DNA of 64,000 nucleotides from Gigantopelta aegis (taxonomy: Eukaryota; Mollusca; Gastropoda; Neomphalida; Peltospiridae): assembly GCF_016097555.1 (NCBI RefSeq), contig NC_054713.1, positions 43,931,071-43,995,070 of the forward strand. The letters run 5' to 3'. Shown here in pieces: positions 1-64,000 of this stretch. The notes below the pieces were generated by a model. That model was not told the origin of the DNA. It ran no database searches and saw only the letters and a program-made list of their open reading frames with translations. Made by a program: the position numbers and the translations under genes. The first letter of the stretch is position 1, and every line of letters starts with the position of its first letter.

Positions 1-334
1 GTTTGTGTGTGTGTGTATATGTGTGTGTATGTTTCTGTGTGTGTCTGTGTGTGCATGTATGTGTGTTTTGTGTGTGTGTCTGTGTGTGTTTGTGTGTGTG
101 TTTCTGTGTTTGTGTGTGTGCGCGCGCGTGTGTGCGTGTGTTTGTGTATGTGTGAGTGTGTGTGTGTGTGTGTGTATGTGTGTTTGTGTTTGTGTGTGTA
201 TGTGTTTGTGTGTTTGTGTGTCTGTATATCTGTGTGAGTGTGTGTGTGTGTGTGCGAGTATTTGTGTGTATGTGTGTCTGTGTGTGTGTTTGTGTGTGTG
301 TGTGTATGTATGTATGTGTGAGTGTTTGAGAGGC
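1..334. repeat. (TG)n-rich microsatellite
   Basis: Nearly pure TG with scattered A, C and CG interruptions. The Val/Cys-rich open frames across it only reflect the repeat. No gene is visible here. Confidence 0.95.
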
Positions 335-539
335 ACCTGGCATATAAGCAAACAATGATATCGAGTAGTGGGATATGACACGAAAAGGTAAACATTTCCC
401 GGAATTTGGGGGGGGGGGGGGGCATGCCCCCCCCCCCCTAGCTACGCCGCTGCCCTAAAAAGAAGTAAAAAAGTCTGCCACTTATGTGGATTGATTTATA
501 CTTTTATTATTGAATAGATAACATTCCAATAAATAATAC
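335..539. other. Spacer with a poly-G/poly-C foldback
   Basis: A run of G (from about 408) is followed by GGCATGCC and a run of C, which could fold into a hairpin. The text before it (aaaggtaaacatttcccgg) recurs near 57841 beside another G run, so this is a fragment of a dispersed repeat. Nothing coding is seen. Confidence 0.5.
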
Positions 540-1350
540 ACATTTGTATTGTTATTTATTATCCATATGGTTAAACATAACCGAGTTAATAATAATGATA
601 CGAAGCACACGTGTAATGACAAGTGTAATGACGTAATTTTGGGAAGCGACGTCATACCATGACGTTACTTCTCCAGTCCTAGCTCAGACTGTGCATTTGA
701 AATATGACGTCATTTCGTCATCTCCTAGTTGTGGCTGAAACATAAAGACAACAACAATAATAATATGGACAATAAAGAAATTATTACACTCGCGTGTGAG
801 TCGTACTGATTTTACGAAACTCGTGTCAGGATTCATTTATTACACTCGCTCTCGCTCGGGCAATGCAAAAATCCTGACACTCGTTGCGTAAAATAAATAC
901 GACACACAAGCTCGTATAATAATCTCTATTTATTATCAACATAGTTCAAGATATTCAGGGAAATATAACCAGTATGACCGATATCATACGTGTCATAATG
1001 ATTTCACATGGACATCGAATGACGTCATTTTGGGAGGCGAAGTCATAACTTAATGCGGCTTCTCCAGTGTAAACGTTTATAAAAAATGACGTCATTTCGC
1101 AAAATGACGTCGTTTCGTCATCTCTTTTTAGTTACGTTTCAAACGTTTTGACTTGGTCCTAGCTTGTTATTCATAAAACTAATAAGTTGGATAATATGGA
1201 TAATAAAGAAATTATTACACTCGCGTGTGGATCGTGTCGGGATTCATGTATTACCCGAGCGAGAGCAAGGGTAAGACAATAATCATGACACTCGTTTCGT
1301 AAAATCAGTACAACACATAAGCTCATGTAATAATCTCTATTTATTTAGTA
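540..1350. mobile_element. Two adjacent copies of a foldback (MITE-like) repeat
   Basis: Two copies of one motif end in an imperfect palindrome (about 775-935 and 1196-1347). One arm reads attattacactcgcgtgt, continues through a TTTTACGAAACTCGTGTCAG-like block, and the complementary arm ends with ctcgtgtaataat. The upstream part, rich in TGACGTCAT-like words, is also repeated. A third copy lies at about 44030-44650. No coding capacity. It looks like a non-autonomous DNA element; the superfamily is not determined. Confidence 0.65.
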
Positions 1351-1836
1351 TCTCTTTGGTTGTTGTTATTTTGCAATCTAATTAAAATGAGCTCCACTAT
1401 TACATGTGGATCTAACAGCAGCCAGTTGGAGCTCATGTCCACCAATCAAAACCTTACTTGCAGAATCATGCCAGTGATTTAAAAATAATTTGAAAACATT
1501 CCGAATTATCTTGAGGGTATACGACATGTTTCGTGTGAATTACGAATGCCTTAAAACATGTTTTATTTTATTGAAGACTGATAACCCATCCCGTACGTAT
1601 TGGTATGGTTCGCTGTACTGCGGCCACTAAAATAGACTCGCCCGATATTTTTAGAATTTGTATGCTCCCAAATAACGTTGTAAAAGGCAAAGTGTGATTG
1701 GTCAATATTTAAAGTATGATTTACAGACGAAATGTTACCTGGACATTGGAGACTACGCAGTATTGTTAGCAATCTGATTAAAATTAGTTCTACTGGTCTA
1801 AATAAGGCATTCGTAATTCACATGAAACATCTTCGT
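1351..1836. other. Intergenic stretch, nothing recognised
   Basis: AT-rich sequence with no convincing coding frame. Two related words (attaaaatgagctcca / attaaaattagttcta) suggest an old internal duplication. Confidence 0.4.
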
Positions 1837-2005
1837 TGGGCATTGAGCTATTTCTTGTTCTAACCAGTGCATCATGCCTGATATATCAAAGGCACCGGTA
1901 TGTGATATCCTGTCTGTGGGATGGTGCATATAAAAGCTCCCTTGCTGCTAACGGAAAAATGTAGCAGGTTTCCTTTCTAAGACTATATTTTGTCCAAGTT
2001 AAGCG
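1837..2005 (+). mobile_element. SINE fragment, body plus start of tail type 1
   Basis: Carries the shared body module (cca-gtgca-cca, ccggtatgtgatatcctgtctgtgggatggtgcatataaaa, cccttgctgctaa) and the beginning of tail 1 (gtagcaggtttcc). The tRNA-like head is missing. Confidence 0.75.
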
Positions 2006-2084
2006 TGTGAAGTGTTCTTCCTCCACTGTAGCTTCCATTTTGCTGGATAAAAAATCTCCTATCAAACTGTTTTACTTCCTATCC

Positions 2085-2980
2085 ATATAATTTGATACTT
2101 ATTTTATTTTCAAGGCAGAAACATCTGCATATATATCTAATATTCTTAATGCACTGTCGAGGGATACAGGTGATTCATCTAAAACAAAGGTTGTATCATC
2201 TGCACATTGAGATATAGTATAACCCTATCTATGTTTATTTCTTTAACGTTTTAAGAGTTTCTAATTAGTATTGCTAATATTTCGGAGCATAGTATGTAGA
2301 TATAAGGGGATAGCTGATCACCTTGTCTACATCCTCTTTCAAGATTAAAACTATGCGAAAAAAAAACAAATTTATAATTTGTAATATTCTCGACACTAAG
2401 TTATTAGCCTATAAAAAAGTCTTTATTCAATTTTTAATTGAAGATTTAAAGTTCAAGATTTCTAAAGATTGTTCACTATAACGCCAGGAGACTGAATCAA
2501 AAGCTTTCTCAAAATCCACAAAAAAGAAAGAAGTGTTTTATTTAACGACGCACTCAACACATTTTATTTACGGTTATATGGCGTCAGACATATGGTTAAG
2601 GACCACACAGATTTTTTTAGAGGAAACCTGCTGTCGCCACATAGGCTACTCTTTTACGACAGGCAGCAAGGGATCTTTTATTTGCGCTTCCCACAGGCAG
2701 GATAGCACAAACCATGGCCTTTGTTGAACCGGTTATGGATCACTGGTCGGTGCAAGTGGTTTACACCTACCCATTGAGCCTTGCGGAGCACTCACTCAGG
2801 GTTTGGAGTCGGTATCTGGATTAAAAATTCCATGCCTCGACTGGGATCCGAACCCAGTACCTACCAGCCTGTAGACCGATGGCCTGCCACGACGCCACCG
2901 AGGCCGGTCAAAATCCACAAATACTAACATCCCTGGTATTTTATGGTATTCAGTATATATCGCTCCGCTATTTTTGATCA
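2085..2980 (-). mobile_element. Non-LTR retrotransposon (LINE) reverse-transcriptase fragment, split by a SINE
   Basis: Read on the minus strand, the pieces on both sides of the SINE at 2523-2907 encode reverse-transcriptase blocks: VFVDFEKAFDSVSW (2480-2508 joined to 2922-2950), then RGCRQGDQLSPY near 2340, then an ADDTTFVLD catalytic block near 2190. Stops and frame changes show that it is dead. The SINE lies inside the VDFEKAF block, so the LINE is the older insertion. Only the central RT part remains. Confidence 0.8.
2523..2907 (-). mobile_element. SINE, head type B plus tail type 2, full length
   Basis: On the minus strand it starts with a tRNA-like head (ccggcctcggtggcgtcg, box-B-like gggttcggatccc). 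The shared body (aaaggccatggtttgtgcta, cctgtgggaagcgcaaataaaa) follows, then tail 2 (gcgacagc, catatgtctgacgcc, gagtgcgtcgttaaataaaac). A 14-bp target-site duplication, tcaaaatccacaaa, flanks it (2509-2522 and 2908-2921), which fixes the boundaries. Confidence 0.92.
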
Positions 2981-3307
2981 AACAATATATTATATTACAG
3001 AATACACAACATTCCGCCCACCTGTCAAGGACCTTTAAATTCTATTTTCAAAAAGAACAATCGGGTTTGATCCCCTCTATTGACAATTACTGGATCCGAG
3101 CCTGCCCGCAAACAAAACAGAAAACATTTGGGAACAAACCTTTGTGCTTTACAGGCTCCACGTTTTTAGTTTCGGTCATTATCGGCACACATCGTGGATC
3201 TCCGCGGCGATTCCGGAGAAAGATGAAGCCAACCGGACATGTCACTTCCGGTTTGATATTCTGAAAGAAGGCATATTTGAATGTGATAGACTTGCAGCAA
3301 ATAAAAC
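2981..3307. other. Spacer between LINE fragment and dispersed repeat
   Basis: Several overlapping short frames occur on both strands, but none shows a recognisable domain or splice pattern. No gene is called. Confidence 0.35.
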
Positions 3308-4316
3308 CATTCCCAGTCTGGAGCTCGGCGCGGTAAGACGTGTTTGTGCACACTGAACGTGCTTTCGCGGCTCGACTTGGGGATCCTTCACTTTTGTTGT
3401 TTTTGTCAGCGAAGTGAAGTTTTCTACTGGGATATATGCGACCATTGGAACTGATTGAACGCTGGACCGCGTCTCGTTTCGACAGTCTGCACCACCAGGT
3501 TGGATTCTTTTTTAGCGAGATTCCTTGCCTCCACGTCATTTCTCTGTCTGACTATGTTGACTTGTTTTTTTCGTAACTTGTATGACGGCCATTCTCTCTC
3601 TCGTTCAGACGGACCCGGCTTCTCAAGATCTGTATTTCAGCACAGCACTACACCTTCAACGTCTATTGACTGTCAATCTAGGGGTTTTCTTGACGGGATG
3701 CAACCCATCTCGTCCCTACAAGGTGTGCACCCTAACGGCCTTAACGAGGCCACTCACGTGGACATATAAATCGGTCTTTAAACTTTTAGACCTTCGTTCA
3801 AAAGTTTATGTCGAAATTAATTTCTTTTTTTTAATATTATTAAATAGTCCGATTCTCTCTTCTTTCTCTTATTTATTTTTGGACTGTCCTTCTAAAATGC
3901 TCCAAATTATATAAATATTCGACCGAGCAGTCAATTCTTTTTATTTTTGGCTTGTAACTTTTTTTCTTTTTTTTAATTCTATTAACTTTTTTTTACTAAT
4001 TGCTATTTTCAAAATTCTGCCCATTTTCAACTCTACCCCTCCCCCACCCCCTCCATCCCGAGTCAGGACATCGATCTTATCTAATTTCTTTTTGACCACC
4101 CGATCTAATCTAGCGACCAAATTTAATGAGTAGAATTTTTTTTATTAATTATATTCGAGATGCGCATCAAAATTTTAAAGGCCCATTATTTAATTTTTGG
4201 ATGTAAATTTCAAAATTGTCCGCTTAATTGTTTTCTGTCCCGGGACAAGCCCCTGGCTATCCAGAGACAGGCCCCGGGACGGACATGCTCGAAACTCTAG
4301 TGGTATATGAGCATGT
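3308..4316 (+). repeat. Unassigned ~1-kb dispersed repeat, copy 1
   Basis: Begins attcccagtctggagctc. Two other long copies match it, at 11688-12863 (minus) and 16129-17200 (plus). Compared with those it lacks part of the middle (after about 3590). Its 3' part (ccccctccatcccgagtcagg ... cgaaactctagtggtatatg) is also found alone elsewhere, so the repeat may be a composite. No transposase or RT is encoded. Short open frames inside it recur only because the repeat does. Confidence 0.75.
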
Positions 4317-4519
4317 AAAAATTATTCGCACTCGCACTCGCAAATAAAACACATTTTTGAATAGATAAGCAAAGGTGCATGACATGAACATTTTCAAAAG
4401 GCTTTATTATAGACATTTTGGTCCTATTTTCTGATATGATGAATTTACTGAACAAGCTGACGACCGATTCTGTCTGATACTTTCATCGGTTATCTCTGTT
4501 AGCGTTTTAGTGATAATAT
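4317..4519. other. Intergenic, nothing recognised
   Basis: AT-rich, with no coding signal or clear repeat boundary. Confidence 0.3.
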
Positions 4520-4602
4520 TGTATATATATGCTTATATCAAATATACGCTATCCTGGGCACACACACACCTCAGCTATCTGGGCTTTCTATCCAACAGTG
4601 GG
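4520..4602 (-). mobile_element. SINE family C tail fragment
   Basis: On the minus strand it contains a derivative of the family-C 3' part (cagatagctgaggtgtgtg, cccaggatagcg, atataagca). The same words occur in the longer copies at 8000-8205, 41225-41475 and 59908-60160. Confidence 0.6.
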
Positions 4603-4604
4603 TT

Positions 4605-5451
4605 CGTGCATCCCATAGATGTTCTATTGGGTTTAAATCCGGCGAACGGGCAGGCCAAGGTAATGTCTGGACATTGTGTCGCTGCAGAAACTCCTGACTA
4701 ACATGTGTAACATGTGGTCTGGCAATTGTCATGCTGAAACATTCCACCGTTGATGTTCATGACATTGTGCGGAATGACGTGATGCTGCAGGATCTCGTCT
4801 CGATACCTGATGTCCGTCATTGCACCTGCCACATGCACAAGAGCCGTCCTACCACCATGATGGATTCCTGCCCACACCATGACACTGCCACCACCAAAAC
4901 GGTCGACTTGTTGCACGCAATTTGGAGCATAACGTTCCTCTCTACGTCTATAGACACGAGTGCGTCCACCAGCACGTGGCAGGAGAAAACGATACTCATC
5001 TGAGAAGAAAACAGTCCTCCACCTGGCACGTGTCCATCTCACCATCTGCTGGTACCACTGTAGACACTCCGCTAAGTGACGTGGATTCAAAACGTTACGT
5101 CACACTGGTCTTCTAGGGAAAATTCCTGCCTCCCTCCCGATTACGAACTGTCTGGTCAGAAATTCTGCGTAGTCCAGGGATTTGTGTCGCTGTGGTTGTA
5201 GTTGTTGCTGTTTGATTTCGAAGATGACACACCCGGATGTATCGATCTTGACCGGCGGTAGTTACTCTGGGACGACCTGACCTTGGTCTGTCATTAACAC
5301 TTTGAGTGGTGTTGTACCATGCCCAAAAAGCAGACATGGTCTGTCTGGAGACGCCAACGTGTCTTGACACAGCTTGTTGAGTTGCCCCTGCTTGCAATCT
5401 CCCAATGGCATTATTGCGTTGAGCTGTCCTTATCCGGTCTGTTTGAATCAA
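4605..5451 (-). pseudogene. Decayed Tc1-type transposase
   Basis: The minus-strand frame at 5113-5451 encodes the N-terminal paired-like helix-turn-helix (RTAQRNNAIGRLQAGATQQA ... RPRSGRPRVTTAGQDRYIR). The frame at 4698-5090 encodes the catalytic part (VFFSDEYRFLL, FGGGSVMVWAGI, FQHDN), and a third frame near 4612-4660 retains SPDLNPIEHLWDA. These pieces cover the Tc1 DD34E order D, D, E, but in three frames with stops between, so it is inactive. It resembles, without being identical to, the open Tc1 transposase at the right edge. No clear terminal repeats were found. Confidence 0.88.
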
Positions 5452-5629
5452 TGCTGATGTGGCCTTTTATGCCCGACCAACGGAAAGTTCGGCATGCAAA
5501 GTTACAGAACTTCATGATGTACGTGCTTCTCTGAGGATTGCGCTTTTGCGTGTCAATATAAACGTTGACTATGGCTACGTTTATGTGACTCAAACGTGTT
5601 TTATTGTGTTTTTGCATCACCATTCGCTC

Positions 5630-5763
5630 ACTTACTTGATTGTCTTTACAATGTCTTTGATTCTGAAAAAGAATCCGATAGCATTATTTTTACCAATGTT
5701 AAGTTTCTTTTTTTTTGAAGAGTATATGAATCAAAGACATCGTAAAGACAATCAAGTAAGTAT
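5630..5763. mobile_element. Short MITE-like palindrome
   Basis: Inverted arms of about 34 bp (acttacttgattgtcttta ... taaagacaatcaagtaagt) separated by about 60 bp of AT-rich loop. Non-coding; family unknown. Confidence 0.7.
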
Positions 5764-6068
5764 ATACTCAGCGTCACTATTGAAGGGTCACTCATATTGT
5801 TAGTACTACACATGCTAACGATGCCCGTCCAACACGAATGTAAGACCTTTGTGGATTAGGCCCAGAGTGAGGTTTCCTAAATAGCATTTGGATTTCAATA
5901 TGAGTAATGGTACTTCCGGTTAGAGGCCACAGCACAATGGTAAATGTTATGCAAACACATGTACCTACTATCACCACAACAAATAGGTTGTCTCAACGCA
6001 CCCATGTCTGAAATTCTGTATGTTGTGCCCGTGCAATGCGTTCTCACAACGGGATAAAAAAGTGTGCA

Positions 6069-6300
6069 TGATTGCCATCCACATATTCACGCACATTTCA
6101 GTTGAAAATGCGTCGTGTTTTGACTAATGTTGAGAAAGGCAATGGAGTAGTAGGTCGGATACAGGTTAAACACAGTCAACGAGAAGTCGCGAGGCACTTT
6201 AATGTCAGTCAGAGTATGATTGGGTGGATGAGGCAACGACTTCAACTGACTGGATCCGTTTCCTATGCACAAAGAGCAGGGCCAGCATTAAGCTTACAGA
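6069..6300 (+). pseudogene. Tc1-like transposase, N-terminal fragment
   Basis: The frame encodes GRIQVKHSQREVARHFNVSQ followed by SMIGWMRQRLQLTGSVSYAQ, the DNA-binding helix-turn-helix of a Tc1-type transposase distinct from the two other Tc1 copies here. The sequence then runs into a (CAGA)n tract at about 6296-6325 and the catalytic part is absent. Upstream sequence to about 5800 may be its 5' non-coding part. Confidence 0.75.
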
Positions 6301-6339
6301 CAGACAGACAGACAGACAGACAAGCAGAGGGGTAAATTT

Positions 6340-6725
6340 AACATGCAATATTTATAAAGTAAAATATAAAGTACTCACACAAGGATCTTGAACGTCAATT
6401 CCCCTTGAACACGAACTCTCACTGGACGCAAAATAAAAACAAATTGCCAAGACAAAGAGTCGACCTTTTGGAAGAAACCCCATTCCAATTACTGCAGCTG
6501 GTTCTTCTTAGATCTACTCCAGAAGTGTGTAATGTTCCACTCATAACTTGAACATCGATATACGTAGATGGTTCCCTTTGATTAGTATATCAATTTATTA
6601 ATGAAGTATAAGATGAAGCCAGACATATGAGTGTTCTTAAGAGCTATGGTGCATTATTTAAATAGTTTATTCATTGTTCTTATTAAAACAGCTTCATTCG
6701 CTTTATATTGCGAAATGCGGAACTA
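6340..6725. other. Intergenic, nothing recognised
   Basis: AT-rich with no open frame of note and no identified repeat. Confidence 0.35.
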
Positions 6726-6835
6726 TTTGACGTGCCCATATCCAACATAGGTTCGGGCACGCCCACCCCGGACTTGACCTCTGACTTCGCCAGTGGGAAA
6801 TTCCGGGGCGGGAGACTTTATATTTCATTAACGAT
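6726..6835 (-). repeat. Dispersed short repeat (cgaacacgcc type)
   Basis: Related to the words at 9223-9290, 38516-38580 and the 3' ends of the 1-kb repeat copies (cgtgcccatatc ... gttcgggcacgccc). No full boundaries are visible. Confidence 0.4.
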
Positions 6836-6858
6836 TATTAATGGTTTCTTATATACAA

Positions 6859-7160
6859 GGGGGCGAGACGTAGACCAGTGGTAAAGCTTTCGCTTGATGC
6901 TCTATCGGTGGCGCCATTGAGCTATTTCTCGTTTCAGCCAGTGCACCACGACTGGTATATCAAAGGCCGTGGTGTGTGCTATCCTGTCTGTGGGATGGTG
7001 CATATAAAATATCCCTTGTTAGTAATGGAAAAATATAGCCGGTTTCCTCTTTTAAGACTATATATCAGAATTACCAAATGTTTGACACCCAACAGCCGAT
7101 GAATAATGAATCAATGTGCTCTAGTGGAGTCGTTAAACAAAACAAACTAACTTTTCTTTC
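6859..7160 (+). mobile_element. SINE, head A plus tail 1
   Basis: The tRNA-like head has a box-A-like tagaccagtggtaaagc. Then come the body (ctatttctcgtttcagccag, gcaccacgactggtatatc, catataaaatatcccttgt) and tail 1 (aattaccaaatgtttgac, gatgaataatgaatc, gtgctctagtgg, gtcgttaaacaaaacaaac). A complete module order. Confidence 0.85.
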
Positions 7161-7209
7161 TATAATTGTATTTACTGTTTTGTCACCTCAGTGGATCCAT
7201 TCAGCTGAT

Positions 7210-7345
7210 TGTTTGTTTTTCCTCGTTCCAACCAGTACACCACAACTGATCAAAGACCGTGGTATGTGCTTTCCTGTCTGTGGGAAAGTGCATATAAAAG
7301 TGCTGCATTAGGAAAAATCTAGTGGGTTTTCTGTTATGACTACGA
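7210..7345 (+). mobile_element. SINE body fragment
   Basis: Retains cctcgttccaaccagtacac, gaccgtggtatgtgctttcc and gtgcatataaaagtg. Head and most of the tail are missing. Confidence 0.7.
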
Positions 7346-7594
7346 GTTCGCGACAAAGTCGCCTGGAAAAGCTAGCTCGAGTCACATCAATAAGGGGAGG
7401 GCTGGAGTTGACTCGAGCTAGGAAAAGCAGGCCTATTATCCCCCACTTTCAGGACGAAAATCTACGTTTTTTCCCCCCTACTAGATAGAAATAAAGATAC
7501 AAAAGAGGCTTGCGAGCCCCTCTACTAGTAGATACTTTGACCCCCACTAGAGGTTGTGCCCTCCTCCAGCTATCGTTCCGATGGACCAGAAAAC

Positions 7595-7990
7595 ATGGGC
7601 GGATCCAGGAAATATTTTTAGGGGGGGACCAAAAAAGAAGGGCACATTGACTCGTCAAAAGGGCACCTTACTACAAGTTTTGATATTTACAATTAATATG
7701 AATTCCTACAGTTCTACGTCATAATATACTAGCAATAATGAAGTAAATTGGCGTCACTCGCGTTAGAACCTCAATGGGGCCCCATTGAGACTCAATAACA
7801 CAGACACATATCTGCAAGCTTGCGCATGTACACGAAAATCTTGATTTCATTTATCTACAATATAATTATTGTTTACTTAAAAAAAAAAAAATTCTACAAA
7901 CAAAAAGGGCACTTGGACATTTTGAGGGCACTTGAACAATTTTTTGGGGGGGACGCGTCCCCCTGGTCCCCCCCCCCCCCTTGGATCCAT
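7595..7990. mobile_element. Probable MITE with ggatcc-containing ends
   Basis: One end reads gggcggatccaggaaat followed by a G run; the other is a C run followed by ttggatccat, giving roughly inverted ends around an AT-rich core. The inner words aagggcaca and gggcacttgaac repeat near each end. Similar C-run motifs recur near 15390 and 48810. Confidence 0.5.
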
Positions 7991-7999
7991 TTTTATTTC

Positions 8000-8205
8000 A
8001 TTTCAACTTATTTTCGTGCTTATATCCAATTAAGGTTCAAAGCACGCTGTCCTGGGCACACACTTCAGCTATCTGTTTAGGACAGTGGGTTAGTTGCTAG
8101 TTGTTAGTTGGTTAGAGGTTAGTTAGAGAGAAGAGGGTGTAGTGGCCTTACACCTACCCATTGAGCCCTTAAGAACTCACTCTGGATTGGAGCTGGTACC
8201 GGGCT
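8000..8205 (-). mobile_element. SINE family C copy, partial head
   Basis: On the minus strand it shows a tRNA-derived 5' part (cccggtaccagctccaatcc) and a 3' part (cagatagctgaagtgtgtgc, ccaggacagcgtgc, ttggatataagcacg, then a gaaat repeat). Same family as the copy at 59908-60160. Confidence 0.7.
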
Positions 8206-8335
8206 GTAAACTCTATAAAAAAAATTTCTACGAATCAAAAAAGCCTATTCTGACTGAGCCGTGGGTAACGCGTCTACCCGACCTATAATATCGATCGTTG
8301 TTGGGGTTTTCCGTCCACCATTAGTATCTGTCATT

Positions 8336-8447
8336 ATGACTGGGTTCAGCGACGTTGCTCGCGTTTTTCTCATCGTCGCCGTCGTAGTGGCTAGAACTGG
8401 CGAGGGGAAACAACCGCACATACTGTTTATCGTCGCAGACGACTTGG
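8336..8447 (+). CDS. Sulfatase exon 1: start and signal peptide
   Basis: Encodes residues 1-37 plus one base: MTGFSDVARVFLIVAVVVAR, a typical hydrophobic leader, then the first metal-ligand pair in VADDLG. The donor is G|GTAAGT. The same frame is open upstream without an ATG until an in-frame TGA at about 8252, so ATG 8336 is the likely start. Confidence 0.9.
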
Positions 8448-11070
8448 GTAAGTCGAGAGAGTTGACTTTTCGTAATTTACGTGTCTTTGTTACAAAGCTC
8501 GATCGTGAATTCATACGCCCTCTTTTGTTAAGGACTTGTGCAAAAGTTATGTCCCTTCGGAATAGTAAAAAAGTAAAGTTTGTTTTATTTAACGACGCCA
8601 CTCGAGCACATTTGTTTTTTTTATCTTATCATCGGCTATTGGACGTCAAACATATGGTCATTCTGACACTGGTTTTTTTAGAGTAAACCCGCTGTCGCCA
8701 CATAGGCTACTCTTTTACGACAGGCGGCAAGGGATCTTTTATTTGCGCTTCACACAGGCAGGATAGCACAGACCATGGCCTTTGTTGAACCAGTTATGGA
8801 TCACTGGTCGGTGAAAGTGGTTTACATCTACCCATTGAGCCTTGCGGAGCACTCACTCAGGGTTTTGAAAATCCCATGCCTCGACTGGGATCCGAACCCA
8901 GTACCTACCAGCCTGTAGACCGATGGCCTAACCACGACGCCACCGAGGCCGGTCCTTCGGAATAGAAGAAGAAAAAAATGAATGTTTTATTTAAGACGCA
9001 CTCAACACATTTTATTTACGGTTATATGGCGTCAGACATATGGTTAAGGACCACACCGATACTGAGAGAGGAAACCCGCTGTCGCTGTCGCCACTCTTTC
9101 CGAGCAGCAAGGGATAGTTTATATTCGTGTGCCACAACAGCTTGCTATGAATGTGCACGTAAAGCCCTATGACCTGACCTGTCTGGCGGAGCTTGGCTTT
9201 GCTAATATTTTAATGTGTTCATATACCTTTGTGGTTTCGAACACGCCCATCTCGAGTCCGGCTTCTGATAAGATCGGCGGTCTGACTCGGGACAGGAAAT
9301 ACCTAAATATAGGGACAAATTGGAAATTTTGAAAGTTACAACCGAAAAATAATAAAATAATGGAATGAGGAGGTTAATAAATTTTGACAGAATCCTTAAA
9401 CATAAATACACTTAATCTATAACTAATTAATACATAATTTGACGCAATTTTAGATGGGGTGGTCTAAAATAAAATAAAATTGAAAAACAATAAAATTAAT
9501 TAATACCCCTGAGGTTAGGAGGAAGGTAGGAGTGTTGGCCCAAACCCACAGAAAAGTTGTGTAAGGGAAGTTTAAACGTTATATAAAATTACCAGTCATA
9601 TTTCGAACCTTGGTGTGACCAGATTGGGGCGGGGGGGGGGGGGGGGGGGGCAAGAGGGGAGGCCAGAACTTGCACTAAGCCTAAGGCCAAACCACCTACG
9701 CCCTATGGCCCCAAAGAAACCCTAACCACCGGCATCCCATCCCCCAGGCCCCAGCCATATCCAACCGCAGCTCGATCCAATCCTGGCAATCCAATATTAA
9801 AGTTATTGAAGAGTTAAAGAGTGAAAGTCACTAGGAGAGTGACATAGATTAAGAATTTCCGACGTTGGTGCCACTAAGAGAGTGGCACAGAAGAATCCAA
9901 CGTGGTGACAGTTGAGAAGTTGATAAAATCGGTAAGTTTTGCACATTGCGGAGCGCAGTATTCATAATCGCTTGACAACCGCGCGACCAGTCGCAAGACC
10001 GTTTGTGATTGCTTGCGACCGGTCGCAAGCTGCCACGACGCGTCGCACGACCACTGGGTAGTCGCACGACTGGTTGTGATCGCTTGCGACCGGTCGCAAA
10101 CTGCCACGACGCGTCGCACGACCAGTGGGTAGTCGTGCCAGTGGTCGTTGACAATCGTAGGTACTCGTGGGTGATCGTACTGACGCATGTGCGACCAGTC
10201 GTGCGATTAGTCGCAGACCAGTCAGCGACAGGTCCCATAGTCTGACCGCGACCCATCGATCGCAGAAAACAAGCGACCGAAAATACGACCGTCCACGACC
10301 GCCCTCGATCGCACGACCGCCGAGGTCGCGGACAATCGCAGCGTAAGTGTGACTGGGGCATTACGCGCCACAGACACACGATTGTCAGGTTAACTATACG
10401 TCACAGTGTAATCGATTTCCACCGTGTTGGTTTTCATTAGATTCATGGCACTGGTGACCAGGGACCTAATTCACAAAGGTCTCTTAAGCTCTGCTAGACA
10501 ACAAAGCATCCTCTTTGTAAATCTTTTAGCATTGTATTGCGAGATCGCAAAGTTGCGAGAGTTTAGTGAATTAGGCCCCTGGTCATCACCTAGGAACAGC
10601 CAGTCGTATGTTTTGAAATTGTTAACACACATACGTGTGTAAACAACCCATATGTTATAACGGGTGTGTAAGAAATCTTTGTATTTCAGTATCACTAATT
10701 TTAGCTCATTGTTTTCCTTCACAGGATGGAACGACGTGGGTTGGCGGAACCCGTCAATGCACACCCCGAACATCGACAAACTGGCGCGTCACGGCGTCGT
10801 GCTCAACAGCTCCTACGTGCAACCAGTGTGTAGTCCGTGAGTTAGGATCTGTTTTGTTTAACGACACCACTGGAGCACATTGATTTATTAATCGTTTGTT
10901 AATTATAACATACAGTCTTAGAGAGGAAACTCGATACATTGTTCCGTTAAAATATATTATATGCATCATCCCACAGAGGATACTTAAAGAAAGTTGGTGT
11001 GTATACTGAGAAATTATATTTTTAAAAGATCAACAATGTGAACGATTTTCTACTGGTCACCAGTATGTTG

Positions 11071-11169
<99 letters not shown>

Positions 11170-11409
11170 GTCTCTGTCTGTCTGTCTGTCTCTCTCTCAC
11201 ACACACTCTCAGTCTCTCGCTCTCTGTGTTTCTCACTCACTCTTTCTGTCTCTAACTTTCTATATATTTCTGTCTCTGTCTCAGTCTCTCTGTCCCTCCC
11301 TCTCCCCCCCTCTCTCTCCCCCTCTGTCTCCCCCCTCTCTTTCTCTCTATATACTTGTCTCCCTGTCTGTCTGTCTCTGTCTCGTTCTCTCTCTCTGTCT
11401 CTCACTCCC

Positions 11410-11493
<84 letters not shown>

Positions 11494-14400
11494 TTCACAT
11501 TTTGAAATAACCATGTCAGACACCAAATAACCGTAGTGTAAACTCTGCTTGGGTCTCGTTCCACAAATATGTCTTCATTTCCTGTTGTTGTTTTTTTGTT
11601 TTTAGTTCGCGAACTGCGTTTATGACGGGTATCTACCCTTTCAGAGCAGGAATGCAGGTGAGTGACACGTGTGGGGAGATAACTGTGAAAATGGGCAGAA
11701 TTTTGAAAATAGCAATTAGTAAAAAAGTTAATAGAATAAATAAAAATAAAAAAAAGGTTACAAGCCAAAAATAAAAAAGAATTGACTGCTCGGCCGAATA
11801 TTTATATAATTTGGAGCATTTTAGAAGGACAATCCAAAATTAAATAAGAGAAAGAAGAGAGGATCGGACTATTTAATAATATTAAAAAAAAGAAGTAATT
11901 TCGACATAAAATTTTGAACGCAGATCTAAAAGTTTAAAGTCCGATCGATATGACCACGCGAGTGGCCTCGTTGAGGCGGTTTGCAGTGTTCGAGATTAAA
12001 ATTTTTGGCCAGTATCCCAGTTGGATACTAACATTTCAAAATCTGGTATCCCACCTGAAAATTTAGTAATATATGGTATCCCGGTGGGATACTTGGTTCT
12101 TGAAGTCTGGTATCCAAAATTAAATTCTGGTATCCCCGGGATATCGGGATACCGTTAATCTCGAACACTGGTTTGGGTGCACAGCTTAAAGGGACGAGAT
12201 GGGTTGCATCCCGTCAAGACAACCCCTAGATTGACAGTCGATAGATGTTGAAGGTGTAGTGCTGTGCTGAAATACAGATCTTGAGAAGCCGGATCCGCCT
12301 GAACGAGAGAGAGAGTATCAGACTAGGGTATGGTCCAGTCGTCATGAGTTGGTATAGTGGTGCGGACTGGCCCGACTCCGGAGGATACGAGATGGTATCA
12401 CTATAAAGCAAGGTAAAGTCTAGAAAAAGAGTAGTAGGGGCTGACCCCGCTTCCTATTTTTTCTTAGAGTGGGACGGCCAATCTTCCAGTCCTGCTAGGA
12501 GAAGCTCGGACATGTAGAGACTAAACGCGAACAACCGTGGCGTTCTGCAGAATGGCCGTCATACGAGTCACGAAAAAAACAAGTCGACAGTCAGACGGAG
12601 AAATGACGTGGAGGCAAGGAATCTCGCTAAAAAAGAATCCAACCTGGTGGTGCAGGCTGTCGAAACGAGAAGCGTTCCAGCGTTCAATCAGTTCCAATGG
12701 CCGCATACATCCCAGTAGAAAACTTCATTTCGCTGACAAAAACAACGAAATGAAGGACCCCCCCCCCCCCCCCCCCAAGTCGAGCACACGAAAGCACGTG
12801 CAGTGTGCACAAGCGAAACAAACACGTCTTACCACGTGGAGCTCCAGACTGGGAATGGTCATATTTGATGATGTCAGGGAATCGTAACGTCATATCTGAT
12901 GATGTCAGGGAATCGTAACGTCATATTTGATAATGTCAGGGAATCGGAACGTCATATTTGATGATGTCAGGGAATCGGAACGCATATCTGATGATGTCAC
13001 TTTATATTGGTAGTATATTAAAGACCAAAAAAATAATTCAAAATAAAATATGAACGTTTAGTGTTAATATTAGTAAATATGTTTGAAATTTAATTATAAG
13101 TATTGTCTGTTATTTCTTTTACGTTCATCTGGGTATGAAAAACAAAAATCATCCACAAACGTTTTTTCTTCATATCAGTTTCCTTACATATCAGTGTAAG
13201 AGATCACCTGCTGTAGATTTTAAAACTTGGGATTTGTTGCCTCACGGTGAACACCTGTCACCACAGTCATACAATCGAGTGAAATAAACACCATCGAAAT
13301 TGAATGCTCTGTGACGTACAAGTTAATCTAAAAGTGGTTTTAACCTCTCTTTTTTGAGAATATGTAAGAAATAGAAAACAACCTTTGTGTCCCTTTAGAT
13401 ATCATTTATCTGATAACTTGTTGTTTAAAAACATATTTCGATCGTCAGATAAGTTTTCAAACAACTCGTTTAGGAAAAATGCTATCCAGCGCGGCCACTC
13501 GTGTAGTATACTCTGGACCCGTTATTCAGTCAGTTTCTGTGTTCAAACTTCGTTTTATATTATAATTTACATCTGTTTTTGTACGTACAGAATTAAAGGG
13601 AGGTACACAAATCCAAAAGCACACTGAATATAGAGAACCTGTGATCTAAACAAGAAAACAAAACGTAAAGTGTAATTTTAGTAGTTAAAACGGCATTATT
13701 AGTTGGAAACAGTTTACAATGGCACAAACTCGAGGTAGTTCCTTTAACGGAAGGAGTTGTTTTATTTAACGACACACTCAACACATTTTATTTACGGATC
13801 CTTTAACGGAGTGGTACAATAGATAGGCCTACCAGTCAATGAGTAACGCATCTCTAAACATTAAAACCAAATTACACCTATGTGCATTCGAAATGCTTTT
13901 GTGGGGCGGGACGTAGCCCAGTGGTAAAACGCTCCCTTGATGCGCGGTCGGTCTAGGATCGATCCCCGTTGGTGACCCCATTGGGCTATTTCTCGTTCCA
14001 GCCAGTGCTCCACAACTGGTATAACAAAGGCCATGGTATGTACTATCCTGTCTGTGGGCTGGTGCAGATAGATACCACTCAATGAGTAACGTGTCTCTAA
14101 ATATCAAAACCTATGTACATTCGAAATTTAGTTTCCATCAGAATATTGAAATATGAACGACAAAACCGTTATACACGGTCAAGAACGCATTTCTGCACAA
14201 CGCCAATGTCCAATGGGCATTTGGTTGATTTCATCAATCTCTATCTAGTGTCTCGTCTATAGGACAGCTACTCCAGAGGAGATCCTTTACTGAACAAGCC
14301 ATCCTTCCGGCACCGCTCAGTGTAGGACTGCCATCATCAATACATCCTTCCGGCACCGCTCAGTGGAGGACTGCCATTATCAATACATCCTTCCGGCACC

Positions 14401-15201
14401 GCTCAGTGGAGGACAGCCATTATCAATACATCCTTCCGGCACCGCTCAGTGGATGACTGCCATTATCAATACATCCTTCCGGCACCGCTCAGTGGAGGAC
14501 AGCCATTATCAATACATCCTTCCGGCACCGCTCAGTGGATGACTGCCATTATCAAGCCATCCTTCCGGCACCGCTCAGTGGAGGACTGCCATTATCAATA
14601 CATCCTTCCGGCACCGCTCAGTGGAGGACTGCCATTATCAATACATCCTTTCGGCACCCCTCAGTGGAGGACTGCCATTAACAAGCCATCCTTCCGGCAC
14701 CGCTCAGTGGAGGACTGCCATTATCAATACATCCTTCCGGCACCGCTCAGTGGAGGACTGCCATTATCAATACATCCTTCCGGCACTCCTCATTGGAGGA
14801 CTGCCATTATCAAGCCATCCTTCCGGCACCGCTCAGTGGAGAACTGCCATTATCAGACTAGTTTATTACATTAAAACTAGCACAGGATAGAACGCATTGG
14901 AATAAAAATAGCATTGATGACATGTACTCATGAACCACTGTCAAAAAAAGCTAAACTGATTCCTATAATTTGCAGCATTACGTGATCGAGCCAAGTCAAG
15001 CTGTGTGTGTACCTCTCAACTTCACCTTTCTGCCCCAGGAGCTGAAGAAACTCGGATATTCCACTCACGCAATAGGGAAGTAAGTAGAAACGAAAATAAC
15101 AAATTCATTCCAACAAAATACAAAACTTAATGCAATTTTGCGCACACATACATTGGCATTGCGAACTCTGTTTAACGTGTACATATCCACCGAAGGAGTG
15201 T

Positions 15202-15240
<39 letters not shown>

Positions 15241-18200
15241 CATGCGTGCGTGTGTGTGTTCATGCGTGCGTGCGTGCGATGGGTTGGGTGACAAAGGGAA
15301 AAGGGCACAAGGACCAAATGGTCAAAAAGGCATCTCAATAGAAAACAAAAAAAGAAGAGGCACTTGAATATTTTTTTTAGGTGATGATCCCTTGGTCCCC
15401 TCCCTGTTTCCGCCACTGACGTCCACCCTGGACACGAGTTCTGGTTTGAGCTAGAACTTCCGCCCAGCCAGAGTCAGGTGGGTGTAATAAAACAGAGAAT
15501 TATGAACTAATGTATGCAAGATTTGCCCGTAATAACTGTGCGTGTACGTCTTCCGTAAAACACGAAATGGAAAAAAAGAAAGAAATGTTTCATTTAACGA
15601 CGCACTCAACACATTTTATTTACGGTTATATGGCGTCAGACATATGGTTACGGAAACCCGCTGTCGCCACTTCATGGGCTACTCTTTTTCGATTAACAGC
15701 AAGGGATCTTTTATATTCACCATCCCACAGACAGGGTAGTACATGCCACGGCCTTTGATATACCAGTCGTGGTGCACTGGCTGGAACGAGAAATAGTCCA
15801 ATGGGTCCACTGACGGGGATCGATCCCACACCGACCGCGCGCTGTACCACTGGGCTACGTCCCGCCCCTAACACGAAATGGCGGCCTGCGAAAAGCAAAA
15901 AGAAGTAAAAAAAATTGGTAGAATTCACCTGCTAAAATTATCAAAAGATATATGTATGTACGACCATCTCGTCTTCTGTTTAGCTGAGGCTGAGCTCATG
16001 ATTCAGGTCAGATCATAGGGCTTTACGTGCACGTTCAGAACAAACTGTTGTAGCGCACGCCACTCGTGATTCAGTTATATATTGGTTATATATTGATTTT
16101 ATAATACTCTAAAATACATCTCATGGGTCATTCCCAGTCTGGAGCTCCACGCGGTAAGACGTGTTTGTTTCGCTTGTGCACACTGCACGTGCTTTCGTGT
16201 GCTCGACTTGGGGGTCCTTCATTTCGTTGTTTTTGTCAGCGAAATGAAGTTTTCTACTGGGATGTATGCGGCCATTGGAACTGATTGAACGCTGGAACGC
16301 TTCTCGTTTCGACAGTCTGCACCACCAGGTTGGATTCTTTTTCAGCGAGATTCCTCGCCTCCACGTCATTTCTCCGTCTGACTATGTTGACTTGTTTTTT
16401 CGTGACTCGTATGACGACCATTCTGCAGAACGCCACGGTTGTTCGCGTTTAGTCTCTACATGTCCGAGCCTGTCCTACCAGCACTGGAAGATTGACCGCC
16501 CCACTCTAAGAAGAAATAGGAAGCGGGGTTAGCCCCTACTACTCTTTTTCTAGACTTTACCTTGCTTTATAGTGATACCATCTCGTATCTTCCGGAGTCG
16601 GGCCTGTTCGCACCACTATACCAACCCATGACGACTGGATTATACCCTAGTCTGATACTCTCTCTCGTTCAGACGGATCCGGCTTCTCAAGATCTGTATT
16701 TCAGCACAGCACTACACCTTCAATGTCTATCGACTGTCAATCTAGGGGTTTTCTTGACGGGATGCAACCCATCTCGTCCCTTTAAGCTGCGCACCCAAAC
16801 GGCCTTAACGAGGCCACTCGCGTGGACATATCGATCGGACTTTAAACGTTTAGATCTGCGTTCAAAATTTTATGTCGAAATTACTTCTTTTTTGTAATAT
16901 TATTAAATAGTCCGATCCTCTCTTCTTTCTCTTATTTAATTTTGGACTGTCCTTCTAAAATGCTCCAAATTATATAAATATTCGGCCGAGCAGTCAATTC
17001 TTTTTTATTTTTGGCTTGTAACCTTTTTATTTTTTTATTTATTCTATTAACGTTTTTACTAATTGCTATTTTCAAAATTCTGCCCATTTTCAACCCCCTC
17101 CATCCCGAGTCAGGCCACCGATCTTATCGGAGGTCGGACTCGGGATGGGTGTGTTCGAAACCCTAGTGGTATATGGGCACGTTAAACGAGTTATCATCAT
17201 CTCATGGGTGCTATTTTCTCACACACAGTCCCTAACCCTCCACTCGCCCTATGCTGTCTTATTTCCAGCAGGCCATATGTTTTTCTTAGCAGGCCATTAT
17301 TTCTTTTGGCCTGCTATTTACCCCCACCCCCAAAACCCCCAAAACAAAACAACAACAACAAAAACAACCAACAAAACCCCCACAAAAACCCCCCAACCCA
17401 AACCAAATAACAGGCCATATTTTACTTCCTATTTCGAGCCCTGAATCCACAATGTGCAATCAGCAAAAATCACTTTGTATACAAACTACCGTATACAGAG
17501 TAGATTCCATTTATGAGTCTCCGTACGTATGTCCGTATGCGTCTGCGTATCCAATCAGGGTTAGGGTTTGAATTACGTTTACGTATACGCGAACGGATTA
17601 CGGACAAATGGAATCCGTAATATGTATACGTATATTGATACGTAATCCGCAATGCGTAATCCGTAGCAATCACTATTTCTATGCAGACATGTTGAGTAGA
17701 TTCCATTCGTATGTTCGCGTCTGAGTATCTATGTATTATTAATTACGTACAAGTATACGTTTACCGATATGTTCGCGTCTGAGTATCTATGTATTATTAA
17801 TTACGTACACGCATTACGTTTACCGATATGTTCGCGTCTGAGTATCTATGTATTATTAATTACGTACAAGTATAGTTTACCGATATGTTCGCGTCTGAGT
17901 ATTATGTATTATTAATTACGTACAAGTATACGTTTACCGATATGTTCGCGTCTGAGTATCTATGTATTATTAATTACGTACAAGTATACGTTTACCGATA
18001 TGTTCGCGTCTGAGTATCTATGCATGATTAATTACGTACAAGTATACGTTTACCGATATGTTCGCGTCTGAGTATCTATGCATTATTAATTACGTACAAG
18101 TATACGTTTACCGATATGTTCGCGTCTGTGTATCTATGCATTATTAATTACGTACAAGTATACGTTTACCGATATGTTCGCGTCTGAGTATCTATGCATT

Positions 18201-19928
18201 ATTAATTACGTACAAGTATACGTTTACCGATATGTTCGCGTCTGAGTATCTATGCATTATTAATTACGTACAAGTATACGTTTACCGATATGTTCACGTC
18301 TGTGTATCGATGTATTATTCATTACGTACAAGTATACATTTACCGATATGTTCACGTCTGTGTATCTATGTATTATTCATTACGTACAAGTATACATTTA
18401 CCGATATGTTCACGTCTGTGTATCTATGTATTATTCATTACGTACAAGTATACATTTACCGATATGTTCACGTCTGTGTATCTATGTATTATTAATTACG
18501 TACAAGTATAGTTTACCGATATGTTCACGTCTGTGTATCTATGTATTATTCATTACGTACAAGTATACATTTACCGATATGTTCACGTCTGTGTATCTAT
18601 GTATTATTAATTACGTACAAGTATACATTTACCGATATGTTCACGTCTGTGTATCTATGTATTATTCATTACGTACAAGTATACATTTACCGATATGTTC
18701 ACGTCTGTGTATCGATGTATTATTAATTACGTACAAGTATAGTTTACCGATATGTTCACGTCTGTGTATCTATGTATTATTCATTACGTACAAGTATACA
18801 TTTACCGATATGTTCACGTCTGTGTATCTATGTATTATTAATTACGTACAAGTATACATTTACCGATATGTTCACGTCTGTGTATCTATGTATTATTCAT
18901 TACGTACAAGTATACATTTACCGATATGTTCACGTCTGTGTATCGATGTATTATTCATTACGTACAAGTATACATTTACCGATATGTTCGCGTCTGTGTA
19001 TCTATGCATTATTAATTACGTACAAGTATACGTTTACCGATATGTTCGCGTCTGAGTATCTATGCATTATTAATTACGTACAAGTATACGTTTACCGATA
19101 TGTTCACGTCTGTGTATCGATGTATTATTCATTACGTACAAGTATACATTTACCGATATGTTCACGTCTGTGTATCTATGTATTATTAATTACGTACAAG
19201 TATACATTTACCGATATGTTCGCGTCTGAGTATCTATGTATTATTAATTACGTACAAGTATAGTTTACCGATATGTTCACGTCTGAGTATCTATGTATTA
19301 TTCATTACGTACAAGTATAGTTTACCGATATGTTCACGTCTGTGTATCGATGTATTATTCATTACGTACAAGTATAGTTTACCGATATGTTCACGTCTGT
19401 GTATCTATGTATTATTAATTACGTACAAGTATACATTTACCGATATGTTCACGTCTGAGTATCTATGTATTATTAATTACGTACAAGTATAGTTTACCGA
19501 TATGTTCGCGTCTGAGTATTATGTATTATTAATTACGTACAAGTATAGTTTACCGATAGCGGACAAATGGAATGTGCTCCTTGCTGTTGAACAGGTGGCA
19601 CCTGGGCTTCTGTAGCTGGGAGTGCACGCCAACGTTCCGTGGATTCGACTCGTACTTCGGCTACTACAACGGCGCAGAGGACTATTACACTCACAAGACT
19701 GGTTAGAGCACTATTGTATTTATTTATTTATTTACTCATTTATTTATTTTTGTTTGTTTGTATGTTTGTTTATTTATCTGTTTATTTTTTCTTTCTTTGT
19801 TTCTTTCTTAATTATTAATTTATTAATTTGTTTGTATCTTTCTTTATAGTTTATTTTGTTCGTTTTATGGTGTTTTTTTTGTCTGTATCCCTGTTTATTT
19901 AATTTTCTAAAATTGTTTATTTTTACTA

Positions 19929-20011
<83 letters not shown>

Positions 20012-23000
20012 AATGTATTTATTATTGTTTTTATTTTCAGGTCTATATCTAGATTATCGAGATGGCCTCCATGTGGCAGATAGCTACACGGGGCAATATT
20101 CAGCAGTGAGTATAATCCGTTACCCTATCGGAAGTACGTGTCTTGTCAGTAGTGTAGGAGTAGCACATTTGGAGTTATTAATACCAATAATACTTGCGAT
20201 TGTGACACTAACAAAGTATGAGATAGCACTGCTGTTCACTGTAAGGGGTGGTATCAGTATTCTTTACACTAAAATAAAGTTATTTTATTATGTTAATACT
20301 TAGATTAGATCGCATAAAAACAAAATTATTTAGTAATATTTATATAGTGTCATTTGATGTTACAAAAACATATTAGATCACTTTATAATGTCATTTTTGA
20401 ACATCAATACTAGTACTTAAATTAGATACCTATAGTCAAAGTATTATATATACTCAACAACGAAAGTTTAGCTAATGTTAAAAGAAATGGCATAACATTT
20501 ATAAATTAACCTATTTTTATTAATTAGTATTCACATCTGAAATGTTTACCATTTACAAGCAACATAAACTCATCAACCTTTGCCTTAACACAACAGGAGG
20601 ACCTGGTTTTCTTTTACGTTTATTCAACCATAGCAACTTTAGACGTCATAAAAGGTATTTACTAAACTTTCGTTGTTGAGTATATATTTTAAAACATATA
20701 CTAAATCATGTTTAACAAGAGTCATTTTATATTGTCAATAGTTATATTAAATAATTTAATAACAAAATTATTTAATGTTTAAAAAATATATATATTTGAT
20801 CAATATTGATACCGTGTGCTGTCAGTTACAAATAGTTAAACAAGAGCAAGCTGAACATCTACTTTGATTGCAAGACAGTGTGGAATTCAGTTTAACTGAC
20901 TTGAAAATCGATGACTTATTCGACAGACATACAGACATACAGACGGGTAATGTATTAATGTCTCACCTTATTTACATCACACTTTTATAAAAGAAAACAA
21001 ACATAACGGTGCATAAGGCATTCCTTATGGAATTATAAGAGACAGTATAGTTAAATAATATAAGTATGTACAATTATAATAATAATAAGTCTCTACGACG
21101 TTGTAAAATATAAAAACAGGTTCGATGTACAGTATTTTATCCTCTTTTTTAGTTATTTCATGACATCCCCCCCAAAACCCCCCCCCCAAAAAAAAATCCC
21201 CAAACTCCCACACCCACACCCCGCCAAAAAAAAATACAAGAAAAAAAACCCACCTGCCAAATTTGCATTGAGTTTTATATCCAAGTAAATGTTAATATTT
21301 CTGTTAGATCGTTTATACTTTACACTTTCATTTATTTCTTTTATTTCTGAACAGTACACATTTGCCAAGAGAGCGCAAGATATTATCAAAACCCACAACC
21401 AGAGTCGACCACTGTTCTTATACCTGCCCTTCCAGTCCGTGCACGCTCCTATACAGGTATTAACCCAAATGCTAACTCATTAAAGCAATATTCACACTGT
21501 GTGACTTGTAGTAACCATTTGGACAACACCCGTTGTTCGTACTTCTTGTGTTGAACAAGTTTTAGTAGATGACTAAAACCGTTTTGATTTAACGGTTCTG
21601 AGAATACAACTCGATTGAATGATGTAAATCGTTAATGCAAGTTGTTCAGTGTAAATGCCCCTTTTTGCTTAAAATAAGTTTTAAATATGCATGTGTTACG
21701 GGGTAATTAAAATGCATAAACAATGTTTTGTTTTATTATATCTGTTTTTCTGTCAGCAAAATGCTATAACAAAATTACTAAAACAATGGCAAATAGCAAA
21801 TTTGTATAACCTAACGATTGATTATCTTTTAAAATATTTATCATTTTATATTTTTCTTGTTCATTTGTTTGTTTGTTGTTATTTTTTGTGCGATTGGATC
21901 TTTTTTCTGTGCTTTTTCGTTTTCTATGTTATTTATTTCGTTCTAGTCTGTTTGTGTATTGTTTATGTTTGTGTATCTATTTTTCGCTGAAGGTCCCGAA
22001 GATCTATGAACGGTGGTACCAGAACGTGAACAACAAAGGCAGACGAGAATTTTCTGGTAAGTAATTTCGTGTTTTATTATCTTTCAGGAAATGTATCATG
22101 ATAATGCTAAATCTATAGATAAAAAATCAATAGATTTCCATGATTAAATTTAGTTACGCATGTAGAAATATATATTGTGAAAACAAAATACAATGCATAA
22201 TCTTCAGAGATGGATGGGGATGGTGTAATGCCCCGTACCCCTCTCGTTTCCAGTACCTGTTAATACATGTACATTACATTGACAATTTATCAAACCTGAA
22301 CGAAAAAACCATTATCTATTATCAAAACCGTATCTCTGCACAATTCAGTCAAATAGGAATTTAGCAAAAGCCATGTTTTTAATGGTCGGATTTAACAATG
22401 GTAGGAGTTAACAATGTTTTTTTTAAACAATATCATCAAAATATCAGTTATTATATGACATTATTTCACAAAATTAAAATAAAATTCGCAAATATTTTCA
22501 AAATTCGCAAATTTGGCGAGTTCCAGAGCCAGCTCTCATATGGCATGATGTGGGATAGTTTGAATTGTTAGTTGTAGAATACAATTACACCAAACCCTGT
22601 TACTGACTGCTATGTACTGAGGACACCTCTACTTATCAGGCATGGTGTCCGCCCTGGACGAGGCGATAGGAAACATCACGGACTCTCTCAGACTGGGTGG
22701 TATGATGGAGGACACACTTATCGTCTTCACGGCCGACGTGAGCAAAATCGGACTATTTCTAGCATCTCTTTGTCTTTACTAGCATCTCTCCAACCAGTGC
22801 ACCACAACTGGACAAATATTTGTACTAATAGTAGTCGCCTATAATGTTATAATATTTGTAATTTGGAGATGGCCTCGTAAGTTGGATAACTTGTGCTCAA
22901 TCCTTTTGTAAAATATGTTTCAAACAAACTGGACAAAGGCCGTGTTATGTGCTTTCCTGTCTGTGGGAAAGTGCATACAAAAGATCCCTTGCTACTAATG

Positions 23001-25408
23001 GAAAAATGTAGCGATTATATGTCAGAATTACCTAATGTTTGTCATCCAATAGCCGATGATTAACAAATCAGTGTGCTCTAGTGGTCTTAAACAAAACAAA
23101 CTTTTGCTAGCATCTTAGGTGTCTTTGCTTTCGAAAAAAAGAGTAAAGTTTGTTTTATTTAACGACGCCACTAGAGCACATTGATTTTTTTATCTTATCA
23201 TCGGCTATTGGACGTCAAACATATGGTCATTTTGACACTGGTTTTTTTAGAGGAATCCCGCTGTCGCCACATAGGCTACTCTTTTACGACAGACAGTAAG
23301 GGATCTTTTATTTGCGCTTTCCACAGGCCGGATAGCACAAACCATGGCCTTTGTTTAACCAGTTATAGATCACTGGTCGGTGCAAGTGGTTTACACCTAC
23401 CCATTGAGCCTTGCGGAGCACTCACTCAGGGTTTGGAGTCGGTATCTGGATTCAAAATCCCATGCCTCGACTGGGATCGGATCCCAGTACCTACCAGCCT
23501 GTAGACCGATGGCCTAACCACGACGCCACCGAGGCCGGTCCTTTGCTTTCGAAACCCCTACCAGAATGTAAATTTTCTTTTTTTAAATGTTATATTTTTT
23601 CCGGGGTTGCATGATCGGACCACCACTAAAACCATAGTTTGCCACAGTCCAGACATGGGGCGGGGCGTAGCCCAGTGACAAAGCGCAAGCTTGATGCGCG
23701 GTCGGTCTAGGATCGATCCCCGTCGTCGTCGATGGGTCCATTGGGATATTTCTCGTACCAGCCAGTGCACCACGACTGGTATATCAAAGACCGAGGTATC
23801 ATGTACTTTCCTGTCGTGGGAAAGTGCATATAAAACATCCCTTGCTACTCATGGAGAAATGTAGCGACTGTATGTCACAATTACATATAACACATCCCTT
23901 GCTACTCATGGAGAAATGTAGCGACTGTATGTCACAATTACATATAACACATCCCTTGCTACTAATGGAGAAATGTAGCGACTGTATGTCACAATTACAT
24001 ATAACACATCCCTTGCTACTCATGGAGAAATGTAGCGACTGTATGTCACAATTACATATAACACATCCCTTGCTACTCATGGAGAAATGTAGCGACTGTA
24101 TGTCACAATTACATATAAAACATCCCTTGCTACTCATGGAGAAATGTAGCGACTGTATGTCACAATTACATATAACACATCCCTTGCTACTCATGGAGAA
24201 ATGTAGCGACTGTATGTCACAATTACATATAACACATCCCTTGCTACTCATGGAGAAATGTAGCGACTGTATGTCACAATTACATATAACACATCCCTTG
24301 CTACTAATGGAGAAATGTAGCGACTGTATGTCACAATTACATATAACACATCCCTTGCTACTAATGGAGAAATGTAGCGACTGTATGTCACAATTACATA
24401 TAACACATCCCTTGCTACTAATGGAGAAATGTAGCGATTGTATGTCACAATTACATAGAACACATCCCTTGCTACTAATGGAGAAATGTAGCGACTGTAT
24501 GTCACAATTACATAGAACACATCCCTTGCTACTCATGGAGAAATGTAGCGACTGTATGTCACAATTACATATAACACATCCCTTGCTACTAATGGAGAAA
24601 TGTAGCGACTGTATGTCACAATTACATATAACACATCCCTTGCTACTAATGGAGAAATGTAGCGACTGTATGTCACAATTACATATAACACATCCCTTGC
24701 TACTAATGGAGAAATGTAGCGACTGTATGTCAGAATTACCAAATGCTCTAGTGGTGTCGTTAAACAAATCAAACTTTTAACTCTGTTGTTCATGCCTGCG
24801 CCTGTCTGGCTAGCTGTCTTTGTGTGTCTGTGCGTCTGTCTGTCTCTGCCAGTGTTTGTGTCTTTTAATTTTTGCCTGTCACACTCTATCTATCATATAT
24901 CTTGTCTGTCTGTCTGACTGTTGCACTGCATTGCATACATTGTACGTAAATCTTTATGTCTGTATGTAATAACGATATACTCGTATACTGAACACCAAAA
25001 GAAACGCCACCATTACTTGAGTTTTCTTTAATTTATTTAACATAATTAAGTTTGGATCCCGTTAGTTGTTGTGTCCTATAAAACTTTCACTTTTGAAAAC
25101 ATTTTGAGCCCATTTCAACTGTCTGTTTACCAAAAAAATTTCTTCATGAAAACAAATTGATATTTTAAAACATATGCGTTTCTTTTGTTCGTCAGTGTAG
25201 AATGGCAGTCGTTATGCGTTCACGGTTTTCACTATTACAGAATGGTGGTGAGATGGTGTTCTATGCCAACAACTGGCCCCTGCGAGGGGGGAAACACACC
25301 GTGTGGGAGGGGGGTACCAGGGGCTCGGCCTTCATACACGGGGCGGGGCTCAAGAAAACAGGCTACACTTATGATGGGTAAGACTAGAAGCGATTACAGT
25401 TTTATTTC

Positions 25409-25444
<36 letters not shown>

Positions 25445-28400
25445 TTTATTTACTTATTTACTTCTTTCTTTCTTTCTTTATTTATTTATTTATTTATCTT
25501 TTGTTACATTATTCATTTTTCTGAACATTGGTTCATAAGAATTACATATAGGTTTTTAAAATGAAACGGTAGCCTTGACATATATTTACTAAAAAGGACA
25601 TTCCTCTAAGTTAAATGTCATTTTATTATTGATTATTAACGTTATTATTGTGTTTATTCACCAGTTACATACCAAAGGCCGTGGTATGTGCTATCGTGTC
25701 TGTGGGAAAACACATATAAAAGATCCCTTGGTGTTCATGGAAAAATTGCTGTCATGGACAGAACTCTCTGGCGAAGTGTGCCCACGACAGGCGTGCTTGA
25801 ACAGTTATCTGATGGAAGAATGCCAAAAATTACCCCCACACACAAATGGAAAAATGTAACGGTTTTCTGCTATATGTTACCATTCCCAAATGTTTGACAT
25901 CCAAAAGCTGATGATTAATTAATCAATGTCCTCTAGTGGTGTCGTTAAACAAAGCAAACTTTGTTCTTTTTATTATTGTTGTTGCTATTATTGTTTATCG
26001 TTATTATTGTTGCTGTTGTTATTGTGTTTGTTGTTGTTGTTGTTATTATTATTATTACTATTATTACTACTACTATTACTATTATTATTAAGAATCATCC
26101 ACGCCGTTGACTGGATGCCGACGTTGCTGTCAGCAGCTGGGGGACATGTTGATGAAGGTAAACATCAGTAAAGCTGCAGAGTCGAATTACCACAACGTAA
26201 CAACTTTTACCGGTTCAAAATTATAATTATAACTACACTTTTAACAAACACGATTATCTAGGCTTTTACTCAATATATAGCCAAACATCTCCAGTCAAAT
26301 CGCAGCACATGGCGCCATTGTCGAAGACTTTATTGACTTGAACGAGATATTTACTGCGACAGCAGGTGTGTGTTTATTCCGTGTGTGGATTCATAATTGT
26401 AGAGGTCGTCTCAAAACCAAACTGAGAAATATCGCGCTAGACGAAGAACGTTCTGTCAAGGGTGGGAATGCTTCGTTTGATCTTGACAACACATTATATG
26501 ATTAAAAGTGAGGAAGGCTGTATTTTACTTACTTGGCCAAAAGATTCCATGCTGACAATGGAAAAAACGACTATTAGTCGAAATGACCAAATGTTTGACA
26601 TCCAATTGCCGATGATAAATAAATAGATTATCCTTTAGTGGTGTCGTTAAACAACAATTGTTTTTTAAAAACTTTATATGGAGTATGTAAAAAACCTTTT
26701 AATTTTCGTCGTCAAGCCTCAGGACCTCCAGCTCTTACGGACGTTTGGACACATTGATGAATAGTTTTGTGTACATGCCTGTGTATGAGTGTGTATGAGT
26801 GTGTGTGTGTGTATGTGTGTATGTGTATGTGTGTGTGCATGCCTGTATGTGTGTGTGTGTGTGTGTGTGCGCGTGCGAGCGAGTGTTTGCGTTTGCTTGT
26901 GTGTTTTTATGGATGTGTATATGTGTGTGTGCTATTGTAGTGTGTATTTTGTTGAGTATGTTCCTTTGTATATTTCTATGTGGACAGTGTGTGTGTCTGT
27001 ACGCCTGTCTGTCTGTCTATGTATTGTTTGGGTATTTTAACCCAACATTATTTGACCTCATAACACAGTTTATATTCATCCACAATATGTGATTTCTAGT
27101 TCTGTCTGTGTATTTTTACCCAACATTATTTGACCTTATAAGTTTATATTCATCGACAATATGTGATTTCTAGTTCTGTGTGTATTATACCCAACATTAT
27201 TTGACCTCATAACACAGTTTATATTCATCGACGATAAGTGATTTCTAGTTCTGTCTGTGTATTTTACCCAACATTATTTGACCTTATAACAGTTTATATT
27301 CATCGACAATATGTTATTTCTAGTTCTGTGTGTGTATTATACCCAACATTATTTGACCGTATAACAGTTTATATTCATCGATGATATGTGATTTCTAGTT
27401 CTGTGTGTGTATTTTAACCCAACATTATTTGACCTTATATCAGTTTATATTCATCGATGATATGTGATTTCTAGTTCTGTGTGTATTATACCCAACATTA
27501 TTTTACCTTATAACAGTTTATATTCATCGACGATATGTGATTTCTAGTTCTGTGTGTATTATACCCAACATTATTTGACCTTATAACAGTTTATATTCAT
27601 CGACGATATGTGATTTCTAGTTCTGTGTGTGTATTATACCCAACATTATTTGACCTTATATCAGTTTATATTCATCGACGATATGTTATTTCTAGTTCTG
27701 TCTGTGTATTTTACCCAACATTATTTGACCTTATAACAGTTTATATTCATCGACGATATGTGATTTCTAGTTCTGTGTGTGTATTTTACCCAACATTATT
27801 TGACCTTATAACAGTTTATATTCATCGACGATATGTGATTTCTAGTTCTGTGTGTATTATACCCAACATTATTTGACCTTATAACAGTTTATATTCATCG
27901 ACGATATGTGATTTCTAGTTCTGTGTGTGTATTATACCCAACATTATTTGACCTTATGTCAGTTTATATTCATCGACGATATGTTATTTCTAGTTCTGTC
28001 TGTGTATTTTACCCAACATTATTTGACCTTATAACAGTTTATATTCATCGACGATATGTGATTTCTAGTTCTGTGTGTGTATTATACCCAACATTATTTG
28101 ACCTTATAACAGTTTATATTCATCGACGATATATTATTTCTAGTTCTGTCTGTGTATTTTACCCAACATTATTTGACCTTATAACAGTTTATATTCATCG
28201 ACTTATAACAGTTTATATTCATCGACGATATGTGATTTCTAGTTCTGTGTGTATTATACCCAACATTATTTGACCTTATAACAGTTTATATTCATCGACG
28301 ATATGTGATTTCTAGTTCTGTGTGTGTATTTTACCCAACATTATTTGACCTTATAACAGTTTATATTCATCGACGATATGTGATTTCTAGTTCTGTCTGT

Positions 28401-31400
28401 GTATTTTACCCAACATTATTTGACCTTATAACAGTTTATATTCATCGACAATGTGTGATTTCTAGTTCTGTGTGTGTATTATACCCAACATTATTTGACC
28501 TTATAACAGTTTATATTCATCGACAATGTGTGATTTCTAGTTCTGTGTGTGTATTATACCCAACATTATTTGACCTTATAACAGTTTATATTCATCGACG
28601 ATATGTGATTTCTAGTTCCAGGAATTGACGGGGTAAGCCAGTGGGATTCCATTAGGACAGGGGGCGTCTCAAAACGAAGTGAATTCGTGTACAACCTGGA
28701 TGATTTTTTCATTCCTACTGAGGGGCATTCCGCAATAAGGTACGGCTATTCTAAACACTGTGTGTTACAAAGGCCTACTGAGGGGCATTCCGCAATAAGG
28801 TACGGCTATTCTAAACACTGTGTGTTACAAAGGCCTACTGAGGGGCATTCCGCAATAAGGTACGGCTATTCTAAACACTGTGTGTTACATTCCGCAATAA
28901 GGTACGGCTATTCTAAACACTGTGTGTTACAAAGGCCTACTGAGGGGCATTCCGCAATAAGGTACGGCTATTCTAAACACTGTGTGTTACAAAGGCCTAC
29001 TGAGGGGCATTCCGCAATAAGGTACGGCTATTCTAAACACTGTGTGTTACAAAGGCCTACTGAGGGGCATTCCGCAATAAGGTACGGCTATTCTAAACAC
29101 TGTGTGTTACAAAGGCCTACTGAGGGGCATTCCGCAATAAGGTACGGCTATTCTAAACACTGTGTGTTACAAAGGCCTACTGAGGGGCATTCCGCAATAA
29201 GGTACGGCTATTCTAAACACTGTGTGTTACAAAGGCCTACTGAGGGGCATTCCGCAATAAGGTACGGCTATTCTAAACACTGTGTGTTACAAAGGCCTAC
29301 TGAGGGGCATTCCGCAATAAGGTACGGCTATTCTAAACACTGTGTGTTACAAAGGCCTACTGAGGGGCATTCCGCAATAAGGTACGGCTATTCTAAACAC
29401 TGTGTGTTACAAAGGCCTACTGAGGGGCATTCCGCAATAAGGTACGGCTATTCTAAACACTGTGTGTTACAAAGGCCTACTGAGGGGCATTCCGCAATAA
29501 GGTACGGCTATTCTAAACACTGTGTGTTACAAAGGCCTACTGAGGGGCATTCCGCAATAAGGTACGGCTATTCTAAACACTGTGTGTTACAAAGGCCTAC
29601 TGAGGGGCATTCCGCAATAAGGTACGGCTATTCTAAACACTGTGTGTTACAAAGGCCTACTGAGGGGCATTCCGCAATAAGGTACGGCTATTCTAAACAC
29701 TGTGTGTTACAAAGGCCTACTGAGGGGCATTCCGCAATAAGGTACGGCTATTCTAAACACTGTGTGTTACAAAGGCCTACTGAGGGGCATTCCGCAATAA
29801 GGTACGGCTATTCTAAACACTGTGTGTTACAAAGGCCTACTGAGGGGCATTCCGCAATAAGGTACGGCTATTCTAAACACTGTGTGTTACAAAGGCCTAC
29901 TGAGGGGCATTCCGCAATAAGGTACGGCTATTCTAAACACTGTGTGTTACAAAGGCCTACTGAGGGGCATTCCGCAATAAGGTACGGCTATTCTAAACAC
30001 TGTGTGTTACAAAGGCCTACTGAGGGGCATTCCGCAATAAGGTACGGCTATTCTAAACACTGTGTGTTACAAAGGCCTACTGAGGGGCATTCCGCAATAA
30101 GGTACGGCTATTCTAAACACTGTGTGTTACAAAGGCCTACTGAGGGGCATTCCGCAATAAGGTACGGCTATTCTAAACACTGTGTGTTACAAAGGCCTAC
30201 TGAGGGGCATTCCGCAATAAGGTACGGCTATTCTAAACACTGTGTGTTACAAAGGCCTACTGAGGGGCATTCCGCAATAAGGTACGGCTATTCTAAACAC
30301 TGTGTGTTACAAAGGCCTACTGAGGGGCATTCCGCAATAAGGTACGGCTATTCTAAACACTGTGTGTTACAAAGGCCTACTGAGGGGCATTCCGCAATAA
30401 GGTACGGCTATTCTAAACACTGTGTGTTACAAAGGCCTACTGAGGGGCATTCCGCAATAAGGTACGGCTATTCTAAACACTGTGTGTTACAAAGGCCTAC
30501 TGAGGGGCATTCCGCAATAAGGTACGGCTATTCTAAACACTGTGTGTTACAAAGGCCTACTGAGGGGCATTCCGCAATAAGGTACGGCTATTCTAAACAC
30601 TGTGTGTTACAAAGGCCTACTGAGGGGCATTCCGCAATAAGGTACGGCTATTCTAAACACTGTGTGTTACAAAGGCCTACTGAGGGGCATTCCGCAATAA
30701 GGTACGGCTATTCTAAACACTGTGTGTTACAAAGGCCTACTGAGGGGCATTCCGCAATAAGGTACGGCTATTCTAAACACTGTGTGTTACAAAGGCCTAC
30801 TGAGGGGCATTCCGCAATAAGGTACGGCTATTCTAAACACTGTGTGTTACAAAGGCCTACTGAGGGGCATTCCGCAATAAGGTACGGCTATTCTAAACAC
30901 TGTGTGTTACAAAGGCCTACTGAGGGGCATTCCGCAATAAGGTACGGCTATTCTAAACACTGTGTGTTACAAAGGCCTACTGAGGGGCATTCCGCAATAA
31001 GGTACGGCTATTCTAAACACTGTGTGTTACAAAGGCCTACTGAGGGGCATTCCGCAATAAGGTACGGCTATTCTAAACACTGTGTGTTACAAAGGCCTAC
31101 TGAGGGGCATTCCGCAATAAGGTACGGCTATTCTAAACACTGTGTGTTACAAAGGCCTACTGAGGGGCATTCCGCAATAAGGTACGGCTATTCTAAACAC
31201 TGTGTGTTACAAAGGCCTACTGAGGGGCATTCCGCAATAAGGTACGGCTATTCTAAACACTGTGTGTTACAAAGGCCTACTGAGGGGCATTCCGCAATAA
31301 GGTACGGCTATTCTAAACACTGTGTGTTACAAAGGCCTACTGAGGGGCATTCCGCAATAAGGTACGGCTATTCTAAACACTGTGTGTTACAAAGGCCTAC

Positions 31401-33355
31401 TGAGGGGCATTCCGCAATAAGGTACGGCTATTCTAAACACTGTGTGTTACAAAGGCCTACTGAGGGGCATTCCGCAATAAGGTACGGCTATTCTAAACAC
31501 TGTGTGTTACAAAGGCCTACTGAGGGGCATTCCGCAATAAGGTACGGCTATTCTAAACACTGTGTGTTACAAAGGCCTACTGAGGGGCATTCCGCAATAA
31601 GGTACGGCTATTCTAAACACTGTGTGTTACAAAGGCCTACTGAGGGGCATTCCGCAATAAGGTACGGCTATTCTAAACACTGTGTGTTACAAAGGCCTAC
31701 TGAGGGGCATTCCGCAATAAGGTACGGCTATTCTAAACACTGTGTGTTACAAAGGCCTACTGAGGGGCATTCCGCAATAAGGTACGGCTATTCTAAACAC
31801 TGTGTGTTACAAAGGCCTACTGAGGGGCATTCCGCAATAAGGTACGGCTATTCTAAACACTGTGTGTTACAAAGGCCTACTGAGGGGCATTCCGCAATAA
31901 GGTACGGCTATTCTAAACACTGTGTGTTACAAAGGCCTACTGAGGGGCATTCCGCAATAAGGTACGGCTATTCTAAACACTGTGTGTTACAAAGGCCTAC
32001 TGAGGGGCATTCCGCAATAAGGTACGGCTATTCTAAACACTGTGTGTTACAAAGGCCTACTGAGGGGCATTCCGCAATAAGGTACGGCTATTCTAAACAC
32101 TGTGTGTTACAAAGGCCTACTGAGGGGCATTCCGCAATAAGGTACGGCTATTCTAAACACTGTGTGTTACAAAGGCCTACTGAGGGGCATTCCGCAATAA
32201 GGTACGGCTATTCTAAACACTGTGTGTTACAAAGGCCTACTGAGGGGCATTCCGCAATAAGGTACGGCTATTCTAAACACTATGTGTTACAAAGGCCTAC
32301 TGAGGGGCATTCCGCAATAAGGTACGGCTATTCTAAACACTGTGTGTTACAAAGGCCGGGAGGTAGCCCAGTGGTAAAGTGCTCGCTTGATGCGCCGTTG
32401 GTTTGGGATAGATCCCTGTCCGTGATTAGTTTGAATGAACGTACCGGGCAGGAGGAAATACAAGTGCTTGGAGACGGGAGCGGGGGCGGGGGCGATATGT
32501 AGCCCAGTGGTAAAGTGCTCGCTTGATGCGTGGTTGTTTTGGGATAAATATCTGTCCGTGATTCGTTTGAATGAACGTACCAGGCAGGAGGAAATACAAG
32601 TGCTGGGAGAGGGGGCAGCGGAACGTAGCCCATTGGTAAAGCTTTCGCTTGATGCGCGATCAGTCTGGGATCGATCCCCGTCGGTAGGCCCATTGTGTTA
32701 TTTCTCACTCCAGCCAGTGCACCACGACTGGTTTATCAAAGACCGTGGTATGTGTTATCCTGTCTGTGGGATCGTGTATATAATAGATCCCTTGCCGCTA
32801 ATCGAAAAGAGTAGCTCATGAAGTGGCGACAGCGAGTTTCCTCTATCAATATGTGGTCCGTAACCATATATCCGACGCCATATAACCGTAAATAAAATGT
32901 GTTGAGTGCGTCGTTAAATAAAACATTTCCTTCCTTCCTTCCAAGTCTTGGAGCAAATCCTCAAAGTCGGGCAAAGACAATAGAGATATTCGGGCAAAAT
33001 GAGCTGGCCTAAAACCTTTTCACCGTGTATTTCCATCACTCTACCTACAATATTAGTTGTAAACTGTGTAAAAATGCGCGGTGATTCGTTTACAACACTA
33101 TATAACTATTTGGTAGTAATACAAATATGAATAAATGTTCGTATCCAGATTCGGTCATCTTTTTTTAATTCGGGCAAGAATCAGTGTGTACACACAGCAC
33201 AACCAGACCCCCCCCCCCCCTCCCCACCCCCATCCCCCCACAACACTATATAACTATTTGGTAGTAATACAACTATGAATAAATGTTCGTATCCAGATTC
33301 GGTCATCTTTTTTTAATTCGGGCAAGAATCAGTGTGTCCACACAGCACAACCAGA

Positions 33356-33386
<31 letters not shown>

Positions 33387-35630
33387 ACGCCTACAAAAAT
33401 GCGAGCTCGTACAGGTCTGCCTATCACCATATCTGACGCCCATTCTGCTCCTGTTTCCAGAATGGGGGATTTGAAGCTGATCGAGGGGTTTCCAGGGTTG
33501 TACGACGGGTGGTACCGACCCATGAATGGAACTGTGGACACGCCTCTCATGTCGAATGTCTGGCGAGCGAACGACACGCGAGTCTGGCTCTTCAATGTTA
33601 AAGGTAAGAAACAGCGTCTTGATCCTGATGGCCACAGACCACAATTATTTCAGCTATATGTTCCTATATAGCGTTAGTGGCTATAGCACGTTTCTTAATA
33701 TCAGTAGGCCCATGGATGTTTTAAAATACACCTTTGCCTGCCTGGGGGCAACATACCCTGAAAAGGACAACCCCTGTTGTTTCTCCAAGGGTACTGGTTT
33801 AAACAAACACACCCACTAAACCTGGCCGGAGTACACCCATTTTACACAGAAAGCATTACTTTTGAATGGACCGCTATTACTACAAAAAACTCTTCAATGT
33901 CAACACGTTACACGTTTTCAAACTACAGTCTTCCCTGTCAACTTTAGTCTGATAATCGCCAATTCAAAGCTGTCTGCCATGAAATAATCACAGTCAAACA
34001 GCAGACTACTGATGCCTGGTGCGCACGATTGTAAACTGCAGAGGACAAGTCGTGGTATTGATTGATTGATTGATTGATTGATTTTTTTAATCTCATCGAC
34101 TGGTGTTAGTCTGTTGTCTCGGTTTTTTATTAAAAAAAATTCCCAGTGTTATTTTATTTCCTGAGGAAGTATACTCTTTAAATGAAATGATGGGATTTTC
34201 AGATATCTTTTAAGACAAATTTACTATATTTTATACTTTTTGGGGGGTAGGTGGGGTATGAGATGGGTGTAGCTGTTGTTTTCCCTCTAGAATTCAAGCA
34301 AAATTCATAATTTGACAAACCAACATGATGTCATTATCATATTTGTTATCGAATTTTATGAAAGTATAAACATTATAAAACAAACATTATTATTATAAAA
34401 CTATATTTGAAGTGAGGGAGGTGATTTTAGCCAGCTCTCTCCGGGTGTTTCAGAGTTCTCTCCCTTTTATATTACTTCGTGGCTGACTATAAAAAAATCT
34501 ATAATTTATCTTGCTACAAAATGTCAACAGAAAACTTTGTATTAGAATTACTAAATGTTTGACATCCAATAACAAATGCTTAATTAACCAAGGTGCTCTT
34601 GTGGAGTCAGTAAAGAAAACAAAATTTAACTTTGTCATCTTCATTTTATAATCAGGGGCTGGGAGTTATGATGATGTGGTTCACTGCCAGTGATTAATTA
34701 AGCATTTGTTATTGGATGTCAAACATTTAGTAATTCTGGTATATCCTGATTAGCCATAAAATGCTGTAACAACGGCAAAGCTATGGGAACGCCTTTTTCA
34801 TGCTATGGAATTTACTAATTCTGATCCGACTTTTTTTTAAATTCTAAACAAAAATAGTTGTTGGTTTTTTGTTATTTCCAAAGCACTTTTTCTTTTCTTC
34901 TTACGTCAAACCAAACTGAAATTATTGCCAACAAACATTTTGGTATACTATAGGACGAACTATAAATTAGCTATAGATATAAAAAACATTTTGGTATAGG
35001 ACGAACTATAAATTAGCTATAGATATAAAATAACATTTTGGTATAGAACGAACTATAAATTAGCTATAGATATAAAAAACATTTTGGTATAGGACGAACA
35101 ATAAATTAGCTATAGATATGAAAAACATTTTGGTATAGGACGAACTATAAATTAGCTATAGATATAAAATAACATTTTGGTATAGGACGAACTATAAATT
35201 AGCTATAGATATAAAAAGCATTTTGGTATAGGACGAACTATAAATTAGCTATAGATATAAAATAACATTTTGGTATAGGACAAACTATAAATTAGCTATA
35301 GATATAAAAAACATTTTGGTATAGGACGAACTATAGATATAAAATAACATTTTGGTATAGGACGAACTATAAATTAGCTATAGATATAAAAAAAAACATT
35401 TTCTTATTATGTTTCACATTCTACATGCCGAGACATTTTTATTTTTCTTCCCAACAGATGATCCAACAGAACGAGTAAATTTAGCAGACAAAATGCCGGG
35501 CGTGGTTAGTAAAATGAAGTCTCGCCTGGCGTTCTACCGGAAGAAGATGGTTCCTGCGAACTTTCCTCCCTTGGACCCGAAAGCCAACCCGAAGAGATTC
35601 GGAGGGGTGTGGACACCGGGCTGGTGTTAG
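8336..35630 (+). CDS. Arylsulfatase B-like (ARSB/I/J group), 14 exons
   Basis: Hydrolyses sulfate esters; secreted or lysosomal. The exons are 8336-8447, 10725-10836, 11606-11657, 14976-15079, 19595-19701, 20041-20105, 21355-21456, 21993-22056, 22640-22737, 25241-25377, 26093-26157, 28622-28739, 33461-33603 and 35458-35630. They are joined by GT-AG introns with phases that agree throughout, giving 483 residues. A hydrophobic signal peptide (about 1-20) is followed by the sulfatase fold: PHILFIVADD (D35, D36), the formylglycine motif CSPSR (73-77; C73 is oxidised in this family), GKWHLG (K127, H129), QSVHAP (H214), ADNGG (D272, N273) and K290. These correspond to the metal- and sulfate-binding residues known in ARSB. 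NSS, NFT, NIT, NGT and NDT are possible N-glycosylation sites. Human ARSB is somewhat longer (533 residues). ATG 8336 is the first ATG after an in-frame stop. Minisatellites crowd the introns and invade the end of exon 12. The natural substrate cannot be read from sequence. Confidence 0.93.
8566..8953 (-). mobile_element. SINE, head B plus tail 1, full length
   Basis: Head B as at 2523-2907, but the 3' end is tail 1 (minus-strand reading: catatgtttgacgtccaata, gctcgagtggcgtcgttaaa). The 12-bp duplication ccttcggaatag flanks it (8554-8565 and 8954-8965). It lies in sulfatase intron 1. Confidence 0.9.
8980..9125 (-). mobile_element. SINE tail 2 fragment
   Basis: Contains tail 2 in minus orientation (ttaagacgcactcaacacat, atggcgtcagacatatgg, gaaacccgctgtcgc), ending in the poorly kept body. 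Confidence 0.75.
9130..9290 (+). repeat. Dispersed short repeat (cacaacagcttg ... tgacctgacc type)
   Basis: The words cacaacagcttgctatgaat and ctatgacctgacc recur at 42660-42725 (plus) and about 16005-16065 (minus). They are followed by the cgaacacgcccatctcgagt block also seen at 38516-38580. Probably one old SINE-like family. Confidence 0.5.
9291..9949. other. Intron 1 stretch with G run; nothing coding
   Basis: AT-rich, with a long G run at about 9627-9650 and a short near-duplicate (cactaggagagtgacatag / cactaagagagtggcacag, 9829-9890). No gene or named element recognised. Confidence 0.4.
9950..10345. repeat. GC-rich palindromic repeat island
   Basis: An imperfect duplication of about 84 bp (10000-10155) in which each unit contains the perfect palindrome ttgcgaccggtcgcaa or a variant, plus cgacgcgtcgcacgacca. 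Many cgacc/ggtcg words in both orientations continue to about 10340. The composition is far more GC-rich than the surroundings. It lies in sulfatase intron 1, about 400 bp before exon 2. Confidence 0.75.
10449..10592. mobile_element. Small MITE
   Basis: Inverted ends ggtgaccagggacctaattc and gaattaggcccctggtcatc enclose about 100 bp of non-coding sequence. Located in sulfatase intron 1. Confidence 0.75.
10725..10836 (+). CDS. Sulfatase exon 2
   Basis: Residues 38-74, from the acceptor ttccttcacag: GWNDVGWRNPSMHTPNIDKL, a typical sulfatase N-terminal stretch, ending in VQPVCSP. Catalytic Cys73 is here and the rest of CxPSR is in exon 3. Donor CC|GTGAGT. A SINE remnant begins only about 15 bp after the donor. 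Confidence 0.92.
10850..10985 (-). mobile_element. SINE tail 1 and body remnant
   Basis: Minus-orientation tail 1 (gttttgtttaacgacaccac, tggagcacattgatt) and a worn body (tatatgcatcatcccacaga). Located just inside sulfatase intron 2. Confidence 0.7.
11072..11500. repeat. (TC)n-(TA)n low-complexity tract
   Basis: Long pure (TC)n, then (TA)n, then a mixed CT-rich tract and again (TC)n. Arg/Glu- and Ser/Leu-rich frames over it are artefacts. It lies in sulfatase intron 2, about 100 bp before exon 3. Confidence 0.95.
11606..11657 (+). CDS. Sulfatase exon 3
   Basis: A 52-base exon encoding SRTAFMTGIYPFRAGMQ. It completes the C-S-P-S-R signature that directs conversion of Cys73 to formylglycine. 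Acceptor tttttag, donor CAG|GTGAGT. Confidence 0.9.
11688..12863 (-). repeat. Unassigned ~1-kb dispersed repeat, copy 2
   Basis: Minus-orientation copy of the element at 16129-17200, with the same ends (attcccagtctggagctc on the minus strand; cccattttca at the far end). A 187-bp MITE (11984-12170) and a C run near 12759 have been inserted or expanded in it. It begins only about 30 bp after the sulfatase exon 3 donor. Confidence 0.8.
11984..12170. mobile_element. MITE nested in dispersed repeat copy 2
   Basis: Perfect 16-bp inverted ends cagtgttcgagattaa / ttaatctcgaacactg, and a 5-bp duplication gtttg on both sides (11979-11983, 12171-12175). Copy 3 at about 16797 shows the uninterrupted site. 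Inside are several ggtatccc/gggatacc words in both orientations. Confidence 0.88.
12859..12997. repeat. 31-bp tandem repeat, about 4.5 units
   Basis: The unit runs catatttgatgatgtcaggg then aatcgtaacgt, with a few substitutions per copy. It starts exactly at the end of dispersed repeat copy 2, in sulfatase intron 3. Confidence 0.85.
12998..13750. other. Intron 3 stretch, nothing recognised
   Basis: AT-rich; short frames only, without domains or splice context. Confidence 0.35.
13751..13800 (-). mobile_element. SINE tail 2 end fragment
   Basis: Only gttttatttaacgacacact and caacacattttatttacgga remain. Confidence 0.6.
13838..14130 (+). mobile_element. SINE head A and body between ~60-bp direct repeats
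   Basis: The SINE (about 13906-14066) has a clear tRNA-like head (gggcgggacgtagcccagtg, box-B-like gatcgatccccg) and body, but no usual tail. Diverged copies of one sequence flank it (tcaatgagtaacgcatctct ... gtgcattcgaaat at 13838-13900 and tcaatgagtaacgtgtctct ... gtacattcgaaat at 14076-14128). They are too long for an ordinary target-site duplication. Confidence 0.75.
14298..14855. repeat. 43-bp minisatellite, 13 units
   Basis: The unit contains ccttccggcaccgctcagtg, gaggactgccattatcaa and a variable tac/gcc end, with one to four differences per copy. It lies in sulfatase intron 3, about 120 bp before exon 4. The frames open across it (141 and 89 codons) result from the repeat and do not join the gene. 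Confidence 0.93.
14976..15079 (+). CDS. Sulfatase exon 4
   Basis: Encodes HYVIEPSQAVCVPLNFTFLP then QELKKLGYSTHAIGK. It holds an NFT glycosylation sequon and the start of GKWHLG, with K127 split across the intron. Donor AA|GTAAGT. Confidence 0.92.
15195..15285. repeat. (GT)n microsatellite
   Basis: Nearly pure GT, then mixed gtgcgt words. Located in intron 4. Confidence 0.9.
15584..15868 (-). mobile_element. SINE, head A plus tail 2
   Basis: On the minus strand: head (gggcgggacgtagcccagtg, cggtgtgggatcgatccccg), body (gcaccacgactggtatatca, ctaccctgtctgtgggatgg) and tail 2 (catatgtctgacgccatata, gagtgcgtcgttaaat). This pairs head A with tail 2, unlike the copy at 2523-2907. Confidence 0.88.
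16129..17200 (+). repeat. Unassigned ~1-kb dispersed repeat, copy 3 (fullest)
   Basis: The most complete copy. It runs from attcccagtctggagctc to cccattttcaa, then a 3' part with two complementary words (atcccgagtcaggccaccga ... cggaggtcggactcgggat) that can fold. No RT, transposase or long open frame is seen, and the termini are not clearly TG..CA or inverted. It may be non-autonomous. Short frames conserved between copies (e.g. around 16266-16532) do not resemble a known protein. Confidence 0.75.
17270..17425. other. C/A-rich low-complexity stretch
   Basis: Two ggccat(a/t)t... words are followed by an A/C-only tract. Not coding. Confidence 0.6.
17501..19580. repeat. 58-bp minisatellite, ~32 units, inside MITE-like ends
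   Basis: The unit (array core 17712-19556) reads gatatgttcgcgtctgagta, tctatgtattattaattacg, tacaagtatacgtttacc. Variants (cac for cgc, tgtg for tgag, cat for taat, a missing 2 bp) are arranged in blocks. Outer sequences are roughly inverted (gagtagattccatttatgag at 17501; ggacaaatggaatgtgctcc near 19560), suggesting expansion inside a non-autonomous DNA element. It ends about 40 bp before sulfatase exon 5. The Tyr/Val/Cys-rich frames over it are artefacts. Confidence 0.88.
19595..19701 (+). CDS. Sulfatase exon 5
   Basis: Encodes WHLGFCSWECTPTFRGFDSY then FGYYNGAEDYYTHKT. H129 of the active site and the GFDSYFGY core are here. Acceptor ttgctgttgaacag, donor G|GTTAGA (weaker than the other donors). 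Confidence 0.92.
19711..20015. repeat. T-rich tract and long (AT)n
   Basis: Attt/tttg-type simple repeats, then pure (AT)n from about 19931 to 20007, ending about 30 bp before exon 6. Confidence 0.9.
20041..20105 (+). CDS. Sulfatase exon 6
   Basis: A 65-base exon encoding LYLDYRDGLHVADSYTGQYSA, the segment corresponding to the ARSB region before the KRA helix. Acceptor ttattttcag, donor GCA|GTGAGT. Confidence 0.88.
20451..20682. mobile_element. MITE with perfect 21-bp inverted ends
   Basis: Ends tactcaacaacgaaagttta(g) and its exact complement, each flanked by TA, as in Tc1/mariner-type non-autonomous elements. The core is about 190 bp and non-coding. Located in sulfatase intron 6. Confidence 0.88.
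20683..21354. other. Intron 6 remainder
   Basis: AT-rich, with a C/A homopolymer cluster at 21167-21255. No element or gene recognised. Confidence 0.4.
21355..21456 (+). CDS. Sulfatase exon 7
   Basis: Encodes YTFAKRAQDIIKTHNQSRPL then FLYLPFQSVHAPIQ. H214 in QSVHAP is an active-site residue of the family. Acceptor tttctgaacag, donor CAG|GTATTA. Confidence 0.93.
21993..22056 (+). CDS. Sulfatase exon 8
   Basis: A 64-base exon encoding VPKIYERWYQNVNNKGRREFS, matching the ARSB stretch around VPEEY. Acceptor ttcgctgaag, donor G|GTAAGT. Confidence 0.9.
22640..22737 (+). CDS. Sulfatase exon 9
   Basis: Encodes GMVSALDEAIGNITDSLRLG then GMMEDTLIVFTAD. It ends on the metal ligand D272; N273 opens exon 10. 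NIT is a glycosylation sequon. Donor GAC|GTGAGC. Confidence 0.93.
22785..23110 (+). mobile_element. SINE body plus tail 1, interrupted
   Basis: The body starts (accagtgcaccacaactgga) at 22790. About 120 bp of other sequence intervenes, then it resumes at 22928 (actggacaaaggccgtgtta) and runs to tail 1 (gatgattaacaaatcagtgt). The head is missing. Confidence 0.7.
23137..23540 (-). mobile_element. SINE, head B plus tail 1, full length
   Basis: Same module pairing as 8566-8953. Exact 14-bp target duplication ctttgctttcgaaa at 23123-23136 and 23541-23554. Located in sulfatase intron 9. Confidence 0.93.
23655..24775 (+). mobile_element. SINE (head A, tail 1) with internally amplified body
   Basis: The head (cggggcgtagcccagtgac) and body are normal up to catataaaacatccc. 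Then a 57-bp piece of the SINE itself is repeated, and the element closes with a shortened tail 1 (aattaccaaatgctctagtg, gtgtcgttaaac). Confidence 0.9.
23827..24738. repeat. 57-bp minisatellite made of SINE body, 16 units
   Basis: Each unit reads catcccttgctactcatgga, gaaatgtagcgactgtatgt, cacaattacatataaca. Units differ by one or two bases (cat/aat; ataa/agaa). Because 57 is a multiple of three, frames of 318 and 322 codons stay open on both strands. These are not genes. Located in sulfatase intron 9. Confidence 0.95.
24984..25199. mobile_element. MITE with Tc1-like ends
   Basis: Left end tactgaacaccaaaagaaac, right end the near complement gtttcttttgttcgtcagtg. The caaaagaaacgc core of these ends also appears at the terminus of the Tc1 element near 62830. 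Non-coding, in sulfatase intron 9. Confidence 0.75.
25241..25377 (+). CDS. Sulfatase exon 10
   Basis: Encodes NGGEMVFYANNWPLRGGKHT then VWEGGTRGSAFIHGAGLKKT. N273 and K290 belong to the active site; NWPLRGGK..WEGG is a hallmark of the ARSB group. Donor GG|GTAAGA. Confidence 0.94.
25400..25500. repeat. (CTTA)n / (TTTA)n microsatellite
   Basis: Pure tetranucleotide tracts directly after the exon 10 donor. Confidence 0.9.
25660..25965 (+). mobile_element. SINE body plus tail 1 with an insert
   Basis: Body (ggccgtggtatgtgctatcg, catataaaagatcccttg) and tail 1 (aaatgtttgacatccaaaag, gtgtcgttaaacaaag) are separated by about 110 bp of extra sequence (25752-25860). Confidence 0.72.
25970..26092. 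repeat. (ATT/GTT/ACT)n tract forming the exon 11 acceptor region
   Basis: Trinucleotide repeats run without break to attattattaag, the 3' splice site of exon 11. There is no ordinary polypyrimidine tract between the repeat and the exon. Confidence 0.85.
26093..26157 (+). CDS. Sulfatase exon 11
   Basis: A 65-base exon encoding IIHAVDWMPTLLSAAGGHVDE, matching LIHISDWLPTL of ARSB. Acceptor attattaag|A, donor G|GTAAAC. Confidence 0.9.
26158..26785. other. Intron 11, first part
   Basis: Mostly unassigned. A SINE tail 1 remnant (aaatgtttgacatccaattg, gtggtgtcgttaaacaac) lies at about 26588-26656. Confidence 0.5.
26786..27031. repeat. (GT)n-rich tract
   Basis: GT-rich with gtat and gtct interruptions, leading directly into the 74-bp array. 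Confidence 0.85.
27032..28617. repeat. ~74-bp minisatellite ending at the exon 12 acceptor, ~21 units
   Basis: Unit (73-75 bp): tgatttctagttctgtgtgt, attatacccaacattatttg, accttataacagtttatatt, catcgacgatatg. An extra partial unit lies at about 28203. Each unit contains tgatttctag. In the last unit this becomes tgatttctagttccag, the AG that starts exon 12, so the splice acceptor is the end of the array. Frames of about 90-120 codons over it are repeat artefacts. Confidence 0.93.
28622..28739 (+). CDS. Sulfatase exon 12 (shortest form)
   Basis: Encodes residues 340-379: IDGVSQWDSIRTGGVSKRSE then FVYNLDDFFIPTEGHSAI and the first two bases of R379. The first donor is AAG|GTACGG at 28740. Joining it to exon 13 (A|ATG GGG) gives AIRMGDLKLIEGFPG, which fits AIRHGNWKLLTGYPG of ARSB, so this junction is well supported. 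The last 26 bases of the exon and the donor are copied 60 more times downstream in frame, so longer forms of this exon are possible. Confidence 0.9.
28714..32355 (+). repeat. 60-bp minisatellite containing a coding end and splice donor, 61 units
   Basis: The unit starts cctactgaggggcattccgc aataag, then GTACGG (5' splice site) and 34 bp of former intron ending tgttacaaagg. There are 60 full units and one of 42 bp (third copy). Units are otherwise identical except one base near 32282. Unit length and the 18-bp loss are multiples of three and there is no stop, so a frame of 1,271 codons runs through (28687-32502). It repeats TEGHSAIR then YGYSKHCVLQRP. The array ends where a SINE head begins. 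Such sameness suggests very recent expansion or homogenisation; the copy number may be wrong in an assembly. Confidence 0.95.
32356..32935 (+). mobile_element. SINE with three tandem heads (head A, tail 2)
   Basis: Three tRNA-like heads follow one another (gtagcccagtggtaaagtgc at about 32362, again at 32497, and gtagcccattggtaaagc at 32625). The first two share a 3' part (gtttgaatgaacgtacc, ggaggaaatacaagtgct). Only the third continues into the body and tail 2 (atccgacgccatataaccg, gagtgcgtcgttaaataaaa), then a (ttcc)n end. It sits directly after the 60-bp array. Confidence 0.88.
33092..33387. repeat. ~148-bp tandem duplication ending in C runs
   Basis: The stretch acaacactatataactattt ... 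cacagcacaaccaga is present twice with about three base differences, each copy followed by a C run (the second about 30 C). It lies in sulfatase intron 12, about 75 bp before exon 13. Confidence 0.88.
33461..33603 (+). CDS. Sulfatase exon 13
   Basis: Encodes MGDLKLIEGFPGLYDGWYRP then MNGTVDTPLMSNVWRAND and TRVWLFNVK. KLIEGFPG and WLFNVKDDP correspond to KLLTGYPG and WLFDIERDP of ARSB. NGT and NDT are sequons. Acceptor ctgtttccag, donor G|GTAAGA. Confidence 0.93.
33604..34934. other. Intron 13, first part
   Basis: Mostly unassigned AT-rich sequence. It includes a (ATTG)n tract near 34056 and two inverted fragments of SINE tail 1 (34545-34640 and 34690-34742; catccaataacaaatgctta and its complement) that could pair as a hairpin. 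Confidence 0.5.
34935..35396. repeat. 43-46-bp minisatellite, ~10 units
   Basis: Unit acattttggtataggacgaa, ctataaattagctatagata, taaaa(t)a. One unit is shortened near 35330. It ends about 60 bp before sulfatase exon 14. Confidence 0.92.
35458..35630 (+). CDS. Sulfatase exon 14: C-terminus and stop
   Basis: Encodes DDPTERVNLADKMPGVVSKM then KSRLAFYRKKMVPANFPPLD and PKANPKRFGGVWTPGWC, then TAG. This is the usual ARSB-type ending (P..DPK...GVWGPW in human). Acceptor ttcttcccaacag. Confidence 0.95.
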
Positions 35631-35937
35631 GGAGTGTTGGGGTGTTACGTCTTACAAGCTTCTTGTACTATATTTTAATGAGTCAACAAATATCAATGTT
35701 CAGACGATGTTTTGTTTTAAATAGTCATTCAGAACCCGTATGTCTGTCTATACTCTAGCTCCACTCCGGGCTGTTCCCAAGTTGATCACGTCGTGTGGAG
35801 GGATACTTTTTACAATTATATATAATTACCACTCAAAGTATAAAATTTAATTATGTTTTTGTGTTTATTACATTTGACCCCTAAAATTAATATTTTAAAA
35901 GTAAGATCACAGTGTGCAAGGTTGGTTTATGATTGTA

Positions 35938-35943
35938 AATAAA
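35938..35943 (+). terminator. Probable polyadenylation signal of the sulfatase gene
   Basis: AATAAA about 310 bp after the stop codon, followed by a GT- and T-rich stretch (ttgtggttgttgttttaatg), the usual downstream context. Confidence 0.6.
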
Positions 35944-36349
35944 TATATGTATATTTGTGGTTGTTGTTTTAATGTTTTGTTTGTTTGTTTGTTAAGGGGG
36001 GGGGGGGGGGAGGGAGTAATGAAAGACCAGTGGATGGGTCGGCAAAGGAATGCTTTAGGAGGCACGTACACCAATCTGTTTTTGTCTTATTGACGAAAAC
36101 ATTTATATTTTATAGCTCAGATGATGCCAGTCGTTAAGGACGTCACATTATAAATATCTGCCAACTTTTAATGTCCGTTTTTTGTGAACAATATTTTGGC
36201 GAAAGATTTGCCGATTTGGTTTCATTTTCAAATTGTATTAAAAGTCCTTTACAGTAACATGAACAATCCAATTTGACATCTGATTCCGTTATGATGGGAC
36301 ACATAGTGATGTGAAGATATAGAAGATGAAGGAATTGCATTTACGTACA

Positions 36350-36351
<2 letters not shown>
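35944..36351. other. Intergenic, nothing recognised
   Basis: Includes a (TTTG)n and a G run near 35998. No gene seen. Confidence 0.4.
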
Positions 36352-36417
<66 letters not shown>

Positions 36418-36753
36418 GGAGAGAGAGATGGGGGAGAGGAAAGACGAAGGAAGTTAAAAAGACGGACGGAGTGAAGACCAAAAAGGAAGAAAGAGTGAGA
36501 CATATAGAGAAGAGGGAGAGACTGACGCAGGCTAACACCACACAGCCTATTCCTTCCGAAAAGCAGCAATGGAACTTTCATATGAACTTTCCCATTGACA
36601 AAACGGTGCATACCACTGACATTAATGTACCAGTCGTGAGACTGTTATTTGTCCACGTTATATTCATCATCATCATCATCACCATCATATCATCATCATT
36701 ATTATCATCATCATCATCATCACCATTAACAACATCATCATCACCATCATCAC

Positions 36754-36785
<32 letters not shown>

Positions 36786-37075
36786 CCATCATCAAAAAGC
36801 CGTCTTCAATACTTCTTTCTTTTACTGTTATCTATCCTCATCATCATCTTTATGCGACTAAACCGCATGGCAATATTCTACCACCCTCACTCAAATAACA
36901 GAAGGAAAGACAGATAACAGGACCGTAAGAACCAGGGGTGGTGGTGGTGGTAATGGTGGTGGTGGTGATGTTGGTGGTGATGATGGCGGTGGTGGTAGTA
37001 TTGGTACTTGGTTATAGGTGGGGATGGTGGTGGTGTGTGTGTGTGTGTGTTTGTGTGTGTGTGTGCTTGTACTCT
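36352..37075. repeat. Microsatellite cluster: (GA)n, (CAT)n, (GGT)n, (GT)n
   Basis: Pure (GA)n at 36354-36414, (ATC)n about 36665-36795, (GGTGGT)n about 36936-37035 and (GT)n about 37036-37068. A small SINE-like piece (gaactttcccattgacaaaa) lies near 36585. Between the sulfatase gene and the first lyase gene. Confidence 0.9.
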
Positions 37076-37129
37076 ATACAAAAAAAAGAGATAATCAGAG
37101 GTATGCCCCCACCCAACACACTAAACTGT

Positions 37130-37351
37130 CCCCCCTCATCCCCCACTAAAGAGTGTGTCCCCTCCAGATATCGTTCCTTGTGGGCCAGGATAACAGTATT
37201 TGACCTATCTGAACTTAATGATAGTGTATTCTTGACCTTGTGCCGGAACAGTTAGATAATACTAGTGTGAGAAGGAGCAAGTGTTTTGAGTTAAGTTGTT
37301 TTTAATATAGTTTCCTAGTTTCCTAGATACAGGACATCAACGATAGTTGTG
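37130..37351 (+). promoter_or_regulatory. 5' flank of lyase gene 1, duplicated at gene 2
   Basis: Parts match the sequence before gene 2 (42760-42929): gagtgtgtcccctcc / gagtggtgtcccct, gataatactagtgtgagaag / gataatattggtgtgagacg, and the 20 bp around the ATG. The tandem duplication therefore included upstream sequence, probably 5' UTR and promoter. No clear TATA box is visible. Confidence 0.55.
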
Positions 37352-37828
37352 ATGTTGTGTTTACTGTTCATCCTCACCTCGTGTGTTGCGGTGCAGTGTA
37401 AGTATAATTTTGTTAAAAAAAAGAGAGAAGAAAAAAGCAAAGTTGTATAATATTCCAAGAAAGAAATATAAAATGAGTAACTCGGCTTCCTGGTCAGCCG
37501 AAAACACATGGTTAGCTTCAGTATTTACTACGACAGATAGAAAGTTACAAAATTCAACATTACAAAAAATAAATAAATAACCCCACAATAAACACCCGCG
37601 AAAAAATCCCCCAAACAACGCAACATAATCGCACCCATCCTTTCGAAATTGTAGTGCATGTTTTTATGGTTATTTCGTGACAATTGTTTTTGCAAACAGC
37701 ATATGTCCACTTTCAACATATTAATATATAGCATAGATGTGATATGCCCCGAAAATATCTTAAACAATTGTTTGACAAAAATTTAAGACTGAAATGAAAC
37801 AAAATGGTTGCACATTAACACAATTATC

Positions 37829-37859
<31 letters not shown>

Positions 37860-38126
37860 CAACAGATAGAAAGTTACAAAATACATTACGAAAAAAATAA
37901 CAACAAACACCCCCTTAAAAAAATTACCAAAAAACCCAACCCAACATAATCGCCCCCCCCCCCTTCGAAATAGTAGTACAGATTTTTGTTATTATTTTAT
38001 GTTAATTGTTTTACAAACAACTTATTTCCACTATCAACATATAAATTAGTAGCATCAATGTGATATACCCCAAAATATTGTTTTAAAAGAGGCTAAAATT
38101 AAACAAAATAGCTGAACATTAAAACA

Positions 38127-38173
<47 letters not shown>

Positions 38174-40487
38174 GTTTTAATATATATAAACACTTTAAAG
38201 CGAAACAAGTATTATCCATTTCCATACATCCCAAGTATTTCTAGTCATCCAGGTGTTTGCAATATCACTTAATAATTTAAAAAATGCACGTAACTCTGAG
38301 AAGTAACGGTTTTGGAGACGAGCTCTAGATAATCCATTTTAAGAAGGTATTTCCCGGTTTCAATCTCACAGACTAGTTTCACTATATTAACACAGTGATG
38401 ATTTTCCCGGAATGTTAAATGAATACAGAAGTCACAAGTTGACTCGTAGGTTGTATTTTCCTTTACCAACATAAAACTTAGTACCGTAAGACAGATAATT
38501 TGACTTGTGGTTTAACGTGTCCATATACCTCTATGGTTTCGAACACGCCTACCTCGAGTCCGGCCTCCGATAATATAGGTCTCAGCTCATGGTTCAATGA
38601 CACACAGGTCTCCCAATAGAGCTGATGTTGCGAGGGTACGAACAGCAGAGCTGTTCTAATTGGGTCTCTCTTTCATGTATAGAAAACGAATATTTATCGT
38701 AATTGCCATGGGTTATAGTCCTTAGTACTCTGCGAGGCAGATATATTAAACCATATTATTATACCCAACCTACTTAATTTAAACTAATATAATTCCTGTC
38801 CATTAATAACATAAAGCGGTTAACAACATTGTGTAAATATTTATTAGCAGCAACAACACGGAGAAAAGATAATTTATATTTATAACAGATCTACGTATCA
38901 CTCTCCACAATGTACTGCAATGTATTATTATGGGATAAATATATAACTATATGGTGGATTATGGTTAATGTATAATAAACTATATGATAAACTATGGATA
39001 ATATATTATTTGTATTTATAATTATAATTATAATTATAATTTATAATTATGTTATATATATTTATGTTATGAATAATGTATGTGTGCCTATGAACTGTAT
39101 GTTTACGGCCAATAAATTATTATTAGCTGTTAAGCTGGTGGCAACAATTAAAATCCACAGCGTCCTAGATTGCCGTACTTTAGTTTCACACTAATTGGTC
39201 TGATTGTTAGTTCCTAATTAACTAAAGACAAAATTATTGCTAAATGGCAGGTAACATAATAACATATTAATTGAATCGTACATAAAGAGCTAAATATATA
39301 AATTGCATTTGAATATAGTTGTAAAAATGCACTGTCACAATATTGTAAATTATTTATCCAAATGCGTGTTGCAGGTTTGTAGATTAACCAAACTTAGTGT
39401 CCATTTTCACGGGCTGAAACTAGGGTCCGATATTTTAATAGACTATTTCTCGTTCCAGCCAGTGCACCACAACTGGTCAAAAGCCGTGGTATATGCTTTC
39501 CTGTCTGTGGGTAAGTGCATATAAAAGATCTTTTGTTGCATTAGGAAAAATGTAGCGGGTTTCCTCTTCTGCCTACGTATCAGGATTACTAAATGTTTGA
39601 CATCCAATAGCCAGTGATTAATTAATCAATGTGCTCTAGTGGTGTCATTAACCAAAACAAACTTTTAACTTTTACTTTAACATTCCTTTCTTTTTGTCTC
39701 AGGTAGAGAACTATGGCGTCTGGAAGACATACCACGTGACTACCTGAAAGCGTTCCACGCGGACACCGACCCTTACGAACTTTTCACATCTCGATCAAAC
39801 TCTGTCGTGCCTGACCCAGCAGGGGGAGATAACCACGTCTTAAAGGTCATTTACCACAAAGGAAGCTTCAACTACCACGGCGCGACGACAGGGATGCTCC
39901 AGTTTTACTCCAGACCTACGCCACGTCGAACAGCCTTGACCTTAAGTTACGACATCTACTTTGATCCTAGTTTCGATTTCGTTCTCGGCGGGAAACTGCC
40001 CGGATTGTGGGGCGGGTTGACAAACTGTTCCGGCGGACGCCATTCCGACGATTGTTTCTCCACCAGGTTTATGTGGGTGCGTCACGGAGACGGGCTGGTT
40101 TACGCCTATATTGCTCCACCAGACCAACAAGCGCCTGAGTTCTGTAGGAACAAGAAAAACGAATGTTATTCGGTTTACGGTTACGGTCTAGGACGGGGAA
40201 ATTGGCGTTTTAGGACAGGTGAGTGGCAGAATATTGCCCAGTACGTGAAGCTGAACACCCCAGGTCGAACAGACGGCGTCATCAGGGTGTGGTTCAACCA
40301 CAAACTCGTCTATGAGGCGAACAATGTCAACATCCGTCGGAAAGACAGCGTCAAGATCGACGGCATCTTCTTCTCGACGTTCTTCGGCGGTAACGACTTA
40401 AACTGGTCTCCGCCACATGACGTGTTCGCGTGCTTCAAAAATTTTGTCTTGTCGACCAACCCTCACCACCCAGTTATAGTTGGATAA
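37352..40487 (+). CDS. Alginate lyase, PL14 family, gene 1
   Basis: Predicted secreted endolytic lyase that cuts alginate by beta-elimination, as in abalone and sea-hare digestive enzymes. Two exons, 37352-37397 and 39703-40487, join within Cys16 to give 276 residues, close to the size of known gastropod PL14 precursors. Residues 1-15 (MLCLLFILTSCVAVQ) form the signal peptide. The catalytic domain holds SYDIYFDPSFDFVLGGKLPG, then SGGRHSDDCFSTRFMW, VYAYI and WQNIAQYVKLNTPG. K113, S135, R137, Y149 and Y151 match, in order and spacing, the catalytic Lys, Ser, Arg, Tyr, Tyr known from PL14 structures. Cysteines 124/133 and 162/169 could pair. Acceptor tttttgtctcag, donor T|GTAAGT. No frameshift or stop, so it appears functional. 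Mannuronate or guluronate preference cannot be told from sequence. Confidence 0.93.
37530..38132. repeat. ~280-bp diverged direct duplication
   Basis: The stretch 37530-37830 (acagatagaaagttacaaaa ... catcctttcgaaatt ... gcacattaac) is repeated at 37860-38130 with perhaps 15-20% differences and small gaps. Located in the intron of lyase gene 1. An (AT)n tract follows at about 38135-38170. Confidence 0.8.
38171..39434. other. Lyase gene 1 intron, mainly unassigned
   Basis: AT-rich. At 38516-38580 a short dispersed-repeat piece (cctctatggtttcgaacacg) matches 9223-9290. No coding exon was recognised. Confidence 0.45.
39435..39670 (+). mobile_element. SINE body plus tail 1
   Basis: Body (ctatttctcgttccagccag, gcaccacaactggtc) and full tail 1 (atgtttgacatccaatagcc, caatgtgctctagtggtgtc). 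It ends about 35 bp before the acceptor of lyase exon 2, so the SINE may supply part of the branch-point region. Confidence 0.85.
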
Positions 40488-40634
40488 TTTACGAGGGTGA
40501 GTCAATAAGCAATTACCATGACAGCATGTTTAGATTTCGAGAAAACCAAAATGGACGTCATTTGCTTTAACCAGGGAGAAATGTCGATGTATTGTGAAAG
40601 GGCGACTGTTGTTGTATGTTAGCTGACAAACGTA

Positions 40635-40730
40635 AAGTGTTTTTCTGTTTAACGACACCACGAGAGCACATGCATTTATTAATCATCATCTCTTGTATGC
40701 CAAAGAGTCGACTGCAAAATGTTTATACAG
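40635..40730 (-). mobile_element. SINE tail 1 fragment
   Basis: gtttaacgacaccacgagag and cacatgcatttattaatcat identify it. It lies in the 3' flank of lyase gene 1. Confidence 0.65.
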
Positions 40731-41224
40731 TTTATTATAACAACAGCTGAAACCTTACAAGGACATTTTGCAATATACAGTCAAACTGCTCAAGCGACAA
40801 CCTGTATTAAGTAGCCACCTGTTAATAGGCAACATATATTTTGGAATCTTTTAAATTACACCCAGAATTAATTTTAATTTTTAAAAAAGTTTGATTTCTA
40901 TACAAAGTTTTAAAATATACTTACTTTGATATTTCTATTGTATTCGTTTCTCACAATTCTTAACACTGTGTTTTACATAATTATACAATTTTTATTTTTA
41001 ATTTAAATAATCATATTGATGTACTTATCTTTGTTTGACACCTAATAGCCAACGTCTATTTTTGTGCTGGGATGTCGTTAAACATTGATTGATTGATTGA
41101 TTGATTGATTCATTCATTTAGTCATTCATTCTCCCAAATCATGTAATATGGTAAAAACAGATCTGTACTGACAGGCCATCTGTCTTAAAAGGCAATTTTT
41201 TTATACTCCCTGGTAGGTCCTTAA
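40731..41224. other. Intergenic, nothing coding
   Basis: AT-rich; a short (GATT)n lies near 41083. No polyadenylation signal could be assigned with confidence. Confidence 0.35.
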
Positions 41225-41475
41225 CACAGGTTTGACTAGTCCCAAGGTCGGTAGGTACTGGGTTCTCATCCTAGTACCGAGACCCCCACCCAAGTGAGGT
41301 CTGACGACTCGATGGCTAAGTGTATGTTCACTACACAGACGTCTCTCTCACTAATCACTAATACACTGTCCTGGACATAGAGATCATATAGCTGTGGCGT
41401 GTGACCAGAACAGCGTACTTGAATCTTAATTGCAAATAAGCACGAAAATAGAGTACAATGAAATAAATACAGACA
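41225..41475 (+). mobile_element. SINE family C copy
   Basis: A tRNA-like start (tcggtaggtactgggttctc) is followed by the family-C middle (actcgatggctaagtgta, ctctctcactaatcactaat) and 3' end (cagcgtacttgaatcttaat, tgcaaataagcacgaaaata). Confidence 0.75.
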
Positions 41476-41509
41476 CATTGCATACCACTTCACCAATAGT
41501 CAGTACGCT

Positions 41510-41760
41510 AGAATCAGAAACACGACCAAAACAACCCCCCGAAAATACCTTTTAAAAAAGAAGAAAAAAAACAAAAAAAAAAAAAAACCCCAAACCAAAA
41601 CAAAATAAACAAACAAGCAAACAAAATAAACAAACAACAAAAATTAATTTTTTTAATAAAAAAAACAAAACAATAAAAAACAACAGCACACAACCCCCCC
41701 CCCAAATAACCCCCACACACAATTCAAAAAGCGAAAACAAAACAAAATACTAGCCCTCTC
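41510..41760. other. A-rich low-complexity stretch
   Basis: Mostly A and C with little G; not coding. Confidence 0.6.
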
Positions 41761-41802
41761 CACCCGACCCTCCAATTATTATTGAATGCTCTTGTTTTGT
41801 GC

Positions 41803-42120
41803 GGGTAGGACGTAGTCTAGTGGTAAAGCGCTCATCTGATGCGCGGTCGATTCGGGATCGATACCCGTCGGTGGGCCCAATGGGCTATTTCTTGTTTCAG
41901 CCAGTGCACCACGACTGGTATATCAAAAGCCGTGGTATATATGTGCTATCCGGTCTGTTGGATGGTGCATATAAAATATCCCTTGTTACAAATGGAAAAA
42001 AATGTAACGGATTTTCTCTCTAAGATTACATGTCAAAATTACCAAATGTGTCATATCCAATAGCCGATGATTAGTAAATCAATGTGCTCTAGTGCTGTCG
42101 TTAAACAAAACAATCTTTAA
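41803..42120 (+). mobile_element. SINE, head A plus tail 1, full length
   Basis: Head (taggacgtagtctagtggta, tcgggatcgatacccgtc), body and tail 1 (gattagtaaatcaatgtgct, ctgtcgttaaacaaaacaat) in order. Confidence 0.88.
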
Positions 42121-42142
42121 CTTTTTTCTTTTGTGCATTCAG

Positions 42143-42271
42143 AAAGCGAATCTCCTGAATGAAACGGACACAAGAATTAACCGACCAAGATCATCCATTC
42201 ATCACAGTGAGACACCATCCAAAGATGTGTATAGAAACCCTTACGGTAAACTTTACAAGAAAGAACAATAA
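42143..42271 (+). other. Possible unassigned terminal exon
   Basis: After a T-rich run ending tttgtgcattcag, the frame KANLLNETDTRINRPRSSIH then HSETPSKDVYRNPYGKLYKK and EQ stops with TAA, and aataaat follows about 80 bp later. It resembles a 3' exon but matches no family I recognise. It could be an alternative end of a lyase transcript or chance. Confidence 0.2.
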
Positions 42272-42489
42272 CTACAATTAATTCGGCTAATTATTGATTC
42301 ACCCATAGGTTTTAATGTAGTACGTTCATCTGATTCATGCAGTGTCATAAATAAATGTTGATAGTTGATTTTTCGAGATTTTATAAGATTTTTGTTGATG
42401 TTCTTTTATTATTCTTTTTAACAAATTTTATTATTATTATTTTTTATTAAAACATTGCCTCACAATTCTTGGACATCCCTTATTTTTCA

Positions 42490-42499
42490 TGTAGGCCAA

Positions 42500-42579
<80 letters not shown>

Positions 42580-42580
42580 C
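42490..42580. repeat. (AT)n microsatellite
   Basis: Pure (AT)n about 75 bp, followed by a C run. Confidence 0.95.
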
Positions 42581-42654
42581 GAGCACCGCCCCCCCCCCTC
42601 GCCCATCCTGTCCTGGACGGAGGAGCCGGTGAAAGTCGTCGACATATGCGCCCA

Positions 42655-42725
42655 TGGCAGGCGTGTGTTACAACAGCTTGTTCTGAATGTGCACTTTAAA
42701 ATCTATGACTTGACCTGACCTGACC
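42655..42725 (+). repeat. Dispersed short repeat (cacaacagcttg type)
   Basis: gcgtgtgttacaacagcttg and gacttgacctgacctgacct match the piece at 9130-9180. Confidence 0.5.
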
Positions 42726-42929
42726 TGATCCACACCGCTCACATCATTTGATGGCTTCTAGAGTGGTGTCCCCTATTTGTGCTGCCAAAGCCAATCTAAT
42801 CTTCTGTTTCTCCGTGTTCTGATCATGGCACCGTAACGGTTCGATAATATTGGTGTGAGACGGAACACCTGTCTCGTGTAGAGTTGGTCGATTGTTTTAT
42901 ATCCACACAGAACGACGACTACGACGAAG

Positions 42930-56540
<13,611 letters not shown>

Positions 56541-56985
56541 ACATCAGTTGTTTGATGGCTGAATTATTTCAGAGAAAATTAAAATATATAATCACATACA
56601 TTGTTGTGGTTTGGAAGTTTATAAATAATTATTATTTATAGATTACTGTAGTTTTAACTATTAGTGTAAACACTGTTTAATTCCAAAGTCCTGACACATC
56701 ACAAAAAACACATGTTCGCGCGCAAACGCACCCGATTGAATGAATGGATGTTTAACGAACGAACGAACGAACGAACGAACGAACGAACGAATGAACGAAT
56801 GAACGAATGAACGAATGAATGAATGAATGAATGTTTAACGACACCCCAGCACGAAAAAATACATCGGCTATTGGGTGTCAAACTATGGTAATGCAAACAA
56901 ATGATGATCAACATCAATATAAAAAAGATTTAAATAAAAACACAGTGTAAAGAACTGTGCAAAAATACACAGGCTGTTGGGTGTC
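56541..56985. repeat. 3' flank of lyase gene 2 with (ACGA)n
   Basis: (ACGA)n / (ATGA)n at about 56753-56833, followed by SINE tail scraps in minus orientation (gtttaacgacaccccagcac). No clear AATAAA just after the stop; ataaataatt occurs about 80 bp downstream. Confidence 0.7.
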
Positions 56986-57268
56986 AAACACATTTTATTT
57001 ACGGTTATATGGCGTCAGACATGGTTAAGCACCACAGATATAGAGAGAGGAAACCCGTTGTCGCCACTTCATGGGCTACTCTTTTCGATTAGCAGCAAGG
57101 GATCTTTTATATGTACCATCCCACAGACAAGACAGCAACAAGGGATATTTTATATGCATCATCCCACAGACAGGATAGTACATACCACGGCCTTTGTTAA
57201 ACCAGTTGTGGAGCACTGGATGGAACGAGAAATAGCCCAATAAGGCCACCGACGGGGATCGATCCCGC
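56985..57268 (-). mobile_element. SINE, partial head A plus tail 2, with an internal body repeat
   Basis: Tail 2 (acattttatttacggttata, atggcgtcagacatgg), body and head start (gatcgatccccg on the minus strand). The piece agcaagggatcttttatat / agcaacaagggatattttatat is present twice (57100-57165), a small internal duplication. Confidence 0.82.
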
Positions 57269-57324
57269 CCCAGGTAAGTATATGAATATGGTTGTAGGAC
57301 AGACAAAGACAGAAAGACATGCGA

Positions 57325-57610
57325 CACCACTAAAGAACATTGATTTAATTATAATCGGTTATTGGATGTCAAACAATTGGTAATTTTAGTCTTAGAGAGG
57401 AAAAAACTGCTACATTTTCCCCCAAGGGATCTTTTATATACTAGAACACCATCCCACAGACAGGATAGTAAATACCACAGCCTTAGATATGCCAGTTGTG
57501 GAGCACTGGTGGGAACGAGACGTAGTCCAATGGGCCACTGACGGGAATCGATCCCAGACCGACCTTTCATCAGGCGAGCGTTTTATTACCACTGGGATAC
57601 GCCCCGCCCT
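57325..57610 (-). mobile_element. SINE, head A plus tail 1
   Basis: Minus reading: head (gggcggggcgtatcccagtg, tctgggatcgattcccgtc), body (gtgctccacaactggcatat) and tail 1 (caattgtttgacatccaata). Confidence 0.85.
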
Positions 57611-57689
57611 AGAATCAGAGAAGAATAACCAAACAGTTTTACTTTAGTATCACAGTGCTAACACAACCATCGTGTGCTGGGGTTTCGAA

Positions 57690-57885
57690 CCCTCCCCCCC
57701 CCCGCCCCCCCCCCCCCCCCCCCCGGCACTCCATGCCCTGTACACGCGCCCGGGATTTTGTATTGGGGGAAGGAGGGGGGGGGGGGCACCTGCGTTATGG
57801 GATATGACACAGGGACCTTTTTAATGTTATTAATAAGCGAAAAGGTAAACATTTCCCGGGATTGGGGGGGGGGGGGGGGGGCATC
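57690..57885. repeat. C runs and G runs around a short unique core
   Basis: C run about 57693-57724, G runs near 57774 and 57866. Includes aaaggtaaacatttcccggg, also found near 387. Probably the same dispersed foldback repeat. Confidence 0.7.
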
Positions 57886-57944
57886 GATCATTTTCGAGTT
57901 GATTGATTAAAAGAAATTCAGATATTAATCACTAATACACACAC

Positions 57945-58125
57945 CCGTGGTATGTGCTATCCTGTCTGTGGGATGGTGCATATAAAAGATCACTTGCTTC
58001 TAATGATAAAATGTAGAGGGTTTCCTCTCTAACACAGTGATAAAATTACCAAATATTTGACATCCAATAGCCGATGATTAATGAATCAATGTGCTGTAGT
58101 GGTGTCGTTACCCAAAACAAACTTT
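57945..58125 (+). mobile_element. SINE body plus tail 1
   Basis: cgtggtatgtgctatcctgt, catataaaagatcacttgct and tail 1 (aatatttgacatccaatagc, gtagtggtgtcgttaccc). Confidence 0.8.
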
Positions 58126-58589
58126 TTTTGGTGATTGTCGGGCACTTGTCGTTTTGAGATGGCCCCTGGAAGACGGAATGGCTGAGTGGGCGATCATGTG
58201 ACGCAACGTCACGATATAGGTCGGCGAACTTAGAATTCTGCTGTCCGGAGTTTTCCGAAGCTTAGCTGAATGTGGGTGCTGTCGGGTTTCTTTCTGTAGC
58301 GTGTGCATTATTGATTAATATCTGAATTTCTTTTAATCAATTAACTCGAAAATGATCGATGTAAAGGTATTTCACGTCAAACATAGGATTGTTGTGGTAT
58401 TAGAGCGGAAATCTTTGCCAACTTTTTGGTTGTCGGGAATTGCCAAAAAAATACATAGCTTAGTCTCCGACTGTAATGAGAGCGTATTTATGTCCAAATG
58501 TCCGTCTAGCTCTCTTACAGTCAGAGTACTCGGGCTACCTCCGTCTGTGACTAAACAAAACACACACATGACACGTAGTTCATCACGGG
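58126..58589. other. Intergenic; unassigned 81-codon frame
   Basis: A frame from ATG 58352 to 58597 (MIDVKVFHVKHRIVVVLERK ...) is open but matches no family I know and lacks splice or regulatory context. Otherwise empty. Confidence 0.3.
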
Positions 58590-58895
58590 CCCACTAAAAC
58601 ACTCTCTCTTGATGTGCGGCCGGTCTAGGGTCGATCCCCGTCAGTGGACCAATTGGGCTATTTCTCGTTTCAGTCAGTGCACCACGACTGGTATATCAAA
58701 GGACGTGGTATGTGCTATCCTGTCTGTGTGGATGATGCATATAAAATATCCCTTATTACTAATAAAATATGTAGCGGGTTTCCTCTCTAAGACTATATGT
58801 AAAAAACACAAATTACCAAATGTTTGACATCCAATAGCCAAAATATTAATAAATCAATTTGCTCTAGTAGTGTCGTTAAACAAAACAAACTTTAC
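58590..58895 (+). mobile_element. SINE, partial head A plus tail 1
   Basis: Head remnant (ttgatgtgcggccggtctag, ggtcgatccccgtcag), body and tail 1 (aaatgtttgacatccaatag, agtgtcgttaaacaaaac). Confidence 0.85.
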
Positions 58896-59422
58896 ATTTT
58901 TCAACCGAGGAGATACATAATGTTTAGCTTTAGCTACCTATGGTTAAATAACAAACAACCAACCAACCAACCAATCAAAACAAAACAAAACAAAACAAAA
59001 ATCCCCCACAAAAAACACAGACATGTATTTGAGCAATAACGCAAGTACGACAACTCTGCTATCTATATACATGAACTTTGAACTCTTCTTATCCGCTATC
59101 TGCAAACAGTGATGGACACGACATATCGACCAGCTTGTGAGCGGTTTGCGATGACCCAGCCGTCTACTTCCTGCGTTTATGCGAAAGCTGTTAATGTATT
59201 CGAGGACATACATCCAGGAAACCGGCAACCCTTTTCCGTGGAAACCATCCGATAATTTAGTTACCTTCACTTTCTCTTTTGTGCATGTTGCAGTGACACT
59301 TAGCTTCAGTCCGTGTTGGTGACGTCGTTTTGATTAGAATACAACTAAACCAAGTATCCGGCCGGTAAGATGACCTTCGTTTTTTGTGTTTGTGTCTGTA
59401 GTAGTAGTAGAGAAAGAAAAAC
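58896..59422. other. Intergenic, nothing recognised
   Basis: A minus-strand frame of 108 codons (58944-59270) has no recognisable domain and includes an A-rich tract. Not called as a gene. Confidence 0.35.
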
Positions 59423-59738
59423 ACGTTTTATTTAACGACGCACTCAACACATTTTAATTACGGTTATATAGCATCAGACATATGGTTAAGGACCACACAG
59501 ATATTGAGAGAGGAAACCCGCTGTCGCCACTTCATGGGCTACTCTTTCCGATTAACAGCAAGGGATCTTTTATATGCACCATCCCACAGACAGGATAGCA
59601 CATACCACGACCTTTGATATACCAATCGTGGTGCACTAGCTGCGACGAGAAATAGCCCAATGGGCCCACCGACGGGGATCGATCCCAGACCGACCGAACA
59701 TCGAGCGAGCGCTGTACCACTGAGCTACGTCCCGCCCC
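59423..59738 (-). mobile_element. SINE, head A plus tail 2, full length
   Basis: Minus reading: gggcgggacgtagctcagtg, gtctgggatcgatccccgtc, body, and tail 2 (catatgtctgatgctatata, gagtgcgtcgttaaataaaa). Well preserved, so probably young. Confidence 0.92.
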
Positions 59739-59907
59739 TTAGTAGTAGAGTTAGTGTCGTGAATCGTGTCAGTATTTTAAGACCTAAGTTGTAGCCCTAT
59801 AAGATAACCTCCATTTTGTTTTGTGTATATCATAATATTATATTACAGATAAAATGTAAATTTAGGTCATCTAGATATCCAGTAAAGTGTCTGATTAACT
59901 CAATACT

Positions 59908-60165
59908 GGCCTCGATGGTGTAGTGGTTAAGTCACAGGACATAAGGCTGGAGGGTAATGGGTTCGCACCCCGGCACCGGCTCCCACTCAGAGCGAGTTTT
60001 ACGACTCAATGGGTCAGTACACCGACTTCTCTCTAACCAACTACTAATAACTAGCCACTGACCCTCCGTCTTGGACAGACAACCCAGGTAGCTGATGTGT
60101 GTTTGCCCAGGACAGCGTGCTTGATTCTTAACTGGATACAAGAACTGAAATTAAATTAAATTCAC
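59908..60165 (+). mobile_element. SINE family C, clearest copy
   Basis: A tRNA-like head (ggcctcgatggtgtagtggt, box-B-like gggttcgcaccccgg), a middle (acgactcaatgggtcagtac, ctctctaaccaactactaat) and a 3' end (cccaggacagcgtgcttgat, ttaactggatacaag) with a final aaatt-type repeat. Confidence 0.88.
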
Positions 60166-60239
60166 TCAATGACAGTAACGTTTTGCTTGATTTCGTGTTG
60201 TGAAAAAAACAGAAGCTGTAGGCCGATTGGGTCGAATAC

Positions 60240-60415
60240 TTCAATTTGCTGTTGTCGGCTGTCAAACACTTGGTCAGTCTAACACGTAGTCATCAGAGGA
60301 AACCCGCTACATTTGTTTTCTAATGCTGCAAGGGATCTTTTATATGCACTTTCCAACATACAGGAAAGCACATACCACGGACTTTGTAGTGCACTGGTTG
60401 AAACGAACACTCAAC
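60240..60415 (-). mobile_element. SINE tail 1 and body fragment
   Basis: gtcggctgtcaaacacttgg, ggaaacccgctacatttg, aagggatcttttatatgcac and cagtgcactacaaagtccg (the last read on the minus strand). Head missing. Confidence 0.78.
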
Positions 60416-60813
60416 CGATAGCGCTAAATGCCTCACCTCAATCGTTATATATGTTACAGTCAATGTGTAACATCAGGCAATTTGTAAAATGCCTAGAATT
60501 TTCAGGCTATCTATAAATTGCCTGATTCACTCAGTCAATTTACAAAGTGCCCGAAATATCCAGTCATTTTACAAATTTGACAGATTGACTGAAATGAGTG
60601 AGATGAAAGAAAATGCAGATAATGTATATTTTTAATGATTTATTAACACAGAATGAAAGGCAAAGACAAAATATCTCGTTAATATGGTTAACTAGACTGG
60701 CTTTTAATTTGACTAATTTGACTGACAAGGTTGACTATTACTTTGTGCTGTCTGTAGTCGGCTGAACAACAAAACCATTAATAGGTTACCGCAATAATAT
60801 ATAGAGACTATTT
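60416..60813. other. Intergenic, short internal repeats
   Basis: The word aatttgtaaaatgcctagaa and variants occur about three times (60475-60575), suggesting a small decayed tandem repeat. No gene. Confidence 0.4.
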
Positions 60814-61583
60814 CATGGGTTTTTTCGAATACGAGTTTTATGTCAACGAGTGATGTGTGAAAACCATATTTTCACGAATTGCGAAGCAATGAGTGAAAAT
60901 ATGGTTTTCACACATCACGAGTTGATATAAAAATCGTATTCGGAAAAACACCATGAAATGGTCTATTTATTATATACATATTTCCAAATTTTTGACAATA
61001 TCTTTCGCTCTTTGGTAATATCTTTCACTTATCCTATCGAAAACATGTAACGTCATGATATATTTCTTCCTTTGGAACTTTGCCAGAAAATTTCCTTTAC
61101 CATAGACTTTTTAAAAGAAATTTGATTAAAATTTATCTTTATTAACATTTATTTAACAATACTGCGGTGCAAACATACCTGACAAAGCGATCCTCTAAAA
61201 ACTCCCACAAAAACAAAACGAGTCGAACGCCGTTAAATTCTTACACTTACACTCGATGACACTACACTGTCATTATTTAGCTTCGTATTCAATTTGTTTT
61301 ACACATTTTATCGTAATTGCACTTCGTATCCCGTTTTTATAGGTACAGTTGTTTAAATTACGTTTTTTATTTTTCAAATACGATCCGATGCATTGGTAAT
61401 CATCAAATTTAAATACGAAGAACCGAGACAAAGGGAGATAATTTAATCATGCACTTTTACAAAAAAATAAATACTTCTATATTTTCACTGTAGCTAAAAT
61501 ACAGTGAAAATATGACTTTTCACCGGATATGACTTTTATGGTTTCCGTAGATCTATATATTTCATTGCTATGTATATAATAAA
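60814..61583. mobile_element. Non-autonomous DNA element with attached palindrome, copy 2 (inverted)
   Basis: The palindrome (60814-60958) followed by the 618-bp part (60966-61583; ends tttattatataca / tgtatataataaa). This is the reverse complement order of 51170-51957, so the two copies face each other across the second exon of lyase gene 2. Confidence 0.82.
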
Positions 61584-61612
61584 TATATATATTTCAAATC
61601 ACAGTTTGACAC

Positions 61613-61936
61613 AAAGCGGGGGCGGCACGTAACCTGATGGTAAAGTGCTCGCCTGATGCGCGGTCGATCTAGAATCGATCGTCGGTGGACCATTTCGGCA
61701 ATTTCTCGTCCCAGCCAGTGCTTCATAGCTGGTGTAACAAATGCTGTGGCATGTACTGTCCTGTCTGTGGGATGATGCATTAAAAATATCTCTTGCTTCC
61801 GAGTGGAAAGAGTATCCCGTTGTGTTTCGGCAGCGGGTTTCCTCTCCTTATTCTGTGATTCTTAACCATATGTCCGGCTCCATATAACCGTAATTAATGT
61901 GTTGAACGCGTCGTTAAATAAAACATTGCTTCCTTC
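61613..61936 (+). mobile_element. SINE, head A plus tail 2, full length
   Basis: cgggggcggcacgtaacctg, ctagaatcgatcgtcgg, body (gtactgtcctgtctgtggga) and tail 2 (tccggctccatataaccgta, gaacgcgtcgttaaataaaa) with a ttcc end. Confidence 0.85.
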
Positions 61937-62037
61937 CTACACAAAGCAGAATCAGAGATTAGTTATGCACAAGTTTTATATGGGATCCATTAATCTGTAG
62001 TTATTTAATCACAATATTCGCCTTTAAAGATGCACTT

Positions 62038-62405
62038 GGAGCGGGACGTAGTCTAATGGTAAAGTGTTCGCCTGATGCGCGGTCGCTCTACGATCGATCC
62101 CAATTGGGCTATTTCTTGTTCCAGCCAATGGCGTATCGTGGGTTGCCAGCGCCCGGGGCAAGGTTAAGTATTGCGCCACCTAACCAGTGGACCGTTAGCA
62201 CTCCACGAGTCCGCTTCCACCAGTCCAGAATTTGGCCCCGCCCACGCTACGCCACTGGTACCTCGGCTGGTACATCAAAGGACATGGTATGTGCTTTCCT
62301 GTCTGTGTGATGGTGCATATAAAAGATCCCTTTCTACTAAAAGAAAAATACGGAGCGTATCCTCTCTAAGATTATATATCAGAATTACGAAATGTTTGAC
62401 ATCTG
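62038..62405 (+). mobile_element. SINE, head A plus tail 1, with a nested MITE-like insert
   Basis: The head (gagcgggacgtagtctaatg, ctacgatcgatccc) and body break at about 62125. An insert of about 130 bp (atggcgtatcgtgggttgcc ... gcccacgctacgccactgg) has roughly inverted ends with ggcgta and tacgcc. The body then resumes at ggctggtacatcaaaggaca and ends in tail 1. Confidence 0.78.
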
Positions 62406-62824
62406 TTATGGTACGGGTGTGGGTGTGAATATCTAATTACTAATCATAATATTCACTTGGGCAAAGATAAATTTTTACACAGAAAAACCAAAACACGAAC
62501 AGTTCTTTTCAATTAATATTTCAGAGAGTATAATTTAGCCCATTTATCTTACAATAATTCAACACAAACAATGCTCGATACTTAATTGTCCACGAATGTC
62601 CATGGCACAAAAGTCCACAGTCCTTCTCCAAGGAAAACACAACACGCCATCTTTTGCGAGCACATGGCCACCGTCCCGTCCTCGCACTACTTCCTTCCAC
62701 TTCTTTCTCGGGCTTTTAACTCCTCCCTCTCTACCGACGCACCGCAGCTCTGTTGCGCTGTCATTATGCTACAAAGGGAACTAGTCTACATGTTAGCTAT
62801 CAATAAAACCATTAGGGCATATAT
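62406..62824. other. Intergenic, nothing recognised
   Basis: Short frames only. Confidence 0.35.
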
Positions 62825-64000
62825 ACTCTTCAAAAGAAGAAACGCAAAACCACATTGTCGTAACATTTGGAGAATTGATTTAATTATTGAATGGTGAGTC
62901 CGATAATTACCAAATGTTGCAGGATTGTTCACAATTCACTCTAGTCCATTGTGAGTAAGTGATAGGACACACCACCAAGGTCAAGGTCATCTGGAGTCAA
63001 TACCGGGTGTGGCCTCCGCGTGTGTTGACAACTGCCTGGCACCGCCTGCCCATTGAAGCAACCAGAGTACGGATGACGTCCCGGGGGATGGTGGCCCACT
63101 CGGCCTGCAAGGCTGCTGCCAGCTCGGGCAGGGTCTGGGGCTGTGGTTGTCGCTGTCGGAGGCGTCGGTCCAACTCGTCCCATAGATGCTCAATTGGGTT
63201 CAAATCCGGTGATATCGATGGCCAAGGAAGGACATTAATGTTGTTGTTCTGTAGGAAAGCCGTTGTGAGACGTGCTGTGTGAGGCCTGGCGTTGTCATGT
63301 TGGAACACTGCGTTGGCGTTGGCCATAACTGGAACGATGTGTGGCCGGAGGATCTGGTCAATGTAGCCCTGTGCATTCAGGTTGCCCTGCACGTGGACCA
63401 GGTCAGTTCTGCCAGTGTGTGAGATGGCTGCCCACACCATGACACTACCCCCGCCGAATCTGTCCACTTCCTGCACGCAGTTTGCCGCATAACGTTCACC
63501 ACGACGCCTATACACGCGACATCTTCCATCATGACGTCGGAGCAGAAATCGGGACTCGTCACTGAACCACACCTGTCTCCATCGCAGTTGAGGCCATTGT
63601 CGATGAATCTGGCACCACTGCAGTCGGAGTCGACGCTGTTGTGGTGTTAAGATGACACCTCGAACTGGACGCCTGGCACGAATTCCTACCTCACGTAGGC
63701 GGTTCCGTACGGTCTGGTCGGATATCCTGCGCAAACCTGGTATTGCTGCGGCTGTGGAGGTGGCAGTAGTCAATCGTTCTCGAAGGTGGCGTACCCGGAT
63801 GTAGCGGTCCTGCCCGGGGGTAGTGACCCGTGGTCGACCGGATCTAGGGAGGTCACGTGTTGATCCATGTTGCTGGTAACGGTCCCACAGTCTGGAGATG
63901 GTGCTTGGGGACACATGGAATGCCCTGGCAACGGCCGTTCTGGATTCGCCTGCGTCTAGTCGGCCGATGGCATTGTTTCTCTGCGGTTCACTGAGACGTG
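62825..64000 (-). mobile_element. Tc1-type transposon, 3' part (runs off the window)
   Basis: The outer end begins after tatata with ctcttcaaaagaagaaacgc, a typical Tc1 terminal motif. About 170 bp of non-coding sequence then leads to the transposase stop at 62997. The other end lies beyond base 64000. Confidence 0.85.
62997..64000 (-). CDS. Tc1 transposase (DD34E), open, partial at the right edge
   Basis: Cut-and-paste transposase; would bind the element's inverted ends and insert at TA. About 334 codons are visible without a stop. The N-terminal helix-turn-helix, visible to the edge, is RLSEPQRNNAIGRLDAGESR then TAVARAFHVSPSTISRLWDR. Next are the linker RPRSGRPRVTTPGQDRYIR (AT-hook-like), the second HTH (PGLRRISDQTVRNRL) and the catalytic triad: D in VWFSDESRF, D in FQHDNARPHTA, and E in SPDLNPIEHLW exactly 34 residues later. 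GGGSVMVWAAI is the Gly-rich block. As seen, no inactivating change is present. The start codon lies outside the window. Confidence 0.93.
   Translation of the reverse strand, partial: RLSEPQRNNAIGRLDAGESRTAVARAFHVSPSTISRLWDRYQQHGSTRDLPRSGRPRVTTPGQDRYIRVRHLRERLTTATSTAAAIPGLRRISDQTVRNRLREVGIRARRPVRGVILTPQQRRLRLQWCQIHRQWPQLRWRQVWFSDESRFLLRRHDGRCRVYRRRGERYAANCVQEVDRFGGGSVMVWAAISHTGRTDLVHVQGNLNAQGYIDQILRPHIVPVMANANAVFQHDNARPHTARLTTAFLQNNNINVLPWPSISPDLNPIEHLWDELDRRLRQRQPQPQTLPELAAALQAEWATIPRDVIRTLVASMGRRCQAVVNTRGGHTRY

Follow-up and report, generated by a model that had tools for sequence, protein, structure and literature searches.

Exon 12 of an ARSB-like sulfatase gene in the snail Gigantopelta aegis ends inside a 60-bp minisatellite that repeats the 5' splice site of the exon 61 times, with the exon 12 reading frame open through every unit. 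The array is probably a tolerated minisatellite: splicing would occur mostly at the first donor, perhaps with a few per cent inclusion of one unit and possibly with a length-dependent skipping of exon 13. All positions refer to the window, the whole 64,000-nucleotide stretch of DNA that was analysed (Table 1).

A donor-bearing minisatellite at exon 12

The gene model was obtained by tblastn with human ARSB and inspection of the splice sites. The gene has the active-site motif CSPSR and a normal end, without a premature stop, and the NCBI protein matches Pfam Sulfatase PF00884 with an E-value of 3.5e-55; a sulfatase domain, the C-x-P-S-R motif and a full-length frame, by which the ARSB-like class is defined, are thus all present. 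A Haliotis homologue matches at 67%. The NCBI/UniRef protein (P0003; arylsulfatase B-like, Gigantopelta aegis, 485 aa), recovered at 100% identity in the protein search, has two more residues (VP) than the model, and its exon 12 must therefore follow TTTCTAG and start at 28616, which lies six bases upstream of the start in the model.

Table 1. Features of the sulfatase locus in window coordinates
Feature	Position	Strand	Basis
ARSB-like sulfatase gene (14 exons; the model encodes 483 residues)	8336..35630	+	tblastn and splice-site inspection
75-bp array just 5' of the exon 12 acceptor CAG (28619-28621)	27025..28618	+	
Exon 12; 118 nt with CAG (28619-28621) as its acceptor, 124 nt when started at 28616 as in the NCBI protein	28622..28739	+	
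Minisatellite of 60-bp units with 61 donors and a single 18-bp loss	28714..32357	+	TRF, motif count
First (annotated) donor, GTACGG	28740..28745	+	
Third array unit; 18 bp missing after it, junction at a 2-bp CA	28834..28887	+	
61st and last donor, GTACGG	32322..32327	+	
Exon 13, 143 nt, acceptor partner for every array donor	33461..33603	+	

In each 60-bp unit CCTACTGAGGGGCATTCCGCAATAAG, the final 26 nt of exon 12, is followed by GTACGGCTATTCTAAACACTGTGTGTTACAAAGG, 34 nt of intron sequence, with the donor AAG/GTACGG at the border (a slash marks a splice junction). A motif count found 61 exact copies of AATAAG/GTACGG, the G of GT lying at 28740 in the first and at 32322 in the last, which bears out the unit anatomy given in the preliminary description. 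The donors are 60 bp apart in 59 of the 60 cases and 42 bp apart in the other, so the earlier statement that all of them share one phase and that one unit is 18 bp short also holds; the loss lies at about 28887/28888. When the array is cut into units from 28717 on, 57 of the 61 are identical. The four variants are the two pieces flanking the 18-bp loss, a unit with one substitution (G>A at 32282) and the terminal unit, which differs where the array abuts other sequence. TRF splits the array into two rows, 28714-28889 and 28888-32357, the main one with a score of 6933, and the array is far beyond chance expectation. The start proposed earlier (28714) agrees with these rows, whilst the end now lies two bases beyond the 32355 first given.

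A DNA search of the 1.149-Gb genome, in which very common words were skipped, placed 16 of the 16 matches listed at the sulfatase locus, and a dispersed satellite family was rejected on this result. In a transcript, a unit end joined to exon 13 would point to donor 1 if preceded by TTTTTTCATT and to any later donor if preceded by GTTACAAAGG. The matrix score of the donors in the array (7.96) is middling for the sulfatase gene, where scores range from 4.0 to 12.5. Since all 61 donors share a common core, donor sequence gives no advantage to the first. The RNA fold of two array units showed nothing unusual (z 0.61), and the idea that donors are hidden by RNA structure was dropped because no such structure appeared in that fold.

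Exon 12 is flanked by arrays on both borders. The upstream 75-bp array holds 21 copies of TTTCTAGTTC, and the NCBI protein points to the final copy as the acceptor. Each of the 20 earlier acceptors would bring at least two stops if used, and thus the exon is open in frame on its donor side and not on its acceptor side. The exon lies between two splice-site satellites, with 21 TTTCTAG acceptor copies upstream and 61 donors downstream. The preliminary description had overlooked the upstream one, in or beside which the acceptor of exon 12 falls.

The near-identity of the units raises the question of the assembly. Long-read assembly followed by polishing can homogenise and miscount repeats. For the Gigantopelta aegis assembly, PacBio subreads were processed with Canu, wtdbg2, Racon and Illumina-based Pilon (PMC7895826, partial text), and the 57 identical units out of 61 compare with matches of 90-98% in other minisatellites of the sulfatase gene. 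The array could then be real, with its copy number and unit identity partly a product of consensus and polishing, and with true alleles that vary in length and sequence. We regard this as unlikely: the reads retained were at least 8 kb long and can span 3.6 kb (PMC7895826, partial text), the shortened unit and the single-base variant persist, the array lies within one contig and similar arrays with degenerate units recur in the genome. This reading concerns count and identity, and it can be compatible with a tolerated minisatellite. As unit identity may be partly a consensus effect, we draw no array age from it.

Reading frame and annotated product

The frame of exon 12, open from 28609 on, passes through all array units before it meets a stop at 32502, in agreement with the preliminary description. 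Splicing from donor 2 or 3 would add 20(n-1) residues, as that description had calculated for every donor n; from donor 4 on, 6 residues fewer would be added, and donor 61 would add 1194. The exon 13 acceptor, CAG/AATGGGG at 33460/33461, gives AG/A at the join, so that R and then M are restored. The insertion point proposed earlier, R379/M380, is right for the gene model and becomes R381/M382 in the numbering of the NCBI protein.

How much the open frame says about function depends on how easily it arises. With a random 34-nt intron piece of the sulfatase gene, a 60-bp unit would be free of stops with a probability of 0.60, and this drops to 0.20 if divisibility of the unit by 3 is also left random. 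With such values, the open frame speaks only weakly for a function.

In P0003 the exon 12/13 junction reads TEGHSAIR/MGDLKL, i.e. the first donor without inserted units (an annotation rather than reads), which is exactly the normal ARSB-like junction foreseen for that donor. All nine relatives aligned to P0003 are without an insert at this junction, and the repeat peptide of the array is absent from the annotated product. P0003 is the sole member of its 90% cluster, and no longer Gigantopelta variant of the sulfatase occurs among the best 120 of 7980 matches (8000 scored). The 1295-codon repeat frame gave hits to 0 of 153 protein candidates at E<=0.001. In the annotation, the first donor is the predicted canonical donor.

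The isoform diversity put forward at first would mean that many of the 61 donors are used and that sulfatases are lengthened in 20-residue steps. The unit length is indeed divisible by 3, no unit interrupts the exon frame with a stop, and the insertion site lies beside a loop. As the insert repeats TEGHSAIR, it would in effect make a longer loop before that strand. In a weak alignment (E 3.4e-4), human ARSB has some 23 additional residues at the same site (chain positions 361 to 385), and so one or two inserted units might be tolerated. A structure model of low confidence (mean pLDDT 53.1) places a loop at 367-377 and then a strand at 378-382; this prediction is too weak for more than 'loop then strand'. 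Against these points, one annotated product was found among the matches listed, the repeat frame matched no protein candidate, an open frame is likely by chance, and the other junction arrays described below do not keep frame. In the comparable array of human ABCA7, the donors reported in use are 1 and 2 only (PMC5954066, partial text). On the protein annotation such a ladder appears unsupported, and we judge it very unlikely.

Late donors might alternatively be used and their units then removed in a second round of splicing, so that every path leads to one mRNA. Every unit carries AG/GT, and 33 nt after AAG/GT it has TTACAAAG/G behind a branch-like motif, TTCTAAAC; the lengths of the GT..CAAAG stretch (33 nt) and of the rest of the unit (27 nt) each divide by 3. 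At the TAG acceptor that follows from the NCBI protein, the pyrimidine fraction is as low as 0.53 and does not surpass that of the CTGAG site in the unit. The acceptor-like sites of the unit are nevertheless weak in pyrimidine, with fractions of 0.41-0.53 against 0.59-0.82 at the 13 model acceptors. Known animal introns are longer than 33 nt, and such self-cleaning would therefore need two units. Taken together, we find this stepwise route extremely improbable.

Arrays at other splice junctions of the genome

Arrays span about 6 of the 146 exon edges sampled outside the window (3 acceptors and 3 donors; 95% interval of the share 1.5-8.7%), and at 4 further edges an array lies within 9 nt; this recurrence had not been noticed in the preliminary description. 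Four of the spanned edges are among 68 in sulfatase paralogues, which were identified by homology alone, and two are among 78 in myosin and sugar-transporter loci. Each of the latter 78 is simply where a domain match begins or stops, in 30 myosin loci and 9 sugar-transporter loci; pseudogene-like or intronless loci are among them, so not every edge is a true splice site. Four exon edges of the paralogue C5 were corrected by eye prior to the count, and one non-exon tblastn hit (C15 region, 5614-5729) was excluded from it. About 11% of the sampled genome sequence consists of tandem arrays (TRF).

The spanning arrays differ widely in build. In C5, the exon 13 acceptor and the start of exon 13 are present in nine copies, spaced mostly 70 bp apart, and a 30-bp array of 25 units crosses the exon 7 acceptor, with the acceptor motif kept in about half of the units (12 of TTYAGAC). 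Several degenerate copies of the C5 exon 11 border were left out of the six spanned edges. In the gene C14, arrays cross both borders of exon 6, one with a 35-bp period (18 units) at the acceptor and one with a 37-bp period (3 units) at the donor. The former has an overhang of 0 in the computed count and was taken as spanning by eye, the acceptor being placed, by the same reading of the sequence, 12 nt before the start of the match (ATTCAG/GATCAATGGGGT). The myosin gene L034 carries a donor array of eight 80-bp units at 98%. A second myosin gene, L031, carries a degenerate composite donor array whose TRF row is weak (67% match); it was accepted on visible exon-end copies.

Three of the seven periods at junctions divide by 3, namely 60, 30 and that of the 24-bp composite; the other four (70, 35, 37 and 80) do not, and hence frame is not kept in general. 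Selection for an open frame in the exon 12 array is unneeded, given the 0.20 chance above and these other junction arrays.

In purely descriptive terms, array coverage drops from 0.12 in the zone 200-1500 bp away from exons to 0.045 at splice sites and to 0.006 at a depth of 30-60 nt within exons. On the acceptor side this drop is marked (0.049 versus 0.14-0.18), on the donor side shallow (0.042 versus 0.065-0.107). Nucleation of arrays at splice junctions, an idea prompted by arrays that lie flush with exons, was rejected because coverage rises away from exons. Arrays therefore do not favour junctions, and the exon 12 locus is a tail case. The gradient suggests that selection thins arrays near exons, and not that junctions recruit them.

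A bolder reading would make splice-site satellites a common, fast-mutating dial on splicing, with allele length setting a low in-frame 20-residue inclusion at this locus and exon skipping across many genes. If true, array length would tune splicing in many genes of this snail, but we think it unlikely to be so. Exon-border arrays may be common in Gigantopelta (a small sample, 6/146), and in that case the effects of such minisatellites on splicing could usefully be studied in it. We found no report of a splice-site array in any mollusc in the literature searched, a search that left most subscription journals outside.

Donor choice and comparison with known repeats

The closest parallel is the VNTR in intron 18 of human ABCA7, an Alzheimer's disease risk locus, in which 12-427 units of 25 bp start at the exon 18 donor (PMC5954066, partial text). 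The first donor is canonical there, one unit is retained through the second donor at 2+/-1%, the level of this isoform is independent of array length, and longer arrays raise skipping of the next exon (exon 19) 3.2- to 4.1-fold (PMC5954066, partial text). As in the snail, the array starts at an exon donor and repeats it in each unit, with a copy number that is comparable or larger. The systems differ in that the ABCA7 array starts at the GT without exon sequence, whereas the snail unit holds 26 nt of exon; in that the 25-bp unit shifts the frame and makes one-unit inclusion subject to NMD, whereas the 60-bp unit keeps it; and in that the effects of length were measured in people, whereas the snail array is known from one assembly.

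With this parallel in mind, we suggest that a minisatellite arose where exon 12 meets intron 12, spanning both, in an otherwise ordinary ARSB-like gene, in a genome whose introns are rich in arrays, and that it is tolerated and not selected. The first donor would win because it alone defines a short exon of 118-124 nt. Donor 2 may be used at a low level, about 2% by analogy with ABCA7, adding 20 residues in frame, and donors further into the array would be practically silent. Because the one-unit product would be in frame, it would, unlike that of ABCA7, escape decay. Long alleles may increase skipping of exon 13, as array length does for the next exon of ABCA7; skipping these 143 nt would cause a frameshift, and an effect of length on dosage is thus likelier than one on protein size. 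Several points count the other way. The core sequence of the donors gives the first no advantage, the open frame extends through all units, which a ladder of isoforms would need, the one-unit isoform of ABCA7 does not vary with array length, and the drop in array coverage is shallow on the donor side. Among duplicated donors, the intron-proximal one is sometimes preferred, and such a preference would work in favour of late donors. On balance, the array is most likely passive.

Even so, the locus is a natural experiment in which the spliceosome chooses among 61 identical donors. Any choice keeps the frame, so no product would be hidden by NMD, which confounds the ABCA7 case; the in-frame one-unit product is the property that makes the locus useful for experiment. 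Minisatellites at exon borders alter splicing in human disease genes, and the snail is a potential model for them. The digestive gland, named earlier as the tissue to sample, had no basis in the sequence: Gigantopelta aegis is a peltospirid deep-sea vent snail that houses symbionts in its oesophageal gland, and RNA-seq of it is described for foot, mantle, ctenidium and oesophageal gland (PMC7895826, partial text).

The array begins at exon 12 and repeats the donor of that exon in all 61 units, which groups it with the splice-donor VNTRs, and the preliminary description was mistaken in thinking that no case on such a scale had been described: besides ABCA7, human CBS provides one. The 31-bp repeat of that gene, c.1444_1467+7(16_21), has 16-21 units (PMC2630376, partial text) and, by its name, combines 24 nt of exon end with 7 nt of intron, the same composition as in the snail. 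More units go with lower CBS activity, in a review that terms the repeat non-coding (PMC5188458, partial text). Its unit is not a multiple of 3, there are about one-third as many units, and they vary by substitutions. CBS also harbours 844ins68, a duplication of the intron 7/exon 8 border in which one copy is favoured and normal mRNA results (PMC2630376, partial text). This is a single duplication at an acceptor (the source passage writes donor), and it resembles the arrays of the paralogue C5 rather than that of exon 12.

Two further systems are less similar. In human paralogues within segmental duplications, minisatellites straddle exon borders and alter introns (PMC2812944, partial text); they are short (mean 30 bp x 4) and were proposed as a source of new introns, unlike the snail array. 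The contrast is different for a gene in which the repeat became protein, whilst that of the snail is absent from the annotated proteins examined: in the antifreeze glycoprotein gene of Antarctic fish, an amplified 9-nt coding element reportedly straddles a trypsinogen intron/exon border. Intron gain by tandem duplication of AGGT is a known family, and AAG/GT is present in 61 of the 61 units here. The exon 12 array is thus an unusually large, frame-keeping splice-donor array of the CBS/ABCA7 type, and not a new mechanism.

Borders of exons 11 and 12

At the upstream side of exon 12 of the ARSB-like sulfatase gene, the final copy of TTTCTAGTTC in a 75-bp array is the very acceptor implied by the NCBI protein. 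Exon 11 is entered directly from a microsatellite, and the end of the 61-donor array is adjoined by repeats that we take to resemble a tRNA-derived SINE (putative).

Features in the window and at sampled loci (L) elsewhere in the genome
Feature	Location	Details
TTG/TTA microsatellite	window 25961-26092	leads directly into exon 11 acceptor TTATTATTAAG
75-bp array	window 27025-28618	21 copies of TTTCTAGTTC; extends up to CAG of exon 12
Repeats containing GGTAGCCCAGTGGTAAAGTGCTCGCTTGATGCGC	window 32358-32820	adjoin end of 61-donor array
C5 sulfatase paralogue, exon 13 acceptor with exon start, and exon 11 start	L011 1761-2423; L020 7372-8000	exon 13: 9 copies; exon 11: degenerate copies
C14 sulfatase paralogue, single exon flanked by two arrays	L027 2539-3403	
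Myosin gene, exon end and donor	L034 1661-2300	8 copies; 80-bp units, 98%
Second myosin gene, exon end and donor	L031 1757-2060	degenerate repeats; CTCGTACAG before and GTAAATACT after the splice site
Polysaccharide lyase family 14 reading frame	window 39681-40487	PF21294, E 4.4e-72
Polysaccharide lyase family 14 reading frame	window 55599-56540	PF21294, E 8.7e-78
Putative transposase pieces	window 4698-5466; 46073-46898	minus strand; reading by eye

Sulfatase paralogues and myosin genes

Splice-site arrays were also found in two sulfatase paralogues of the same genome. In that on contig C5, the exon 13 acceptor copies are spaced mostly at 70 bp, and degenerate copies of the start of exon 11 lie ahead of that exon. 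The exon of the C14 paralogue has an acceptor array upstream (35 bp x 18) and a donor array downstream (37 bp x 3). Two myosin genes carry donor repeats; in the first, presumably of muscle type, the 80-bp array is followed by another similar exon end (~2310-2360 of L034).

Other reading frames and putative coding pieces in the window

The two minus-strand pieces read like putative Tc1/mariner-type transposases. The two polysaccharide lyase frames, which we assume to be alginate-lyase-like, occur in the genome of a symbiont-bearing vent snail.
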